64,000 nt of DNA from an uncultured Rhodopila sp. (GTDB taxonomy: Bacteria; Pseudomonadota; Alphaproteobacteria; Acetobacterales; Acetobacteraceae). Where the stretch lies: NCBI GenBank assembly GCA_903932145.1, contig CAIZFE010000043.1, positions 1-64,000 of the forward strand, written 5' to 3'. Each line of letters opens with the position of its first letter. Position 1 is the stretch's first letter. Both the position numbers and the translations under genes were made by a program. Of this stretch, positions 1-64,000 are shown one piece after another. Below the pieces are notes generated by a model, which saw nothing but the letters and a program-made list of their open reading frames with translations, was not told the origin of the DNA and did not search any database.

Positions 1-110
1 CTAAAGGCCGTCCTTGACCGCGGCCCCGGGCGTTGCCATCGGGATTTCAGGCCGGGACGAAGAAACGGTCCCGTTCAGCCAAACAAAGAAACATCACTGG
101 CTATGGTGCC

Positions 111-302
111 ATGCCTTTTGCACACATTGACGGACACAACGAGGGATTGCTGATGGCGCCCGACTTGTCCACGGCTTTGACCGATGCAGCGAATGCCGGC
201 GACTCCTGGCAGGCGCACCGTATTACGCTGGGGACCGAGGTTGTGCTGGAGGGTGAGTCCCTGACGGCGGCAGTCCGCGAGGTTATTCCTGGTATCTATT
301 GA
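111..302 (+). CDS. Small hypothetical protein (63 aa)
   Basis: I do not recognise this protein. It starts at an ATG; a further in-frame ATG lies at 153, and the frame stays open upstream only through a TTG at 33. The C-terminal half (about residues 15-63) reads like a compact soluble protein with acidic and aliphatic residues and no signal peptide. The main support that the frame is used is that its TGA stop (300-302) coincides with the end of a dispersed repeat, as at several confirmed genes in this window. No convincing ribosome binding site is visible. Confidence 0.35.
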   Translation: MPFAHIDGHNEGLLMAPDLSTALTDAANAGDSWQAHRITLGTEVVLEGESLTAAVREVIPGIY

Positions 303-433
303 TGCCAATCGGCGTTGAGGCGGACTCTCGTCCCCCATCGTGATGGCCCGGCTTGTCCGGGCCACCTGTCGCGGCACCGTCGAGTCACGGGTGGCCCGGA
401 CAAGCCGGGCCATGACGGAAGTGGAATGCCAAC
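300..433. repeat. Dispersed palindromic element, copy 1
   Basis: The element has inverted arms, ATGGCCCGGCTTGTCCGGGC and its complement, separated by a short GC-rich loop. It begins TGATGCCAATCGGCGTTGAG, so its first three bases are the stop codon of the preceding small frame. It ends GGAAGTGGAATGCCAACC. Copies of the same arms recur near 5.4, 8.6, 10.2, 19.6, 23.6, 31.6, 46.4, 50.1 and 51.0 kb. Confidence 0.8.
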
Positions 434-458
434 CGCTTTCCCGGTGGGCTTCGTTACG

Positions 459-1310
459 TCAGCCTGTTTTGGCTTTTTCGCAGAAAGCCTCCAGCGCCTT
501 CGTTTCGGTGTGCGGCCCCTCGAAATCGGCGGCAATCGCTTCGTAAAACCGAGCCGCCTCCTGGTAAAAGCCTGATCCGGGATTGTCCTCGCCAATAAAG
601 GCCGCGATTTCTTCCATCTCGGCAATCCAGCGATACGCTTTGCCCGGCATTTTCGGCATCTGCGGCGTCAACCATTTCAGCAGCGCCGGCTGGCTGACCT
701 TCATTTCCGCGATCAGTGCATCGGCAGTGCCGGCTCGGGTGGCAGCCAGCATCATGGTCGCGCTCAGCGCCGTAAACCCCTTGGTAATCCCGGCATACGA
801 CATCTTCATCGCCGACGCCGCACCCACCGGACCCGGTTGGACCGGCGTCCACAGGCCATACTGTTGCAGCACAGTCACTTTCCCGGCGTCCGGCCCGGAC
901 AGGTATATCCGGGTCCGGCTGGAATCGACATCCGGCGGTGGCCCGATGATACCGCCATCGACGAACGAGGCGCCGGTTTCGCGCACCACGCGGTCGATGC
1001 CCAGAACGGTCTGCGGGCTGACAGCGTTGCAGTCCACATAGATCGGTTTGCGTTTGGCCTCCCGCAACGCGGGGGCAAGCCGCTCGGCCAGGGCCAGCGC
1101 GTCACCCGGAGGCAGGATGGACAGGATGAAGTCCGCCTCAACCAGTTGCGCGTCCGTGGCATCCGTCATGCCCGCCGCCTTGGCCCGCGCGATGGTGGCA
1201 GCCGAACGCCCGGTCAGTGAGGTTCGCACCTGGACGCCCGCCGCCGTCAGCCTGGTGGCAACGGCGCTTCCCATCATGCCGGGGGCGATAACCGCGACGA
1301 TTGGTGGCAT
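459..1310 (-). CDS. NAD(P)-dependent 6PGDH/HIBADH-like dehydrogenase (DUF1932)
   Basis: This 283-residue cytoplasmic protein opens with a Rossmann nucleotide-binding stretch in which the usual GxGxMG reads AVIAPGMMGSAVA (about residues 6-18). Next come the DCNAVSP and DGGIIGPPP segments (about 113-145) typical of 3-hydroxyisobutyrate dehydrogenase relatives, and a helical C-terminal domain of the DUF1932 type. The family reduces or oxidises beta-hydroxyacids with NAD(P), but the substrate cannot be read from sequence. The conserved catalytic Lys is plausible in KMSYAGITKG (about 177-186). It stands alone: the next gene on the same strand is 73 bases upstream and unrelated. Confidence 0.85.
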   Translation of the reverse strand: MPPIVAVIAPGMMGSAVATRLTAAGVQVRTSLTGRSAATIARAKAAGMTDATDAQLVEADFILSILPPGDALALAERLAPALREAKRKPIYVDCNAVSPQTVLGIDRVVRETGASFVDGGIIGPPPDVDSSRTRIYLSGPDAGKVTVLQQYGLWTPVQPGPVGAASAMKMSYAGITKGFTALSATMMLAATRAGTADALIAEMKVSQPALLKWLTPQMPKMPGKAYRWIAEMEEIAAFIGEDNPGSGFYQEAARFYEAIAADFEGPHTETKALEAFCEKAKTG

Positions 1311-1383
1311 TGGTGATCCTCCTTGGAATTCGCCGCGATATTGCCCCGGGAGGCACGATCGGGAAAGGTCTGCCTGAGGGCAT

Positions 1384-1677
1384 TCACTCGGCCAGACGGC
1401 TCAGCTTCTTGATCCGGCGCTTCTGATAGGCGGCAATCTCACGCTTCAGCGGATGCCGGTGGTCGAAGTCAAAATGGGTAATCGACGCGAAAATGACATG
1501 CGCGTCTTCGGCAATTCCCTGAAGCCGGAGCGCACACATAATGCCGCCCTCCTCCCTGGCATCATAGACCTCGACTATCTCGCAGTTCTTCGGGATTGAT
1601 ACGTCTGGCTCCCTCGCGCGGAGTGCCTCGGCCAAATCCGGCGTGACCAGCGCCGGCAACGGTAATGCCGCTACCAT
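1384..1677 (-). CDS. Hypothetical protein (97 aa)
   Basis: This small soluble protein is unrecognised. The frame reads through a coherent central segment (about residues 30-75, with GGIMCALRL and a His/Asp-rich HFDFDHRHPLK) and ends in a basic helix KRRIKKLSRL. There is no signal peptide or membrane segment. The ATG at 1677 has no clear Shine-Dalgarno sequence, and the frame continues upstream to a TGA through residues resembling protein (ELKARLLAK). A non-ATG start a few codons earlier is therefore possible. It probably lies in its own transcript. Confidence 0.5.
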   Translation of the reverse strand: MVAALPLPALVTPDLAEALRAREPDVSIPKNCEIVEVYDAREEGGIMCALRLQGIAEDAHVIFASITHFDFDHRHPLKREIAAYQKRRIKKLSRLAE

Positions 1678-1841
1678 CTTCGCCAGCAGTCTGGCCTTCA
1701 GCTCCGGATTTTTCGATCATCGGCGACTCGCCCTGTTCCAGCACGGGAAGCAGTCTATCAGGTCCACGCGATGGTCGGGGAGCAGGCGTTGCCGGCAACC
1801 CGGAGGAGCCTTAGTTTGCGATGACCCGAGGAAGGAACAAG

Positions 1842-2492
1842 ATGAGCAAACGACCCCGCCCGCCAACGGTCACGGACGCTCAGGTGCGCGACGTGCTTGC
1901 ACGCTTCGCCTGCGAACTGCCCTTCCACGCGGTGCGCACCCGGTTGCTCGGTTCCATCGCCTCGCCCGATCCACTGGTAACCCCGCTGCGGGCAGTGGAG
2001 GCACTGTGGGGCGGCGCGTTGCCGGTGTTCGACTCCATGGAGGATGCCAATGAACTGATCAGTGTGCTGGTCATGGGGCTGTGGAACCAACTCTCTGAAC
2101 ACCAGCATCGCTCCGCACCGTTTCGCCTGACCCGGATCGAGGTCTCGGCGACCCGCGAAGGTGTTGCCACGCTGGCCTTGATGCGGGAGCAAGAGGTCTG
2201 GAACTTCGGGCTCGGTCTGGTCGGTAGCACCCCGGCCCCGAAGTTCCCCGAACGCGCGGACAGAGCGATGGGGGTTTTGTTCCAGGTGCGCGGCATCGCC
2301 ATTGGGATACGTGAGCGCGCGGAAGATCGGGAAAAAGACATGTCAACGGAGGACTGTGCCGGTCTGATCCAACAGTTTCGCGATGTGACCAAAGCCGCCG
2401 AACATGAAATCCACGAGGCGGTGCTGGCCTGCGCACGAGCGCGGCGAGCCATCATGCCGGGCGCGCCGGCGGGACGGCCGGTGGGTCGTTGA
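1842..2492 (+). CDS. Hypothetical protein, translationally coupled to flavodoxin-like gene
   Basis: This 216-residue protein is unrecognised. I chose the ATG at 1842 because AGGAAGGA lies six bases upstream; an earlier in-frame ATG at 1821 lacks such a site. The product looks soluble and mostly helical. A central segment (about 75-150) contains a recurrent LWNQLSEHQ and ALMREQEVWNFG, and the C-terminus is basic and Ala-rich. The stop overlaps the start of the next gene (TTGA), so the two are likely co-translated. A role with the flavoprotein downstream is inference only. Confidence 0.6.
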   Translation: MSKRPRPPTVTDAQVRDVLARFACELPFHAVRTRLLGSIASPDPLVTPLRAVEALWGGALPVFDSMEDANELISVLVMGLWNQLSEHQHRSAPFRLTRIEVSATREGVATLALMREQEVWNFGLGLVGSTPAPKFPERADRAMGVLFQVRGIAIGIRERAEDREKDMSTEDCAGLIQQFRDVTKAAEHEIHEAVLACARARRAIMPGAPAGRPVGR

Positions 2493-2992
2493 ACCCCGGC
2501 CGCAAAACCCTGCTGATCGTGTTTCACTCGCTGACCGGTGGCGCCCGGCAGATGGCCGAGGCGGCGGCCGAAGGCGCAGCCACCGAAGCCGAGATCACAG
2601 TTCGGCTGCTGGCCGCGCCCGACGCGGGACCGGCGGATGTTCTGGCAGCGGACGGCTACATTTTCGTCACTCCAGAGAATTTGGCGGCGATGGCCGGGCG
2701 GATGAAAGACTTTTTCGACCGCACGTATTATCCGGCGCTGGACCCTATCAACGGCCGTCCCTACGCCAGTTTAATTTGTGCCGGTTCCGACGGCGAAAAT
2801 GCCGCTCGGCAAATTGCCCGCATCGCCACCGGCTGGCGGCTGCGTCAGGCTGCTGACCCGCTGATTGTCCGCACCGGGGCGCAGACGCCGGAGGCGATTA
2901 TGGCGCCGAAAACGATCGGATCGGCGGATCTCTGTTCATGCCGGGAGGCCGGGCAGGCGTTGGCGGCCGGGATCGTCGCAGGGATATTTTAG
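2489..2992 (+). CDS. Flavodoxin-like / NAD(P)H-dependent FMN reductase family protein
   Basis: This 167-residue protein has a flavodoxin fold. The N-terminal strand and phosphate loop TLLIVFHSLTGGARQMAE (about residues 7-24) match the FMN phosphate-binding T/S-x-T-G-x-T pattern. GYIFVTPENLAAMAGRMKDF (about 56-75) resembles the FMN isoalloxazine-binding loop and dimer helix of the NAD(P)H-dependent reductases. Its start is a TTG overlapping the stop of the gene upstream by three bases. The family transfers electrons from NAD(P)H through FMN; the physiological acceptor is unknown. Confidence 0.75.
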   Translation: MNPGRKTLLIVFHSLTGGARQMAEAAAEGAATEAEITVRLLAAPDAGPADVLAADGYIFVTPENLAAMAGRMKDFFDRTYYPALDPINGRPYASLICAGSDGENAARQIARIATGWRLRQAADPLIVRTGAQTPEAIMAPKTIGSADLCSCREAGQALAAGIVAGIF

Positions 2993-3121
2993 CAGCGCCA
3001 GAGGCAACCACCTCGCAATAGCAAACCTAAATCAATCCGCGTTAACCCATTGCCTGGCCATGTTGGTGCATGCTGGCCGCGTCGTCGTGACATCCCGCCG
3101 CGCAACCAACCGATCGCCGCA

Positions 3122-3913
3122 ATGTATCTGTGTTTCATCGACGAATCCGGCTCGCCGCCGACGCGCCAGACCAAAAGCCCGCGCCCGTATTTCGTCATCG
3201 CGGGCGTGATCATGCACGAAACGCAATGGCATGGCGTCGCCGAAGACCTCCGCCGCCTGCGTGCCAAACCGGAGTTCAACGTCACCGGAGAGATCAAGTG
3301 GCGGTTCTTCGGCAACGAGAACAACGACCGCCACAACGCCGTCCGTCATCTGCCCCCGGCCGCGAGAGACTCATTCCGTGCCCAGTTTTTCGAAATCATC
3401 ACCCGAAGAAAAAGCGTTCGCATCATCTGCTGCGTCACCAGGATCGAGGACGCCTATCGCCAAAGCCATGTCGCCGGCCCGGAGGACATCTATCATCGCA
3501 CCTACGCGGCGGTGACCGAGCGCTTTCAATACTTTCTTCGGGATGTGGGCCGGCGGTGCGGCGACAAACAAATCGGCATCGTCGTGTCGGACCATCGTGG
3601 CAAGAACCAGGACGATCTGCTGCGCTCCGCCCACCACGGATTCGTCGATGAGGACGATACATTCACCAGCAAACATCCGAACTTCGTGGAAACCGTCTTC
3701 CTGACACCATCGCACCGCAGCGTCGGCATTCAGTTCGCCGATATGGTGGCGGGTGCGGTGGGACGCGCGTACAACTCCGGCGATCCGCGATACGCGAGGC
3801 AAATCCGCGGATCGTTCAGATGCGACGCCTCCGGCGCAATCGGCGGGTATGGGCTGGCAAAATTTCCGGCGGGATGGCAGTGGGTGCCGCCGGGTGGGGG
3901 GCAAGCCCCCTGA
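3122..3913 (+). CDS. DUF3800 domain protein
   Basis: This 263-residue protein begins MYLCFIDESGS, the D-E-S-G-S signature at the start of DUF3800 proteins. It carries the second conserved motif IQFADMVAGAVGRAY (about residues 200-214), plus a conserved VVSDHRGK strand (about 158-165). DUF3800 has an RNase H-like pattern of acidic residues and is often encoded near phage or defence genes; its activity is not established to my knowledge. The start at 3122 is chosen because the motif begins there. The C-terminus ends in a Gly/Pro tail (PPGGGQAP). No clear partner gene is adjacent. Confidence 0.8.
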   Translation: MYLCFIDESGSPPTRQTKSPRPYFVIAGVIMHETQWHGVAEDLRRLRAKPEFNVTGEIKWRFFGNENNDRHNAVRHLPPAARDSFRAQFFEIITRRKSVRIICCVTRIEDAYRQSHVAGPEDIYHRTYAAVTERFQYFLRDVGRRCGDKQIGIVVSDHRGKNQDDLLRSAHHGFVDEDDTFTSKHPNFVETVFLTPSHRSVGIQFADMVAGAVGRAYNSGDPRYARQIRGSFRCDASGAIGGYGLAKFPAGWQWVPPGGGQAP

Positions 3914-4092
3914 TGCACTCCGGCACACCCCCAGCACCTCCGATTTCCCACAATCCAAAAACAAAGTCAAGTTTTCCGAGCGATTTGAATAGCATGACCA
4001 GATGAAAAGCGCGTCAGAGCCAAACGCCCTCCGCCCGCTTTGTTGACCGCATCCCGCCACCGACCGACAACTCCACGCAACAGGTGGTGGCG

Positions 4093-5286
4093 ATGACGAA
4101 GGCGAACTGGACTCTCTTTTGGATGTGCGTGCTGGCCGCCATCAATCAACTCGGGTTCGGCGGAGTCCTTCCGGCGCTTCCGCTGTATGCGAAATCCTTC
4201 GGCGTGTCCGTCTCCGCCATCGGCATGGCGGTCGGCATCTACGGCCTCGGCCGCCTGACCGGCGCTGTCCCCGGCGGCTGGCTGTCCGACGCGGTCGGCC
4301 GCCGCCCCACCCTGGCGCTCGGCGGCCTCATCACCGCCGCCGGCAACCTGTGGTGCGCCCTCGCCACCAGCTACCCGGAGTTCATCCTCGCCCGCCTGAT
4401 CGCCGGGGCTGGAGCCGGACTGATCGTCACTACCGGCCAAATCGTCCTCGCCGACATCACCACCCCGGCGCGCCGCGGCCGCATCATGGCGATCTATCAG
4501 GGCGTGTTCATCTTCGCGGCAGGCGTTGGCCCGCTGCCCGGCGGCCTGCTGTCGGAGGCTTACGGCCTGACCGCGCCCTTTTACGCCTATGCGATCGCCG
4601 GCATCGGCGCCGGGATCGTCGCGAGCCTGGCCGTCGGCGAAACGCGGGACGCCACCCACGCCGCGATCCGGCGCAGCGGCAAAGCTGTCCCAACCTGCGT
4701 GCAAATGCGGCTGCTGGCCAAACAAACCGGCTTCATGCTGGCCTGCATGGTCTCCCTCGCCAACGCCGCCGCCCGCACCGGAGGCCTGTTCAGCGTCGTC
4801 CCCCTGCTCGGTAGCATGCGTCTGGGGCTATCCGTCACCGAGATCGGATTCGCCCTCGCCGTTGGTACGGTCGTGGGTCTGGTAGCGGTGTACCCCAGCG
4901 GCATGCTGGTCGATCATTTCGGTCGCAAAGCTGTCATCGCACCCGCGACGATGATTGCCGGAGCCTCCATGCTACTGTTCTGTATTGCACCGACTTACCC
5001 ATGGTTTGTCGCGGCCAGCGTGGTCTGGGGCATCGCCGGGTCAGTAGGAGGCGCCGCCCCATCCGTCTATGCCGCCGACAGCGCCCCACCCGGGTTGAAC
5101 GCAACGACGGTCGGCATGTTCCGCATGGCCGGCGACGTCGGCTACGTCGTGGGTCCGTTAGCGCTGGGATTCATCTCCGATGGGTTCGGCGCGGTCGCGG
5201 CGCTGGTGACCGCCGCGGTCCTGTTGGTCACGGCTGGCGGGTTGTTCGCGGCCTTCGCGCCCGAAACCTATCGGGGACGCGTGTAA
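4093..5286 (+). CDS. MFS transporter (drug:H+ antiporter-like, 12 TM)
   Basis: This 397-residue inner-membrane permease has about twelve hydrophobic segments. The motif-A loop between TM2 and TM3 reads GGWLSDAVGRRPTL, and its counterpart in the second half is GMLVDHFGRKAVI. ATG 4093 is preferred over the GTG at 4084 because AGGTGG sits five bases before it. The size and the two motif-A copies fit the DHA family of proton-coupled exporters, but the substrate is unknown. The gene is monocistronic, with a dispersed repeat just downstream. Confidence 0.85.
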   Translation: MTKANWTLFWMCVLAAINQLGFGGVLPALPLYAKSFGVSVSAIGMAVGIYGLGRLTGAVPGGWLSDAVGRRPTLALGGLITAAGNLWCALATSYPEFILARLIAGAGAGLIVTTGQIVLADITTPARRGRIMAIYQGVFIFAAGVGPLPGGLLSEAYGLTAPFYAYAIAGIGAGIVASLAVGETRDATHAAIRRSGKAVPTCVQMRLLAKQTGFMLACMVSLANAAARTGGLFSVVPLLGSMRLGLSVTEIGFALAVGTVVGLVAVYPSGMLVDHFGRKAVIAPATMIAGASMLLFCIAPTYPWFVAASVVWGIAGSVGGAAPSVYAADSAPPGLNATTVGMFRMAGDVGYVVGPLALGFISDGFGAVAALVTAAVLLVTAGGLFAAFAPETYRGRV

Positions 5287-5302
5287 CAGCCTCTCAGAGC
5301 AA

Positions 5303-5463
5303 ATCATGCCAGTCCGCGTTGAGATTGACATACCGCCATCCATACCCGTCATGGCCCGGCTTGTCCGGGCCACCTATGGCCTGGCGGTGCCGCGACAGGT
5401 GGCTCGGACAAGCCGGGCCATCACGATGGGGGCAAGAGTCGGCCTCAACGGCGGCTGGTATCA
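5303..5463. repeat. Dispersed palindromic element, copy 2
   Basis: The arms ATGGCCCGGCTTGTCCGGGC and GCTCGGACAAGCCGGGCCAT flank a loop. The right end reads, on the minus strand, TGATACCAGCCGCCGTTGAG; its TGA is the stop codon of the histidine kinase gene that enters from the right. The left end near the MFS gene is poorly conserved. Confidence 0.8.
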
Positions 5464-7785
5464 ATCCCGTTTGCGCGACCGTAAATCGACCACGTTGCCG
5501 CCATCGGTTGCACCGCCCCCGGCGGCCAAGACGTCCGCGACCTTGCGGGCGAGGTCCTCGCGCTTGAAGGGTTTGCTCAAAAGCTGCACGCCGTCGTCCA
5601 ACCGTCCGTGATGCACGATCGAGTTCTCGGTATATCCCGACATGAACAGCACTTTGACCGCCGGGCGCATCGCGGTGATCCGCTCGGCCAGTTCTCGGCC
5701 GCGCACTTTCCCGGGCAACACCACGTCCGTCAGCAGCATGTCGATGTCCGCCGCATGGGCGCCGAACACCAGTAGCCCTTCATCACCATCGGCCGCTTCC
5801 AACACGCGGTAGCCGAGGCCCCGCAGGATCGCCACCGCGACGTCCCGCACGCCGGCCTCATCCTCCACCACCAGGATCGTCGCCGATCCGCGCGGCAACT
5901 CGGTCGGCACGCGGCTGGGTTGAACCGCCGACACCGCACCGGCGATGGCCCGTGGCAGATACATTTTCACCGATGTGCCCTGGCCCGGCTCGGAATACAC
6001 CTTCACATGCCCGCCGGACTGTTTCACGAAGCCGAACACCATGGCCAAACCGAGCCCGGTGCCGCGTCCGTCGGTTTTGGTGGTAAAGAACGGTTCAAAT
6101 GCCCGCGCGATGACATCCGGTGTCATCCCGTGGCCGGTATCCGACACCGCCACCATAACATAATCACCGGGAGAAACCTCGGCGTGGGCGCGGGCGTAGC
6201 CGGTATCCAGGACTTTGTTCGCCAATTCGATCGTCAGGCAGCCACCATCCGGCATCGCGTCCCTGGCGTTGAGCGCCAAATTCAGCACCGCGCTCTCCAA
6301 CTGCGAGGGGTCGGCCATCGCCAGCCACAGGCCCGCGCTGTCCACGAAGCGTACATCGATATGTTCCCCCAACGTGCGGCTCATCAGCGGGATCAATTCC
6401 GGCAGGCTAAGCGACAGGTCGATCGCCGCCGGCCGCAGCGGTTGCTTACGCGCGAACGCCAAAAGCTGTGAATTCAGCGCCGCGCCGCGCCGCACCGCCC
6501 ACAAGCACCGGTCAATTGGATCAAGCAACGGACTGTGCGGCTCCAGCGTCATTTTCGCCAGTTCAAGGTTGCCGGAGATCACCGTCAGCAAATTATTAAA
6601 ATCATGGGCCACGCCGCCGGTCAGTTGGCCGATCGCCTGCATCTTCTGTGATTCACGCAGAATGGCCTCGGATTGCGCCCGTTTGGTCATATCGGTAACC
6701 GTCAGAACGAAACCGCCGTCGGGAGTCGGGGTGCGGCGAATCTCCAGCAGGTTGCCCGCGTGATGCGGACGCTCATAGACGATTGGTTCGTTGCCATTTT
6801 GTGTGCCGTGTTCGATCTGGTCTTGCGTTTCCAGAAACGACTCGCCGTCGGTCGTCAGATGTTCCACGAAGGCCGTATAAGGCGTTTCCGCCCGGACCAT
6901 GGCCGGCGGCAGGTCTAGCAGGACCTGGAAGCACTCGTTCCAATGCCGCAGCTTGTTGTTGGGTCCAAATACCGCGACCCCCTGGCTCAGGCTATCCAAT
7001 GACGTGCGGAGACGCCCCGCCAGGGATCGCTGTTCGTCCTCCGCTCGATGAGACCGCGCGTAGGCAACGTTGAGAAGGCGCGCCGCCAGGATCAGCGCGA
7101 GAATGGCGATGGTGGTCGCGACGAAGACCAGAATGCCAACCGAGCGGTTATGGCTTTCGGTTGTCTCAATTCGATCGTGTAACAGGGTGTGTTCCGAATC
7201 GGTCATGCCCGCCAGCGACGCCTCGATTCGCGCCATTGTTTCCCGGCCTTGGTCGTTGCCGACCCGGGCGGCGGCAGCCTCCAGGCCCTTGTCGCGCCTG
7301 ACCTGTATGGTTTCCGCGAGTTGCTGTAGCCGTTGCTGCCATACGGGTGCCAAGGCGAGCAGCCGTGCCTGTTGCGAGGCATTGTCCGCCGTCAGGCTTT
7401 GTAATTCCCCAAACAGATAGGGTGTGCGATTGGTGGCCGACTCGTAAGGGGCGAGATAGGCGGTGTTGCCGGTCAACAGGTATCCGCGCTGATTGGTCTC
7501 CGCATCACGGATTGTTATGCCAAGGTCGCCGATCGATTCCAGCACCTGATACGTGTGCAGGGTCCATGCACGGTCGGAGCGGGCCGCGTTGGACTGATCC
7601 CAGGTCAGCATGCCGATCACCACCAGAATGGCGAGCAAACCGCCAAGCACCGCGAAGTTGGCCTGGGAGACGAGTGTCCTGGACATGGCGAGCCAACTTC
7701 TGACGGGGTTTCGGATACGCTGGCCCTCCACGGAATGACCGAGGCGGGCCCCTGTTAGAGTTGGTAACCGTTCTGCAAAATCCAT
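5461..7785 (-). CDS. Hybrid sensor histidine kinase (CHASE3-PAS-HisKA-HATPase-REC)
   Basis: This 774-residue membrane sensor kinase has TM1 at about residues 41-62 and a periplasmic CHASE3 domain at about 65-210, including the DAETNQRGYLLTG signature. TM2 (about 215-238) is followed by a PAS domain (about 258-368). HisKA carries the phospho-acceptor His394 (VAHDFNN). HATPase_c shows N506/D509, the G1 box DTGHG (549-553) and the G2 box GRGTGLGL. A C-terminal receiver domain has Asp642, phospho-acceptor Asp687 and Lys738. No separate response regulator lies nearby, so the output partner is unknown. An alternative start is ATG 7686, immediately before TM1. The stop codon is part of a dispersed repeat. 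Confidence 0.92.
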   Translation of the reverse strand: MDFAERLPTLTGARLGHSVEGQRIRNPVRSWLAMSRTLVSQANFAVLGGLLAILVVIGMLTWDQSNAARSDRAWTLHTYQVLESIGDLGITIRDAETNQRGYLLTGNTAYLAPYESATNRTPYLFGELQSLTADNASQQARLLALAPVWQQRLQQLAETIQVRRDKGLEAAAARVGNDQGRETMARIEASLAGMTDSEHTLLHDRIETTESHNRSVGILVFVATTIAILALILAARLLNVAYARSHRAEDEQRSLAGRLRTSLDSLSQGVAVFGPNNKLRHWNECFQVLLDLPPAMVRAETPYTAFVEHLTTDGESFLETQDQIEHGTQNGNEPIVYERPHHAGNLLEIRRTPTPDGGFVLTVTDMTKRAQSEAILRESQKMQAIGQLTGGVAHDFNNLLTVISGNLELAKMTLEPHSPLLDPIDRCLWAVRRGAALNSQLLAFARKQPLRPAAIDLSLSLPELIPLMSRTLGEHIDVRFVDSAGLWLAMADPSQLESAVLNLALNARDAMPDGGCLTIELANKVLDTGYARAHAEVSPGDYVMVAVSDTGHGMTPDVIARAFEPFFTTKTDGRGTGLGLAMVFGFVKQSGGHVKVYSEPGQGTSVKMYLPRAIAGAVSAVQPSRVPTELPRGSATILVVEDEAGVRDVAVAILRGLGYRVLEAADGDEGLLVFGAHAADIDMLLTDVVLPGKVRGRELAERITAMRPAVKVLFMSGYTENSIVHHGRLDDGVQLLSKPFKREDLARKVADVLAAGGGATDGGNVVDLRSRKRD

Positions 7786-7852
7786 TCACGCTAAGGTGTT
7801 TGCCCCTCGCGTCACGTTGAGTCGTTGTCGCGTCCGCGCTAGTTGTGTGCGT

Positions 7853-8590
7853 ATGGCCAGACTCAGTGTGAATTTGAACAAGATCGCCCTGTTGCGGAAC
7901 TCCCGCCGTACCGGCGTGCCCGATGTGTGCCACTTCGGCCGCCTGGCGCTGCGGGCAGGGGCGAGGGGCCTGACAGTGCATCCGCGGCCGGACGAGCGGC
8001 ACATCCGAGGCTCCGACGTGCCGATGCTGGCCGAGGTCATGCGCCCATACCGCCCGGCGATGGAGTTCAACATCGAGGGTTACCCGGACGACCGGTTGCT
8101 GACGATACTGCGCGACACGCGGCCGGAGCAGGCGACGCTGGTGCCCGATGCACCGGAGGCGTTCACGTCGGAAGAAGGCTGGAAATTGGACCCGGTCGAG
8201 GCCGCGCTGGCGACGCCGGCCATTGGCGCGATGAAGGCACTGGGGTGCCGGGTGATTCTGTTCATCGATCCCGATCCGGCGGTGATCGCGCGCGTGGTCC
8301 TATCCGGTGCCGATGGCGTGGAGATTTACACCGGTGCCTACGCCGCCGCCTTCCACGAAGGGGGACACGCCTCGATCCTTGGTCAGATCGCCGAAACCGC
8401 CTTGCGCGCCCGCGAATCCGGTCTGGTGGTCAATGCCGGTCACGATCTGAACCTGCTCAATATTCCGGAACTGATGCAGGCGGTGCCATTCCTGGCGGAA
8501 GCGTCGATCGGCCACGAACTGACGGCGGATGCGCTGGAGATGGGGTTCGCCGCGACGGTTGCGGCTTATGCGAAGGCGCTTGGTGCCTGA
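7853..8590 (+). CDS. pdxJ: Pyridoxine 5'-phosphate synthase PdxJ
   Basis: PdxJ condenses 1-deoxy-D-xylulose 5-phosphate with 3-amino-2-oxopropyl phosphate, the ring-closing step of DXP-dependent vitamin B6 synthesis in the cytoplasm. The 245-residue protein has the family TIM-barrel signatures: SVNLNKIALLRNSR at the start, LTVHPRPDERHI (about 39-50), MEFNIEGYP with the catalytic Glu, and VNAGHDLNLLNI near the C-terminus. ATG 7853 is chosen because the family begins at this point; the frame also stays open from 7796. It is divergent from the histidine kinase gene. Its TGA begins a dispersed repeat. Confidence 0.96.
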   Translation: MARLSVNLNKIALLRNSRRTGVPDVCHFGRLALRAGARGLTVHPRPDERHIRGSDVPMLAEVMRPYRPAMEFNIEGYPDDRLLTILRDTRPEQATLVPDAPEAFTSEEGWKLDPVEAALATPAIGAMKALGCRVILFIDPDPAVIARVVLSGADGVEIYTGAYAAAFHEGGHASILGQIAETALRARESGLVVNAGHDLNLLNIPELMQAVPFLAEASIGHELTADALEMGFAATVAAYAKALGA

Positions 8591-8748
8591 TACCAACCGC
8601 CGTTGGGGCCGACGCTCACCCCTGATCGTCATGGCCCGGCTTGTCCGGGCCACCTATGCTCTGACGGTGCCGCGCCAGATGGCTCGGACAAGCCAAGCCA
8701 TGACGGCCGTTGAATGGCAGTACGTCAATGTCAACGGCCGCTGGTATA
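8588..8748. repeat. Dispersed palindromic element, copy 3
   Basis: This is the most complete copy. It starts TGATACCAACCGCCGTTGGG on the stop codon of pdxJ and contains the arms ATGGCCCGGCTTGTCCGGGC and GCTCGGACAAGCCAAGCCAT. It ends CAACGGCCGCTGGTATA, an inverted copy of its own start. The 160-base length, terminal inverted repeats and absence of coding suggest a MITE- or BIME-like element. Confidence 0.85.
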
Positions 8749-8770
8749 ACTTGCCTGCGTTGGGATCAGA

Positions 8771-8793
8771 GGGCGTCCGTCAGGACGCCTTTT
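8771..8793 (+). terminator. Intrinsic terminator overlapping the yajC stop
   Basis: GGCGTCC (8772-8778) pairs with GGACGCC (8783-8789) around a four-base loop, and TTTT follows on the plus strand. It would terminate transcription from pdxJ through the repeat. The hairpin covers the last codons and the stop (8780-8782) of the convergent yajC gene, so this stretch serves both as coding sequence and as a terminator. Confidence 0.6.
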
Positions 8794-9169
8794 CCTTCAT
8801 CGGCCTGGTGTCATTCGCCGCAATCGGGCTGATTACGCTGGTGATTGTGTCCCGCAAGACCGTGACGCGCAGATTCGGGGCGATTTCGACCTCGATCTCG
8901 TTGGAGGCGACCTGCTTGCCGTCTTTGTCCTGCACCATGGGCACTTTCTGCACGACGCCGAGGATGCCGCCACCGGTGACGACCTTATCGCCGCGCTTCA
9001 GCGCCGCCAGCATCCCGCGCATCTCTTTTTGCTTTTGCTGCTGGGGGCGAATTAACAGGAAATAAAACACGGCGAAGATCATGACCAGCGGCGCAAACTG
9101 CGTCGCACTCCCCATGATGCCGGACATATCCTGCGCGTAGGCTGGTGAAATAAGCGTAAACGGGTTCAT
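8780..9169 (-). CDS. yajC: Preprotein translocase subunit YajC
   Basis: YajC is the small accessory inner-membrane protein of the SecDF-YajC complex that assists SecYEG. The 129-residue protein has one membrane helix (about residues 24-42, ending YFLLIRPQQQKQKE, the family hallmark). The cytoplasmic domain contains GDKVVTGGGILG (about 60-71) and ends basic. An Ala-x-Ala-like SPAYAQ near residue 13 is common in alphaproteobacterial YajC. It is divergent from the DUF815 ATPase gene, an arrangement frequent in alphaproteobacteria; secD/secF are not in the window. Confidence 0.95.
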   Translation of the reverse strand: MNPFTLISPAYAQDMSGIMGSATQFAPLVMIFAVFYFLLIRPQQQKQKEMRGMLAALKRGDKVVTGGGILGVVQKVPMVQDKDGKQVASNEIEVEIAPNLRVTVLRDTITSVISPIAANDTRPMKEKAS

Positions 9170-9273
9170 AGCTGCGCGGGTCCTTGCGATGAGCGAGGCC
9201 GGACCATAGTTTCCGCCCCTCTTTCGTCAAGCCACCGTATAAATTTCGTTCAGTGCCCGGGAACCCCGCCGAT

Positions 9274-10137
9274 ATGGAACAGACTTCGCTCGACCTGCTG
9301 ACTCGCATCGCGGATGCGTTGGAGAGACTGGCGCCGCCGCCGCCAGCGTCTCTGGACCTGACCCGAGCCGACGCTTTTGTGTGGCACCCGTCGCCCGCTC
9401 ATCTCGCGCCGGTGCATAAAATTTCGCGCGTCGATATCGATTTGCTGCGCGGTGTGGACCGCCAGAAAAGCATCCTGGCCGAAAACACGTTGCGCTTTTC
9501 GCGGGGACTGCCCGCGAATAACGCGATGCTGTGGGGCGCGCGCGGGATGGGCAAGTCTTCGCTGGTGAAAGCGACCCACGCGGTCGCCAACCAGCAAAAA
9601 CCAGGTAGCCTGGTGCTGATCGAAATCCACCGCGAGGATATTCGCACTCTCCCGGACCTGCTGAACCTGCTTCGTCCCGAAACCCGTCGCTGCCTGATCC
9701 TGTGCGATGACCTGTCGTTCGAGAAGGAGGACGCCGACTATAAGGCGCTCAAATCCGTCCTGGACGGTGGGATCGAGGGGCGTCCTGATAACGTCCTGTT
9801 CTATGCCACATCCAATCGCCGGCACCTGATGCCGCGCGATATGATCGAGAACGAACGCGCAACGGCCATCAATCCGAATGAATCGGTTGAGGAAAAGGTT
9901 TCATTGTCGGATCGATTTGGTTTGTGGCTGGGATTCCACAATTGCGATCAGGCGACATTCCTGGCGATGGTCGAGGGGTATTCGGCCGATGTCGGGCTGC
10001 CGATCGGTCTCGAGGATCTGCGCGCTGAAGCCATCGAATGGTCGGTCACGCGCGGCGCGCGCTCCGGTCGCGTCGCCTGGCAATTCATCCAGGAAATGGC
10101 AGGCCGGCTGGGCGTCGGGAGTGAACGGCCCCGATAA
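9274..10137 (+). CDS. DUF815 family ATPase
   Basis: This 287-residue P-loop protein has a Walker A GARGMGKSSLVKA (about residues 88-100), a Walker B LILCDDLSFE (about 146-155), a sensor-1-like LFYATSNRRHL (about 177-187), and the ENERATAINPNESVEEKVSLSDRFG-type segment (about 196-220) characteristic of DUF815. The family resembles AAA ATPases but its cellular role is not established. ATG 9274 is preferred over an upstream GTG at 9253 because the family starts with a helical leader such as MEQTSLDLL. It is divergently transcribed from yajC, so the two probably share a promoter region. Confidence 0.88.
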   Translation: MEQTSLDLLTRIADALERLAPPPPASLDLTRADAFVWHPSPAHLAPVHKISRVDIDLLRGVDRQKSILAENTLRFSRGLPANNAMLWGARGMGKSSLVKATHAVANQQKPGSLVLIEIHREDIRTLPDLLNLLRPETRRCLILCDDLSFEKEDADYKALKSVLDGGIEGRPDNVLFYATSNRRHLMPRDMIENERATAINPNESVEEKVSLSDRFGLWLGFHNCDQATFLAMVEGYSADVGLPIGLEDLRAEAIEWSVTRGARSGRVAWQFIQEMAGRLGVGSERPR

Positions 10138-10185
10138 GCGAGGGAAAGTGGAGCACATTCCGTCGGATGCGTATTACTAATCACT

Positions 10186-10262
10186 GTTGAGGCCGATTTT
10201 CGCCTCTCCGTGTCATGGCCCGGCTTGTCCGGGTCATGACGGAAGTGGAATCGCGGTAGGTC
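10186..10262. repeat. Dispersed palindromic element, copy 4 (short)
   Basis: This contracted copy has CTGTTGAGGCCG, one arm ATGGCCCGGCTTGTCCGG, then GTCATGACGGAAGTGGAAT directly. The second long arm is missing. It lies in the 182-base convergent gap between the DUF815 gene and pfkA, where I see no gene. Confidence 0.7.
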
Positions 10263-10319
10263 ACTCTCAACTATGGTCGAAGCGCTGATGGAGTCATCAT
10301 CAAGAAATTCAGATGCCGG

Positions 10320-11291
10320 TCATTTTGCCAGGATGCGTGCCAGGTCCAGGAGTTCCGTATCCACTGGCTTGATGCGTCCGGTGATGTCCGCCAACGGCGT
10401 TCGGGTCACCTGGTTCTTCTGCCAACCGACCAATATACCGGTCTCGCCATCGGTCAGGGACTGAATGGCTCCGACGCCCAACCGGGTCGCCAGGATACGA
10501 TCAAACGCGGTGGGCGGGGCACCGCGCACGACATGTCCGAGCGTTGTGGCGCGCAACTCGAAACCTGTCCTCTGCTTGTCTGCTTCAAAATAAGCGAGGA
10601 TTTTAGTGGTATTTTCTTTAACACCCTCGGCGATCACCACGATCGCGTGCGTCTTGCCGCGTTCATACGCCGCGTGCAGCCGCAAGGCGATGTCGCTGGC
10701 CGGCACTTCGAACTCCGGGGTCGAAATCACTTCGGCACCCCCAGCCAAACCGGCCATCGTCGCGAGATAGCCGCAGTCGCGGCCCATCGTCTCCACCAGA
10801 AACGCGCGATTATGCGACGAACCGGTGGTCCGCAAATGGTCGATTGCTTCCAGCGTCACATTGATGGCCGTGTCGCAGCCGATAGAAATATCAGTGCCAA
10901 GCAGGTCGTTGTCGATGGTGGAGGCGATGCCGACCACATGAACCCCCATCTGGCTGAACATATACGAGCCCGTCTGAGACCCGTTGCCGCCAATCACCAC
11001 CATCCCGTCGATACCGCGTTGCGAGAGGTGCCGCAGCGCCTTCGACCGCCCGGCCTCGGTGCGGAAGTCCGACGATCTTGCACTGCCAAGAAACGTCCCG
11101 CCGACCTGGATGATACCACCGACGTCACGGGCGCTGAGTTGCCTGAACTGGCCGTCTACCAAACCTTGCCAACCCTGCAACACCCCGGACACCGTCATGC
11201 CCTGATCCAGCGCGCTGCGCGTGACGGCTCGGATGGCCGCATTCATGCCGGGGGCGTCACCACCACTCGTAAGGACCGCGATGTGCTTCAT
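10320..11291 (-). CDS. pfkA: 6-phosphofructokinase (PfkA family)
   Basis: This 323-residue PfkA-family enzyme phosphorylates fructose 6-phosphate to the 1,6-bisphosphate in upper glycolysis. The N-terminal TSGGDAPGMNAAIR (8-21) is the nucleotide loop. TIDNDLLGTD (125-134) contains the catalytic Asp127, and METMGR-type VETMGRDCG and the GG/HVVRG loops of the sugar site are present. Gly104 fits ATP rather than pyrophosphate use in this family. Residue 103, normally the Mg-coordinating Asp of GGDGS, is Asn here (GGNGSQ). The gene is monocistronic and convergent with the DUF815 gene. Confidence 0.93.
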   Translation of the reverse strand: MKHIAVLTSGGDAPGMNAAIRAVTRSALDQGMTVSGVLQGWQGLVDGQFRQLSARDVGGIIQVGGTFLGSARSSDFRTEAGRSKALRHLSQRGIDGMVVIGGNGSQTGSYMFSQMGVHVVGIASTIDNDLLGTDISIGCDTAINVTLEAIDHLRTTGSSHNRAFLVETMGRDCGYLATMAGLAGGAEVISTPEFEVPASDIALRLHAAYERGKTHAIVVIAEGVKENTTKILAYFEADKQRTGFELRATTLGHVVRGAPPTAFDRILATRLGVGAIQSLTDGETGILVGWQKNQVTRTPLADITGRIKPVDTELLDLARILAK

Positions 11292-11393
11292 AAGTCTGAG
11301 ACTATGACGGCACGCCGAACCGGTAAAGCCCGCTCAACCCGCACGTCGCACACCGGTAAACTGGAACCGAGGCCCGATCAGCGGGGGCATTGG

Positions 11394-12326
11394 TTACCGC
11401 TCCACCGATACCGCGCGCAGCAACGCCAGCAGATCGCGCACCTGCCGCTCCAGGCCGTAACGATCCGCGACCCACTTCCGATATAATCCCGGCTGCGCGG
11501 CCTGGATCAACGCGACCGCATGCTCCACCGAGGCGAACAGGCACTCCGCCGGCCACAGCCGATCCGCTCCCGGAAAATCATGCACGACCGGAAACGCACC
11601 GGCCGCCATCGCCTCACCGATGTTCATGCCGAAGCTCTCATACATGGACGTCGAAAGCAGCACGCCCTTATCGGCATACCAACCCGGCATGTCGCCCACA
11701 TGCCCATCGAACCGCACCACGCCGCCGAGGCACAGCGCGGCCTGCATCTGCTTCAAATACCGTGTCGTCCGAAGATCGGTGAACGCGCCCGCGACATGGA
11801 CGCTGAAGCGGTCATCGCGTTGAACCAACCGGTGCGCGATTTGCATCAGCAGCATCGGGTTCTTCTTTGGCTCCAGATGTCCCACCCAACCCACACGAAA
11901 CCGATCCGGCGCAATCGGCCGAAACCGATCCATGTCGATCCCGTTCGGAATGATCTGGATCGGCGCAATCACGCCGGGGAACCGCGACAGCAGCGTTTCA
12001 GAAATATCGTCCGCCACGGTGACCAGACGCGTTACCTGCCCCCAGTCCATCTGCGCCGGGTAGTTTGTCTGCAACGCCTCGACCGAGTGCAGCCGCACGA
12101 TGCAGGGCTTTCCCGCCACGATCCCGCTCCGCGTGGCCCAAACCGCGTGATCCCAGCACCATTCCAACCACACGATATCCGCCCGGCCGATCGCCGCGGC
12201 CAGCGCTTCTCCGGGGCCTGCGGAGGTAAACTCCACCTCATAGTGTTGCTCCAGCGCGGACAGCAGCGGCGCCAGGAAGCTGTCCGTGCGTCCCTTGATC
12301 CGATCGGCGAGCAGCAGGCGGGGCAT
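11394..12326 (-). CDS. Glycosyltransferase family 4 (GT-B)
   Basis: This 310-residue cytoplasmic GT-B enzyme has a C-terminal GT4-type nucleotide-sugar domain (about residues 140-290). It contains IIPNGIDMDRFRP, VGHLEPKKNPMLL and the acidic motif STSMYESFGMNIGEAMAAG with the conserved ESFG-x(5)-E donor-binding pattern. The N-terminal acceptor domain is short (about 135 residues), giving a protein smaller than the usual 370-400. Donor and acceptor are unknown. No other polysaccharide genes lie next to it; the upstream neighbour is the divergent rph gene. Confidence 0.85.
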   Translation of the reverse strand: MPRLLLADRIKGRTDSFLAPLLSALEQHYEVEFTSAGPGEALAAAIGRADIVWLEWCWDHAVWATRSGIVAGKPCIVRLHSVEALQTNYPAQMDWGQVTRLVTVADDISETLLSRFPGVIAPIQIIPNGIDMDRFRPIAPDRFRVGWVGHLEPKKNPMLLMQIAHRLVQRDDRFSVHVAGAFTDLRTTRYLKQMQAALCLGGVVRFDGHVGDMPGWYADKGVLLSTSMYESFGMNIGEAMAAGAFPVVHDFPGADRLWPAECLFASVEHAVALIQAAQPGLYRKWVADRYGLERQVRDLLALLRAVSVER

Positions 12327-12446
12327 GTCGGTTCATCCTTTCCGCCGCTACCGTAGCGATGAAAGGTTAACGAAAGATGAACGCGGTTGCAGCCCATCGC
12401 CGACGCTGTATGGTCCGGCCCGAACCGACTTAAGGATATCCTAAAT

Positions 12447-13163
12447 ATGCGCCCATCCGGCCGCACGCCTGACGCCCTTCGCGAAATCTCCATTACCACG
12501 GGGTTCGCCCGCCACGCCGAGGGCTCCGCCCTGATCCGCATGGGCAACACTGAGGTCCTCTGTGTCGCCAGCGTCGAAACCCGGGTGCCGCCGTTCCTGC
12601 GCAACACCGGCCTGGGCTGGGTCACCGCCGAATACGGCATGCTGCCGCGTGCTACCCATACCCGCGGCGACCGCGAAGCCGCCCGCGGCAAGCAATCCGG
12701 CCGCACCCAGGAAATCCAGCGCCTGATCGGCCGCAGCCTGCGCGCCGTGGTGGACCGCGCCGCGATGGGCGAGATGCAGATCACGCTCGATTGCGACGTG
12801 CTGAACGCCGATGGCGGCACACGCTGCGCGGCGATCACCGGCGCCTGGGTCGCGTTGTCGCTCGCCTTCCGCCATCTGGTGAAGATGAACGTGCTGAAGA
12901 CGATCCCGCTGAGCGGTCAGGTCGCCGCGGTCTCCTGCGGGATCTTCAACGGCACCCCGGTGCTGGACCTGGACTACGACGAGGATTCCAACGCCGAGGC
13001 CGACTCCAACTTCGTGCTGACCGACGGCGGCGGCATTGTCGAGATTCAGGCCACCGCGGAAAAGACCGCGTTTAATGAGGCCCAGTTCAACGAACTGCTG
13101 AAACTGGCTCGCCAGGGCACCAGCACGCTGTTCGAACTGCAACGCAAGGCGCTGGGTGACTGA
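12447..13163 (+). CDS. rph: Ribonuclease PH
   Basis: RNase PH is the phosphorolytic 3'-5' exoribonuclease that trims tRNA 3' ends. The 238-residue protein starts [14 protein letters not shown] and has the family core EVLCVASVE-type strand, [16 protein letters not shown] (about 59-74), the [16 protein letters not shown] helix (about 87-102), and the acidic [14 protein letters not shown] segment with catalytic aspartates (about 175-190). ATG 12447 is preceded by AAGGA. It overlaps rdgB by one base (TGATG), the standard alphaproteobacterial pairing. Confidence 0.97.
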
Positions 13164-13762
13164 TGCCGCGCAAGCTCGCTTCCGGTCAGAAGCTGGTTCT
13201 GGCCAGCCATAACAAAGGCAAGCTGCGGGAAATTGAGGCCCTACTGCGTCCGTTGGGGATCGAAGTGATCTCCGCCGGCGCGTTGGGGCTTCCCGAACCC
13301 GAGGAGGACGCTCCGGACTTCGCCGGCAATGCGCGCATCAAGGCGCTGGCGGCGGCGACCGCGAGCGGGTTGCCGGCGTTGTCCGACGATTCCGGCTTCT
13401 GCGTTGCAGCTTTGGACGGTGCCCCCGGCGTGCTGTCCGCCCGCTGGGCCGGCCCGTCGAAGGATTTTTCGAAAGCAATGGCGCTGGTCAACGACCGCAT
13501 CGGCGACAATCCGGATCGCCGCGCCTGGTTTATCGCCGCTTTGTGCCTCGCGTGGCCGGACGGTCATACCGAGACTTTCCTCGGCCGTATCGACGGCACG
13601 GTTGTGTGGCCGCCGCGCGGCGATCAGGGGTTTGGCTATGACCCGATGTTCGTCCCGGAAGGCTCGCAGAAGACGTTCGGCGAAACCGATCCGGCCGAAA
13701 AACACGCGGTCAGCCACCGCGCACGCGCGTTTGCCCAGGTGCTGACGTCCTGCTTCGGTTGA
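13163..13762 (+). CDS. rdgB: dITP/XTP pyrophosphatase (RdgB/HAM1)
   Basis: This enzyme hydrolyses non-canonical purine nucleoside triphosphates (dITP, XTP) to monophosphate and pyrophosphate, cleaning the nucleotide pool. The 199-residue protein shows the N-terminal [14 protein letters not shown] (about 14-27), [23 protein letters not shown] (about 75-97) and [10 protein letters not shown] (about 155-164), with [10 protein letters not shown] near the C-terminus. These form the triphosphate and base pockets of the family. It is coupled to rph by a one-base overlap; the hemW gene that often follows is absent here. Confidence 0.97.
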
Positions 13763-13802
13763 TGGTATATCAAAAAGACTACCCCAAGGGAGATTTCTGA
13801 AG

Positions 13803-15005
13803 ATGTCGATCCGTCACGCGGCCCTGGCCGTCGCACTGCTTTTGCCAGCCGTCACCGCCCGGGCGGAACTGCCCGCCACGGTTAAGGTCGGCATCCTGAA
13901 CGACATGAACGGGCCGTTCGCGGACCAGTCCGGCCGCGGTTCGGTCGTGGCCGCCCAAATGGCGGCCGAGGATTTCGCCGAACAGGGCGGCGGCTTCAAG
14001 GTGGAAATCCTGTCCGCCGATCACCTGAACAAACCCGATGTCGCCGGCGCCATCGTTCGCGAATGGATTGACCGCGACGGTGTGGCGGCTGTGGCTGACT
14101 CGGTGAACTCCGGCGTCGGCCTCGCGGTCAACACCATCATGGCGGAGAAGCATCGCACCTTCGTCGCGACCAATGTCGGCACCTCCGACCTGACCGGCAA
14201 GTTCTGTGAGCCGACCACCGTACAGTGGACCATGGACACCTACGCCATGGGCAACACCATGGCGCGCGCCATGTTCGCCCAGCATGCCGACACCTGGTAT
14301 TATATCAGCTTCGATTACGCCCTGGGCGCCGCTTTGGAGCGTGACTCGGGTGCCGTTCTGACCAGCCTCGGCGGCAAGGTCGTCGGGTCCGTCAAGCATC
14401 CGCTCGGCACCACCGACTTCTCGTCCTATCTGCTCCAGGCGCAGTCATCCGGCGCCAAGGTCGTGGCGCTGGCCGATACCGGCGCCGATCTGATCAACGC
14501 GGTGAAGCAGGCATCCGAGTTCGGCCTGACCGGCAAGCAGATCCTCGCCGGGTTGTTCACCCAGATCGTCGACGTCAAAGCGATCGGCCTGCAAGCAGCG
14601 CAGGGCCTGACCGTGACCGAGGCCTATTACTGGGACCTCAATGACGACACCCGCGCCTTTGCCCGCCGTTTCGCCCAACGTTTCGGCGACAAGATGCCGA
14701 CCGCCAACCAGGCCGGTGTTTATTCCTCGGTCCTGGCGTATCTGAACGCGGTCAAGGCCAGCAATACCATCGTGGGTGAGGAGGTCGTCGCCCAACTGCG
14801 CAAGGCGCCGATCCAGGACAAGCTGTTCGGCACCGTCACGGTCCGTCAGGATGGACGCGCGGTCCATGATATGTACACCTTCCAGGTGAAAGCGCCCGCT
14901 GACTCCAAATCCCCCTGGGACACCTACAAGGTCCTCGCTCGGGTGCCTGGAAACGAGGCCTTCCGGCCGCTGGATCAAGGCGGCTGCAAGCTGGTTACGA
15001 AGTAG
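13803..15005 (+). CDS. ABC transporter substrate-binding protein (Peripla_BP_6, LivK/AmiC-like)
   Basis: This 400-residue periplasmic protein has a signal peptide (residues 1-21, ending ARA) followed by a type I binding fold. It starts VKVGILNDMNGPFADQSG and contains ADSVNSGVGLAVN (about 98-110) and WTMDTYAMGNTMARAMF hinge segments. It binds an unknown small ligand. It lies ten bases upstream of the two ThDP decarboxylase genes and is probably co-transcribed with them (GGGAG at about 13790 precedes its start). No permease or ATPase genes are adjacent, so it may serve a distant transporter or a sensor. Confidence 0.88.
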   Translation: MSIRHAALAVALLLPAVTARAELPATVKVGILNDMNGPFADQSGRGSVVAAQMAAEDFAEQGGGFKVEILSADHLNKPDVAGAIVREWIDRDGVAAVADSVNSGVGLAVNTIMAEKHRTFVATNVGTSDLTGKFCEPTTVQWTMDTYAMGNTMARAMFAQHADTWYYISFDYALGAALERDSGAVLTSLGGKVVGSVKHPLGTTDFSSYLLQAQSSGAKVVALADTGADLINAVKQASEFGLTGKQILAGLFTQIVDVKAIGLQAAQGLTVTEAYYWDLNDDTRAFARRFAQRFGDKMPTANQAGVYSSVLAYLNAVKASNTIVGEEVVAQLRKAPIQDKLFGTVTVRQDGRAVHDMYTFQVKAPADSKSPWDTYKVLARVPGNEAFRPLDQGGCKLVTK

Positions 15006-15015
15006 GAAACCAAGA

Positions 15016-15531
15016 ATGGCGGACAAAGACTCCTGGCCGGAGGCGCTATACGATCTGCTGCGCGCGAACGGCGTCACCCAGTTCTGCTACGTGCCGGACG
15101 CCGGGCATAAGGTGCTGATCGACCGCTCGCTCGCCGATCCGGACGTGCATTCGATCCCGCTGACCACCGAGGAAGAAGGCGTGGCGATGGTCGCCGGCGC
15201 CGACCTCGGCGGCGACCGGGCGGTGCTGCTGATGCAGTCGTCCGGCGTCGGCAACTGCATCAACATGCTGTCGCTGACCGCGGGCTGCCGCTTCCCGTTG
15301 CTGACCATCGTGTCGATGCGTGGCGAATTCGGTGAGGGCAATCCCTGGCAGTTCCCCATGGGTCAGGCGGTGGAACCCGTGTTCAAGGCGATGGGCGTAA
15401 TCGTATTACGGGCGGAACAGCCGTCCGACGTGATCCCGTGCGTCACCGCCGCCATCACCATGGCCTACCAGTCCGGCCAGCAGGTTGCTGTCCTGCTCAC
15501 CCAACGCCTGATCGGCGCCAAGAAGTTTTAA
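15016..15531 (+). CDS. ThDP-dependent decarboxylase, alpha (PYR-domain) subunit; sulfo-/phosphonopyruvate decarboxylase-like
   Basis: This 171-residue protein corresponds to the N-terminal pyrimidine-binding half of ThDP decarboxylases. It has the cofactor-activating Glu in TTEEEGVAMVAGADLGG (about residues 50-66) and LMQSSGVGNCINML (about 73-86), typical of ComD and phosphonopyruvate decarboxylases. The partner half is encoded 12 bases downstream, so the two form an alpha2beta2-like enzyme. Sulfopyruvate or phosphonopyruvate are the known substrates of the closest families, but neither sulfolactate nor PEP-mutase genes are present, so the real 2-oxoacid is open. Confidence 0.8.
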   Translation: MADKDSWPEALYDLLRANGVTQFCYVPDAGHKVLIDRSLADPDVHSIPLTTEEEGVAMVAGADLGGDRAVLLMQSSGVGNCINMLSLTAGCRFPLLTIVSMRGEFGEGNPWQFPMGQAVEPVFKAMGVIVLRAEQPSDVIPCVTAAITMAYQSGQQVAVLLTQRLIGAKKF

Positions 15532-15543
15532 GGGAGGCGGACA

Positions 15544-16158
15544 ATGGCCAAACTCAACAAAATCCAGACCGCTACGCTACCCGATCCAGTGTTGGACCGG
15601 CGCCAGGCCGTGCCGGCGCTGATTGAAAATCCGAGCGACTTCCTGATGGTCGCGGGGCTGGCGGGCACGGCGTGGGAGCTGTCGGCTCTGACACACGAAT
15701 CCCACAGCCTGTTCGGGCTGGGCGGCGCGATGGGCGCGGCTCCAATGATGGGCCTGGGGCTGGCGCTGGCGCAGCCGAAGCGGCGCGTGCTGGTGGCGAC
15801 CGGGGACGGCGAATTGCTGATGAACGTCGGCGCGCTTGCAACTATTGCGCTACAGAACCCGCCCAACCTGACGATCATCTGCGTCGATAATGGCCACTAC
15901 GGCGAGACCGGCAACCAGGACAGCCATACCGGCCTGGGAGTCCGCCTGGACGTGATCGCCGCCGGCTGCGGCTTTCCTGTCGTGCACGTGATCAACAGCG
16001 AAGCCGATATGGCGGAGGGCCGCCGTCTGGTCCGCGAGGGCGGCGGCCTGACGTTCATCCTGCTGCGGGTCCTGGAAGGGCCGGCGACTCACGACGGCAA
16101 AAAGAACCTGGTGCCCCACATCGAACGGGACCGCTTCCGGGCCGCTTTGCTTGGATAG
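15544..16158 (+). CDS. ThDP-dependent decarboxylase, beta (PP-domain) subunit; sulfo-/phosphonopyruvate decarboxylase-like
   Basis: This 204-residue protein is the diphosphate-binding half of the enzyme above. The ThDP/Mg motif is GDGELLMNVG (87-96) through to Asn116 in CVDNGHYGETG. The ELSALTHESHSLFGLGGAMGAAP-type segment (about 45-67) is typical of the ComE and phosphonopyruvate decarboxylase families. GGAGG sits just before the ATG. Its last eight bases overlap the start of the uracil-DNA glycosylase gene, which links this metabolic operon to a DNA-repair gene, probably by chance of packing. Confidence 0.82.
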   Translation: MAKLNKIQTATLPDPVLDRRQAVPALIENPSDFLMVAGLAGTAWELSALTHESHSLFGLGGAMGAAPMMGLGLALAQPKRRVLVATGDGELLMNVGALATIALQNPPNLTIICVDNGHYGETGNQDSHTGLGVRLDVIAAGCGFPVVHVINSEADMAEGRRLVREGGGLTFILLRVLEGPATHDGKKNLVPHIERDRFRAALLG

Positions 16159-16921
16159 CGACTACGCCCTGCTACGCTTGCAGGTCGAATGGGGGGCTGA
16201 CGAGGCGATCGACCTCGACCCCATCGACCGTCTGCGCCCGCTTGAGGTGCCTGAAGCCAAGCCTGTCGCCATGGTCGTGCGTGCGGTTGCGGCCGCCGAA
16301 CCAGCGGCGAAGGCGACCGCGGGCGAGCGCGCGCTGGCCTTGTCCGGTCAGGCCACGACGCTGGAGGGTCTGCGAGCCGCCCTGGCAGGCTTCGATGGCT
16401 GCGCTCTGCGTGATACCGCCAGCAACCTGGTCTTCGCGGAGGGCGACCCTGCCAGCACCACCCTGATCATCGGCGAAGCGCCCGGCCGCGAGGAGGATCG
16501 TGGCGGTCATCCGTTCGCCGGCCCCGAAGGCCAGTTGCTCGATCAAATGCTCGGTAGCGCCGGTCTGAGCCGTTCGGATCTGATGCTGACCCCGCTGCTG
16601 CCCTGGCGCCCACCCGGCGGCCGGCCACCGTCACCGGCGGAAATTGCCCTTTGTTTGCCGTTCCTCCACCGCCTGATCGTGCTGCTGAAGCCCCGCCGAA
16701 TCGTCCTGTTCGGCGGAACGGCTGCCCGTGTCATCCTGCCACAGGCGCAAAACCGCAGGCGCAGCCCGCGTGTGTGGTTCGATGCGAGCATATCAGGCAT
16801 GCATTCAACGCTATCCTGCCTGGCGCTGCCCGGGCTGACGGATATGCTTAAAAATCCGCTCAGTAGGCGGGATGCATGGGCAGGACTCCGCCTGCTAAGA
16901 CGAGCAATCGACGAAGCATAA
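16151..16921 (+). CDS. Uracil-DNA glycosylase family protein with degenerate active-site motif
   Basis: The 256-residue protein has the alphaproteobacterial family-4-like UDG layout: an N-terminal helix LLRLQVEWGADEA (7-19), a poorly conserved linker, and the fold from about residue 78. Motif A is intact as GEAPGREED (108-116), and PFAGPEGQLLDQML and PLLPWRPPGGR are normal. The C-terminal motif that should read like H-P-x-x-L-L is replaced by GLTDMLKNPLSRRDAW (228-243), so the catalytic His appears lost. It starts at a TTG inside the preceding gene. It may be inactive or have a changed role. Confidence 0.75.
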   Translation: MDSDYALLRLQVEWGADEAIDLDPIDRLRPLEVPEAKPVAMVVRAVAAAEPAAKATAGERALALSGQATTLEGLRAALAGFDGCALRDTASNLVFAEGDPASTTLIIGEAPGREEDRGGHPFAGPEGQLLDQMLGSAGLSRSDLMLTPLLPWRPPGGRPPSPAEIALCLPFLHRLIVLLKPRRIVLFGGTAARVILPQAQNRRRSPRVWFDASISGMHSTLSCLALPGLTDMLKNPLSRRDAWAGLRLLRRAIDEA

Positions 16922-17043
16922 ACGCAAACGTGACGTTGATTACTGGTGGGTACGGCACGGTATTGATGACCTAGTCTCAAATATAGAAAAATATATCTAT
17001 CGACAGGCTTGCATCTCACTGACGCAGCGGCTAGCCATTGGGA
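16922..17043 (+). promoter_or_regulatory. AT-rich leader before lytic transglycosylase
   Basis: The 122 bases between the glycosylase and transglycosylase genes are clearly AT-richer than their surroundings (AAATATAGAAAAATATATC around 16979-17000). They probably hold the promoter of the transglycosylase-moaB unit. I could not identify a specific sigma-factor consensus. Confidence 0.35.
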
Positions 17044-18912
17044 ATGCGAGGGATCGGTCATACGCTCTCCCGCCTTTCCAGCGCCCGGGCATTTCTTGCC
17101 GGGGCCGCGATTCTTGCGGGGGCGTTTACGTCGGCCGCACATGGACAAACGTCCGGATCGGGGAATGGCACAGGGACGCTTTCTACGGATAGCACACGCG
17201 CCGATGAGGCCGCGTGGGCGGTTTCGCGCTCTCCGCACAACGGGGCCGCGGGGATCGCCTTTCCGCAACCATTACGGCCGGTGGACGCGGCACTGATGCG
17301 TCGCATTTTTGCATACCAGGCAAGGGGCGATATTCCGGCGGCAATCCGAGCGGCTGGGGGACTTGAGGATTCGCTGTTGTTGGGTTCGGCGCTCGCCGAT
17401 CGTTACCTGGGTCGGTATCATCATTCTACCGCAACGGAATTAACGGCGTGGCTGTCCGATTATGGCGATCATCCCGATGCACCGGCCGTTCATGCTTTGT
17501 TGCTGAGCCGGCTGCCCAAGGGGGCGGACGCTCCCGCCGCGCCCGAGATCGTCGCGCTGGCTCGATCCAGCGAACCGAACCCGGTCCCGGAGGATATCGA
17601 TCCGCCGCGGTCCAGCATGGTCCGCAGTCTCGCTTTGGATCGGGCGGTCATTGACCGGGCGACGCGCGGCGATGTCGCGTCGGCTTTACGCCTGATTGCG
17701 TCCACCCGCGGGCTGTCGCCGGCTTACGCCGCACAGCTTCGTGCCGAAGTCGCGCAGGTCTTGTTTGCCCGCAATCAGGATCCTCAGGCTCTGGCGATCG
17801 CGCAGGCTTCGTTGAAGGACCTTGCCCCCGAGGATCAACCCAGCCTTGGCTTCTATATTGGCGGCCTCGCCGCGTGGCGACTGGAGCGGATCGAGCTCGC
17901 GCGCGGCTTGTTTGAATCCGGTGCCAGGGCGACCAATACGTCAGCGCGGCTGCACGCGGCGTCGGCTTTCTGGGCGTCGCGATCGGCCCGCGCGATGCAC
18001 GACCTTGGCGGCACGACGGCTTGGCTTAAGGCCGCGGCCGAGGAACGGCTGACGTTACACGGATTGCTGGCCCGCCGCATCCTGCGGATGGATACCGGTA
18101 TTTTACCGAACGCTGAGTTGCTCAGTCAGGCGGACGTCTATGCGGTGGCGGCGACACCGCGCGGTTGGCGGGCGTTTGCGCTGTTGCAAATCGGCCAGCC
18201 CGACCGCGCCGAGGCGGAATTGCGTGGACTTTGGTCTGGCAATCCGGTTTTCGGACGATCGCTGATGATGGTGGCAGCGGCGACCGGTCTGACGGATTTT
18301 GCGGCCCAGATGGCGGCATTGCTGCAAGCGCAGGACGGTCAACGTCATTATGAACTCCGTTTTCCGGTGCCGCGTCTGCGCCCCGCCGGTGGTTTCAAGA
18401 TCGATCCGACCTTGGTGTATGCGCTGGCCAGGTTGGAGTCCAATTTCGATACGACTGCGATTTCACCAGCCGGCGCACGCGGGTTGATGCAAATCATGCC
18501 GGCCACCGCACAATATATTACGGGTGATATATTGTATTCGGCGGACCGGCTGCACGAACCGGCGTCCAATCTGGAAATAGGTCAGCGGTATGTATCTTAT
18601 CTGGCTCGACTGGAGGGAATCGAAAACGACCTGATACGCATGCTGGCCAGCTATAATTCCGGACCCGGTAACTTTGGCCGTTGGAGTGCAGACGTCCGCG
18701 ATAACGGCGACCCGTTGTTGTTCATCGAGGCCATTCCGGTCGCGGAAACACGCGCGTTCGTGCCGCATGCGTTGGTTTACTCCTGGATCTACGCCGCCCG
18801 CATGCATCTGCCGGCCCCCAGCCTGGACGAGCTTGCGGCCGGTGAATTCCCCCGCTTCACGCCGTCGGGCCAGGAGCGCAGAATGGCGCTTCTAGGTCCG
18901 GGATTGCACTGA
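17044..18912 (+). CDS. Soluble lytic murein transglycosylase (Slt-like)
   Basis: This 622-residue periplasmic protein cleaves peptidoglycan glycan strands to 1,6-anhydro products. A signal peptide covers about residues 1-34 (ending AAHG), and a long helical superhelix domain (about 80-450) resembles Slt70. The C-terminal SLT domain (about 455-610) has the catalytic Glu in ALARLESNFD, SPAGARGLMQIMPATA, and the ASYNSGPGNFGRW motif. ATG 17044 is used rather than the TTG six bases earlier. moaB follows after 36 bases, a common alphaproteobacterial neighbourhood. Confidence 0.94.
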   Translation: MRGIGHTLSRLSSARAFLAGAAILAGAFTSAAHGQTSGSGNGTGTLSTDSTRADEAAWAVSRSPHNGAAGIAFPQPLRPVDAALMRRIFAYQARGDIPAAIRAAGGLEDSLLLGSALADRYLGRYHHSTATELTAWLSDYGDHPDAPAVHALLLSRLPKGADAPAAPEIVALARSSEPNPVPEDIDPPRSSMVRSLALDRAVIDRATRGDVASALRLIASTRGLSPAYAAQLRAEVAQVLFARNQDPQALAIAQASLKDLAPEDQPSLGFYIGGLAAWRLERIELARGLFESGARATNTSARLHAASAFWASRSARAMHDLGGTTAWLKAAAEERLTLHGLLARRILRMDTGILPNAELLSQADVYAVAATPRGWRAFALLQIGQPDRAEAELRGLWSGNPVFGRSLMMVAAATGLTDFAAQMAALLQAQDGQRHYELRFPVPRLRPAGGFKIDPTLVYALARLESNFDTTAISPAGARGLMQIMPATAQYITGDILYSADRLHEPASNLEIGQRYVSYLARLEGIENDLIRMLASYNSGPGNFGRWSADVRDNGDPLLFIEAIPVAETRAFVPHALVYSWIYAARMHLPAPSLDELAAGEFPRFTPSGQERRMALLGPGLH

Positions 18913-18948
18913 CATCCCGGCGCAACGCTGACGCCGGAGGCATCTGTC

Positions 18949-19497
18949 ATGGCTCGTATTGACGAAACCCGTCCTTTCATCCCGGTGAATATCGCTGTTC
19001 TGACGGTGTCGGACAGCCGTACCCTCGCCAACGACACATCCGGCGATACATTGGCCGACCGCGTCGTCACAGCGGGCCACCGGCTTGCCGTTCGAGCCAT
19101 CGAAAAAGACGACACCGCGGCGATCGAGGCGCTGCTACGTCAATGGATTGCCGATCCCGATATCGACGTTGTGATCACGACCGGCGGGACCGGCATCACC
19201 GGCCGCGATGTCACCCCGGAGGCCTTCGACCGCGTGATGGAGAAGCGCATCGAGGGATTCGGCGAATTGTTCCGGATGCTCAGTTACCAGAAGATCGGCA
19301 CGTCCACGATGCAATCGCGGGCGATCGGTGGCGTCGCCGGGGGGACGTATCTGTTTGCGCTGCCCGGCAGTACCGGCGCGGTGAAGGATGGCTGGGATGA
19401 CATTCTTGTCTCTCAGTTGGATAATCGCCACCGGCCTTGCAACCTGGTGGAACTGATGCCGCGGTTGCAGGAGCATCTGCGGCCTGTGGCGGGGTGA
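18949..19497 (+). CDS. moaB: Molybdenum cofactor biosynthesis protein MoaB
   Basis: MoaB/MogA-type proteins adenylylate molybdopterin before molybdate insertion. The 182-residue protein has the family motifs VLTVSDSRT (about 17-25), ITTGGTGITGRDVTPEA (about 75-91) and ALPGSTGAVKDGWDDIL (about 141-157). A functional tie to the CoxL-like molybdenum hydroxylase at 44-46 kb is plausible. The stop TGA begins a dispersed repeat. Confidence 0.95.
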   Translation: MARIDETRPFIPVNIAVLTVSDSRTLANDTSGDTLADRVVTAGHRLAVRAIEKDDTAAIEALLRQWIADPDIDVVITTGGTGITGRDVTPEAFDRVMEKRIEGFGELFRMLSYQKIGTSTMQSRAIGGVAGGTYLFALPGSTGAVKDGWDDILVSQLDNRHRPCNLVELMPRLQEHLRPVAG

Positions 19498-19720
19498 TAC
19501 GACGGCGACGTTGGGTTTAGCTCTTTCCGCTCATCGTCATGGCCGGGCTTGGCCGGCTTGGCCCGGCCACTTGTGGCGGCACAGGTGCCGCGAGAATTGG
19601 CTTGGACAAGCCGCCGCCTGACGTAACGCGGTGGCTTGCCGGGCGCAGTGAACCGGTAAGATGTACGAGCCGCCGGTGCCGCGACAGGTGGCCCGGACAA
19701 GCCGGGCCATGACGGAAATG
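19495..19720. repeat. Dispersed palindromic element, copy 5 (composite)
   Basis: This copy starts TGATACGACGGCGACGTTGG on the moaB stop and contains two tandem sets of arms. Between them lies a second module, ACAAGCCGCCGCCTGACG-N-AACG...GCCGGGCG (about 19605-19650), which is also recognisable after the phnE copy near 31640. The remainder up to the monooxygenase gene (19721-19812) shows no gene. Confidence 0.65.
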
Positions 19721-19812
19721 GCAGTGCCTCGGTCAACTGCCACCAGGCAACCGGTCAGCCATCGCCTACAGGGATGCGGCTTCAGGAAGACCTGAAGCCC
19801 GGGCACCAGCGG

Positions 19813-21456
19813 CTACCGGAAGACGAATTCCTTGTAGGCCCCCTTCGCGACGGCGTCGGTCGTCCGCCGGAAATGCACGCCGTTGCCATTGTAGCCGAGG
19901 ACACGCCGCACGGTCCGGCCCTCCACGTTGCGGTTCACCCCGGTCTGCCAGGAATCGACCTTGGAGGAGAGCAGCGGTTCGGCCGCCTTGATCACAGTCT
20001 GCGTCCAATCGTCCACCGCCTCGGGCCGCGTTTCCACATGGGTAAAATTGTGCTCCTGCATGAAACGCAGCATGCCGGTCTGAAATCCGACACTGTGTTC
20101 GATCGCCTGCGGAATATTGCCGCGCGCGGTGTGCGGGCCCAGCACCATCAGCATGTTGGGAAAACCTTCCGAAAGCATGCCGAGATAGGTACGAGGACCA
20201 TCCATCCAGGCATCCTTCAGCCGCACGCCATTGGTCCCGCGAATGTCGATGCGATCGAAGGCACCCGTGACCCCGTCGAAGCCGGTGGCATAGATAAGAA
20301 TGTCGAATTCATAGTCCTGCTTCGCCGTCCGGACGCCTTTCGGGGTGATGCACTCGATCGGCTGATCGTGGATGACGTCCACCAGCAAGACATTGTCCCG
20401 GTTATAGGCCTCGAAATAGCCGCTCTCCAGCGGCACCCGGCGGGAGCCGAAGCCGTGGTCCTTCGGGATCAGTTTCTCCGCCACAGCCGGGTCCTTCACG
20501 CGCTGGCGGATCTTTTTGGCGATGAACGCCGAGACGGCGGTGTTGGCGTCCTCATCGATCAGGATATCCCGAAAGTTGCCCATCCAGATGCCGAAGCCGG
20601 GTTCGCTGTAGCGTTTCTCCCAGAATGCCTCACGCTCCTCCGGCGGCACGTCCAGGGTCTTACGCGGGTCGGCTTCGTGGATGAACCAGCTCGGCGTCCG
20701 GGCGCAGTGGGCGTAGATTTCCTCGTAGCGGGATTTGATCGCGTCCATCTCCTCCTTACTGATTTTGGCATTGTGCAAGGGCGCGGCCCAGTTCGGCCGG
20801 CGCTGGAAGACGGTGAGTTGCTTTGCCTGTTTGGCGATCTCGGGAATCGCCTGAATGGCGGTCGCTCCGGTGCCGATAATGCCGACGCGCTTGCCAGTGA
20901 AATCGACCGGTGTGTGCGGCCAGCGGGCAGGGTGATAGGCGGGGCCGTGGAAACTGTCCCGGCCGGGAATGGCGGGCAGGGTGTGGGCGGATAGGATGCC
21001 GACGGCGGTCATCAGAAACCGCGACGTTGCCTGCTGGCCGCTGTCCAGCGTCACCGTCCACTGGTTCGCCGCCTCGTCCCAGTGCGCCGAGGTGACGGTG
21101 CTGCCGAACTGCATGTCGCGGCGCAGGTCGAATTTGTCGGCGACATGGTTCAGGTAGTCCAGCGTGTCTGGCTGGGGAGAGAAGTGCTCCTTCCAGTCCC
21201 ATTCCTGCATCAGTTCCTTGGAAAACGAGTAGCCATAGGTCCAGCTTTCGGAATCGAAGCGGGCGCCGGGATAGCGGTTCCAATACCAGGTGCCACCGAC
21301 ATTGGTGCCGGCTTCAAACACGCGTGCCGTCATGCCGAGTTCGCGCAGGCGGTAGAGCATGAAGATGCCGGAAATGCCCGCGCCAATGACGATCGCGTCA
21401 TAATGTGCGACCTGGTCCTGATTCTGACGCTCCACCAGAACATGGGTATCTGGCAT
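19813..21456 (-). CDS. Flavin-containing (Baeyer-Villiger type) monooxygenase
   Basis: This 547-residue FAD/NADPH enzyme inserts oxygen into ketones or cyclic substrates. It shows the first Rossmann motif GAGISG (25-30), the Baeyer-Villiger fingerprint FxGxxxHxxxWP at 169-180 (Phe169, His175, Trp179), and the NADPH Rossmann motif GTGATA (195-200). A later ATG motif lies in IYATGFDGVTGAFD. Length fits cyclohexanone/phenylacetone monooxygenase relatives. The substrate is unknown and no degradation operon flanks it. It is divergent from degP across 424 bases. Confidence 0.92.
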   Translation of the reverse strand: MPDTHVLVERQNQDQVAHYDAIVIGAGISGIFMLYRLRELGMTARVFEAGTNVGGTWYWNRYPGARFDSESWTYGYSFSKELMQEWDWKEHFSPQPDTLDYLNHVADKFDLRRDMQFGSTVTSAHWDEAANQWTVTLDSGQQATSRFLMTAVGILSAHTLPAIPGRDSFHGPAYHPARWPHTPVDFTGKRVGIIGTGATAIQAIPEIAKQAKQLTVFQRRPNWAAPLHNAKISKEEMDAIKSRYEEIYAHCARTPSWFIHEADPRKTLDVPPEEREAFWEKRYSEPGFGIWMGNFRDILIDEDANTAVSAFIAKKIRQRVKDPAVAEKLIPKDHGFGSRRVPLESGYFEAYNRDNVLLVDVIHDQPIECITPKGVRTAKQDYEFDILIYATGFDGVTGAFDRIDIRGTNGVRLKDAWMDGPRTYLGMLSEGFPNMLMVLGPHTARGNIPQAIEHSVGFQTGMLRFMQEHNFTHVETRPEAVDDWTQTVIKAAEPLLSSKVDSWQTGVNRNVEGRTVRRVLGYNGNGVHFRRTTDAVAKGAYKEFVFR

Positions 21457-21880
21457 GATGTGTTTCCCCCGTTGAGGCGCGCGGCCCCGTAGCTTGGTTC
21501 AATCTGGCGGCCTTTCGTCGATAAACCGGTGGCCGCTTCCTTGGCTGGAAAAATACCCCTCGAACAGGAAATGCCGCAAGTTTTGGGGAGGCCGGTGTTG
21601 AACTCGTTCTGGCAAAGCCGGGGCCGTCGGCCTTCGCCCGCCATGACGGGAGCGGCGCCGGAACCCCCGAAAGCCAGATCAACAACTGCCGCGGCTCCTG
21701 GCGTGCTGTCACGCACATTGTCTGGTTCGTTCAAACATTATGACAGCAGTTTAACCGCTCCGCCCGGGGAACGGTTAGCTACCGGGCATTATGTTCAACC
21801 TGTCGGTCGTGCGGCGCTATCGAACCTGTGCCGCATCGACTCTGTTGAACCGGCCAGTATTGAGCACAGGATAGATCCAC
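21457..21880. other. Intergenic region between monooxygenase and degP
   Basis: No gene is supported in these 424 bases. A degraded fragment of the dispersed repeat (GCCCGCCATGACGGGAGCGG around 21638-21657) is visible. The right-hand 120 bases should carry the degP promoter. GGAAC at about 21768 resembles a stress-sigma -35 box but has no matching -10 box at the usual spacing. Confidence 0.4.
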
Positions 21881-23383
21881 ATGAACGCCCAAATGCATCC
21901 CATTCGTAAGGCCGCCCTTGTCGCGGCGTTACTTACCAGTACCAGCCTCGGAGGCTTCGCCCTCGTGCATGCCGCCCGAGCCGACGATGCTACGCCGGTC
22001 AATCCGCCCGGCGCGCAACTTCTGCCGCATGCGCTACCGGATTTCTCGAATCTGGTAACACAGGTGAAACCGGCGGTCGTGTCGATCACCAATAAACTGC
22101 GCGCCACGCCGGCGGCCTTCGAAGGCGACGAACAGGACGGCCGGATGCCGCAACTGCCGTTTCCGTTTAATCAGATGGTCCCCAATGGACGGCAACAAAG
22201 CGAGCATGCTGTCGAGGCGCGCGGCTCCGGCTTTATCATCAGCGCGGACGGTACGATCGTCACCAACAACCATGTGGTGAAAGGGGCCAAGACGCTGAGT
22301 GTTACGTTGGATGACGGCACCGTACTGCAGGCGAAAGTCATCGGAACCGATCCGCGTACCGACATCGCGGTGCTGAAAGTCAATGCGCCGCGTCCACTGC
22401 CGTTCATCCAACTCGGCAACTCGCGGGACGTGAAACCGGGTGAGTGGGTCGTCGCGATGGGCAATCCGTTCGGCCTGGGCGGCACCGTGACCGCCGGAAT
22501 CGTCTCGGCTGTCAGCCGCGATATCGGCGCGGGACCGTACGACCAGTTCATTCAGGTCGATGCGCCGATCAACCAGGGCAACTCGGGCGGTCCGCTGTTT
22601 ACCCAGGACGGCAAGGTCATCGGTATGAACACCGCGATTCTGTCCCCGACCGGCGGATCGGTCGGTATCGGCTTCGCCATTCCGTCGGATATGATTCGTA
22701 CCGTGTCGGCCCAGCTTGAGAAGACCGGGACAGTAACCCGTGGTTATGTCGGCGTTGAGGCGCAACAGATCACCGCCTCTATGGCCCAGGCCATGCATCT
22801 GAAGGAAAACCAGGGTGCGTTACTGGCCGGTGTGCAGCCGGACAGTCCCGCCGCGGCAGCGGGTCTGCAGTCCGGCGATGTGATTGAGTCCGTCAACGGT
22901 ACCAAGATCTCTAATCCAAGGGACCTGGCATTGAACGTCGCCAACATCCAGCCCGGTGATTCGGCGCGCTTGAGCGTGCTGCATGACGGTCAGACCAAGG
23001 ACATGACGGTCAAGGTCGGAACGTTGCCGAATGATCAGGTCGCCAGCCGCGACACGCGGAATGGCGAACACCACGCGCAGATCGGTTTGGCTCTGGCGCC
23101 ATTATCGCCGGAGATGCGCGATCAACTCGACGTGCCGGATGGGACGAAGGGCGCGGTGGTGCAGGGCGTCCAACCTGGCTCGCCGGCTGAGAGCGCCGGA
23201 TTGCAGCCCGGCGATGTCATCGTCGGGGTCGGCCAGCAGAAAGTGACCTCTCCGGCCGAGGCGGCTCGGGCGATGCGCACCGCGATGAGCGGCAGCGACC
23301 ACAGCTTTGCATTACGTGTGATTCGAAACGGTCAGCCGGTGTTTGTTGGCGTGACCGTGGGCGATCAGGACAACCAGGGCTGA
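21881..23383 (+). CDS. Periplasmic serine protease Do (DegP/HtrA family)
   Basis: This 500-residue envelope protease/chaperone for misfolded proteins has a signal peptide covering about residues 1-35. The trypsin-like domain has the catalytic triad His131 (TNNHVV), Asp161 (DPRTDIAVLKV) and Ser235 (GNSGGPLF). PDZ1 (about 288-375) and PDZ2 (about 395-490) follow, each with its own GLQ(S/P)GDVI carboxylate-binding loop. Full-length DegP/MucD architecture is present. The gene stands alone. Confidence 0.95.
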   Translation: MNAQMHPIRKAALVAALLTSTSLGGFALVHAARADDATPVNPPGAQLLPHALPDFSNLVTQVKPAVVSITNKLRATPAAFEGDEQDGRMPQLPFPFNQMVPNGRQQSEHAVEARGSGFIISADGTIVTNNHVVKGAKTLSVTLDDGTVLQAKVIGTDPRTDIAVLKVNAPRPLPFIQLGNSRDVKPGEWVVAMGNPFGLGGTVTAGIVSAVSRDIGAGPYDQFIQVDAPINQGNSGGPLFTQDGKVIGMNTAILSPTGGSVGIGFAIPSDMIRTVSAQLEKTGTVTRGYVGVEAQQITASMAQAMHLKENQGALLAGVQPDSPAAAAGLQSGDVIESVNGTKISNPRDLALNVANIQPGDSARLSVLHDGQTKDMTVKVGTLPNDQVASRDTRNGEHHAQIGLALAPLSPEMRDQLDVPDGTKGAVVQGVQPGSPAESAGLQPGDVIVGVGQQKVTSPAEAARAMRTAMSGSDHSFALRVIRNGQPVFVGVTVGDQDNQG

Positions 23384-23399
23384 TCGGGCAGGGGGCTTT

Positions 23400-23648
23400 A
23401 CTTCAGTCGCGTGGCCGGGGCTTCCCGGTCATGCGCGTAAGTCCGGTTATGACTGGTGCCTTTTCACGCTGACCGGTGATATTGCGCTTACACATTGTCA
23501 TGGCCCGACTTGACCGCATATGCATCAACTTAAGCGGTGGGTGGGGAGGATTTGCATAGTCGTCATGGCCGGGCTTGTCCGGGCCACCTATGGGCTGATG
23601 GTGCCGTTATAGGTGGCCCGGACAAGCCGGGCCATGACGATCTGGGAA
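23400..23648. repeat. Dispersed palindromic element, copy 6, with degraded fragments
   Basis: A complete pair of arms (ATGGCCGGGCTTGTCCGGGC and GGCCCGGACAAGCCGGGCCA) lies at about 23568-23638. Two shorter degraded arms precede it at about 23412-23440 and 23500-23515. It fills the convergent gap between degP and minE, which contains no gene. Confidence 0.7.
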
Positions 23649-23680
23649 ACCAGTGCGATTCTAGTCAGGCCGAAAATACT

Positions 23681-23977
23681 TTAAGCGGACGCCGCTACCC
23701 CGGTCCCACCAGCAGGGCGGGACAGTTTCGCGGCATTCAAAGGTACTTCCACATCGATCTCCAACGTCGAGAAAGACGCCCCGCGGTCCAGTTTTATTTG
23801 CACCGCATCCCGATCGACTGAGATGTGCTTGGCGATCACTGCCAGGATTTCTTCCTGTAGGATCGCCAGCAAGTCCGATTTGCCGATCACACTGCGTTCG
23901 TGCGCCAGCAATACCTGTAGGCGATCGCGCGCGACGGGGGCGGTGGTCTTTTTCCGGAAGAAGTCGAATAGGTTCAT
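23681..23977 (-). CDS. minE: Cell division topological specificity factor MinE
   Basis: MinE stimulates MinD ATPase and drives pole-to-pole oscillation that restricts FtsZ to mid-cell. The 98-residue protein has the N-terminal membrane-targeting and MinD-binding segment ([10 protein letters not shown] then [13 protein letters not shown], 1-28). The beta-sheet dimerisation domain follows ([17 protein letters not shown] and VQIKLDRG). Its ATG overlaps the minD stop (ATGA), so the two are translationally coupled. Order is minC-minD-minE on the minus strand. Confidence 0.95.
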
Positions 23978-24789
23978 GCTACCCTCCGTCCGAACAGCCG
24001 GCCGATAAGGCCGCCCTTTTGCATCGGGATGACCACATCCACTAACTCACCCTTGAGCCGCCTCGCCGCTTCGAAATAGGCTCGGGATGGCGCACTGTTC
24101 GGATTGTTCAACGTGACCGGCGAGCCGATATTGGAAGCCTTGAGAACTTCTTCGCTCTCGGGAATAATCCCCAGCAGCGGGATCGACAAAATCTCCAGAA
24201 CGTCTTCGACCTTCAGCATCTCGTTGCGTGCCGCGCGGCCTGCGTCGTAGCGCGTGACAAGCAGATGTTTCTCCATCCGTTCGCCGCGTTCGGCCCTTAA
24301 GGTCTTGGAGTCCAACATCCCGATGATGCGATCCGAGTCACGCACCGACGATACCTCAGGATTGGTTACGACGACCGCGACGTCGGCGTTCCGCATCGCC
24401 AGCAAGGCGCCGCGTTCGATCCCGGCGGGGCTGTCGCAGATCACCCAGTCGAATTTTTCCTTTAGTTCAGCGACGACTTTGTCCACGCCTTCGATCGTCA
24501 GCGCATCCTTGTCGCGGGTTTGCGAGGCCGGCAGCAGTGACAGCGTATCGAGGCGCTTGTCGCGGATCAGTGCTTGCGCGAGTTTGGCGTCGCCCTGCAC
24601 CACGTTGATCAGGTCGAACACCACCCGGCGCTCCGCCCCCATCACCAGATCCAGGTTGCGCAAACCGACATCGAAATCGACCACCACAACGTTCTCACCA
24701 CCGCGCGCGAGCGCAGCACCAAGCGCGGCTGTGGAGGTTGTCTTGCCAACCCCGCCCTTACCGGACGTCACCACCAACACTTTGCCCAT
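23974..24789 (-). CDS. minD: Septum site-determining ATPase MinD
   Basis: MinD is a deviant Walker-type ATPase that dimerises on the membrane with ATP and recruits MinC. The 271-residue protein has the P-loop GKGGVGKTT (10-18), switch [13 protein letters not shown] (about 39-48) and CDSPAGIE (about 118-125), and a C-terminal amphipathic membrane-targeting helix ([12 protein letters not shown]). It lies 11 bases downstream of minC and overlaps minE by four bases. Confidence 0.97.
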
Positions 24790-24800
24790 CTGCGTTTCCC

Positions 24801-25574
24801 TTAATCCAGCACTGCGATTTTCATCTGGTCGCCATCCAGCCAGGCCTGCACCGGCTTGCCCAGGAATTTGGCGGGCATGTCGTCCGCGGTCTGATAGACC
24901 CCGTCGATTGCCAATAATTCGGCTTGTAGTTTGCTGCAGAAGATCCGAGCGCCGGGATGTCCTGACAGACCGGCAATGGCTCTTCCGCGTAATGTTCCAT
25001 AGACATGCACGGAGCCGCCGGCCATGATTTCGGCGCCGGATGACACCGAACCCAATATCGTCACGTCGCCGCGTTCGAACACGATCGATTGGCCGGAGCG
25101 AACCGGTTGATCGATCACCAGCATATTCGGTTCCCCGCCGGACAGCGCCGCGGGTTCAACGAGCGGTGTGCTCTTCGCGTGTGGCGGCTCGATCTCCCGG
25201 CCGGGCTTGCCGGACACCGGCAGCGACCGGCCCCAGGCTTCGATTCCGGCCCAGGACGGGTGCGCGCCTTCGGTGCCAATGATCCGGATACCGCGTTGTT
25301 CAAGCAACTGGAGGAATTCCGCCACCCCCTGCTGTTCGCGCGGGATGGACCCCAGATCGACCACGACCGGGCGTGCATCGAAGAAGTTCGGAGACCGTTC
25401 CATTTGCGCATCTAATGCGGTCAACCAGTTGGTCAAGGGCACTTCGGGCGCCAGGACCAAGGCCATGATGGAGCGACCACGGAGTCGGATCAGGGGTTTT
25501 GTCTCTGGAGGTGTCACAGTCCCGACGTATCCGCTGACGCAAGGCCGGTCAACGGGAATCCGAGGGCCTCGCAC
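24801..25574 (-). CDS. minC: Septum site-determining protein MinC
   Basis: MinC inhibits FtsZ polymerisation where MinD places it. The frame gives 257 residues. The N-terminal FtsZ-interacting domain runs to about 130, a Pro-rich linker follows, and the right-handed beta-helix C-domain (about 155-257) shows VRSGQSIVFERGDVTILGSVSSGAE and GSVHVYGTLRGRAIAGLSG, the family hallmark. The start is uncertain: GTG 25574 or GTG 25517 (giving 238 residues), neither with a strong Shine-Dalgarno; the later one matches the usual N-terminus better. It is first in the minCDE operon. Confidence 0.93.
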   Translation of the reverse strand: MRGPRIPVDRPCVSGYVGTVTPPETKPLIRLRGRSIMALVLAPEVPLTNWLTALDAQMERSPNFFDARPVVVDLGSIPREQQGVAEFLQLLEQRGIRIIGTEGAHPSWAGIEAWGRSLPVSGKPGREIEPPHAKSTPLVEPAALSGGEPNMLVIDQPVRSGQSIVFERGDVTILGSVSSGAEIMAGGSVHVYGTLRGRAIAGLSGHPGARIFCSKLQAELLAIDGVYQTADDMPAKFLGKPVQAWLDGDQMKIAVLD

Positions 25575-25620
25575 AAAATAATGTGGATAACCCTCTGTAC
25601 AGACCGCTAGGGGTTGTGGT

Positions 25621-25671
25621 GGGGCCTTTCGGAGGCCCCATCCATGGTGGCGTTGCCGGGTCTCCCCGGCA
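25621..25671 (-). terminator. Tandem hairpins downstream of CBM-protein gene
   Basis: Two stem-loops lie between the stop of the large secreted protein gene and minC. GCCGGG/CCCGGC (25655-25670) has a TCTC loop, and GGGGCCT/AGGCCCC (25621-25639) has a TTCGG loop. Neither is followed by a T-run on the minus strand, so they may act as a weak or Rho-assisted terminator insulating minCDE. Confidence 0.45.
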
Positions 25672-25682
25672 GCGCTTGCGGG

Positions 25683-27599
25683 TTAGCTCAACGCGTGGGC
25701 AAGCAGGCCTGTCAGGTTCGTGCTGCTGCCGGATATGGTCGCGATGGCCACGCCAACCCCGCCCGAAATTGGTGCGATCGATAGTGTCGCACCCTTCGCC
25801 GAGTCGGCCACAGTCAGATAATGCGACAGCGTGGTGGCCGCACCATTCCAATTTGTGGCCGCCAGCGCTGTCTTTAGGTCAAGCGTATCAGCGGAGGCCA
25901 GGATGTTGCTGGTAAAGGCATCGGTTCCTTTGCCGGCAGGCGGCAGGATATAGGTGTTGCCGCTGCCGGTATCGGTGACTGTGTTGGTACCGCCGGACAG
26001 GTTCACGACGTCACCGGAACCGCTGAGGAACAGCATATGATTGCCAGCTGTGGCAACGATCGAAATCTGGCTTTGCCCAACCGTGTCGCTGGCGAGGCCA
26101 GCCGCGATGGTGGTTGGCGCCGGCAGCGGGCTCGTGGCGGTGTCGCCAACCCAGCCAGCGGTCGGGCTGGTTTTGTCCCACCACAGATGGCTGGTGTTCT
26201 CCTGCCAGACGTCCTTGTTCACGTAGGCCAGTTCGGTCACGTTTGCCGTGGTTGGGTCGGCGGCGCCATTCACCGCGACCTGACCGGAGCTGGTGATCGT
26301 CCAGGTGTTGCCAGTCGAATCGGTGATCGCGCTGCTGGCGCCAGCCAATACCATCGTGTCGTTGGGCGATGCCGTTGATGTGGGCGTCGGCGATGGCGTT
26401 CCCTGGCCTCCCGCCGGCACACTGAACGAGTGGCTACCTGTGCTGGCTATCTCGTATGGTGTTCCGCCCGCCGTCACGTTGTCATAGGTAATGCCATCGA
26501 CATACAGGTTGCGGTCGGACGAATCGATGCCCATGTCCGCCGCATCCAGCGCCGCCAGGTCGTTCAGGAACGTGACCGCAACGGTGTGCGCTCCTGAACC
26601 CCAGTTTCCATTCAGGACGAATTGCTGCTGCTGGCCCTCCCAATTGATGGCAGAGGTGGTGAATGTGCCGCCGACTTGTTTGCCATCGACCGAGACGGTG
26701 AATTGGGCATCCCCTTGATAGGGATCCTCGGACATGGCCAGGGTCAATGTGTCCGCCCCGGTGCCGTTCTTGACTGAAGCCGGAGTCGTGGTTGGCGTTG
26801 ACGGCGCATTCGCCGGTACAACGGTCGTATCATTGACGGTGAACACCGCGTTCCCCGGCACGAAGGTGGGGGAGTTCGGAACCGCCATCGGCGACTGATA
26901 GAGTCCGGTCACGGTATTGGACACGGCAACCCCGTCGTAGGCGACGCTGTTGACGTAGACATTGCGGTCGCCGCCGTCGTTGAACGCCGCCTTGTCGCCC
27001 TGGGTCATCGAGTTGTTGGCAAAGGTGACCGTGACGGCGTGCGGTCCAGCTGCGAAATTGCCTTGGAATGTGAAGGTCTCGGTCTGGCCCGAGGCGTGCG
27101 AGGCCGTGACGGTTTGCAGCCCGCCGATCTGCTGACCATCGACATTGAGGGTGAACTCCGCGTCGCGACCCGCTAGTCCGACCGGTCCATCGGCATCTTC
27201 CGACATCGTCAGCACGATCGTGTCCGACCCGCTGCCGATCACGCCCGACGGGCCGGGGGGCGGCGTGGTGGTTGCCGGCAGAGGGCTGGTCGCGGTCCCT
27301 GTCGCGGGCGACCATGAGGCGCTCGGTGTCGTCTTACCCCACCACAGCTTGCCGGCATTTTCCTGCCAAATCGTGCCGTTGACATACGCCAGTTCGGTCA
27401 CGTTGGCGGTTGTGGGGTCGGCGATGCCGTTGACCGCGACCTGCCCGCCGGCGGTGATGGTCCAGACGTTGCCGCTGGCATCGCTGATCGCCGACGTCGT
27501 GCCGATAACGGCCGTATCATTCGGGGAAGGGGCTAATGCGATTGCGTTTGAGGAGGATGCCGGCGTTTGGCTGGAGGCCGAAATCTGCGTGCCGCTCAT
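25683..27599 (-). CDS. Large secreted protein with CBM60-like modules and type I secretion C-terminus
   Basis: This 638-residue acidic Ser/Thr/Gly-rich protein lacks an N-terminal signal peptide. Two copies of an about 85-residue repeat (27-110 and 412-495) share AVNG.ADPTTANVTELAYVN and LWW.KT.P. Two CBM60-like modules (about 120-228 and 282-392) share GTGADTLTLAMSED, VDGKQVGG and DRNLYVDGITYD. The last 140 residues (GNTYILPPAGKG, DTLDLKTALAATNWNG and an Ala/Gly tail) resemble a type I secretion target domain. It probably binds a carbohydrate outside the cell. No ABC exporter is nearby. Confidence 0.75.
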   Translation of the reverse strand: MSGTQISASSQTPASSSNAIALAPSPNDTAVIGTTSAISDASGNVWTITAGGQVAVNGIADPTTANVTELAYVNGTIWQENAGKLWWGKTTPSASWSPATGTATSPLPATTTPPPGPSGVIGSGSDTIVLTMSEDADGPVGLAGRDAEFTLNVDGQQIGGLQTVTASHASGQTETFTFQGNFAAGPHAVTVTFANNSMTQGDKAAFNDGGDRNVYVNSVAYDGVAVSNTVTGLYQSPMAVPNSPTFVPGNAVFTVNDTTVVPANAPSTPTTTPASVKNGTGADTLTLAMSEDPYQGDAQFTVSVDGKQVGGTFTTSAINWEGQQQQFVLNGNWGSGAHTVAVTFLNDLAALDAADMGIDSSDRNLYVDGITYDNVTAGGTPYEIASTGSHSFSVPAGGQGTPSPTPTSTASPNDTMVLAGASSAITDSTGNTWTITSSGQVAVNGAADPTTANVTELAYVNKDVWQENTSHLWWDKTSPTAGWVGDTATSPLPAPTTIAAGLASDTVGQSQISIVATAGNHMLFLSGSGDVVNLSGGTNTVTDTGSGNTYILPPAGKGTDAFTSNILASADTLDLKTALAATNWNGAATTLSHYLTVADSAKGATLSIAPISGGVGVAIATISGSSTNLTGLLAHALS

Positions 27600-28043
27600 G
27601 ACCTTGAATTCCCTGAAGTCTGATTGAGGGCGGCAGGGTTTTCACGGGTCCGTGAGCATGCTCAAGGGTAAAGCATGATTGATTATCTTGTCAGATGAAC
27701 ATGCTACTGATCATTACGTTACCATAGCGGAAATTAATATTGGATTTTTGTGCCGCTATTTGGGGTGGTCTGGGTGCAATGATGTGATACCGGATCGACA
27801 TGCTCAGCCTACTGGCCCGTCGGTGTGTACGGCCTACGATTATATGCTGGTCTAACAATGGTATCAGATGTGAATGGACATTGACGTTTTTCAGGCGCTG
27901 CGACCTCGGTATCTATGTCTCGCCTCATGCGGCGAGGCAGGCCATACTCAGCCCCGCGTCATGAAAGCATCACACAACCACCGGCCGCACGCTGCTAAAT
28001 GCCTTCAGTCTGGTGGCCCTCAGTGGTGCCGGGAGGAATTGAC
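27600..28043. other. AT-richer intergenic region upstream of phnC
   Basis: I see no gene in these 444 bases. The left half (about 27670-27770: GATTGATTATCTTG, GGAAATTAATATTGGATTTTTG) is distinctly AT-rich and probably holds the promoter of the minus-strand secreted-protein gene. The right half returns to normal base composition and should hold the phn promoter. No Pho box is evident. Confidence 0.4.
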
Positions 28044-28127
28044 ATGGACAGGGCGATCCGTTGCTGCAACTCGTTGATCTCACCCGCCGTTTTGGCGATA
28101 AGCGCGCGGTTGACCGGGTCAGCCTGA
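28044..28127 (+). other. Possible 27-codon leader frame overlapping phnC
   Basis: GGGAGG (28031-28036) lies eight bases before ATG 28044, a far better start context than that of phnC. This frame encodes 27 residues ([10 protein letters not shown]...) and stops at TGA 28125-28127, inside phnC in another frame. It may be a coupling leader, or a frame error may separate this start from phnC. Confidence 0.3.
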
Positions 28128-28867
28128 GCATCGGTGACGGGGAGATGGTCGGCGTCATCGGCCGCTCCGGAGCCGGCAAATCGACTCTGCTGCGTCTGAT
28201 CAATCGCTTGATCGATCCCTCCGAGGGCAAAATCGTCTTCGACGGCACGGACGTGGCGGCGCTGCGGGGCAAGGACCTCCGAGCCTGGCGGGCCCGCACG
28301 GCGATGATTTTTCAGCAGTTCAATCTGGTGAACCGGCTGGATGTGCTGACCAACGTCATGTGCGGACGACTGTATGATATACCCGCCCCGCGCGTGTTGC
28401 TGAAGTGGTTCACCCCGACCGAACGGGCGCTGGCGATCCAGGCGCTGGATCGGCTGGGGATGGCGGATGTGGCGATGAACCGCGCCGATGCCCTCTCTGG
28501 CGGCCAGCAGCAACGCGTCGCCATCGCTCGGGCCTTGATGCAACGCCCGAAGATCGTGTTGGCGGACGAACCGATCGCCTCGCTCGATCCGCTGAACGCC
28601 AAGCTGGTGATGGATGCGCTGGCTGACATCAACCGGCGGGATGGCATCACCGTGCTGACCAATCTGCATACGCTGGACACCGCACGCGCCTATTGCCGGC
28701 GGATTATTGGCATGTCGGCCGGCCGGGTCGTGTACGATGGCGCACCGGCGGGGCTGACCGATCACGTTTTACGCGACATCTACGGCCAAAACGCGCACGA
28801 AACCCTGGACGAGCGCCTGACGTCCACTAGTCTCCCTACAGCCGCGCTCGCTGCTTTGGCGGGATAG
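28061..28867 (+). CDS. phnC: Phosphonate ABC transporter ATP-binding protein PhnC
   Basis: This 268-residue ABC ATPase energises phosphonate-type uptake at the inner membrane. It has Walker [10 protein letters not shown] (about 34-42), the Q-loop [10 protein letters not shown] (about 87-96, the FNLV sequence typical of PhnC), signature [15 protein letters not shown] (about 147-161), Walker [14 protein letters not shown] and the switch His in LTNLHTLD. The start appears to be TTG 28061, because an in-frame TGA lies at 28040 with no ATG or GTG between. phnD follows after 24 bases. Confidence 0.93.
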
Positions 28868-28891
28868 GGCTTCAACCGGGAGGCCTGTGTC

Positions 28892-29821
28892 ATGATCCGC
28901 CGCACCTTTATTCGTTTGGCCTTTGCCATGCTGGCACTGATCGCGCCGCTGCGGGCGCACGCCCAGGACTGGAAGGGGCAGGTCAAGGAGTTGCGCATCG
29001 GCCTGCTGGGCGGTGAAAACACGTCCAGCCGCCTCGCCCGCTACGACAATTTTCAACATTTGCTGCAAGAAACACTCGGCATACCGGTCAAACTGTATCC
29101 GGCCGCGGATTATGCCGGCGTGATGCAGGCGATGGGGGCTGGGCAGTTGGACCTCGCCGAGTTCAGCCCGTCAGCCTTTGCCGGCGCGTGGCTGGACTGT
29201 AAATGTGTCGAGCCGACCGTCGTTCCGCTGGAGAAGGACGGTACCGTCTTCTACGTCTCGGTCATGCTGACCCGGAAGGATTCCGGCATCACCTCGATCG
29301 ACCAGATGAAGGGGCATTCGCTCGCCTGGGCCGACCCTAATTCGGCGTCCGGCTATCTGATCCCCAGCGCATCGCTGAAATCCAGCGGTATCGATTTGGC
29401 CGACGGGGCGTATTTCTCCCGCACCGGATTCGCCGGTGGACACGAGCAGGGGATCATCGCGGTGCTGAACAAGCAGTATGACGCGTGCGTCACCTGGACC
29501 TCGGGCCAGGGCGACATCGAGCAAGGCTACAGCCGTGGCGCGATCCGGGGCATGGTGGACCGCGGCATGCTGAAGATGTCCGACGTCAATATCATCTGGA
29601 AATCGGGCAAGATCCCGAACGGTCCCTGGGGTCTGCGGTCCTCATTGCCCGCCGGCCTGAAAGCGGCGTTCACCGCGTTCATGCTGGATCTGCCGAAATC
29701 GCACAAAGACATCTACGACCAGATCGAACAGGGTTCGGGGGTCGGTTACGTGCCGGCGACGATGGACCTCTACACCGACATTATCGGACTGCGCGAAGCC
29801 GAACGGCAGGGAAGCCGATAG
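28892..29821 (+). CDS. phnD: Phosphonate ABC transporter substrate-binding protein PhnD
   Basis: This 309-residue periplasmic binding protein has a signal peptide (1-24, ending AHA) and the type II fold typical of PhnD. It opens ELRIGLLGGENTSSRLARY and contains AADYAGVMQAMGAGQLDLAEFSPSAF (about 72-97) and WADPNSASGYLIPS (about 147-160), where the Ser residues contact the phosphonate group in characterised homologues. GGGAGG precedes the ATG by seven bases. It is second in phnCDEE. The ligand could be a phosphonate, phosphite or phosphate ester. Confidence 0.93.
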   Translation: MIRRTFIRLAFAMLALIAPLRAHAQDWKGQVKELRIGLLGGENTSSRLARYDNFQHLLQETLGIPVKLYPAADYAGVMQAMGAGQLDLAEFSPSAFAGAWLDCKCVEPTVVPLEKDGTVFYVSVMLTRKDSGITSIDQMKGHSLAWADPNSASGYLIPSASLKSSGIDLADGAYFSRTGFAGGHEQGIIAVLNKQYDACVTWTSGQGDIEQGYSRGAIRGMVDRGMLKMSDVNIIWKSGKIPNGPWGLRSSLPAGLKAAFTAFMLDLPKSHKDIYDQIEQGSGVGYVPATMDLYTDIIGLREAERQGSR

Positions 29822-29826
29822 GGCGC

Positions 29827-30753
29827 ATGACGGCCGTCAATCCCACCGACGATCCGGCCTACCGTCTGTTTCAGCAACGGTTTGGTGCGTTGCGGCGGTC
29901 GCGCCAAACGGAGTCGCTGCTGACGCTGGCAGCAGTGGTTCTGCTGTTCGTTATCGCCGCCGTGTGGACCGATTTCTCTCCCGAACAAATCGCCAACGGC
30001 ATTCCCCGCATTGGCGAGTATTTCGGCAAACTCTTCTCCATTGAACCGAAGGGCAGCGCCGGGCCGGTTGGCGTTCTCGCGGTTCCGCATCTGTTCGGCG
30101 GGGTGAAGGAACCGCAATCGATCGCCTACTGGTTCTACCGGATCGGGACCTACGCGGCGTTACTGTGGCAGACCATCGAGATGGCCATCCTGGCCACCGC
30201 CCTTGGCTTCGGCGCGGCCTTCGCGCTGTCCTTCCCCGCCACGCATACCTTTGTTGGCAATCGCGCCGTCGTATTCGTCACGCGACGACTGTTGGAGATG
30301 ATGCGCACGATCCCCCAGGTCGTGCTCGCCTTCATCCTGGTCTGGCCGTTCGGGATCGGGCCGTTGGCGGGCATTCTCGCCATCGCCGTTCACACGACAG
30401 GGACGCTGGGAAAACTGTTCTGCGAGCTAAACGAGAACGCCGATCTGCGTCCGGTCGATGGCATCCGATCCGTCGGAGGGTCCTGGCTGGCGCAAATCCG
30501 GTTCGCCGTCGTGCCGCAGGTGCTGCCCGGCTTCCTCAGCTACGCGCTGCTGCGGTTCGAGATCAACGTCCGCTCCTCCACCATCATCGGATTCGTCGGG
30601 GCCGGCGGTATTGGTCAGGAATTGAAGCGGGTGATCGGGTTTAACATTTATGAGGAAGTCAGCGCGATCGTCATTCTGATACTGCTCATTGTCGTCGCCA
30701 TCGACCTGATCTCGGAACAAATCCGTCACCGCTTTATCGGTGCGGCCGCATGA
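29827..30753 (+). CDS. phnE: Phosphonate ABC transporter permease PhnE (first)
   Basis: This 308-residue inner-membrane permease has an N-terminal helix (about 34-54), a periplasmic loop and five further membrane segments. The cytoplasmic EAA-like coupling loop reads ADLRPVDGIRSVGGSWLAQIRFAVVPQ-type (about 205-232), followed by INVRSSTIIGFVGAGGIGQEL, a PhnE signature. ATG 29827 lies five bases after the phnD stop. Its last four bases overlap the next gene (ATGA). Two different permeases imply a heterodimeric channel. Confidence 0.92.
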   Translation: MTAVNPTDDPAYRLFQQRFGALRRSRQTESLLTLAAVVLLFVIAAVWTDFSPEQIANGIPRIGEYFGKLFSIEPKGSAGPVGVLAVPHLFGGVKEPQSIAYWFYRIGTYAALLWQTIEMAILATALGFGAAFALSFPATHTFVGNRAVVFVTRRLLEMMRTIPQVVLAFILVWPFGIGPLAGILAIAVHTTGTLGKLFCELNENADLRPVDGIRSVGGSWLAQIRFAVVPQVLPGFLSYALLRFEINVRSSTIIGFVGAGGIGQELKRVIGFNIYEEVSAIVILILLIVVAIDLISEQIRHRFIGAAA

Positions 30754-31574
30754 GCCTGGACCTCGCCGCCGAACGCCTGCGCCATCCCGAGGTCTTCCGC
30801 GGCAAGGGGTGGCTGCGCTGGTTACTGTTGGGCGCGGTGTTTGCCTACCTGGGCTACCTGATGTGGCTGTTCGATTTCAGCCGCGTTTTCACCGACCTGC
30901 CGCGAGTCTGGGTGATCGTGCGGCTGATGCTGGACTGGAGCGGCATCGCCGAGTGGGACCATGTGGAACTCTGGCGATCGATGCTGGAAACGGTGGCGAT
31001 GGCGTATCTCGGCACCATGCTGGCGGTTGTCTTCGCCGTGCCGCTTGGGTTCCTGGGCGCGCGCAACGTCATTCCTGAACGCGTCTTCCATTTCGTCACC
31101 CGCCGGATGTTCGATGGACTGCGCGGACTGGACCAACTGATTTGGGCGTTGGTGTTCGTCCGCGCGATGGGCCTGGGACCGATCGCAGGGATCATGGCGA
31201 TCGCGGTGGCGGAAACCGGGATATTGGCGAAACTGTTTGCCGAAGCGGTGGAAAACATCGACCGCAAGCAAGTTGAGGGCATCACCTCGGTCGGGGCCGG
31301 TTTCATCGCGCGGCTTCGCTTCGCCGTGCTGCCCCAGGTGCTGCCGGTGATGATCAGCCAGACGCTGTATTCGATCGAATCCAATTCGCGCGAGGCCACC
31401 ATCCTCGGCCTGGTCGGGGCAGGGGGGATTGGCCTGCGGTTGTCGGAGCGGATTCAGATCAACGCCTGGGATCAGGTGGCGTATGTGATCATCCTGATCC
31501 TGGTTTCTGTGGCGCTGATCGACACCACGTCCCGGTATTTGCGACTGCGGCTGATCGGCCCCGCAAGAACCTGA
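30750..31574 (+). CDS. phnE: Phosphonate ABC transporter permease PhnE (second)
   Basis: This 274-residue second permease is translationally coupled to the first. It has six predicted membrane segments, beginning at about residues 24-44. The coupling segment IDRKQVEGITSVGAGFIARLRFAVLPQ-type (about 170-196) and the conserved NSREATILGLVGAGGIGLRL (about 211-230) parallel its neighbour. The operon ends here: no C-P lyase, phosphonatase or regulator gene follows. The TGA stop starts a dispersed repeat. Confidence 0.93.
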   Translation: MSLDLAAERLRHPEVFRGKGWLRWLLLGAVFAYLGYLMWLFDFSRVFTDLPRVWVIVRLMLDWSGIAEWDHVELWRSMLETVAMAYLGTMLAVVFAVPLGFLGARNVIPERVFHFVTRRMFDGLRGLDQLIWALVFVRAMGLGPIAGIMAIAVAETGILAKLFAEAVENIDRKQVEGITSVGAGFIARLRFAVLPQVLPVMISQTLYSIESNSREATILGLVGAGGIGLRLSERIQINAWDQVAYVIILILVSVALIDTTSRYLRLRLIGPART

Positions 31575-31670
31575 TACCAACCGCTTTGAGGTCGGACCCT
31601 TGCGCACCTTCGTCGTGGCCAGGACAAGCCGCGGTCAGACGAAACGGATAGTCTGGCGGGCGATTGTCCT
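31572..31670. repeat. Dispersed element, copy 7 (truncated)
   Basis: It begins TGATACCAACCGCTTTGAGG on the phnE stop, keeps only a damaged arm (TCGTGGCCAGGACAAGCCGC), and continues into the second module (GTCAGACGAAACGG...CTGGCGGGCG) also seen in the composite copy near 19.6 kb. The rest of the gap to 31810 contains no gene. Confidence 0.6.
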
Positions 31671-31810
31671 ATGTTTGGGCAGTACCTGACAAACCGAGCC
31701 GCAGGATTTGATCGGAAGGCTGATGGTCAAAAGGTCCCTGATCTGCCACGAAAGCCATCAGGATCGCACGGGCGTCAAACTGGATCAGCATCGATCAGGG
31801 GGGGGTATCA

Positions 31811-32206
31811 ATGTATCGTCGCGCATTTTGGGCCGCAGCATTTTTGATTGGCTTCACACCTATAATAGCTCGGGCTGATGACAGTATTGCCGGTCAATGG
31901 GACGCCGATCTTGGCAAGGGAAAGCTGATTTCGATGACCATTCTGGCGGATGGCTATTGGCTCAGCGAGAATGTCCAAAATGGCCAGAAGGTTGGCCAAA
32001 TGGCTGGCGCCTATGAACAGAAGAAAGTCAACGATAAGACCGGCACGCTGGTCTTTACGCCCGATGCCGCCAAGACTCACGTGAGCGCCGCACATGGCGC
32101 CGCCCGGGTCGAGACCGACACCTATACGCTGGCACAAGGCGGTCAGTTATTGCGTCTTGTGCCCGGGTCGGGGGGCGTGATGGAATTCCATAAACAATCT
32201 CAATAA
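31811..32206 (+). CDS. Small secreted hypothetical protein (131 aa)
   Basis: A signal peptide (residues 1-22, ending ARA) precedes a mature domain of about 109 residues. The segments SIAGQWDADLGKGKLISMTI and GTLVFTPDAA and the strand-rich end resemble small lipocalin-like or DUF2147-like periplasmic proteins, but I cannot assign a family. A G-run lies before the ATG. A second small secreted protein is encoded 11 bases downstream, probably in the same transcript. Confidence 0.65.
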   Translation: MYRRAFWAAAFLIGFTPIIARADDSIAGQWDADLGKGKLISMTILADGYWLSENVQNGQKVGQMAGAYEQKKVNDKTGTLVFTPDAAKTHVSAAHGAARVETDTYTLAQGGQLLRLVPGSGGVMEFHKQSQ

Positions 32207-32217
32207 GACGGAGATCG

Positions 32218-32496
32218 ATGATGCGACGTTTTCTTATCGCCGTTGGCGTCCTGGGTGGTGTTGCATTGAGCAGCCCTCCGGCGCACGCTCTCGGCTGCTT
32301 CAGTGGTGCCATTGCCGGTGCAATCGCCGGTCATATGGCTGGGCACGGCGTCCTTGGCGCTGCTGGCGGTTGCGTTGCCGGGCATGCGTATCACAAGCAC
32401 CAGTTGAACCAGCAAGCCTACCAAAATCGCGACGATTACCTGCGCCAGCGGCAGCAGGTCGATCCCAATTTTCAGAATCCCTGGAACAACCGATAA
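32218..32496 (+). CDS. Small secreted glycine-zipper-like protein (92 aa)
   Basis: A signal peptide (about 1-24, ending AHA) is followed by an alternating Gly/Ala helix FSGAIAGAIAGHMAGHGVLGAAGG (about 28-51). This resembles glycine-zipper segments that insert in or line membranes. A polar tail rich in Gln, Asn, Tyr and His (about 58-92) follows, and two Cys flank the zipper (Cys27, Cys52). Function is unknown. It is probably co-transcribed with the secreted protein upstream. Confidence 0.65.
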   Translation: MMRRFLIAVGVLGGVALSSPPAHALGCFSGAIAGAIAGHMAGHGVLGAAGGCVAGHAYHKHQLNQQAYQNRDDYLRQRQQVDPNFQNPWNNR

Positions 32497-32738
32497 CTGA
32501 CGCGCAGACCTCGCGCTGGTGCCCCAGAGCCCGTCAACGGCTGGCCGGACTGCGTCAGGCTGTTGGCGATTGTTGGGGGCGTCCCGGGTCATGCTATCCA
32601 GCGGGTTCGTGATCCGGACGGAAGTCACAAGGCCGACATAATAGCCGTAACAGTGACTGGACTACTCCAGGACCTGATAATATCCTGCTCATGTTTCAAA
32701 GCAGTGCAAACGGATCGCTTCCAGCTGGGCACCATTGA

Positions 32739-33596
32739 ATGTCAGGGTTACGCTGTCGTGAAATAGAGGCGCGTGACACCACCGCCATCATTAAATTGCT
32801 CACCACAGGATTTCGCGCAGACCGGCGGCGCGCTTATTGGGAAAACGCGATTCGGATTCTGTCTGAACATCCGGTACCGCCCGGACTGCCGAAATATGGT
32901 TACCTATTGGAAAATGCGGGTGTTCCGGTTGGCGTGCTTCTCAGCATCTTTTCAATGGGTCCGGCTGATGATGCCAGTGCGCTTCGGTGCAATGTCTCGA
33001 GCTGGTACGTGGAACCGGGGTTCAGAAGCTACGCACCCCTGCTGGCCTCTCGGGCCTTAAAGCATAAAGACGTGACCTACTCGAACCTGTCGCCCGCTCC
33101 GCACACATGGTCCACCTTGGTGGCCCAGGGCTACAAACCATTCTCCAGCGGACTATTCGTTTCTCTTCCCTGGCTTAGCGGTTCGGTGGCCGGCTCGCAT
33201 GTTGAAGCAATTGCTCCCGGCACGTCCGCCGACGAAACCTTATCCTCTTTCGAGCTCCAATTACTAAGGGATCACGCTCAATATGGTTGCCTGAGTTTAA
33301 TCTGCGAACTCAACGGCCGCAGGTTTCCGTTCGTCTTTCGCGTAGGACTAAAATTCGGTGTGATACGACGGGCAAATCTGATTTATTGCCGCGATCTGAA
33401 CGACTTTGTCCAATTCGCCGGGCCCATCGGACACTATTTGGCACGGCGCCTGATCCCGCTGGTCGTTATCGACTCAAACGGACCGATCCCCGGGTTGGCC
33501 GGCATATTCCGTGATGGCCGGCCGAAATTCTACAAGGGACCCGATCGGATGCGTCTGGGGGATGTCACTTACAGTGAGCTTGCGATGTTTGGATGA
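32739..33596 (+). CDS. GNAT-like acyltransferase, convergent to the ACP cluster
   Basis: This 285-residue cytoplasmic protein resembles GNAT-like proteins annotated as acyl-CoA acyltransferases. The N-terminus REIEARDTTAIIKLLTTGF is the usual first strand and helix. YLLENAGVPVGVLLSIFS (about 53-70) and WYVEPGFRSYAPLLASRALK (about 89-108) match the central sheet and the acyl-carrier-binding helix. The C-terminal half is less conserved. It points toward, and lies 181 bases from, the operon encoding an ACP, an acyl ligase and a reductase, so it may use the ACP-bound product. This functional link is inference. Confidence 0.6.
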   Translation: MSGLRCREIEARDTTAIIKLLTTGFRADRRRAYWENAIRILSEHPVPPGLPKYGYLLENAGVPVGVLLSIFSMGPADDASALRCNVSSWYVEPGFRSYAPLLASRALKHKDVTYSNLSPAPHTWSTLVAQGYKPFSSGLFVSLPWLSGSVAGSHVEAIAPGTSADETLSSFELQLLRDHAQYGCLSLICELNGRRFPFVFRVGLKFGVIRRANLIYCRDLNDFVQFAGPIGHYLARRLIPLVVIDSNGPIPGLAGIFRDGRPKFYKGPDRMRLGDVTYSELAMFG

Positions 33597-33777
33597 ACGA
33601 GACGGATCGGGCCCCATCCGGAAAACGTGGACTCGATCCGCGATGCTGCTGGCTTGGTGACCTTCGTCTACACGCTTGGCCGATGCTCGAAACCATTCCT
33701 GCGCTCGACCGATTGCCTCATCGTTTGCAACGCGGGTTTGCTTGAATCAAACGGTGACGGAACGCGCCGCATGTAAA

Positions 33778-34530
33778 TCAGGCTGTGTTTCCCGCATCGA
33801 TCGTCATGACGGTCCCGGTGATATTGCGTGCCTTCTCGCTGAACAGGAAATCCACCGCATCTGCGACATCCGCGATCTGTGCCATCCGTTGCAGAGCGCT
33901 ACGCCGTGCGATTTGCGCTTTCTGGGCCGTATTCAGATCGTGTGTCATTTCGGTATCGAGAAAACCTGGAGCCACCGCGTTGACGGTAATCCCGAGCGGA
34001 CCAAGTTCGCGGGCGAGAGATCGCGTGAAACCCACAAGAGACGCCTTGGTCGCACTGTAAGCCGACAAACCGCTATAACCGGTTGCACCGACAATTGACG
34101 ATACATTTACGATTCGGCCGCCCATTTTGGTCGTTCCGACCTGTGCGCTCATCATTGATCGGACGATGTATTTTGTCAGTATCAACGGCGACAGGACATT
34201 CAGCCGCACCAGCCGCTCGATCGCGGCATCCGCCATGTTCGCCAATATCCCGCTGGAACCGAGCCCGGCGTTGTTCACCAAACCATAGAACGGCCCGAAC
34301 TCGTTCCGTAAAGTTTTCCCAAGATCCGCAATCCCATCGATATCCGACAGGTCGAACGCTCGGAAGTGCAGCGCGCCCTTTTGCGCCAGGGCTACTTGGT
34401 CCCGGGCGCCCGCCATCAGGTCGCCCTGCTGGCGAGCAATGGCAATGACCTGAAATCCGGAAGACGCGAGTGCCACAGCGATTCCCAGACCCAGCCCCCG
34501 GCTACCGCCGGTCACCAGAACGTTACGCAT
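33778..34530 (-). CDS. SDR-family reductase (FabG-like) of the ACP cluster
   Basis: This 250-residue classical short-chain dehydrogenase has the cofactor loop TGGSRGLGLGIA (8-19), NNAGLG (about 87-92), catalytic Ser in NVSSIVG, and Tyr-x-x-x-Lys in SAYSATKASL (about 150-159). A PG motif (VAPGFLDTEM) follows. The family includes 3-oxoacyl-ACP reductases, fitting the ACP encoded upstream. The start lies inside the end of the ligase gene (eight-base overlap). It is last in the four-gene minus-strand operon. Confidence 0.88.
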   Translation of the reverse strand: MRNVLVTGGSRGLGLGIAVALASSGFQVIAIARQQGDLMAGARDQVALAQKGALHFRAFDLSDIDGIADLGKTLRNEFGPFYGLVNNAGLGSSGILANMADAAIERLVRLNVLSPLILTKYIVRSMMSAQVGTTKMGGRIVNVSSIVGATGYSGLSAYSATKASLVGFTRSLARELGPLGITVNAVAPGFLDTEMTHDLNTAQKAQIARRSALQRMAQIADVADAVDFLFSEKARNITGTVMTIDAGNTA

Positions 34531-35914
34531 GCGGGCGCACCAGCTTGCCGGACTCCGCGATCTCCAGCGATGCAACCGGATGCAGCGTGGCGGGAATCTT
34601 GTGACGGGGTAAGACGCGCCGGCACGCCTCCAGGATTTCGGCCTTGATCGTTTCGAACGGGATGCCTTGGGCGGATGGCCTGACGACGATGTCCGCTGCG
34701 ATGACCGCACCGGTAATCGGATTGGGCCGCGCCCTCGCCCGAACCATTTGCACGGCCGGGTGCTGATTGATCACCGCCTCGACCTCTTCGGGATGCACCT
34801 TCTGGCCGCCGACATTGATGATGCCTTCCCTGCGTCCGACGAAGTAATATCGATCGCCCCGCAGTTCCAACATGTCCCCGGTGTCAACAAAGCCCTCTGC
34901 GTCCGTTAGCACCTTTCCATCGCCGAGGTAGTGCGATGCCGTGCGGGCCGAACGAATGCGCAGGGACCCGTCCACCACCCGCATCTCTGCCTTGGCTCCT
35001 GGCTGGCCGATCACGGTGGCGGGAAAACCCGCCAGCCGGTCGCGCACGTCAAAGGCGACCCCGGCCTCGGTGGAGGCGAACGCGTGCGCGATGTCCGCCT
35101 TCGGGTAGGCGGCAGCCAGGCTGTTCAGAACCGCCTGGTCCGCAACCTCACCAGACAAGCGAACGTAACCTGGCTGGATTTCCCGGGCAGCCGGCGTCAT
35201 CAGGGCGCGGCGCCAATGGGACGGCGTTCCCGAGATATGTGTCACACCAGATCGGCCGGCTCGCACCAGGAAGTCGCTCACGGTCTCGTTGGCCTGTGAC
35301 AATACCATGGAGCCGCCACCGAGCAGTGCCCGTAGCAGTATCTGTAATCCGCCGTAGCGACGGACGTCATAGAACGTACTCCAGACGGCGTCGTTGGCGA
35401 CCGCCAACCCGTCGTCAAGCGGCCCGGTCAGACTGGCAAGTGTGTGAACCACGATCTTGGGCCGCCCGGTCGTGCCCGAAGTAAACAACAGCCAATCGGT
35501 CACCCGGTTGCGGCGAGGGATATCACTGACGGGCAGCAGTTTGTCACGCAGGCAGACCAAAGTCGTGCCGTCAGGCGGTTGCGACCCTGGACCGGTTCCG
35601 TCGGATACAATGACATCGACCTCCGCCTCGGCGATCACAGCCGGTAAATGCTCTGGCGCAAGATCCGGAGGGCACAATAGTAAGCGACGCGCGATGCCAT
35701 CCAGTTGCAGCAGCGCGGCCACCGCTGGCAATTGCCGGGCTGACGATATCAGAACGGACTTATCGCGCAGCGTTTCGACGCCCCCTTCGAGGTTCCCGGC
35801 ATGACCGAGGTCAGCCAGGCGCAGGTCGCCGGATGCGTCGGAAACACGACGCGTGTCAGACAGTCCCGCCCTGGCGGTCAGATCCCAGAGCGCGCCGCCT
35901 CTATGCTGGTGCAT
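34523..35914 (-). CDS. Acyl-adenylating enzyme (ANL superfamily ligase), compact
   Basis: This 463-residue AMP-forming ligase activates a carboxylic acid and passes it to CoA or a carrier protein. Motifs are the P-loop LFTSGTTGRPK (about 146-156), the aromatic/Thr-Glu site FASTEAG (about 276-282), the ribose-binding Asp in VDTGDML, GRREGIINVGGQKVHPEEVE of the hinge, and the catalytic C-terminal Lys in ESGKLVR. The N-terminal region is shorter than in typical acyl-CoA synthetases. It overlaps the upstream ACP gene by 14 bases, which suggests that it loads this ACP. The acid is unknown. Confidence 0.87.
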   Translation of the reverse strand: MHQHRGGALWDLTARAGLSDTRRVSDASGDLRLADLGHAGNLEGGVETLRDKSVLISSARQLPAVAALLQLDGIARRLLLCPPDLAPEHLPAVIAEAEVDVIVSDGTGPGSQPPDGTTLVCLRDKLLPVSDIPRRNRVTDWLLFTSGTTGRPKIVVHTLASLTGPLDDGLAVANDAVWSTFYDVRRYGGLQILLRALLGGGSMVLSQANETVSDFLVRAGRSGVTHISGTPSHWRRALMTPAAREIQPGYVRLSGEVADQAVLNSLAAAYPKADIAHAFASTEAGVAFDVRDRLAGFPATVIGQPGAKAEMRVVDGSLRIRSARTASHYLGDGKVLTDAEGFVDTGDMLELRGDRYYFVGRREGIINVGGQKVHPEEVEAVINQHPAVQMVRARARPNPITGAVIAADIVVRPSAQGIPFETIKAEILEACRRVLPRHKIPATLHPVASLEIAESGKLVRPHA

Positions 35915-36146
35915 GTTCGTACAGCGCGATCAAATCACCGACGGTGACCGGGAAGAAGCCGTTATCGTCACGCGAAAAGGGGTCGAAACCCAGCTTGTCC
36001 TCCAAGGAGGCCACCAGCACGGCGATACCCAATGAATCAAGACCCGTGTTGAGCAGCAGCGTTCCGTCCGTCAACGCTGGCGCCGGCTTGCCCTGGCTTA
36101 CGCAAATGCTACGGATCTGTTCAATAATCGTTGATCGGATCGACAT
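35901..36146 (-). CDS. Acyl carrier protein (discrete, secondary-metabolism type)
   Basis: This 81-residue acidic four-helix carrier has the phosphopantetheine attachment Ser38 in GLDSLGIAVLVASLEDKLG. The sequence is far from a housekeeping AcpP (no DSLDTVEL) and resembles discrete ACPs of biosynthetic clusters. It sits between the heme-oxygenase-like gene (30 bases upstream) and the ligase gene (overlapping by 14 bases), so stoichiometric production with the ligase is likely. Confidence 0.9.
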   Translation of the reverse strand: MSIRSTIIEQIRSICVSQGKPAPALTDGTLLLNTGLDSLGIAVLVASLEDKLGFDPFSRDDNGFFPVTVGDLIALYEHAPA

Positions 36147-36176
36147 GATTGTTTCCGGGTCTGGATGTTGGACGAT

Positions 36177-36815
36177 TCAGACAAGCAGTGCCGGGGCGGC
36201 CTCGACCAAAATATGCCGGAAGCTTTCCCACAGAGGCACGACATGTTCGGTGGGCCGCAAATGCCGGCTGAGCGCCCCGTGGCCGCTTTCAGGATCGGTA
36301 TCGAATTTGATGTGTTCGACCAGAAAATGTCTGAAGGCCCGCAGCGCGTCGCTGTTCCAGTCCTGACAGGTCAGGATCGCCCGAAACACCCGCTCCAGAC
36401 CGCCATCTTCGTAACTGGCGATGCTTTGGGCGCGCGCCTGGGGTCCCATGGCCCGAACACTCCGCAGGTAGGATTGGCCAATACGATCCAACCTATAGCG
36501 CCGATCCGCATCGATCGGCGACAGTTCCAAGGCTCGGCGCATGAATTCGTCATGATTCATCCGCTCATCTGCGGCCGCGACATTGGGCCACGGCGACAGA
36601 TTGCTCGTGTCGCACTCGCCGGTTTCGAGCTCTTTCAGTTTTTCGTCATCAGGATGCAGGCTGCGCGCCAACATCAGGTTTTCGCGAAACTGGATCGAAA
36701 AATAGTAATAAATCACCGCGACATTCGTCAGATCGAATGCCGACAACTCCTTCCAGTTAAGGTCCTCGATGGACTCAACGATGGATTTGTAGGATGTGTA
36801 TTCGGAAACCTGCAT
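36177..36815 (-). CDS. Putative heme-oxygenase-fold (diiron oxidase-like) protein of ACP cluster
   Basis: I cannot place this 212-residue all-helical protein in a named family with certainty. It has an aromatic-rich core helix (VIYYYFSIQFREN, 34-46) with Glu45 and His54. A later helix pattern, His163-x4-His168-x3-Asp172 and His179-Gly (in HFLVEHIKFD...GHG), resembles the H-x3-D-x(2-6)-H ligand set of heme-oxygenase-like non-heme iron enzymes, and SPWPNVAAADERMNHDEF (73-90) looks family-specific. Such enzymes oxidise or decarboxylate amino or fatty acids. As the first gene before ACP and ligase, it may act on the ACP-bound acid. Confidence 0.6.
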   Translation of the reverse strand: MQVSEYTSYKSIVESIEDLNWKELSAFDLTNVAVIYYYFSIQFRENLMLARSLHPDDEKLKELETGECDTSNLSPWPNVAAADERMNHDEFMRRALELSPIDADRRYRLDRIGQSYLRSVRAMGPQARAQSIASYEDGGLERVFRAILTCQDWNSDALRAFRHFLVEHIKFDTDPESGHGALSRHLRPTEHVVPLWESFRHILVEAAPALLV

Positions 36816-37604
36816 AATTCACCTGTTCAGGACTGTGTGATCGATCGGTTGAACATGACCACCCGAAATTGTTGGTTTCTTTTAAACTTCCACCTTCTTG
36901 ATGGACGGAAGTCGCACGGATAGCCACATCCCGCGGATCATTGAGGTTTCCTCGCAGCTAAAGCCAAATAATTGAGTATTCGAGACGTCATTGAGGGTCG
37001 CCGCGTGTTGGTGCAACGGGAGACAATCAGGCCGCCGCTATCGTTCCGCCGGCCCGAACCGACGGCCGTTATCGATATCACAAGAACCCGACGCCGTCTC
37101 AGGCTTGGCTTGCTCGATCTGAACCCAACTATAAACCATCGACGCACCCCATGGGACCGGCGTTGGACTTTATCGTTCGCATCGAGCCGCGAAGGGCAAG
37201 TCTCGATCATTGATGTTTGGTGCGCCGCGCCATTTATGGCAAATCACGAGTTGATAACCACACACCATCACAACGAAAAGAATGGCCCACAAATCCCGCT
37301 TTGGCCGACAATGCCCGTCAAAACCCTGGATCAGCTATGCGTGGTCGTTTTATTGTCACATACGTAATTTTTATATTGCTGGAAATTTACCTGGACCAAA
37401 CGGTAACGGCCCCAGCGTCGGACACCGCCCAGAGCGGGTTGGACAGATCGTTTTGGACTTTCGCCTGCGCCGGCGCCGCGGATCGATTGCTTGCCGACAA
37501 AATTTCGTGACCGGCGCATCAAGGTGCGTGTCGAGCGTGCCTCGTTGTGACCTCCCCGTTTCGATCATGCAAATCACCTTGCGATGACGATTCGTGTCGC
37601 TTTT
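36816..37604. other. Gene-poor AT-richer region beside the ACP cluster
   Basis: In these 789 bases the open frames look non-coding: skewed composition, no start signals and no recognisable domains. The left 150 bases should carry the promoter of the minus-strand ACP operon (TTGTTGGTTTCTTTTAAACT around 36873). The base composition, with more A/T than neighbours, fits a boundary of transferred DNA or decayed genes. Confidence 0.45.
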
Positions 37605-39215
37605 TTACCGGTCCAGCCAGACATCCTCCAGGCGCCAACCGTTGAAGATGCTGTTCACCATCACCGTCATATTCTTCACCTCCGGCCGCCAGCAGGTTCC
37701 GCCGCGCAGGTAGTAGATCATCGGGCGCACCGCCTCCCGGGTCAGCTTTTGGTCGATTTGCCAGGCGATCTGCTTGCGCGTGTCCTGATCCCGCTCTGCC
37801 GACTGCCGCGCGATCAGGGCATCGACCTCCTTGTTGCAGTAATCCATGTAGGTGCGAGACCCGCACGCATAGTTCTCGGGGTAGTTCTGGTCGGGATCAT
37901 CGACGCCGTTGCCGACCTGACTCAGCGCGATCTGATATTCACGGCGGATCAGCTTCGGCACCCACAGCGCGGTTTCGACCGTCTCCAGGTCCGCCTCAAT
38001 ATAGATATCCTTGAGCTGGCCTATAAGGATGACCGACGCATCGCGATAGGTCGGCAGGTTCCGCGTGGACAGCTTCAGCTTCAGCGGCTTGTCCGGCCCG
38101 TAGCCATGCGCGGTCATGATCGCCCGCGCGTTTTCCCGATTTTTCGCGATGTCGGGATCGTAGCCCGGCAGTTCCCGCTGCATCGCCTCCGGCATACCCC
38201 ATCGCCCTTCTGGCAGAGGTTGCATGGCGGTTCCGATATCGCCTTTCCCCTGCGTCAGGATGTCCACGAAGGCTTTGCGGTCCAACGTCATGGCAACCGC
38301 ACGTCTGACATCCAGGTCGTCGAACGGAGGCACCGGGTTCATCAGCACGTTGGCCGCGACATTCATCGGAGAGATGTCGCAGATCGCCTCCGGCATCTGG
38401 GCTTTCACGTCGGCCACCAGCGGGACGGTCAGTTCATACGGGAAGATCATGTCGAACTGACCTGCCACAAATGCCAGCAGCGCGGTCGAGCGGTTGGGAA
38501 TAATTGTGTATTCGATGCCGTCGAGATACGGCAAGCCTGGTTTCCAGTAGTGGGGGTTGCGGACGACCTTAATACTTTGATTGCTCTTATAGGATTCGAA
38601 CATGAACGGGCCGGTGCCTATCGGTCTCTGGCGCATCTCCCTGGGTGAAACATGGCACGGATAAACAGGTGTGAAGCCGGATGCCAGCAATGCCAGCAAC
38701 GCTGGCTGCGGTGCTTTTAAATTGAATATCGCTTCATGGTCGCCATTAACCGTGACGCTTTCGACATTGGCGTACCAGCCTTTTCGGAAATTGACCTTGA
38801 AATTCTCTTTCGCTTTGCCGGCCAGCAGATCCCACGTGCATTTCACGTCCGCGGCGGTGAAAGGCTTGCCGTCATGCCAGGTGACACCTGTCTGTAAAGC
38901 GAAAGTCAGTTTTTTGCCGTCCTCACTCCAGGTCCAGCTTGTGGCGAGATCGGGCACGATCCCGTCGAGACTGTTCTGCCGAACGTGTTGATCGAAGAGG
39001 ACGAGGTTATTGAACACACCCATCATTGGCAGCACGACGGAAATGGTCCCCTCCTCATGGATCGACATACTGGCCGGGCTGTCGCGGTGGGTGATGCGGA
39101 GCACGCCGCCGTGCTGCTGCGCCAGGGCGTGCCCCAAAGCGATGCCGAACACCCACACAATTGGAACGATACGCAGAAAAAGCAGCCACGCCTTGCTTCG
39201 GACAGCGCATACCAT
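37605..39215 (-). CDS. ABC transporter substrate-binding protein (SBP_bac_5, peptide/opine type)
   Basis: This 536-residue periplasmic binding protein has an N-terminal signal/anchor (residues about 8-33, ending AHALAQ) followed by the family-5 fold: GGVLRITHRDSPASM, ATSWTWSEDGKKLTFALQTGVTWHDGKPFTAADV-type (about 90-123), and GTGPFMFESYK (about 197-207). ATG 39215 is preferred because GGGAGGA precedes it by seven bases; the frame continues upstream without such a site. Ligands of this family are oligopeptides, opines or sugars. No permease genes are adjacent. Confidence 0.88.
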   Translation of the reverse strand: MVCAVRSKAWLLFLRIVPIVWVFGIALGHALAQQHGGVLRITHRDSPASMSIHEEGTISVVLPMMGVFNNLVLFDQHVRQNSLDGIVPDLATSWTWSEDGKKLTFALQTGVTWHDGKPFTAADVKCTWDLLAGKAKENFKVNFRKGWYANVESVTVNGDHEAIFNLKAPQPALLALLASGFTPVYPCHVSPREMRQRPIGTGPFMFESYKSNQSIKVVRNPHYWKPGLPYLDGIEYTIIPNRSTALLAFVAGQFDMIFPYELTVPLVADVKAQMPEAICDISPMNVAANVLMNPVPPFDDLDVRRAVAMTLDRKAFVDILTQGKGDIGTAMQPLPEGRWGMPEAMQRELPGYDPDIAKNRENARAIMTAHGYGPDKPLKLKLSTRNLPTYRDASVILIGQLKDIYIEADLETVETALWVPKLIRREYQIALSQVGNGVDDPDQNYPENYACGSRTYMDYCNKEVDALIARQSAERDQDTRKQIAWQIDQKLTREAVRPMIYYLRGGTCWRPEVKNMTVMVNSIFNGWRLEDVWLDR

Positions 39216-39471
39216 CGGCTTTTTCCTCCCGGCCGAGCTTGCTGCCCGTGCTTGAACCGTAGCGTTGCACGATTGAAGGGGGCGACTCAATCAGCCATTC
39301 GGGTCGCGTGTGCGTTACGGTGTACCAGCCGCGCGTTGATGCTCGCGTCTGGTTTCCAAAAAAATGGCGATGGCGTGGAATGGTCCACAGCGACCGCGTG
39401 TTTCCCCGGGGCATGAATGACGGGCGCTGAAGCGATGGGTTTCAGCTTTCTTCAGATTGAAAGGCCATACC

Positions 39472-39798
39472 ATGCGTAAGCTTTTGTTTTCTGGCTTCAC
39501 CGCGCTCGCGCTTGTGGGCATCGCGGGATCGGTGGCAACCGCGCGGGCTCAGGATGCAAGCGAGATCGTGCCGGACCGCCACGACTATGGTTACCACCAG
39601 AATGATAATGGGCGCTCGGGGGGTGACTATGGCAGGGGGCGCTACGACAATTACGACCGTCCGAAGTACCAATACGACAACGACAAATATGGCAACCATG
39701 ATCGTGACCGCCCTGGCACCGGCTATCCTTATGGCCAAGGCAGCGGCTGGGACTACGGACACGGCAGCAGCGGCGGACGGAAAATCATCCCGCTTTGA
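39472..39798 (+). CDS. Small secreted Tyr/Asp/Gly-rich protein
   Basis: This 108-residue protein starts at ATG 39472 (MRKLLFSGF) with a signal peptide ending ATARAQ (about residue 27). The mature part is a low-complexity chain with many Tyr, Asp, Gly, Arg and Asn (DYGRGRYDNYDRPKYQYDN, about 52-70). There are no Cys. Such chains bind metals or RNA or form flexible envelope coats; no function can be assigned. A strong terminator follows immediately. Confidence 0.65.
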   Translation: MRKLLFSGFTALALVGIAGSVATARAQDASEIVPDRHDYGYHQNDNGRSGGDYGRGRYDNYDRPKYQYDNDKYGNHDRDRPGTGYPYGQGSGWDYGHGSSGGRKIIPL

Positions 39799-39808
39799 TT
39801 AATAGGCC

Positions 39809-39853
39809 CGGCCGTGCCAGTCCTCAAATTCGGAAGCTGGCACGGCCGTTTAG
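39809..39853 (+). terminator. Intrinsic terminator
   Basis: A perfect 12-base stem, CGGCCGTGCCAG (39809-39820) and CTGGCACGGCCG (39837-39848), is followed by TTTAGT. It lies 11 bases after the stop of the small secreted protein gene and before the convergent metallophosphoesterase gene. Confidence 0.8.
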
Positions 39854-39891
39854 TCTGTTGTTTGCGCACTTATCCTCCGCCCGGACAATAC

Positions 39892-40608
39892 CTAATCCCA
39901 GACAATCGCCTCTCGCGCGACTGCCACGGTGCCGTTCCCGCGTAGCCTCACCACATTCACTGTCTTCGCCAGATCCGGAGACCCCGAGTAATACGCCGGC
40001 ACCGTCGTGCCCGTCCCCACCTCGGCCGCCCGGTTCCAATGGCCCAGCGCCAGATAATCCGATCGGGTCGCCTCGATTTCAGCATTGCTGATCAGCCAGG
40101 ATGGACGCAGCGGCGGCACGCCGTCGTCCTCGTAATGGCCGTGTGCCAGGGTGACGTGCCAGCGCGCCGTCCTCAGCCGAGGCTCCCGCAAAGGCACCAT
40201 ATTGTTGTAATCGACGTGCGCGTGGCCCCAGACCTCCAGGTCATGATCCGGGAAATGCACGGTCAGGTCGTGCGTGACCCCGATGATGTGGACATGCGGC
40301 AGTTGGTTCAAACCACCCCGCAGCCAGACCGAATCCGACGTCACCGGGTCATGATTGCCCGGCAGCACGATCACCGGCACATCAACTTCGTTCAGCATGG
40401 CGACACATTGCTCGATGATCGCGGCGGACTGACGGTTGTTGTCGAAGATATCGCCGACCAGCAGGACGTAATCGGCGCCGTGCGCCTTCGCGGCGTTCAG
40501 CACGACGCGCAATCCGGTCGTGCCGTCCTCTCCATACGGACCCTGATGCGGGTCATCATCGACATGCAGGTCGGAACTATGCACCAAAACGATATCGGAG
40601 GACGTCAC
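39892..40608 (-). CDS. Calcineurin-like metallophosphoesterase
   Basis: This 238-residue protein has the full dinuclear metal set: HSSDLHVD (Asp-x-His, about 10-17), GDIFDN (about 51-56), GNHDP (about 83-87), GHAHVDYN (about 132-139) and LAHGHYE (about 158-164). It most resembles SbcD/Mre11-like or YfcE-like phosphoesterases but lacks the extra C-terminal domains of SbcD. It could hydrolyse phosphodiesters; the substrate is unknown. It is divergent from the GST gene, 128 bases apart. Confidence 0.88.
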   Translation of the reverse strand: MTSSDIVLVHSSDLHVDDDPHQGPYGEDGTTGLRVVLNAAKAHGADYVLLVGDIFDNNRQSAAIIEQCVAMLNEVDVPVIVLPGNHDPVTSDSVWLRGGLNQLPHVHIIGVTHDLTVHFPDHDLEVWGHAHVDYNNMVPLREPRLRTARWHVTLAHGHYEDDGVPPLRPSWLISNAEIEATRSDYLALGHWNRAAEVGTGTTVPAYYSGSPDLAKTVNVVRLRGNGTVAVAREAIVWD

Positions 40609-40736
40609 GTTGAAAACCCGGTCAGTTACAGCCCTCCATCAGACCGGTGCCGGCGCCGCCCGTCAACCGTCATTGGCCTGATCCGCCGGTTCGGGGTAGC
40701 ATCCACGTCAACCACAACAGAGAGGAACCAGGCACC

Positions 40737-41462
40737 ATGATCGACCTGCATTACTGGCCCACGCCGAACGGCAAAAAGGTGACGATCCTGCTGGAAGAAG
40801 CCGCGATTCCGTATAACGTCGTTCCGGTGAACATCGGCCGCGGTGACCAGTTCACCCCTGCATTCCTGAAAATGAACCCCAACCACCGCATGCCGGTGAT
40901 GGTCGATACCGCCCCGGCCGGTGGCGGCGAGCCGATCGCGATCTTCGAATCCGGCGCCATCATGATGTACCTCGCCGAGAAAGTCGGACGCTTTTACCCG
41001 CAAGACCTGCGCGGCAAATACGCGGTGACCGAGTGGCTGATCTGGCAGATGGCCAACCAAGGCCCGAAATCCGGCGAATGCGGCCATTTCCGGCGGCTTG
41101 GAGACAAGCAGGGCGATCAATCCTATGCCGTGCGCCGCTTCACCGATGAGGTAAACCGCCTCTACGGCGTTCTGAACAACCGGCTGCACGAAAGCAAATA
41201 CCTGGCCGGCAACGACTACACAATTGCCGACATGATCTCGTATCCGTGGACGGTGAACTGGAAGGCGCAAGGTCAGGACATCGAGGAATTCAAATACGTG
41301 AAGCGCTGGCAGGAAGAGCTTGCCGCTCGGCCGGGCGTCCAGCGCGGCATGGCGGTTGGCGCTGATCTGTCTGAAGACGTGACGAAACTCTCGCAGGAAG
41401 AACAGGATCGTCGCGCCAAGATCATGTACAACCAGCGGGCACGGCCGGTTCCGGCAGAATAA
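40737..41462 (+). CDS. Glutathione S-transferase (YghU/YfcG-like)
   Basis: This 241-residue cytoplasmic protein has an N-terminal thioredoxin-like domain (MIDLHYWPTPNGKKVTILLEE). The Asn of TPNGKK replaces the Tyr or Cys of other classes, as in YfcG/YghU disulfide-bond oxidoreductases. The glutathione-binding RMPVMVD and FESGAIMMYLAEK segments (about 52-82) are present. The helical domain contains the conserved YTIADMISYPW (about 160-170). AGAGGAACCAGG precedes the ATG. The DsbA-like gene 99 bases downstream may be co-transcribed. Confidence 0.9.
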   Translation: MIDLHYWPTPNGKKVTILLEEAAIPYNVVPVNIGRGDQFTPAFLKMNPNHRMPVMVDTAPAGGGEPIAIFESGAIMMYLAEKVGRFYPQDLRGKYAVTEWLIWQMANQGPKSGECGHFRRLGDKQGDQSYAVRRFTDEVNRLYGVLNNRLHESKYLAGNDYTIADMISYPWTVNWKAQGQDIEEFKYVKRWQEELAARPGVQRGMAVGADLSEDVTKLSQEEQDRRAKIMYNQRARPVPAE

Positions 41463-41561
41463 GAAAGCCCCGGCAACGCCGCCGATCGCCGGCCTCAACA
41501 TTCGCCGGGGTGCGGCGCCCGATACCGCCCAGACAGCAACCGACAACTTCAGGACTTCTTT

Positions 41562-42173
41562 ATGGCCGAACTTGAATGCTTCTTCGACTGCTCCAGCCCA
41601 TGGACGTACTTCGCGTTCGAATCGCTCTTGCGCATGCAGGATGAAATCGGGGTAACGATCGAATGGCGTCCCTTCCTGGTTGGCGGCGTGTTCAATGCCG
41701 TGAATCAGAGCGTCTATAACTCCCGCGATACCCCCGTCCCGGCCAAGTCCGCCTATAGCAAGAAGGACCAGCAGGACTGGGCCCGCCATCTCGGCCTGTC
41801 TATCCATTACCGTCCGAGCGTGTTCCCGGTAAACAGCGTCAAGGCGATGCGCGCCTGCATTGTGCTGGCACCGGACGGCAAGCTGGTCCCGTTCGCTCGG
41901 GCTGCGTTCAAGGCATATTGGACCGCCGACAAGGACATCTCGCAGATTCCGGTTCTGACCGAGATCTGCAATGGCCTCGACATCGACGCGGCCAAACTGT
42001 TTGCCGCCATCGACCAGCAGCCGGTGAAAGATACGTTGCGTGCCAATACGCAGAACGCCATCGACCGCGGCGCGTTCGGTTCTCCCACCATGTTCGTGGG
42101 TGGTGACGACATGTATTTCGGCAATGACCGCATGCCGTTGATCAAGGATGCTGTCCTCCGCCTCCGGCAGTGA
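41562..42173 (+). CDS. DsbA-like 2-hydroxychromene-2-carboxylate isomerase family protein
   Basis: This 203-residue thioredoxin-fold protein has the family start ELECFFDCSSPWTYFAFESL (3-22), with Ser replacing the CxxC motif (CSSPW), which marks glutathione-dependent isomerases rather than oxidoreductases. RPFLVGGVFNAVN (about 37-49) and the FGSPTMFVGGDDMYFGNDRM end (about 166-185) match the HCCA isomerase/GST-kappa group. Together with the upstream GST this suggests glutathione-dependent handling of an aromatic or electrophilic compound. Confidence 0.88.
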   Translation: MAELECFFDCSSPWTYFAFESLLRMQDEIGVTIEWRPFLVGGVFNAVNQSVYNSRDTPVPAKSAYSKKDQQDWARHLGLSIHYRPSVFPVNSVKAMRACIVLAPDGKLVPFARAAFKAYWTADKDISQIPVLTEICNGLDIDAAKLFAAIDQQPVKDTLRANTQNAIDRGAFGSPTMFVGGDDMYFGNDRMPLIKDAVLRLRQ

Positions 42174-42189
42174 TCGGCAAGAACGTTTT

Positions 42190-42235
42190 GTCAAAATAAG
42201 AAACCCCGAGCGGCGATGAACCGCCCGGGGTAGCG
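42190..42235 (-). terminator. Bidirectional hairpin terminator
   Basis: The stem CCCCGAGCGG/CCGCCCGGGG (42204-42230, one bulge) lies between two convergent genes. On the minus strand it is followed by TTTCTTATTTTG, a good U-tract for the secreted-protein gene. On the plus strand it would also stop readthrough from the isomerase gene. Confidence 0.7.
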
Positions 42236-42236
42236 T

Positions 42237-43400
42237 TCAGGCGTGCTGATGCCAGGCCGGCGCTTGATCATTTGCCGACTGGTGGCTGATCCACCAACTA
42301 TGGTTGCTTCCACCCGATGAGCCAGCGCTATCAGGAACAGTCGAAGCAGTCGTCGTAGGAGCGCTAAAGTCCTGGGTCGTGGGCGATGTAACGGTTGGCG
42401 TGGTATCGGTCACGCTGGTGGTGTTCGCCACGGCTGGCAATCCCGTGGTGGTTGAACCTCCGGCCGCGGTCGTCGGCGTCGATGCTGAGGCAACGAAACT
42501 CATACTGCTACCCGAACCGGAACCCGAAGCCGGAATCGTATCGCCGGCGGTTGGATTACTCCCCGCGGTCACGGACCAACTGTTGGAGCCGTCGGATGCA
42601 AGCTCCCACGGCGTATTGGATGCCGGTGCCCCGCCATCCAGGCTCATGCCCATGACATACAGGTTGCGGTCTGTGGTATCCACGGCCAATTGGGTACCGG
42701 GATAGAAGTCACCGATCTTATCATTAACGAAGGCAACTGAAACCGTGTGGTTGCCAGATCCGAAACTGCCATGGACATCGAATTCCTGCTGTTGGCCTTG
42801 GGCAACGTCAGCGGTCGTGGTTTGAGTTCCGCCAATCTGTTGCCCATCGACCGACACAGTGAACTGCGCATCCCCCAGATAAGGATTCTCCGCCATGTTC
42901 AGCACAAGAGTATCTGCACCACTGCCGACCGAAACCGCACCGGGCGTGGTCGTCGGGGTTGACGGTGCATTGTCGGGCACGGCCGTCGTGTCGTTAACTG
43001 TATAAATCGCATTCCCATAAACATTTCCCTCGGTCGAGTTTGGAGGAAAAAACGGGGACTCATAGATCGGTGTCGTAGAGTTCGAAATGGTCTGTCCGTC
43101 ATAGCTCAGGCCGTCGACAAACAGGTTTCGATCGCCCGCCACCCCCGGGTAGATGAAGTTGTTGGTGAACGTAACCGCAATGGTGTGCGCACCCGGCGCA
43201 TAGTTACCGGCAAACGTAAAGCTTTGATCCTGCCCCGCCGCATGCGAAGCCGTTACGGTTTGCACGCCACCGATCTGTTGCCCATCCACATTGACCGTGA
43301 ACTGGGCATCTGTGCCCACCGCCTGATCCTCTGACATATTGAGTGTAATATTGTCGGAGCCAGAACCAATAACCGTATTATTCGTCGTCGAACCGGACAT
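42237..43400 (-). CDS. CBM60-like two-module secreted protein, paralogue of the 25.7-27.6 kb protein
   Basis: This 387-residue protein starts at ATG 43400 (MSGSTTNN), with GGAGGG five bases upstream. Two CBM60-like modules (about 8-110 and 155-265) share GSGSD..TLNMSED, VDGQQIGG and DRNL(F/Y)V with the larger paralogue, including a nearly identical linker (YTVNDTT.VP.NAPSTPTTTP). The tail (about 285-387) is Ser/Thr/Pro-rich and ends NHSWWISHQSANDQAPAWHQHA-like without the type I secretion domain found in its paralogue. No signal peptide is visible, so its export route is unclear. Confidence 0.75.
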   Translation of the reverse strand: MSGSTTNNTVIGSGSDNITLNMSEDQAVGTDAQFTVNVDGQQIGGVQTVTASHAAGQDQSFTFAGNYAPGAHTIAVTFTNNFIYPGVAGDRNLFVDGLSYDGQTISNSTTPIYESPFFPPNSTEGNVYGNAIYTVNDTTAVPDNAPSTPTTTPGAVSVGSGADTLVLNMAENPYLGDAQFTVSVDGQQIGGTQTTTADVAQGQQQEFDVHGSFGSGNHTVSVAFVNDKIGDFYPGTQLAVDTTDRNLYVMGMSLDGGAPASNTPWELASDGSNSWSVTAGSNPTAGDTIPASGSGSGSSMSFVASASTPTTAAGGSTTTGLPAVANTTSVTDTTPTVTSPTTQDFSAPTTTASTVPDSAGSSGGSNHSWWISHQSANDQAPAWHQHA

Positions 43401-43606
43401 AAATGCCCTCCATCCCATTGCATATGAAACCACGTTGCTCGGCGCCGAGTGATTGCGGCCTAACAGCGGGGGGCGGACATCACAACGGGGGGCGGGTGGC
43501 CAATCGGGGATCTTGGACGATTTTCACAGTTGTGCACTGTGGATAAGCCAAGCGACGGGGACTATCATCCTAATCCGCCGCCACAATGATTATTCGGGCG
43601 GACGCG

Positions 43607-43846
43607 TCAAACCGCCTCGGCCGACAAGCGACGCGGGGCGCAACAGGCACAGCCGCCCGCGTGGGAGGGTGCGGACGCGGCACCGGATTCGCTTTGCTGC
43701 GCGCCGCCACCCAGTGCTGGAGCGGTCAGCAGCCGCGGCGCCAGGGCGCTGCAATCGGGGCACGGCTGCGGTCGATCGAACTCCGCCATCGGCCGAATCT
43801 CGCTGAAGGGGCCGCAATCGGGGCATTCATAGTCGTAGGTGGGCAT
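43607..43846 (-). CDS. FmdB-type zinc-ribbon protein
   Basis: This 79-residue protein starts MPTYDYECPDCGPFSEIRPM, the FmdB zinc-ribbon signature. The second Cys pair is in CPDCSALAP (about 29-37), giving a four-Cys zinc site, and a Cys-rich stretch CACC lies near the C-terminus. GGAGG lies six bases before the ATG. FmdB proteins are proposed regulators of amidase and other operons. This one is divergent from the CoxL-like gene, 124 bases away, so it could regulate it. Confidence 0.88.
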   Translation of the reverse strand: MPTYDYECPDCGPFSEIRPMAEFDRPQPCPDCSALAPRLLTAPALGGGAQQSESGAASAPSHAGGCACCAPRRLSAEAV

Positions 43847-43970
43847 CCAAATCCTCCGTCATCCGTTGTCCTCATACTGCCATTTTCCGGATCGGCCGGC
43901 CAGAGACCGGGTTGCCGGGCGCGCCAACCAACGCCATGTTGCGCAGCACAACGACTTGAGGGACTGACGT

Positions 43971-46337
43971 ATGAATGGACAAGTGGACCTGACACAGTTC
44001 GCCGAGGAACGATACGCCGTCGGTCAGCCGGTTCTCCGTAAGGAGGACCCGATGCTGCTGCGCGGTGAGGGCCGCTATTCCGACGACCTCAATTTCCCCG
44101 GCCAGGCCTACGCGGTGATGGTACGCTCCAATGCGGCACACGGCATCATCCGCTCAATTGATACGAGTGCCGCGAAGGCGATGCCCGGCGTTCTCGCCGT
44201 TTTGACCGGTCAGGACCTGATCGATGCCGGCATGGGCAATCTGCCGTCCGGCATGGCGTTCAAAATGCGGGACGGTTCGGACATGCCGAAACCGACCCAG
44301 CCGATCCTGACCACGGACAAGGTCCGCTTTGTCGGTGATCCGGTCGCGGTTATCGTGGCTGAAACGGCCAAGCAGGCCAAGGATGCCGCTGAAGCGGTGT
44401 TCGTCGATATCGACGGCCTGCAAGCCGTCACCGATGCCGCCGCGGCCGCGGCCCCGGGCGCGCCGCTGGTGCATGAGGGCACGGTCAGTAACGTCATCCT
44501 CGATTTCCATCACGGCGACACGGCAGCCGTTGCCGAGGCCTTCGCCAAAGCCGCACATGTAACGCGGCTAAAAATCCGTAACAGCCGCGTCGTGGTCTGC
44601 CCGATGGAGCCCCGTTCGGCGATCGGTGACTACAATGCGGAAACCGAACGATGGACGTTGCGGCTGGGCTGCCAGGGCGTGTTCGGCATGCGCCAGCTTC
44701 TGATGGGGCCGTTGAAAGCCCCGGTCGAGAAAATCCGCGTGCTGACTGGCAATGTCGGCGGTTCGTTCGGCATGAAATCGTCCTGCTATCCGGAATATCC
44801 CGCGATCCTGTATGCGTCCCGGCTGCTCGGCCGCCCGGTCAAATGGACCGATGAGCGCGGCGAAAGCTTCCTGTCCGACAGCCACGGCCGCGACCATGAC
44901 ATGGAGCAGGCAATCGCGCTCGACGCGACGGGCAAAATCCTCGCCCTGCGGGTGACCGGCTACGGCAACATCGGCGCCTATCTGTCCAACGGCACTGTCC
45001 TGCAGCCCACCGGCAACATCGTCCGCAACACCATCGGCGTGTATGCGACGCCGTTGCAGGAGGTCGTCACCAAGGCGATCTTCACCAACACCAGCCCGGT
45101 CGGACCCTATCGCGGTGCCGGACGGCCGGAAGGCAACTATTATATTGAGCGTTTGCTCGATACCGCAGCGCGCGAGATGAACATCGATCCAACCGACATC
45201 CGCCGCCGCAACCACATCCAGCCCGACGCCTTCCCGTATAAGACGCCGGCCGGCACCACCTACGACAGCGGCGACTTCCCGACGATCCTGGAAAAGGCGC
45301 TGGCAGCGGCCGACTGGGACGGTTTCCCGGCGCGCAAGAAGGACAGCGCCGAACGCGGCAAACTGCGCGGCCGTGGCATCGGCCAGTATCTGGAGGTCAC
45401 CGGCCCGCCGGCCCCCGAAATGGGCGGCATCCGGTTCGAGGCGGACGGTACCGTCACCATCATCACCGGCACGCTGGATTACGGTCAGGGACATGCCTCG
45501 GCCTTCGCCCAGGTGCTGGGATCGCGGCTGGGTATTCCGTTCGAAAAGATCAAGCTGCTTCAGGGCGATTCCGACGAACTGCTGGCGGGCGGCGGCACCG
45601 GTGGCTCCAAATCGCTGATGGCCAGTGGCACCGCGATCGTCGAGGGCGCCGAAAAGGTCCGGGAGGTTGGACGCAAGATCGCCTCCTACGTCCTGGAAGC
45701 CGCCGAAGCCGATATCGAGTTCGAAATCGTCAGAACTGGCGGTCAGTTCCGCATTGCCGGCACGGATCGGTCGATCGGTCTGATGGAATTGGCGGACCAA
45801 ATTCGGTCCGGCGCGGTCACGCTACCGGACGATGGTCCGCAGACCCTGTCTGTGTCGCATGTCGCGGCTGGGCCGCCGTTTGCCTACCCGAACGGCTGCC
45901 ACATCGCCGAGGTTGAGGTCGATCCGGAAACCGGCGTTACCGAGGTGGTGCGCTATCACATGGTCAACGATTTCGGTGTGATCGTGAATCCGATGCTGGT
46001 CGAGGGCCAGGCCCATGGCGGCATCGTGCAGGGTATCGGTCAGGCGTTCCTGGAACACGTCGTCTATGACGACAGCGGTCAGCCGATGACGGGGTCGTAC
46101 ATGGATTACGCGCTGCCCCGCGCCAATGACGCGCCGATGTTCAATTTCGCCTCGCACCCGGTGCCGGCGAAAACCAACCTGCTGGGTTCAAAGGGCTGCG
46201 GTGAGGCAGGGTGTGCGGGAGCGTTGCCGTCCGTGATGAATGCTTTGGTGGATGCGCTGTCCACGTATGGCATCACCCATATCGATATGCCGGCGACACC
46301 TTTGCGTGTTTGGGAAGCGATACGGGCGAGCCGTTAA
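43971..46337 (+). CDS. Xanthine dehydrogenase/CO dehydrogenase family molybdenum-binding large subunit (orphan)
   Basis: This 788-residue molybdopterin-binding subunit has the N-terminal VLRKEDPMLLRGEGRYSDD (about 21-39) and a Moco domain with VGGSFGMK (about 262-269). The active-site loop PYRGAGR (379-385) is as in form II enzymes, not the CO-specific AYRCSFR. The essential Glu is in GCGEAG (Glu745). It likely hydroxylates an aldehyde, heterocycle or carboxylate. The FAD- and 2Fe-2S-binding subunits, normally adjacent, are missing. MoaB is encoded elsewhere in the window. Confidence 0.9.
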   Translation: MNGQVDLTQFAEERYAVGQPVLRKEDPMLLRGEGRYSDDLNFPGQAYAVMVRSNAAHGIIRSIDTSAAKAMPGVLAVLTGQDLIDAGMGNLPSGMAFKMRDGSDMPKPTQPILTTDKVRFVGDPVAVIVAETAKQAKDAAEAVFVDIDGLQAVTDAAAAAAPGAPLVHEGTVSNVILDFHHGDTAAVAEAFAKAAHVTRLKIRNSRVVVCPMEPRSAIGDYNAETERWTLRLGCQGVFGMRQLLMGPLKAPVEKIRVLTGNVGGSFGMKSSCYPEYPAILYASRLLGRPVKWTDERGESFLSDSHGRDHDMEQAIALDATGKILALRVTGYGNIGAYLSNGTVLQPTGNIVRNTIGVYATPLQEVVTKAIFTNTSPVGPYRGAGRPEGNYYIERLLDTAAREMNIDPTDIRRRNHIQPDAFPYKTPAGTTYDSGDFPTILEKALAAADWDGFPARKKDSAERGKLRGRGIGQYLEVTGPPAPEMGGIRFEADGTVTIITGTLDYGQGHASAFAQVLGSRLGIPFEKIKLLQGDSDELLAGGGTGGSKSLMASGTAIVEGAEKVREVGRKIASYVLEAAEADIEFEIVRTGGQFRIAGTDRSIGLMELADQIRSGAVTLPDDGPQTLSVSHVAAGPPFAYPNGCHIAEVEVDPETGVTEVVRYHMVNDFGVIVNPMLVEGQAHGGIVQGIGQAFLEHVVYDDSGQPMTGSYMDYALPRANDAPMFNFASHPVPAKTNLLGSKGCGEAGCAGALPSVMNALVDALSTYGITHIDMPATPLRVWEAIRASR

Positions 46338-46349
46338 GCCGATCTACTT

Positions 46350-46398
46350 CCGTCATGGTTCGGTTTGTCCGAGCCATGACGATGGGAGAGCGGGCTGG
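46350..46398. repeat. Dispersed palindromic element, copy 8 (minimal)
   Basis: CGTCATGGTTCGGTTTGTCC is followed directly by GAGCCATGACG, giving one short hairpin after the CoxL-like gene. It may act as a transcription stop. Confidence 0.55.
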
Positions 46399-46413
46399 AT
46401 TTGCACAATACAA

Positions 46414-46605
46414 TCATGATAGTCGATACACCGCCTCGGCCCGTGCCGCACGTGCGACAAGCGTGTCCTGCACGCGGAACAGCAGTTCGGAATGGTCCTC
46501 ATCCGACACATTATCGCTCCGCATCACCATCTGAATCAGAGGGTCCTGCAGCAATGCAGCCAATGTAAGGGTGCTGATCGTCGTCGTGCACATCACTGTC
46601 ACCAT
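46414..46605 (-). CDS. Small conserved-looking hypothetical protein (63 aa)
   Basis: This small protein has a hydrophobic N-terminus (TTTISTLTLAALL) and a compact amphipathic body, DPLIQMVMRSDNVSDEDHSE followed by LLFRVQDTLVARAARAEA. The codon-quality and helix pattern look like a genuine gene, and I recall similar small proteins in Acetobacteraceae, but no function is known. The ribosome binding site is weak. Confidence 0.5.
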   Translation of the reverse strand: MVTVMCTTTISTLTLAALLQDPLIQMVMRSDNVSDEDHSELLFRVQDTLVARAARAEAVYRLS

Positions 46606-46855
46606 TCCCGTTGAGCGCCATAAGGAGTGTAGCGGCTGCTGTTCAACAATATGGAAATGAATTGTGTCTTAACGTGGCCGGTGATTGGGCATTTTTCGCA
46701 CGTTTTGGACACTTTGTGGCGATACCGTGGTAAATGGGCATCATTCCGGCCGCCCGAACGCCTGTGGTGCGGCGGAAACGGCCGGTTTCAGCGGCCTCGG
46801 TAATATAACAAAGGGTTAATGAAATAATTCGCAATAAAATTAATGATCGGTAACC
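46606..46855. other. AT-rich intergenic region
   Basis: No gene is supported. The stretch 46795-46855 (TAATATAACAAAGGG...GCAATAAAATTAATGATC) is strongly AT-rich compared with the window and may be a promoter for the small minus-strand gene or part of the downstream terminator region of the flavin reductase. Confidence 0.35.
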
Positions 46856-46885
46856 AGCGCTGCCGATGGTCGAACCGGCAGCGCT
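46856..46885 (-). terminator. Hairpin downstream of flavin reductase gene
   Basis: AGCGCTGCCG (46856-46865) pairs perfectly with CGGCAGCGCT (46876-46885) across a ten-base loop, nine bases after the flavin reductase stop on the minus strand. No immediate U-tract follows, but the DNA beyond is AT-rich. Confidence 0.55.
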
Positions 46886-46894
46886 CACGGGATT

Positions 46895-47542
46895 TTATTC
46901 GGCTGCCTTGGCCTTCCGAGCCGGCCACTCATCCAGCGGAATGCGGGGCAATTCGAATCGGTCGGTCACCCGCGAATACCAGCCACCGCCATGCAAGCGC
47001 CCGATCAGGTCCAGCTTGGGCGTATCAATGTAGCAACGCTCGGCGTCCAGCACACAATCGTCACGCACGTAAACCGCGAGCACCTTGCCCAGCACCACGG
47101 CCCGGTCGATCCCGACATCGACGATCACCAGCCGCTCGCACTCGAACGACACGGGGGCCTCGGCGATACGGGGCGGTTTCACATGCAGGGAGGGGGCCGT
47201 GGTCAGTCCGGCCTCTTTCAGCTCGTCCACGCCCCTGGGGAAATCGATCGCGGTGATGTTCATCGGTTCCGCCAGTTCGAAGCTGACGAGGTTGATGACG
47301 AACTGTCCGGTGCGCCGGATGTTGCCGCCGGTGTCCTTCACATCGCCCGGGCCGCGGCCGCCGATCCCGAACGCCAGCACCGGCGGATTGCCGGACATCG
47401 CATTAAAGAACGAGAACGGCGCCGCGTTTACCGTCCCATCGGTATCCTGCGTCGTGACCCACGCGATCGGGCGAGGCCCGATGGTCGATGTCAGCAGCTT
47501 ATAAATATTCTCGTTTTTGGTGTCGGTGAAATCGAACAGCAT
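46895..47542 (-). CDS. Flavin reductase-like domain protein (DIM6/NTAB family)
   Basis: This 215-residue FMN-binding split-barrel protein has the family's STIGPRPIAWVTTQDTDGTVNAAPFSFF (about 16-43, the FMN contact), GGNIRRTGQFVINLVSFELA and the substrate loop RGVDELKEAGLTTAPS. ATG 47542 is chosen because GAGG sits six bases before it; an in-frame ATG lies 12 bases earlier. The family reduces flavin with NAD(P)H, often to feed a monooxygenase, though none is adjacent. Confidence 0.88.
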   Translation of the reverse strand: MLFDFTDTKNENIYKLLTSTIGPRPIAWVTTQDTDGTVNAAPFSFFNAMSGNPPVLAFGIGGRGPGDVKDTGGNIRRTGQFVINLVSFELAEPMNITAIDFPRGVDELKEAGLTTAPSLHVKPPRIAEAPVSFECERLVIVDVGIDRAVVLGKVLAVYVRDDCVLDAERCYIDTPKLDLIGRLHGGGWYSRVTDRFELPRIPLDEWPARKAKAAE

Positions 47543-47930
47543 CGGCCGCCTCATGTGGTTATTAGGCCACAGCGTTACGCGGCATGTCGCCGGTTGTCCA
47601 GGCGATCGGGCGATAAGGTCAGCCAGCCGAGCGGGATCAAAACAGACATCGGGATGAAGGATGGCTGACCGGCCTACAGGCGGACGGGTCTTTCGCCCTA
47701 ACACGGGTTTAAAAGACCAGCGGAGAGGCTGCCGCCCATCGTCAGGGCCCGGCCGTCGCGCGGCAAACAATCTACGGGTGTGAAATTTTAGGCCAAAAGC
47801 GGAATTTCACCAAGTATGGTATCCAATTCGACCTCTTTTACTACCGGTCGATTCCCGAAATGTATTGGCCCGCGCATGAGCACAGGCCGGGCCGGCGGGG
47901 TTCACCAAACAACCAATTATCGCTCCGCAC

Positions 47931-48248
47931 CTACCAGCGGCCTCCCCAGCGACGGCTCCAGCCAATGCGAGGACCACTGCCCCAGTGGCCACCGCGCCGG
48001 AGTAGCCTGATGACGAACAGGAGCACGACGGCGCCAATGGTGGCGTCGATGACGGCGCCCACAATGCCGAAACCGAGATGGATGCCGGACCGGGGCATCA
48101 GCCAATCGCCGATGAAGGCACCGGCGACCCCGACGACCATGTCGCCGACGATACCGAAGCCAGTCCCCTGAACTATTTGACCGGCCAGCCATCCGGCCGC
48201 GAGGCCAACCAATAATATGACGAGGATCGCTTCGCTCGAAAGATACAT
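47931..48248 (-). CDS. GlsB/YeaQ/YmgE-type stress-response membrane protein
   Basis: This 105-residue inner-membrane protein has three hydrophobic segments (about 6-24, 32-50 and 58-82) containing GLAAGWLAGQIVQG and VVGVAGAFIGDWL, the transglycosylase-associated signature. A basic Gly/Trp/Arg tail (RRGGHWGSGPRIGWSRRWGG) extends the C-terminus beyond typical length (about 80). A G-rich Shine-Dalgarno sequence precedes the ATG. Expression under general stress is typical for the family. A 44-residue membrane peptide is encoded 132 bases upstream on the same strand. Confidence 0.85.
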   Translation of the reverse strand: MYLSSEAILVILLVGLAAGWLAGQIVQGTGFGIVGDMVVGVAGAFIGDWLMPRSGIHLGFGIVGAVIDATIGAVVLLFVIRLLRRGGHWGSGPRIGWSRRWGGRW

Positions 48249-48380
48249 TGTGACTCCCCCCCTCGGGAAATGCCATTCGTGCTGTCAGGAGGCTGTCGCG
48301 GACAAGTCGCGACGGCCGAGCGCTTTCTGTATTCCACCGACCGGAACTATCGCCGGTCGGATCGTAAACGCGCTACCGCA

Positions 48381-48515
48381 TCATCGCACCAGCAAGACGA
48401 CCAAAATGATCACGAAAATGGTTCCAAACCCGCCACCGACATACGGCCCACCATAGTAGAAACCGCCACCGCCAAACAGGAACATCAGTATAAGTACCAG
48501 GATGATCAGATTCAT
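48381..48515 (-). CDS. DUF3309-type membrane micropeptide (44 aa)
   Basis: The short frame reads MNLIILVLILMFLFGGGGFY, a Gly/Tyr/Pro turn (YGGPYVGGGFG), then a second hydrophobic stretch TIFVIILVVLLVR. This hydrophobic-Gly-hydrophobic layout and size match the DUF3309 family of tiny alphaproteobacterial membrane proteins. Function is unknown. The frame is preceded by only a weak GAAAG. Its pairing with the GlsB gene on the same strand suggests shared stress or envelope context. Confidence 0.7.
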   Translation of the reverse strand: MNLIILVLILMFLFGGGGFYYGGPYVGGGFGTIFVIILVVLLVR

Positions 48516-48757
48516 AATTTACGTACTTTCACGAACGATTGTTACACAGACCTATAGATAGCGTTTACCCGCCTTGCGGTGCCAGAATCGGAATCTACCT
48601 ACAGGCAGATCATTCGCCAGGTGAGGTTTAAGCACCGCGATAAGGCACCTGACCGCCAAAGCCCTGCCCCTGTTCCCCTCCACTCGAATGACACTGTTGC
48701 GGACGGCGCGATTTCACGCCAAAGGAAAGGATCGATACCGCAGCAGGGACAAACACC
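48516..48757. other. Divergent intergenic region
   Basis: These 242 bases separate the DUF3309-type micropeptide (minus) from the MFS symporter (plus) and contain no supported gene. They presumably hold both promoters. Confidence 0.4.
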
Positions 48758-50059
48758 GTGAGTCAGGCCACCCGGACCACCGACGATTTCGCAATCATGC
48801 GCCATCGCCTGAGATCGATCTTCGGCGGTTCGATCGGCAATCTGATCGAGTGGTATGACTTCTACGTTTATAATTTTTTCGCCCTGTATTTCGCGAAATC
48901 GTTCTTCCCGAACGCCAATCCGACGGTTCAGCTTCTCAACACATTCGGCATCTACGCGCTCGGTTTTCTGATCCGCCCGGTTGGCGGCTGGATACTGGGG
49001 GCCTACGCCGACAAAGCAGGACGCCGCGCGGCGCTGACCTTGTCGGTGACGCTTATGTGCGCGGGATCGTTCCTGATCGCCATTGCCCCGACCTACGCCG
49101 CCATCGGCATCGGTGCCCCGATCCTGCTGCTGGTCGCCCGGTTAATCCAGGGCGTTTCGTTAGGCGGCGAATACGGCACCTCCGCCACCTACCTGAGTGA
49201 GATCGCGGTCTCGAAACATCGCGGTTTCTACAGTTCATTCCAGTATGTCACGCTGATCGGCGGTCAGGTGCTGGGCAGCCTGACGCTGCTGGTGATGCAG
49301 CAGGGGTTCTCGGGAGCGGAACTGGAGGCCTGGGGCTGGCGCATCCCGTTTGCAATCGGCGCGGCGCTGTCGGTGTTCGGCCTGTATCTGCGGCGCAATC
49401 TGGAGGAGACGGACGCGTTCAAGAAAGCCGCCCTGCAAAAGCGCGGCAGCCCGCTGACCGAGCTGCTGAAACATCCGAAGCAAATCCTGTTGGTGTTCGG
49501 CCTGACCATGGGCGGAACGACGGCGTTCTATACCTACACGACATATATGCCGACCTTCCTGGTCAATACCGTCAAGCTGACGCGCGATCAGGCGACGCAG
49601 ATCTCGTTTATCACCCTGGTGATCTATGCCGCCCTGCAACCGGTCTTCGGCGCGATCTCCGACCGGATCGGGCGGCGGCCGGTGCTGATGTGGTTCGGTA
49701 TCCTGGGGACACTGTGCACGGTGCCGATCCTGACGACGCTGGGTGCCACGCGCGATTACACGACGGCGCTGGGCATCATCATGGCGGCGCTGCTGATCGT
49801 GTCCGGCTACACGTCCATCAATGCCGTGGTGAAGGCCGAGCTGTTTCCAGCGGGTATCCGGGCGCTGGGGGTAGGTTTGCCGTATGCCGTGGCAGCGTCG
49901 TTGTTCGGCGGCACCGCACCGTATATCGCGCTGGCGTTCAAGGATGGCGGGCACGAAAGCTGGTTCTATTGGTACGTGACCATTTTGATCTTCGCGTCGC
50001 TGCTGGTTTACACGTTCATGGGGGATACCAAGAAATCGTCCCAGATCGACCGGGACTGA
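48758..50059 (+). CDS. MFS metabolite:H+ symporter (MHS family)
   Basis: This 433-residue, 12-TM inner-membrane symporter has the MHS signature GGSIGNLIEWYDFYVYNFFAL (about 22-42). Motif A is GAYADKAGRRAAL (about 86-98) and SDRIGRRPVL in the second half, with the Q-G-x-S-L-G-GEYG segment of TM4-5. Relatives take up alpha-ketoglutarate, citrate, proline/betaine or shikimate. It starts at GTG 48758 with a weak AGGGA; an ATG 14 codons later would delete only a polar leader. The stop TGA begins a dispersed repeat. Confidence 0.9.
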   Translation: MSQATRTTDDFAIMRHRLRSIFGGSIGNLIEWYDFYVYNFFALYFAKSFFPNANPTVQLLNTFGIYALGFLIRPVGGWILGAYADKAGRRAALTLSVTLMCAGSFLIAIAPTYAAIGIGAPILLLVARLIQGVSLGGEYGTSATYLSEIAVSKHRGFYSSFQYVTLIGGQVLGSLTLLVMQQGFSGAELEAWGWRIPFAIGAALSVFGLYLRRNLEETDAFKKAALQKRGSPLTELLKHPKQILLVFGLTMGGTTAFYTYTTYMPTFLVNTVKLTRDQATQISFITLVIYAALQPVFGAISDRIGRRPVLMWFGILGTLCTVPILTTLGATRDYTTALGIIMAALLIVSGYTSINAVVKAELFPAGIRALGVGLPYAVAASLFGGTAPYIALAFKDGGHESWFYWYVTILIFASLLVYTFMGDTKKSSQIDRD

Positions 50060-50135
50060 TACCAAGGGGCGACGGCATCGACGGACGGCTATGGACCGGA
50101 CATCACCGCCGGGCCATGACGATCATGAAACGGCA
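50057..50135. repeat. Dispersed element, copy 9 (partial)
   Basis: It starts TGATACCAAGGGGCGACGGC on the MFS stop codon and keeps only the right-hand arm end GCCGGGCCATGACGATCATG. The left arm has been lost. Confidence 0.6.
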
Positions 50136-50238
50136 TCAACCGGAAGGGGCTATTGCGGGGCGTCGGCCTGGCAGTGTGCCGTCTTGTCCCGCCCCCGCCA
50201 ACCTGCCAAACCGCCGCCGTAAAAACCTTGAGAGTGTC

Positions 50239-50934
50239 ATGCCCCACATCGGTCACCATCGCACTCATCGCTCCGGATGGCTGCGTGCCGCGGTCCTGGG
50301 CGCGAATGACGGTATTCTTTCGACCAGCAGCCTGCTGATTGGCGTCGCGTCCTCAAACGCCAGTCACGCTGCTATCCTGATTGCCGGCATCGCCGGTCTT
50401 GCCGCCGGGGCGATGGGCATGGCGGCCGGCGAATATGTCTCGGTCAGTTCGCAGGCCGACACCGAAAACGCCGATCTAGCGCTGGAGCGGCTCGGACTGG
50501 AGACCAACCTGGATTACGAGTACGCCGAACTCACGGCGATCTATGAGGAGCGTGGACTCGAACCCGGGTTGGCCAAAGAAGTCGTGAAGCAACTGATGGC
50601 GCATGACGCCCTGGGCGCTCACGCGCGGGACGAAATCGGCATCAGTCAGACGCAATCCGCCCAGCCGTTGCAAGCCGCCCTGGCGTCCGGCGCGAGCTTC
50701 ACCGCCGGTGCCATCTTGCCGCTGACAGGCGCGTTCTTCGTGACCGGACCCGATCTGGTCCCGGTGATTGCCGCCACGTCGCTGGCTTTCCTGGCAGCGC
50801 TCGGCGCCCTGGCGGCGCGGGCAGGCGGGGCGAGCGTGGTCAAGGGCGCGGGCCGGGTGCTGTTCTGGGGTGCCCTGGCGATGGCGGTGACCGCTGGCGT
50901 CGGCGCGCTGGTCGGGGCGCCGGTCGCGCCGTAA
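50239..50934 (+). CDS. VIT1/CCC1 family iron/manganese transporter-like protein
   Basis: This 231-residue membrane protein begins HRSGWLRAAVLGANDGILST, the VIT1 signature. It has TM pairs at about 39-68 and 150-172, 176-196 and 205-227. GEYVSVSSQADTENADL with a cytoplasmic acidic helical region (about 62-125) is where plant and yeast homologues bind metal. Relatives export Fe2+/Mn2+ from the cytoplasm. The gene is monocistronic, 179 bases after the MFS gene. Confidence 0.88.
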   Translation: MPHIGHHRTHRSGWLRAAVLGANDGILSTSSLLIGVASSNASHAAILIAGIAGLAAGAMGMAAGEYVSVSSQADTENADLALERLGLETNLDYEYAELTAIYEERGLEPGLAKEVVKQLMAHDALGAHARDEIGISQTQSAQPLQAALASGASFTAGAILPLTGAFFVTGPDLVPVIAATSLAFLAALGALAARAGGASVVKGAGRVLFWGALAMAVTAGVGALVGAPVAP

Positions 50935-50984
50935 GGCGGACGCCCGGCACTCACCGCCTCAGGCGGGTGCATCGTTTTCCGTTC

Positions 50985-51050
50985 GTCATGGCCCGGACAA
51001 GGCGGGCAACGCCGCGACTCAAACGGAGTGCCGGCGAGGCTGCGTCGGTC
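50985..51050. repeat. Dispersed element, copy 10 (degraded)
   Basis: CGTCATGGCCCGGACAAGGCGG and CGACTCAAACGG retain one arm and part of the GTTGAGG end. The rest of the gap to 51270 is AT-rich near its right end (TAGTAGCTTTATTTCTAATGGG) and holds no gene. Confidence 0.5.
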
Positions 51051-51270
51051 GTGATGACAGACATCACCGAGCGGCTCCTGACCTTCGCACGCAAGTCATA
51101 CCTGGCCGCTGGGTTCGCCGCTGTCGTGCTGGCAGTGCGGCCGGCCCGCAAGGCTGGGAACGACAGCCTTTTTGCTCGACCGATTTCCCATTTTCTAGTA
51201 GCTTTATTTCTAATGGGATATTAGCCTAATTATACGATCAAAAATAGCCGATCACCCTGACAGGTTGATA

Positions 51271-52557
51271 ATGCACATCATTCCGCGTCACCTCGCCAGC
51301 AAAGTGGCTCGAACACTGAAGACCAGCCGGGTGATCAACATCGTGGGTCCCCGCCAGACCGGTAAGACCACTCTGGTTCGCGACCAGCTCCAGGCCGCGC
51401 GGTTTCTGAATCTGGATGATGAGGGTCTGTTATCCTCGCTGAAATTCGACGCATTCGGGCAACTCTCCGCCGTAGCAGCGGCGGCGGAAGCGGCCGGCCT
51501 TCCGGTGGTGATCGACGAGATACAGCGCCTCCCGGAGGTGACTTTGGCGCTGAAACGGATCGTCGATGCCAGCCGGCGCCCGGGGCAATTTGTCCTGACC
51601 GGCTCGTCCGACGTGTTCAGCACACCGAAGGCACTGGACAGCCTGGCGGGCCGGGTTTCAACACTGACATTGCGCCTCTTCAGCGCGGCCGAGATCGGCC
51701 GTCACGGAGCATGCGGCCTTTTGGACGCCATCGGTGACAACCCTGTGACGCTCCTTCAGGGACTGCCGCCCTGCGTGAAATTCGGCCGGACCGAGGCGAT
51801 CGACCTGATCGTGCGCGGGGGATTTCCCGAAATCCGGCTGTTGAACGGGGCCGATCGGATGGAGCGCTACAGGGCGTATATCGATAGCATTGTGGAACGG
51901 GACGTCGCGCCGGTTGCCGAGATCCGCCGGCCTGACACGCTTCGGAGGCTGATCAATCAGCTCGCCCATCGTACGGCCGAAGAGCTCAACGTCGCCAACC
52001 TGTGCACCGTGCTGGGCGCGCGCAAGGAAACCATCACCGCCTATCTCGATATCCTGTCGCGGCTCGGCATCATCCACCGGCTGGGCGCCTGGACGTCGTC
52101 GGGTGCGCGCAAGGAAGTGCGATCCCCGAAACTGCATTTCATGGACACGGGATGCGCCACGGCACTGCGCGGAGAGGATGCCGGCAGCTTCGGTCTCGGC
52201 GCCGATCCCACCGCGCTCGGTCACCTGCTGGAAAGCTTCGTCTTCTGCGAACTGGAGAAGTCGCTGCCGTTTCTTGACCGGCGCTGGGAGTTATACCACT
52301 GGCGCCATGCTCCGCGCGAGATCGACATCATCGCGGAGGCGCCGGGACGGATACTGGCATTGTTTGAAATGAAAGCCTCGACCGGCGTCGATGCCAAAGA
52401 CTTTCGCCATATGGACTGGTTTTTGAAAGACGGGCCGGGCAGCGCCTACAAGGGGAGTGCGGTGGTCGTGTATCTGGGGGACCAGATGCTGTCGTTCGGC
52501 CCGAACCGCGTGGCCCTGCCGCTGTCAGCGTTCTGGTCGTACGGCGGTGGGGCCTGA
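51271..52557 (+). CDS. AAA ATPase with DUF4143 (PD-(D/E)xK-like C-terminus)
   Basis: This 428-residue protein has Walker A GPRQTGKTTL (about 26-35), Walker B VVIDEIQRLPE (about 79-89) and the sensor FVLTGSSDVF typical of the AAA_14 domain. The DUF4143 domain (about 190-400) contains AHRTAEELNVANLC and YLDILSRLGIIHRLGAW. A nuclease-like REIDIIAE...LALFEMKAS (about 350-370) has the D-x(n)-E-x-K pattern. ATG 51271 follows an AGG; TTG 51265 is an alternative. These proteins are common in accessory regions and their function is unsettled. Confidence 0.9.
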   Translation: MHIIPRHLASKVARTLKTSRVINIVGPRQTGKTTLVRDQLQAARFLNLDDEGLLSSLKFDAFGQLSAVAAAAEAAGLPVVIDEIQRLPEVTLALKRIVDASRRPGQFVLTGSSDVFSTPKALDSLAGRVSTLTLRLFSAAEIGRHGACGLLDAIGDNPVTLLQGLPPCVKFGRTEAIDLIVRGGFPEIRLLNGADRMERYRAYIDSIVERDVAPVAEIRRPDTLRRLINQLAHRTAEELNVANLCTVLGARKETITAYLDILSRLGIIHRLGAWTSSGARKEVRSPKLHFMDTGCATALRGEDAGSFGLGADPTALGHLLESFVFCELEKSLPFLDRRWELYHWRHAPREIDIIAEAPGRILALFEMKASTGVDAKDFRHMDWFLKDGPGSAYKGSAVVVYLGDQMLSFGPNRVALPLSAFWSYGGGA

Positions 52558-52803
52558 CCGGCCCGCCGAGACCGCGCCGCCCCCTAAGCGATCAACGCGC
52601 TCGCGACGGCACCGGCCGGGGGGCTTGGGTTGCGGAACAGGAACTTTGCGCTCTTTGCCGGATCGATCGCGTGTGCCAGTGTTCAGTGAACTCGAAGTGC
52701 TTTGGCCTTGGAGTGTGCCATGGCGGAATTCCCCGTCATCAACCGGATCAGCGCGCGCTTTGCGTCATGGTTCGGGTGGCCGGCGATAAAGGGAGGACTT
52801 CGC

Positions 52804-54003
52804 ATGTTCGGCGGGATATTTCGACTGGTTCTGGCACTGTTGGCGGCCACGGCCGGAACGGCCATGGCACAACAATACGGCCCCGGCGCGTCTGACACCG
52901 AGATCAGGATCGGACAAACCGTGCCTTTCAGCGGGCCGGTTTCGGTTGCCGGGGCTGTGGGTCATGCCTCGCTGGCGTATTTCGCCGCGGTCAACAAAGC
53001 TGGCGGCATCAACGGACGGCAGATCCGGCTGATCGCCCTTGATGATGCCTACTCGCCACCGAAAACGGTCGAGGCGACAAGGCGGCTGGTCGAGGACGAG
53101 AATGTCCTGCTGATGTACGGATCGTTGGGCACGCCCACCAACGCGGCGGTGGAGAAATACCTCAACCAGAAGAAGGTGCCACAACTGTTCATTAATACCG
53201 GGGCAAGCCGCTTCAGGGATCCGAAGACCTTCCCATGGACGATGGGGTTCGTTCCGGGCTACGTTTCAGAAGGCAGGGCGATGGCGCGATACGTCCTGGA
53301 AACCGTTCCGGTGCCGCGAATCGCCGTGCTTTACCAGAATGACGATCTCGGAAAGGATTTTCGGGCCGGGTTCAGGTCTGGTCTTGGCGATAAGGCGGAG
53401 TCCTTGATCGTCAGCGAGCAAACTTACGAAGTTACCGACCCGACGGTCGATTCGCAAGTAATCAACGCGAAAGCCTCCGGCGCCAATGTGTTCTATTTCG
53501 CGGGAACGCAAAAAGCCAGCGCCGGACAGATCAGGGCCGTTCATAATCTTGCCTGGTCACCGCTTCATCTTGTTTGCAGCATCGCCGGCGGGCTGGAGGC
53601 TATCAAACCGGCGGGGCTTGAAAACGCCGAAGGCCTGATCTCGACGGCGTATGCCAAGGATCCGTCCGATCCGGCATGGTCCGATGACACCGAGGTAAAG
53701 GCCTACATGGATTGGGCCAACGCTTATCTGACACAGGCCAGTCCGCGCGAGGCGGTTGTGACGAACGCTTACGTGGCTTCGTTTCTGATGGCCTATGTGC
53801 TTCAGAAGGCGGGATCGAACCTGACCCGCGAGAACCTGCTCACCATCGCAGCGCATCTGGATAACCTCCACGTACCCATGCTGCTGCCTGGCATCACGGT
53901 CACGACGACACCTTCCGATTACAGCGTGATCAACAAGTTTCAGATCCAGCGCTTTGTGGGCGGCCGTTGGATCGCGGCCGGGAAGGTGATCTCGGGAGAA
54001 TAA
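52804..54003 (+). CDS. ABC transporter substrate-binding protein (branched-chain amino acid type)
   Basis: This 399-residue periplasmic protein of the Peripla_BP_6 fold starts at ATG 52804, seven bases after GGGAGGA. It has a signal peptide of about 23 residues (ending TAMAQ). The mature chain has EIRIGQTVPFSGPVS, NGRQIRLIALDDAYSPPKTVEATRRLVE (about 77-104) and GSLGTPTNAA (about 112-121), characteristic of LivJ/LivK-like proteins. The ligand may be an amino acid, amide or aromatic acid. No permease or ATPase genes flank it. Confidence 0.88.
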   Translation: MFGGIFRLVLALLAATAGTAMAQQYGPGASDTEIRIGQTVPFSGPVSVAGAVGHASLAYFAAVNKAGGINGRQIRLIALDDAYSPPKTVEATRRLVEDENVLLMYGSLGTPTNAAVEKYLNQKKVPQLFINTGASRFRDPKTFPWTMGFVPGYVSEGRAMARYVLETVPVPRIAVLYQNDDLGKDFRAGFRSGLGDKAESLIVSEQTYEVTDPTVDSQVINAKASGANVFYFAGTQKASAGQIRAVHNLAWSPLHLVCSIAGGLEAIKPAGLENAEGLISTAYAKDPSDPAWSDDTEVKAYMDWANAYLTQASPREAVVTNAYVASFLMAYVLQKAGSNLTRENLLTIAAHLDNLHVPMLLPGITVTTTPSDYSVINKFQIQRFVGGRWIAAGKVISGE

Positions 54004-54676
54004 CGTGGTGGCCCTTAACCCCCGGCCTTTGCCAACGTTTAGCGAATATGCTGTGTCGCGCGAGTGGGTCCGGTTCGGGGGGGCATTTTTACTGTGCGCG
54101 GGGAGTGACATTTCTGACGTGCGCCGAACATGATCCAGCGGAATCGCCGCGGCAGGCGATGTCCGGCAATAAGCGAGTCAGCCGGTGACACATTTTGGCC
54201 TCATGGCGCTATCGCGGCCAGGCCGGTACGGCGATGACGACGGGGAAACGGCATTAGCCCGGCACGGTTATGTCCGGATGGGGCCGTTCAGCCGACGATA
54301 TCGTATGGAAAACCGGATGCACCCGGGTTCGCCCAGGGACCCGGATCGGAGCAGCGGCAGTCATTGACAAATTACCTATATAAGCCTATAATTTAAGGAA
54401 TAAAAGCCTTTTTCCTCCGCGTCTGGCCACCGACCTTTCCCCATGCCGGTATGACCAGTTCGCATATAGCCTCACCGGCCTGTTGCCGTCGCTTGCCGAC
54501 ACCTAAAAAACACTGCGGCACCGGCGGTCTCTGTGGACCGGAGGATTGGGAACAACGTCTTGTAAATGGGACGAATTCTCAGCGTGTGGCTTTTGAGGCG
54601 CGGTTGAGCGCGCAACCCAGGCACGCTTATACCCGATTAGCCCAGGGTCCGGGCTGTCACGCCCGGTTGCAGCCCC
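54004..54676. other. Gene-poor region after the binding-protein gene
   Basis: I find no convincing gene in these 673 bases. An AT-rich stretch at 54361-54415 (CAAATTACCTATATAAGCCTATAATTTAAGG) stands out within otherwise normal composition. Open frames here are short and lack start signals. Confidence 0.4.
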
Positions 54677-55249
54677 TCACGCGAAGACCCGGCGCAACGC
54701 CACCGCGATCTCCGGCGCCAAACTCAGCGTGACCGTGTCGTCCGGCCCATGCGTCTCGACCGTCGCGTATCCGTCCCCGGCCGGCGTCCGATGAACATCC
54801 ACCACGCGCCGCCGCAGATCGACGATCCACACTTCGCCAATGCCCGCCCGTGCATACAGCGGCAACTTCACGGTGCGGTCATACCGCAGCGAGCTGTCCG
54901 CTACCTCGACCACCAGCACCACATCGGCCGGCTCGGGCCTTGCGCCATGCTGGTAAAGGTCATCGCGTGGCCGCAGGACCACGAAATCCGGCTGGGGCTC
55001 ATTGAGACGGTCGATCCGCAGCGGGTTCTGCACCGACACGACCGCCTGCTCGCCGAAGGCCATGACCAACACACGGTTCAGCCCGTTCACAATTCCGGCG
55101 TGGCCCTGTCCGATCGGCGCCATTGCGATCAATTCTCCGTCGATCAGTTCCACGCGATCGTCTTCGCTCAGAATGCCGGCCTCGGCCATCCGGTAGTAGT
55201 CGTCCACATTCAGTTTGTACCGCGTCAGCACGAGGTCCGTATGGTCCAT
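54677..55249 (-). CDS. Uma2 family (DUF820) nuclease-like protein
   Basis: This 190-residue protein has the Uma2 layout: YYRMAEAGILSEDDRVELIDGELIAMAPIG (about 18-47), QPDFVVLRP (about 86-94), VVLVVEVADSS (about 109-119) and KLPLYARAGIGEVWIVDL (about 126-143). Asp87, Glu115 and Lys126 form the PD-(D/E)xK-type triad. Many cyanobacterial and other genomes carry multiple copies; the role is unknown, though a DNase fold is clear. It starts at ATG 55249 and lies 68 bases downstream of the SDR gene. Confidence 0.88.
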   Translation of the reverse strand: MDHTDLVLTRYKLNVDDYYRMAEAGILSEDDRVELIDGELIAMAPIGQGHAGIVNGLNRVLVMAFGEQAVVSVQNPLRIDRLNEPQPDFVVLRPRDDLYQHGARPEPADVVLVVEVADSSLRYDRTVKLPLYARAGIGEVWIVDLRRRVVDVHRTPAGDGYATVETHGPDDTVTLSLAPEIAVALRRVFA

Positions 55250-55317
55250 GGCGCACGCTCCCACGATGGAGAAAAAACATATTGGCACACCGCGACCCAC
55301 CGGTTCAACGATGCCCG

Positions 55318-56121
55318 CTAAACCATCCCGCGGATGCGCCCGCCATCGACCCGGATCATGCTGCCGGTGATGTATCCAGCCTTGTCGCTGGCCAGGAACG
55401 CGCCCATCGGTCCGTATTCGTCGGGCGCTCCAACCCGTCCGGCGGGAATCTGCGCCACCGCGCCCGCCATTCGTTCGGCGAGAGCGTCCTCGAAGCTGAT
55501 ATTCTTCTGCCGCCCCAGCGCCGCCGCCGAATCCCGGGTCCGGTCGGTCAGGATCGTTCCCGGCGCCAGGACGTTCATCGTCACGCCGTCTTTCGCCACC
55601 TCGCCCGACATCGTCTTCAGCCAGGCCCAGATCGAGGCCCGCAGCGTGTTGCTCAGGGCCAGGTTCGGGATCGGCTGCTGCATGCCGGTGCTGCCCACCA
55701 CGATGATCCGGCCCCAGCCACGCGCGCGCATTGCCGGCAGCAACGCATTGGCGATCCGGATCGGCGAAACAACGATGTGCTGGAACCACTTGACCAGATC
55801 GGCTTCCGTCATGTCCGAGGCGGTGCATTGCGGCGGCCCGCCATGGTTCAGCACCAGGATGTCCACGCCGCCCATCGCCGCGACCGCTGCCTCGGCCAGC
55901 CTGTCCATCGCCTCGCCGGACGCGACATCCGCGACAACGCCGATCGCGTTCGGAGCGCCTTTGGCCCGCAGCGCCGCCGCCGCTTCATCCAGCGTTGCCT
56001 GGTCGCGCCCGCTGATCGTCAGCACAGCGCCTTCCTCCGCCAGGGCGTCCGCGATCGAGCGGCCCAGTCCTTTGGTCCCGCCCATCACGAGAGCCCGGCG
56101 ATTCTTCAGTCCGAAATCCAT
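55318..56121 (-). CDS. SDR family oxidoreductase lacking canonical Tyr/Lys
   Basis: This 267-residue Rossmann enzyme has the cofactor loop GGTKGLG (14-20), DVAS (about 65-68), Asn93 in NHGGP and catalytic-position Ser144 in VVGSTG. Where Tyr-x-x-x-Lys should follow, it has LALSNTLRAS (154-163), so neither the catalytic Tyr nor Lys is present. LAPGTILTDRTRD matches a subgroup of SDRs annotated as 3-oxoacyl-ACP reductases. Its chemistry may differ from classical SDRs. It is divergent from the LVIVD-protein gene. Confidence 0.85.
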   Translation of the reverse strand: MDFGLKNRRALVMGGTKGLGRSIADALAEEGAVLTISGRDQATLDEAAAALRAKGAPNAIGVVADVASGEAMDRLAEAAVAAMGGVDILVLNHGGPPQCTASDMTEADLVKWFQHIVVSPIRIANALLPAMRARGWGRIIVVGSTGMQQPIPNLALSNTLRASIWAWLKTMSGEVAKDGVTMNVLAPGTILTDRTRDSAAALGRQKNISFEDALAERMAGAVAQIPAGRVGAPDEYGPMGAFLASDKAGYITGSMIRVDGGRIRGMV

Positions 56122-56337
56122 GGTCCGCTCCCAAGATTGTTGGCGGACAGCATAGACGGGACACGCGGGACGGGAAATGACCCGCGACCGCTGTCGCCGC
56201 AATGGACGCCTTCGCGGCAGGTCGGCACCGGCGAACGTTTTTCCGGCGGCCTTGCCGACCTGACCGATTTGCGTTCTCCTCCCATACCGAACCGCCGCGA
56301 AGCCAAACCAATAAGAAAATGAGGGGAACACCAGACC

Positions 56338-57780
56338 ATGCGAAACATCCTGCACGGGATTGCCGTGCTCGGCATTTGCCTGCCGCTTGCGGCACCCGCC
56401 TTTGGGCAATCGCAGACAATCGGCGACCCGCCCGAGGCGTCAAACATGCAACTGGTCGGTTACAACGACCTACAGGCGCGATCGGCCTATCAGCCGACCA
56501 TCCATCGTCAGGGCGACCGCTACATCGCCTATATCGGCCATCACGGGGGCACCGACGCGATTCCCAATCCGGTCAACCCGCTGAATGGCAAGGCCGAACC
56601 GAACGGCACCTCGATCGTCGATGTCACCGATCCGGCGCATCCACGCTATCTCGCCCATATTCCCGGCATGCCCGGCACCTACGAAAGCGGCGGCGCCCAG
56701 ATGGCGCGGGTGTGCGACGGCAGCCAGTTGCCCAAGGGCGACAAATCGGCCGTTTATCTGCTGCGCGCCGAGGGTCAGGACGCCCACGAAATCTACAACG
56801 TGGCCGACCCCGAGCACCCCAAGTTGATCACAAGGTTGCCCGGACTGGCCGATACGCACAAGAATTTCTGGGAATGCGACACCGGTATCGCCTACCTCGT
56901 TTCGGGCGTCAAAGACTGGCGCGTGCGCCGCATGACCGAGGTCTATGACCTCTCCGACCCGGCGCATCCGGTAAAGATCCGCGATTTTGGCTTGCCCGGG
57001 CAAGAGCCGGGTGCCACGGGCGTGGTGCCGACCGAACTGCATGGCGGCATCTCGCTAGGGCCGAAGGCGAACCGGGTCTATTTTGGCTACGGCACGAATA
57101 AGGGTGGGATGATGCAGATCGTCGATCGTGACAAACTGTTGCACGGCCCGGCCGCACCGACGGCGGACAACCTGCGCTATCCGGAAATCTCGCACATGTT
57201 CCTGTCTTCGATGAACGGGGCCCACACCACGTTCCCGATCCCGCACATGAAGATCGAGGAGTTCAAGAACGACAAGGATGGCGGTTACCGTGACATCATG
57301 GTGATCGTCGATGAAGCCATCCTCAACGAGTGTAACGAGGCGCGCCAGATGGTCTGGATCGCCGACATAACGGTCGAGACGCGGCCGATGGTGATCTCCA
57401 GCTACACGGCCAAGGAAGCGAGCGGGAATTTCTGCCAGCGCGGCGGGCGGTTCGGCTCGCACTCGTCTTCGGAGGCCATGGACCCGGTCTATTACGGCAA
57501 ACTGGTATTTATTACCTTTTTCAACGCCGGGGTCCGGGCACTGGACATTCGCGACCCGTACCATCCGAAGGAGGTCGGCTACTTCATCCCGTCGATCACC
57601 GCGAACACCGACAAACGCTGTGTCGATGTGGACGGCAAGCCGCGCTGCAAGGTGGCGATCCAGTCCAACAACGTCGATTATGACGACCGCGGCTACATTT
57701 ACGTGGTCGACCGCGCCAACACCGGCATGAGCATCCTTGCCCTGACCGGTGAGGCTCGGGCGGCCGCCGGGCTGAAGTAA
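56338..57780 (+). CDS. Secreted LVIVD-repeat (beta-propeller) protein
   Basis: This 480-residue periplasmic or extracellular protein has a signal peptide (1-23, ending AFGQ) followed by repeated strands of the LVIVD type: GTSIVDVTDPAHPRYLAHIP (about 90-109), HEIYNVADPEHPKLITRLPG and TEVYDLSDPAHPVKIRDFG. A seven-bladed propeller is likely. Conserved His residues (HGGISLGP, NGAHTTFPIPH) and Cys pairs near the C-terminus (about 427-435) are notable. The gene downstream, one base away, encodes a Cys-containing membrane-anchored protein that may be a partner. Confidence 0.82.
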   Translation: MRNILHGIAVLGICLPLAAPAFGQSQTIGDPPEASNMQLVGYNDLQARSAYQPTIHRQGDRYIAYIGHHGGTDAIPNPVNPLNGKAEPNGTSIVDVTDPAHPRYLAHIPGMPGTYESGGAQMARVCDGSQLPKGDKSAVYLLRAEGQDAHEIYNVADPEHPKLITRLPGLADTHKNFWECDTGIAYLVSGVKDWRVRRMTEVYDLSDPAHPVKIRDFGLPGQEPGATGVVPTELHGGISLGPKANRVYFGYGTNKGGMMQIVDRDKLLHGPAAPTADNLRYPEISHMFLSSMNGAHTTFPIPHMKIEEFKNDKDGGYRDIMVIVDEAILNECNEARQMVWIADITVETRPMVISSYTAKEASGNFCQRGGRFGSHSSSEAMDPVYYGKLVFITFFNAGVRALDIRDPYHPKEVGYFIPSITANTDKRCVDVDGKPRCKVAIQSNNVDYDDRGYIYVVDRANTGMSILALTGEARAAAGLK

Positions 57781-57781
57781 C

Positions 57782-58330
57782 GTGTGGCGGGGACGCCGTC
57801 TTTGGCTGCTGCTGCCGGCGCTGGCCGTCGGGCTGGCGCTAGGGGCTGTGCTGCCGGGGCGCCACCCGGTATTGCCGGATTGGCAAGAGATCGCCTGGCC
57901 ATTCGGGCGTGACGCCTGGCCGGCCGGGCGAGCGTTCCGGTGTGGTTCGGCCGCGTGCGGCGGTGAGCAAGAGGTCTACCTCCGTCCGAAGGTCGGCCTG
58001 TGCAACTGCACGCGCGGCATCACGGGCGACGCCGAGGTGGACGGGGTGAGTGATATGGATATGTTGACTGACGATTTCGTCCCGCGAGCTGCCGGGCAGC
58101 CTGTCGCGATGGGCGGCCTGGATGGCATTGCACGCCCCTATAGCCTTCACCTTTCTGGCGGACGGCAACGCAATGCCGCCGGGATTGCGTTGTCACATCG
58201 CTGTGATCTTGTGGTTGCTGCCAGTGTCGGCGACAGCGCGGGTCAGGCGGCGGCGCTTCAGGCCATCGCCGGCCTGCTGTCTCGCCCTGATATCGGCAAA
58301 TGGCTGGAGCAGCAGTTCGGCAAAGGCTGA
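57782..58330 (+). CDS. Hypothetical membrane-anchored Cys-rich protein
   Basis: This 182-residue protein begins at GTG 57782, one base after the preceding stop, implying co-translation. It has an N-terminal anchor or signal (about 6-24: LWLLLPALAVGLALGAVLPG) and two Cys pairs, RCGSAACGGEQEVYLRPKVGLCNC (about 53-76). The pattern suggests disulfides or a metal or heme site, but no CxxCH is present. A helical end (about 147-182) follows. No family is recognised. It probably works in the periplasm with the LVIVD-repeat protein. Confidence 0.65.
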   Translation: MWRGRRLWLLLPALAVGLALGAVLPGRHPVLPDWQEIAWPFGRDAWPAGRAFRCGSAACGGEQEVYLRPKVGLCNCTRGITGDAEVDGVSDMDMLTDDFVPRAAGQPVAMGGLDGIARPYSLHLSGGRQRNAAGIALSHRCDLVVAASVGDSAGQAAALQAIAGLLSRPDIGKWLEQQFGKG

Positions 58331-58387
58331 AGGGTTAGCCGCGATGTCTATCACCCGCTTCCTGGATCGGACGCGGAGCGGCAGCCG

Positions 58388-59491
58388 TCATGGCACCGTT
58401 GGCGGCAGACCGGCCATGAATTTCTCCAGATACGGCTTCCAGATGGCCGCGTAGTAATGGCTGAAATGCCCGTGCGTGGCTTCGCTGTATGGGGTCAACA
58501 CGTAGGTGCCATGCGCGATCGTCTTGAACGCCCGTTCAACGGTGCCGAGAGTCGGTGGATCGGCGAAATCCTCGACATTGTTGATCAGCATCACCTGCGC
58601 CTTGATCTTCGGCAGATCGGCCTCGGGGCTATAGTCGTAGATCGATTCGATTTCGAAAAGCGTATTGTTGGCATCTCCGTTCTTCAACGACGCTGCCAGG
58701 CGCTTGTCATACAGCGCCTTGGCCGCCTGCATGGTCGGCGCTTCTTCCTGAACGCGAGCCGGGCTTTCCATCACGTCGCTGCCAGCCTCGGCATACTTAT
58801 AAAGGGTAGGGGACTTGTCGTAGTTGCCGTTATGCCAGGCCGGGTCGTGGCGGATCAGTTCGGCCGCGGCGTGGCGCATCATGTAATTCAGTCCGCTGAT
58901 CTCGGCCGGCTGGCACGACATCCCTATCGTGCCGTCCATCAGATCAGGATACCACTCCGCCCACAGAAATTGCTGCATACAACCCAGGGAGCTACCGATG
59001 ACCAGCCGTAAATGATCGACCTTCAGCCCGTCCGTGACCAGCCGGTGCGCCAGGTCAACCATGTCGTGGTATCGGTAGTGCGGGAATTCGCCTTTCAGTC
59101 CATCGGACGGCTTCGACGAGCCGCCGCGGCCCAGCGCGTCGGGCATGATGACGTAATACTTGGCCGGGTCGAGCGGCTGATCCGGCTTGAACAGTTCGTC
59201 GGCCAAACTCGCGCGAAACCAGTTGGCACCGGTGCCGTTATTACCCTGCAACAGCAGCACGGCGTTGACCACCTGGCCGGCCGCGTTGCGTTGGGCCGAA
59301 CCGATCGTGCGGTAATGCAGTTTCACCTCCGGCATGGTCTCGCCGCTGGAGAATGCGTAATGGGTGACGACGTAATCGCCTTCCCGATAACCGGGCCAAT
59401 GGGCGGACGGCTCTTGTGCCAGCGCCGGAAACGTCGCGGTGAGTAAGGCGGTCGCGATCAACGCGCGGACGGGCATTCGTTTGCTTCCCAT
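58388..59491 (-). CDS. Secreted alpha/beta hydrolase (MetX-like)
   Basis: This 367-residue protein has a signal peptide (1-26, ending ALAQE) and a homoserine-acetyltransferase-like alpha/beta fold. LLLQGNNGTGANWF carries the oxyanion region, and the nucleophile elbow GSSLGCMQ (Ser about 173) is followed by a helical cap. An acidic residue in VMLINNVEDFADPP and His in EATHGHFSH complete the triad. Because it is exported, an esterase or hydrolase role is likelier than homoserine acetylation. ATG 59491 is preferred over an upstream ATG at 59542 because it directly precedes the signal peptide. Confidence 0.85.
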   Translation of the reverse strand: MGSKRMPVRALIATALLTATFPALAQEPSAHWPGYREGDYVVTHYAFSSGETMPEVKLHYRTIGSAQRNAAGQVVNAVLLLQGNNGTGANWFRASLADELFKPDQPLDPAKYYVIMPDALGRGGSSKPSDGLKGEFPHYRYHDMVDLAHRLVTDGLKVDHLRLVIGSSLGCMQQFLWAEWYPDLMDGTIGMSCQPAEISGLNYMMRHAAAELIRHDPAWHNGNYDKSPTLYKYAEAGSDVMESPARVQEEAPTMQAAKALYDKRLAASLKNGDANNTLFEIESIYDYSPEADLPKIKAQVMLINNVEDFADPPTLGTVERAFKTIAHGTYVLTPYSEATHGHFSHYYAAIWKPYLEKFMAGLPPTVP

Positions 59492-59568
59492 GTTTATGCG
59501 GTAACCTATCTTATCCGCGATCGCCGGGGCCGCCAATCGCACCTCGGTAATCGGACATCACCCCGCTA

Positions 59569-59715
59569 CAAAGCGATCTGGAGCGCGTCGTAATCAGCCC
59601 GCAGACCGGTGTCGTTGCGGTCGAGCAAACCGGCGGCGGCCAACGCCTCGACATCCTCGTGAACCCGTTTGCAGTCGCGGCCGAGCGCGAGCACGTTCCG
59701 GAAACTGACCGCACG
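59569..59715 (-). pseudogene. Remnant of an HTH DNA-binding (antitoxin-like) protein
   Basis: The minus strand encodes about 48 residues (SFRNVLALGRDCKRVHEDVE and ALAAAGLLDRND...). They match the C-terminal winged-helix part of HVO_A0114-type DNA-binding proteins, with the RD-K-R-VHEDV recognition helix. No start codon or N-terminal half is present; the preceding DNA on that strand is the end of the DadA-like gene in a different frame. I read it as a truncated gene remnant. Confidence 0.45.
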
Positions 59716-59717
59716 AC

Positions 59718-60980
59718 CTACCGAAACCGCGTCGCCGCATACGGTGCCAGATCGAACGGCGGTGTCCGCCCGGCCACCAGATCGGCCACCACTTTCCCGC
59801 TCATCGCCGCCGCCGTCAGCCCGACATGGCCGTGCCCGAACGCGTGCACCACGTCCGCGCACCCGGTCGCCAATCCCAGCACCGGCAATCCGTCCGGCGT
59901 CGAGGGCCGGTGGCCCATCCACAGCTTGATCCGGTCCGCCGGCAGATCGGCCGGCAACCCCGGATAGACCTTACGCGCGAATTGCAGCAGCACCTCGGCG
60001 CGCTGCCAGTTGGGAGCAGCCTCCAGCCCCGCCAACTCCACCTGACCCGCCAACCGCAGCCCCGCCGGCGTCATCACGCACGCCATCTTCCCGTCGCTCG
60101 GCATCACCGGATACCGGGGCTCGATGCCCGGATCGGTAATCACCACGTGATAGCCCCGCTCGGTTTCCAGGAAGACCCGGTCGCCGGCCGCCTTCGCCAG
60201 CACCTTCGACCACGCCCCGGCGGCGATCACCGCCTTGTCGCAGGCGATCTCTCCATCGCGCGTCGTGACTGCAAGCAATCGTCTGTCCTCGATGCGGAAC
60301 CCGGTCGCCCCGGTGCATACGATCCTGGCCCCAAGCGCCACCGCATGGGCCGCCAAGGCTGAGACATAGGCGCCAGGGTCGCGGCACTGGGCGTTCTCCT
60401 CGATCAGCACGCCGAACGTGTAGTGCCGGTCCAGCGAGGGCTCCCGCTGGCGCAACTCGTCCTCATCCAGTTCCAGCCATTTGATGCCGTTATAGCGGCG
60501 GACACTCCAGGACAGCGCCTCGGCCTCGAACGCCTCCCGGTTGGGGAAGGCGAACAAAACGCCTTGCTGCGCGATCAGGTCGCCCACCCCGGCTTCATCC
60601 GCCAGCTTCCGGTGCAACGCCGGCGCGTCGGCCAGCAGCGGCGCCAAGGCCCGCCCGATCGCCGCCACCTTCATCACCGAGGACCCGGCCATCAGGAACC
60701 GCCGCAACCACGGCAGCACGCGGGGCAGATACGACCAGCGGATGGTCAGCGGCCCCAGCGGATCGCGCAGGTAGCCCGGCACCTTCCGCCACAACCCCGG
60801 CGACGACATCGGGATCACCGAACTGGGGTTGAGCAGCGTGCCATTGCCAAAACTGGCGGATTGCTCGCCGCCGGGTGTGCCGGGTTCGACGATCGTGACG
60901 TCGTGCCCGTCCCGCAGCAATTCGATGGCGGAGGCGAGTCCGACGACCCCGCCGCCAATAACGACAACCCGGCTCACCAA
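59718..60980 (-). CDS. FAD-dependent D-amino acid dehydrogenase-like oxidase (DadA family)
   Basis: This 420-residue flavoprotein of the DAO family has the dinucleotide loop VVIGGGVVGLASAIELLRDGHDVTIVE-type (5-32). SFGNGTLLNPSSVIP (about 43-57) and WMGHRPSTPDGLPVLG (about 351-366) are DadA-type FAD-binding segments, and GHGHVGLTAAAMSG closes the fold. It oxidises an amino compound at the membrane or in the cytoplasm. It lies three bases after the binding-protein gene at 60984, so its substrate is probably imported with that protein's help. Confidence 0.88.
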   Translation of the reverse strand: MVSRVVVIGGGVVGLASAIELLRDGHDVTIVEPGTPGGEQSASFGNGTLLNPSSVIPMSSPGLWRKVPGYLRDPLGPLTIRWSYLPRVLPWLRRFLMAGSSVMKVAAIGRALAPLLADAPALHRKLADEAGVGDLIAQQGVLFAFPNREAFEAEALSWSVRRYNGIKWLELDEDELRQREPSLDRHYTFGVLIEENAQCRDPGAYVSALAAHAVALGARIVCTGATGFRIEDRRLLAVTTRDGEIACDKAVIAAGAWSKVLAKAAGDRVFLETERGYHVVITDPGIEPRYPVMPSDGKMACVMTPAGLRLAGQVELAGLEAAPNWQRAEVLLQFARKVYPGLPADLPADRIKLWMGHRPSTPDGLPVLGLATGCADVVHAFGHGHVGLTAAAMSGKVVADLVAGRTPPFDLAPYAATRFR

Positions 60981-60983
60981 CGC

Positions 60984-62564
60984 CTAAACATCCTTCTTCA
61001 GGCCATAGAATTGCGGCCAACCATCTGGCACGTCGCGCATGTATTTATGGAACGCGGTCGGTTGGTCATACATCCCGAGCGGCGCAAAGGTCGGATTTTG
61101 CCAGAAGGCGATCTGCATCGCCTCGCAGATCTTCTGTTGCGCCGCCTGATCGGGCGCCTCGAACCAGGCGCTGTAAAGATCCTCGATCTGCGGATTGTTC
61201 GGCCAGCCAAACCAGGCCCCCGTCCCGTTGCCGCGGATCGCGATGTTCGGAGCGGGCGAAATATTACCGAAGCCGCCGAGGAACGTGAAAAAGATGTTCC
61301 AGCCGCCTTTGTCGATCGGCTCCCGACTGGCGCGGCGCTGCACCACCGATCCCCAGTCGATCGCCTGCAGGTCCACGTTGAAGCCAATCCGGGTCAGGAT
61401 GTCGTTGGCGACCTGAGCCTCGGCCCAGATGGTCGGGTAGTTGGCACCCGCCAAAACAACGATTTTTTGCCCATCATAACCGGCGGCGATCAGGTCTTGC
61501 TTCAGCTTCGCATAGTCTTTGGGACCCCGCGTGACTTCTACACCGGCGGTGCTCGCCATCGGCGTTCCCGGCACGAACAGCCCGACATCGGTTTTGTAGA
61601 GTGACGGTTCCGCGCCGGCCACGCCCTCCATGATCTCCTTCTGGTCCATCGCGGCCACCACGACGCGGCGGATGGCCGGATTGTCGAACGGAGGGTTCAG
61701 TTGGTTGAACCGCAGGCAGCCGATCTCGCCGGTTCGGTCCTTCACCGTGACGGTGATGTCCTTGAACGTCTTGATACGCGGCAGCAGATCCAACGTCGGG
61801 TTCTCCCACCAGTCAAGCTCCCCCTGCTGCAAAGCGGCGGAGGCAGTGGCCGGATCAGGGATGAAATTCCACACCACCCGATCAACGTTCACGATCTTCG
61901 GCCCGGCATTGAAGCTGGGCGTGCCATCCTTGCGCGGCACATAAGCCGCATTCCTGGCGAACACGGTGCGGGAGCCGGGAATCCGCTCGTCCGCCATGAA
62001 CCGGAACGGGCCGCTGCCGATCGCCTCCGGTATCTGCTGGAACGGATCGGTCGCCGCCAGCCTGCTCGGCATCATGGCGCAATAGACCTCTGCCAGTGCC
62101 GTGCGCAGCAGCGGAAACGGCTTGTTCAGCCGGAATCGAAGCGTGGTGTCAGTCGGCGCGGAGATTTCGTCGACGCGCTTCATCAGCGCCTGACCGAACG
62201 GGTTGCGCTTGGCGAACCGCTGGATGCTGGCGACGCAATCCCGCGCCAGAACGGGCTGACCGTCATGGAAAGCCAGCCCATCCCGGAGTGTCAGGGTCCA
62301 GGTCTTGCCATCATCCTCGATTCGATGGCCGTCAACCATCTGCGGCTGTACCTGGAACTGCGCGTCATACGCATACAGCGTGTCGAACACCGCCAGCGAG
62401 TAATTGCGGGTCACATCCGCGGTCGTCCACACCGGATCGAGCGACGCCAGATCGGCCTGCGGCGCAAAATTGACCGTTTTCGGCCCATCCGCCCGGGCAA
62501 TCCGCGGCATCGCCAGGGTTGTCGAGATCGCCGCCGCGGATTGGAGCACTCTACGTCGCTTCAT
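60984..62564 (-). CDS. ABC transporter substrate-binding protein (SBP_bac_5), Tat-like signal
   Basis: This 526-residue periplasmic protein has an N-terminus, KRRRVLQSAAAISTTLAM, with twin arginines followed by a moderate hydrophobic core and a cleavage site near ARADG, suggesting Tat export. The fold is family 5: DLASLDPVWTTADVTRNY (about 38-55), TWTLTLRDGLAFHDGQPV (about 88-105), GSGPFRFMADERIPG and the C-terminal domain. Ligands are peptides, opines or similar. It precedes the DadA-like oxidase gene by three bases, so the ligand may be an amino-containing compound. Confidence 0.88.
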   Translation of the reverse strand: MKRRRVLQSAAAISTTLAMPRIARADGPKTVNFAPQADLASLDPVWTTADVTRNYSLAVFDTLYAYDAQFQVQPQMVDGHRIEDDGKTWTLTLRDGLAFHDGQPVLARDCVASIQRFAKRNPFGQALMKRVDEISAPTDTTLRFRLNKPFPLLRTALAEVYCAMMPSRLAATDPFQQIPEAIGSGPFRFMADERIPGSRTVFARNAAYVPRKDGTPSFNAGPKIVNVDRVVWNFIPDPATASAALQQGELDWWENPTLDLLPRIKTFKDITVTVKDRTGEIGCLRFNQLNPPFDNPAIRRVVVAAMDQKEIMEGVAGAEPSLYKTDVGLFVPGTPMASTAGVEVTRGPKDYAKLKQDLIAAGYDGQKIVVLAGANYPTIWAEAQVANDILTRIGFNVDLQAIDWGSVVQRRASREPIDKGGWNIFFTFLGGFGNISPAPNIAIRGNGTGAWFGWPNNPQIEDLYSAWFEAPDQAAQQKICEAMQIAFWQNPTFAPLGMYDQPTAFHKYMRDVPDGWPQFYGLKKDV

Positions 62565-62677
62565 TCGGCCAACCCCTGTGTTTTTTCAGTTGTCCGAAAG
62601 CCTATGCCGTCAATTTGCAATAATCCAGTGGCAAACCACGCGGAGGACCCAAATGAATCCTCCGAGCGGCGAGCCGG

Positions 62678-63736
62678 TTAGTGTGTAGCCGTCGTCAGGC
62701 GGGCAACCATGGCGTGCACGGCGGACAACTGCACACCGCTTTGCACCTGGAAGTCGAGGCCGCTATAGCCCCACCAATCCCAGCAACCCTCGGGGTTCTG
62801 CGGAATGAAGCTGCTGATGACGGCCTGCGGATACAGCACGATGATACCGTTGGTATCGGCCCAGTTGTTGTAACCGACCTTGCCATAGACGGCGTCTCCC
62901 ACCACCGACGCACCCTGCTGGCAACCATGGAACACCACATGCACCGCGCAATGGCTGCCTTTGCCGCAGGCGGCCGGGATATAGACATAGCCGGTGTCAG
63001 CCATGCTGCTCATCGCCGACGTAATGGGCGAGATGAACTCGGTCTGGTCAAACGGGACCGGTTTGGAGGACAGCTTGGCCGGTTGCGGCTTCAAAGGCCC
63101 GTACATCTGCGTCAGGATCGCGTTCGGCTGGTCGTAGTTGACGACCGGCGTGGTGGTCGCGGCGGAGGCGACGGGAATCGGACACTCATCCACATACGGC
63201 GTGGCGGTCGTGGCGCAGGTATTGCCCGAGGCCGGCGAGATAAAGGCGTGTCCGGCCGGGTATTGCTTCACATACTGAACGTTCGCCGCCGGCACATGCG
63301 CCGACTGGAAGAAGGCATACGTCGCGTCCATTACCGACTGATGCACGGTCTGATCGTTGGTGCCGCTGAACATGTAGATCTTTTGATTGGCCAGATTGGT
63401 GGCCGCATCGATCTGCCCGAGTGCGGCGAACCCCTGAGCGGCGGCGAAAGAGGCCGCGCCATCCGGGCTACCCGACATGCAGGTCTCGATCCCGCCCACA
63501 TTCACGTAAACACAGTTGTAGGGTCCACCCGCCACGACGCCCATGCCGATCGTACTGCCGGAGAAAGCGACTCCGTACTGGACCGTCTCGAACGCGCCGG
63601 ACGACAGGCCGGACACGGATGTCCTGGCCGGATCGGCGCCAGCGGCCGGTAGTTTCTTGCTCGCGGCGGCGGCGAGGCCGGCGTGACCGAACATGGCGAT
63701 CGTGGTTAAGGTCAGGAAAGTCTTTGCGAAACGCAT
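62678..63736 (-). CDS. Extracellular PHB depolymerase-like esterase
   Basis: This 352-residue secreted protein has a signal peptide (1-25, ending AAAA). The mature chain matches fungal-type PHB depolymerases: the N-terminal lipase box SGLSSGAFE holds the nucleophile Ser, SGTNDQTVH the Asp, and PAGHAF the His. Disulfide-forming Cys pairs, HGCQQG and the aromatic CWDWWGYSGLDF end (about 316-328), are family traits. It would hydrolyse poly(3-hydroxybutyrate) or related esters outside the cell. It starts at ATG 63736, before the signal peptide. Confidence 0.87.
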   Translation of the reverse strand: MRFAKTFLTLTTIAMFGHAGLAAAASKKLPAAGADPARTSVSGLSSGAFETVQYGVAFSGSTIGMGVVAGGPYNCVYVNVGGIETCMSGSPDGAASFAAAQGFAALGQIDAATNLANQKIYMFSGTNDQTVHQSVMDATYAFFQSAHVPAANVQYVKQYPAGHAFISPASGNTCATTATPYVDECPIPVASAATTTPVVNYDQPNAILTQMYGPLKPQPAKLSSKPVPFDQTEFISPITSAMSSMADTGYVYIPAACGKGSHCAVHVVFHGCQQGASVVGDAVYGKVGYNNWADTNGIIVLYPQAVISSFIPQNPEGCWDWWGYSGLDFQVQSGVQLSAVHAMVARLTTATH

Positions 63737-64000
63737 ACTGTGTCCCCGTATTGTTATTGGCGGACGCGCTCCCAATACGTTTTGTAGATGATACGGGATG
63801 TGCGCGGGTTTCCCGGTCGTGGCAAGCGGAATATGTCCGGTGACATTGGATATTCACGCGGCTGTGGTGGCCGGGGCGGGGCAGGGTGATCTTATGGCAA
63901 CGGGCGTTGACAGTGACACGTGCCGGCCGCCCCGCGCCGTCATGGTGCGCGAAGGCACACCATCCATGTCTTTGTTTATACACAAAAAAGACGTGAGTAC
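63737..64000. other. Right edge of window
   Basis: The 264 bases upstream of the PHB depolymerase-like gene hold no gene I can support. They should contain its promoter on the minus strand. Confidence 0.3.

Follow-up and report, generated by a model that had tools for sequence, protein, structure and literature searches.

The window (the whole stretch of DNA analysed, 64,000 nucleotides from an uncultured Rhodopila sp.) carries a short operon for an acyl carrier protein, an acyl ligase, an SDR reductase and an HDO-like protein, faced by a weakly GNAT-like gene, and the locus raises the question of what such a set makes and whether it works alone. Our answer, which we hold tentatively and with a little less than even confidence, is that the window encodes part of a modular pathway for a small and unusual group, acyl or acyl-amine in nature, most likely put on a surface polysaccharide. 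The five genes appear to be members of a wider set, some nine to twelve genes in all, that is inherited together.

Gene layout and family assignment

Table 1. Features of the cluster, in window coordinates.
Feature	Coordinates	Strand	Properties
HDO-like putative dimetal oxidase	36177..36815	-	212 aa
Discrete acyl carrier protein (ACP)	35901..36146	-	81 aa; phosphopantetheine Ser38 in DSL
Compact ANL (AMP-forming) acyl ligase (LIG)	34523..35914	-	463 aa
SDR / FabG-like ketoreductase	33778..34530	-	250 aa
Weakly GNAT-like putative acyltransferase	32739..33596	+	285 aa; convergent with SDR gene

The gene coordinates bear out the original prediction of a packed minus-strand operon with an ACP serine at position 38: 30 bp separate the HDO and ACP genes, the ACP and ligase genes overlap by 14 nt, and the ligase and SDR genes by 8 nt (the SDR open reading frame as listed starts at 34710, upstream of the called start). 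The GNAT-like gene does converge on the operon as had been claimed, with 181 bp between its end and the SDR stop, and its family assignment is only weakly GNAT-like. Starts compatible with the 14-nt overlap are available at 12 of 23 loci, and 17 of 22 allow the 8-nt overlap (the window included in both counts, and several loci offering alternative starts as well), and because matching starts exist in so many loci we do not regard the overlaps as chance. Neither an RNA family at gathering threshold nor a tRNA was found in the window.

The ligase has the AMP-binding and C-terminal domains of an ANL enzyme (PF00501, 67.3 bits against a cut-off of 29.9; PF13193, 36.9 against 24.5), and its motifs TSGTTGRPK, STEAG, DTGD, GRREGIINVGG and SGKL (K457) supply the P-loop, TGD, hinge and catalytic lysine. 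The SDR matches PF00106 (168.3 bits, cut-off 26.6) with the Rossmann TGxxxGxG and YxxxK signatures (TGGSRGLG, NVSS, YSATK), while scoring under the FabG model cut-offs. The ACP scores 20.7 bits with PF00550, 0.1 bit below the 20.8 cut-off, and all 15 aligned sequences, the window's included, share its Asp-Ser-Leu. Given the gene overlap, it is plausible that the ligase charges the adjacent ACP. One might instead see here an ordinary fatty-acid or o-succinylbenzoate-type CoA ligase next to a housekeeping FabG and a spare ACP, and the top NCBIfam matches are indeed MenE/FadD-like for the ligase and FabG-like for the SDR. However, no cut-off was reached among the best 25 of 92 families for the ligase (menE, 105.9 of 330) or the best 25 of 240 for the SDR (3oxo_ACP_reduc, 197.3 of 297.8; nearest model, 194.2 of 222), the ligase is patchily distributed (13 of 193 genomes), and its overlap with a dedicated ACP is conserved. 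We accordingly consider this explanation very improbable, and plain MenE, FadD or FabG function was rejected on the scores.

The HDO-like protein stayed below the Pfam and NCBIfam cut-offs throughout. That it may adopt the HDO fold is suggested by a DUF3050 (PF11251) profile match of limited length and by conserved His and carboxylate residues: hhalign gave a probability of 44% and E 2.3e-4 over just 44 columns (residues 139-185), with a score of 35.9 that exceeds all 100 column shuffles (best shuffle, 24.2), while hmmscan found no PF11251 match in 16 family members. The candidate metal ligands are E67 (or E84), H88, E136, H168, D172 and H179, of which H168, D172 and H179 lie inside the DUF3050-aligned stretch and the others were matched to DUF3050 by eye. 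All 16 members keep H88, E136, D172 and H179, while E67 and H168 are absent from one of the 16, L153. Membership of PF14518 (Haem_oxygenas_2) was rejected after a profile comparison with three of its members gave P 0.31; hmmscan gave no PF14518 match for the HDO, and G000 had no hit at E 0.001. A similarity to WbqC was likewise discarded (E 0.028, in 1 of 16 members, under cut-off). A PDB sequence search with the single protein returned nothing under E 0.1, and the profile retrieved designed repeat proteins only (best E 2.3e-4, residues 12-64), which we judged spurious.

For the GNAT-like protein of the window there were no GNAT domain matches, and within its family of 12 members PF13527 was found in two and PF00583 in one, all marginally (best E 0.0013). 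PDB searches with the protein and its profile gave nothing of note.

A larger gene set in relatives and in the same genome

Relatives frequently carry, in the neighbourhood of the ACP-ligase-SDR triad, a second ligase, MetY, a MetA-like enzyme, a PLP decarboxylase and a member of this HDO family. Triad order is kept in 11 of the 12 ligase loci of relatives (L025-L036), nine of which have the second ligase, six MetY, five the decarboxylase and five an HDO (one HDO interrupted); it is also kept in five of seven close named loci (L037-L043) among the matches listed, the only ones among those matches with a ligase 47-53% identical. Genes in unannotated relatives were called by a codon-usage script, so that their starts are uncertain. 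Two loci, L028 and L031, share twelve collinear genes (ACP2-MBOAT-SGNH-hydrolase-ACP-LIG-SDR-MetY-MetA-decarboxylase-HDO-ligase, "SGNH" being a label given by eye), and an MBOAT stands beside the set in L144 as well. In G362 (L178) the arrangement is MetY-MetA-decarboxylase-ligase / SDR-LIG-ACP / GNAT-HDO, with SDR, ligase, ACP, GNAT and HDO together within about 4.1 kb. Most of the genes missing from the window (MetY, MetA, decarboxylase and second ligase) are found on another contig of its own genome, in a second locus (L162) with HDO, MetY-MetA-decarboxylase-ACP and ligase. The idea of a self-contained five-gene pathway is therefore not sustained, given these additions in relatives.

Across 193 genomes, which include the window's own and are not independent, the ligase, HDO, decarboxylase and close MetA co-occur strongly, with p-values that ignore shared ancestry. 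LIG is found in 13 genomes, HDO in 11, the decarboxylase in 10 and close MetA in 15; LIG/HDO, LIG/decarboxylase and HDO/decarboxylase each have nine genomes in common, LIG/MetA 11, HDO/MetA 10 and decarboxylase/MetA 10, whereas LIG/GNAT have six, the GNAT-like gene occurring in only six of the 13 LIG genomes. The E limits were 1e-30 for LIG, 1e-10 for HDO, 1e-8 for GNAT and 1e-60 for the decarboxylase, just 8 to 15 candidates being scored in many of the genomes, and the close-MetA set was cut at E 1e-45 from 32 genomes at 1e-12. The LIG genomes lacking an HDO match are G038, G100, G167 and G186, and three of the 15 close-MetA genomes (G066, G073, G090) have no LIG, HDO or decarboxylase match. 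Co-occurrence of the families elsewhere, which the original prediction had named as its own test, is thus what we find, both in G362 and in the coupling of LIG with HDO and with GNAT over the 193 genomes.

These data also bear on whether the HDO belongs to the unit at all, as it could be a passenger that serves something else and was rearranged upstream of the ACP here, leaving ACP-ligase-SDR (with GNAT) as the functional unit. Among the loci annotated, an HDO directly upstream of the ACP is found in the window only, and the HDO stands alone in several places; the window's own genome has two further paralogues, and the third of its three copies (L163) lacks pathway neighbours. Triads without HDO occur in Azospirillum and recur in Bradyrhizobium, where HDO and decarboxylase are absent within the stretches examined. 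Named relatives were taken as a sample of at least 80 loci, with L037-L045 annotated and all 80 screened by tblastn, which gave no HDO match among the matches listed; the HDO was also absent from plasmids at E 1e-3, and viral contigs held no relative. Against this stand the nine genomes common to HDO and LIG, the presence of HDO inside the large islands L028, L031 and L178, and its location near MetY, MetA or decarboxylase in 12 of 18 HDO places, and we regard the passenger explanation as quite unlikely. That same location argues against the original proposal that the HDO acts first on an ACP-bound acid, and it is therefore more likely to act in an amino-acid arm.

The proposed pathway and its glycan context

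From the genes and their observed motifs, overlaps, linkage and co-occurrence, we infer the reactions, their order and the destination of the product. The best reading is an ACP-borne acyl arm and a homoserine-derived amine arm that would together serve surface-glycan decoration. In the acyl arm, the ANL ligase would activate a small acid and load it on Ser38 of the ACP, where the SDR would reduce a keto group. In the amino-acid arm, encoded mostly on the other contig, MetA may activate homoserine or a similar alcohol, MetY would swap the acyl group for sulfur or another nucleophile, the PLP decarboxylase would yield an amine, and the HDO may oxidise or cleave an intermediate. Joining and transfer of the product would then fall to the GNAT-like enzyme together with the second ligase and, in the three related loci, the MBOAT. 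Counting against this reading are the four LIG genomes without an HDO match, the missing HDO among the listed matches of the 80 named loci and in the Bradyrhizobium stretches, the HDO copies that stand alone, the limited presence and marginal family assignment of the GNAT-like gene, the short DUF3050 match, and a window in which no glycan gene could be picked out by eye. We entertain with considerable doubt a more specific version, a new multi-locus pathway in which a new dimetal HDO branch participates, homoserine is converted via MetA, MetY and the PLP decarboxylase to an amine or acid that contains sulfur or is unsaturated, and this is coupled to a hydroxyacyl group carried by the ACP and moved by MBOAT or GNAT-like enzymes to exopolysaccharide, as a surface modification not yet described.

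The glycan destination is suggested by context. Ten neighbours, chosen by eye for a glycan-like look and including two (L156, L158) from GNAT loci without the ligase, all have flippase, glycosyltransferase, Wzz, sugar-transferase, nucleotidyltransferase or epimerase domains. In Azospirillum the triad has pseI and flagellin as neighbours, in Haematobacter sugar genes surround it, and relatives of the GNAT-like gene occur in exopolysaccharide loci in plasmid records (examined were five of the 24 records with a GNAT match and three of the 14 with a ligase match; two of those five GNAT-match records were without annotation, one of which was gene-called in this analysis). Alternatively, the products could be secreted small N-acyl amines or aminolipids, with an amine from the decarboxylase/HDO arm linked by the GNAT-like enzyme to an acyl chain from the ACP arm, in the manner reported for FeeM-type N-acyl amino acid synthases with acyl-ACP. 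The set does hold a PLP decarboxylase and two ligases, the GNAT-like gene adjoins the ACP gene in L034 and lies between ACP and HDO in L178, and inspection of the window by eye picked out no glycan genes. However, the glycan-locus context of triads and GNAT relatives, the MBOAT that accompanies the set at three loci, and the failure to find the GNAT in seven of the 13 LIG genomes all weigh against it, and we think it unlikely on balance. For the preferred surface-polysaccharide reading, the strong co-occurrence and the collinear loci open both the product and the reaction of the HDO to a direct search. Should this reading prove right, a further surface modification would be added, and perhaps also a dimetal-oxidase reaction that is new.

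Comparison with known systems

Dlt-type D-alanylation employs the DltA ligase, the DltC carrier, the MBOAT DltB, and DltD. The resemblance is greatest in L031, where an MBOAT (PF03062 above cut-off; DltB model, 158 of 375 bits) lies beside an ACP and a protein called SGNH-like by eye (no family match), but the present set adds SDR, HDO, MetA, MetY and decarboxylase, and the window's gene list, inspected by eye, showed no MBOAT or DltD beside ligase and carrier. The BesC/BesB pair acts in terminal-alkyne amino acid synthesis and likewise features an HDO adjoining a Cys/Met-metabolism PLP enzyme, whereas here no halogenase was noticed and the ACP, ligases, decarboxylase and MetA are additional. 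For the combined gene set, we found no relevant paper in the open-licence PMC literature, where absence is weak evidence.

The window HDO appears to resemble the HDO superfamily and DUF3050, as presented in the parts available of PMC13108848, PMC4520260, PMC3298696 and PMC13185094, in its H-x3-D-x(n)-H motif and conserved His and carboxylates, and differs in lying below Pfam detection, in its gene neighbours, and in a D-to-H spacing of x6 rather than the x3 of DUF3050 or the x4 of MboA.

The original prediction saw no obvious precedent for the cluster, which does not hold for its core, as same-function triads occur in flagellin and sugar loci and in a published Aeromonas island. In the portion of that source available (PMC7874193), group II flagellin glycosylation islands list an ACP, a 3-oxoacyl-ACP reductase and an AMP-dependent synthetase with luxE/luxC, so that, compared by function, all three triad activities are grouped there with glycan genes; their chemistry is left unexplained in that portion, which names no HDO, MetA, MetY or amino-acid decarboxylase. 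The Azospirillum brasilense Sp7 p3 flagellin island (L168) has ACP-ligase-SDR in the order of the window, with a ligase 38.5% identical to the window's over 69% of the query, but it has an extra ketoacyl-ACP synthase III and pseI, and over the stretch examined it shows neither HDO, MetA and MetY nor a decarboxylase. What is new relative to these islands is one triad branch tied to a defined extra set: MetA, MetY, a PLP decarboxylase, a second ligase, and an HDO that may represent a new branch.

The window genes and the HDO-like protein

All five genes lie where the original prediction had placed them, with both overlaps as it described. Its interpretation, in which an ACP-bound acid would be oxidised by the HDO-like protein, was broadly correct for the acyl arm (the proposed ligase, ACP and SDR chemistry), but the gene content was incomplete and the place of action given to the HDO is probably wrong.

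Genes of the window under study
Gene	Coordinates	Strand	Remarks
HDO-like	36177-36815	minus	30-bp gap to ACP gene
ACP	35901-36146	minus	overlaps ligase gene by 14 nt
Ligase	34523-35914	minus	overlaps SDR gene by 8 nt
SDR	33778-34530	minus	PF00106
GNAT-like	32739-33596	plus	convergent; end 181 bp from SDR stop

The ligase matched PF00501 and PF13193, and its motifs and those of the SDR are intact; the ACP scored 0.1 bit below the PF00550 cut-off and carries Asp-Ser-Leu, with Ser38. That this ligase loads this ACP we consider very likely. Neither the HDO-like nor the GNAT-like protein reached any Pfam or NCBIfam cut-off.

By profile, the HDO-like protein is not a member of PF14518. The protein contains a short DUF3050-like motif (HFLxEHIxxDxDxxxGHG), and hhalign comparison of 16 relatives with 9 DUF3050 proteins gave a probability of 44% (E 2.3e-4) over 44 columns only (residues 139-185); the DUF3050 profile match scored 35.9; the best of 100 column shuffles reached 24.2 and the reversed profile 18.2. 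In the literature, DUF3050 has been related to the heme-oxygenase-like fold with the ligands Glu, His, Glu, His, Asp and His (PMC4520260) and is matched by MgoB (PMC3298696), while three His and three carboxylates are found in the solved HDO MboA (PMC13185094) and as the usual set of the HDO superfamily (PMC13108848). The candidate counterparts here are H168, D172 and H179 from the aligned stretch, and E67 (or E84), H88 and E136 by eye. H88, E136, D172 and H179 occur in all 16 relatives, and E67 and H168 in 15, both of these proposed metal ligands (two of six) being absent together from one orphan relative (L153, 6312-7022). A dimetal oxidase is the reading we favour with reasonable confidence, put no higher because the DUF3050 match spans only 44 residues.

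A larger gene set and the place of the HDO gene

The set is bigger than five genes. Near the ACP-ligase-SDR triad in 12 loci of relatives we found a FadD6/PRK08279-like second ligase (9/12), MetY (6/12), a PLP decarboxylase (5/12) and the HDO (5/12, one of the five interrupted). Family tests were run on the proteins of one such locus (L031) and of the window's own genome: MetY exceeded the TIGR01326 cut-off; the decarboxylase exceeded that of PF00282 and scored below all specific models; and MetA exceeded NF003776 in the own genome and missed it in L031. MBOAT exceeded PF03062; the second ligase, partial at a stretch boundary, was under the PRK08279 cut-off, the double hydrolase showed a likeness to exosortase-A hydrolases that stayed under cut-off, and the 'SGNH' protein, so named by eye, matched no family.

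Twelve genes are collinear in L028 (from the window's genus) and L031, in the order ACP2-MBOAT-SGNH-hydrolase-ACP-LIG-SDR-MetY-MetA-decarboxylase-HDO-ligase, and in a locus from another family of the class (L178) some 10 kb contain the blocks MetY-MetA-decarboxylase-ligase, SDR-LIG-ACP and GNAT-HDO. In the own genome, the rest of the set lies on contig C86 (L162, 6808-13871): an HDO paralogue, MetY, MetA, decarboxylase, second ligase and an ACP 60% identical to that of the window. In a variant from Bradyrhizobium sp. Ec3.3 (L038), GNAT, MetA and MetY are accompanied, at 5026-7734, by a second ACP, an acyl-CoA-dehydrogenase-like protein and an amino acid--[ACP] ligase that exceeds the NF005479 cut-off, and the stretch has neither HDO nor decarboxylase; this single locus hints that the amine-making step is exchangeable. 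Three window proteins encoded at 46414-50059, one of 63 aa, one flavin-reductase-like and one a transporter, have look-alikes, by eye, that adjoin the cluster in genome G020 (L026, 11616-14145), a hint that the cluster occupies an ancestral site and was split later. Also by eye, the region lies between two proteins that look related and contain a repeated module (MSED...DAQFTVNVDGQQIGG; 25683-27599 and 42237-43433), and two adjacent genes resembling a split thiamine-diphosphate decarboxylase of sulfopyruvate or phosphonopyruvate type (15016-16158) share the window with a phosphonate-type ABC transporter (28061-31574).

Across 193 genomes, the own included, the ligase occurs in 13 (E 1e-30), HDO in 11 (one a fragment), decarboxylase in 10, GNAT-like in 7 (one weak) and close MetA in 15. 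Ligase, HDO and decarboxylase share 9 genomes in each pairing; with GNAT they share 6, 5 and 5, and with MetA 11, 10 and 10, respectively (Fisher p 4e-6 to 2e-13, values that ignore ancestry). Eight genomes hold ligase, HDO, decarboxylase and close MetA together. The ligase occurs without HDO in G038, G100, G167 and G186; G044 has HDO and decarboxylase without the ligase, and G024 an HDO fragment without it; close MetA stands alone in G066, G073 and G090. The four same-genus genomes with the ligase, the own among them, are the same four with the decarboxylase, the two genes lying on separate contigs in G000 (the own genome) and G029. HDO is rare outside the family: in a sample of 385 genomes of the class it occurs in 2, the own genome and G362, and the 80 named loci retrieved through their ligase, among the matches listed, gave no HDO match.

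HDO occupies 18 places in the 193 genomes, and 12 of them are near MetY, MetA or decarboxylase; we have therefore shifted it from the acyl arm, where it probably does not belong, towards the proposed amino-acid arm (MetA, MetY, decarboxylase and HDO, giving a homoserine-derived amine). The remaining six comprise the copy in the window, an orphan that is the own genome's third HDO copy (L163) and has no pathway neighbours, one fragment and three further copies without such neighbours, one of these at a contig end (G020:C398). Only in the window, among loci seen, is HDO directly upstream of the ACP gene.

Glycan context

No glycan gene was recognised by eye in the window, and the destination is therefore inferred from relatives. 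Ten neighbours picked by eye from eight loci all have glycan-type domains, the L178 epimerase being a generic one; two of the eight loci (L156, L158) carry the GNAT-like gene without a ligase. In records of Methylocystis, Shinella and Roseateles, relatives of the GNAT-like gene are part of exopolysaccharide loci, and by eye this also holds for Rhizobium sp. 11515TR. Two long predicted proteins, of 1041 aa (L160 4270-7395) and 1032 aa (L161 6200-9298), contain weak GNAT-like matches at 27-28% identity, possibly a fused form. A surface glycan is, by a slight preference, the destination suggested by these relatives, and the proposed scheme as stated is offered tentatively.

The triad and its precedents

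The triad is a conserved core. The order ACP, ligase, SDR is kept in 11/12 loci of other genomes (L025-L036), no ACP being found beside the ligase in L035, and in 5/7 close named loci (Bradyrhizobium, Hyphomicrobiales MAG) among the matches listed; a Centralia MAG (L041) has ACP-ligase-MetY, and L043 ends at a contig end. A start permitting the 14-nt ACP/ligase overlap is present in 12/23 loci, and one permitting the 8-nt ligase/SDR overlap in 17/22.

The cluster had been described as having no obvious precedent, a view that does not hold for the triad. Remoter triads, with ligases 38-39% identical, adjoin pseI in the flagellin island of Azospirillum brasilense, adjoin an acyltransferase and a glycosyltransferase in Qingshengfaniella, and lie amid sugar genes in Haematobacter. 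Group II islands, as described in a paper on Aeromonas flagella (PMC7874193), likewise combine an AMP-dependent synthetase with an acyl carrier protein and a 3-oxoacyl-ACP reductase, and the triad therefore has precedent.
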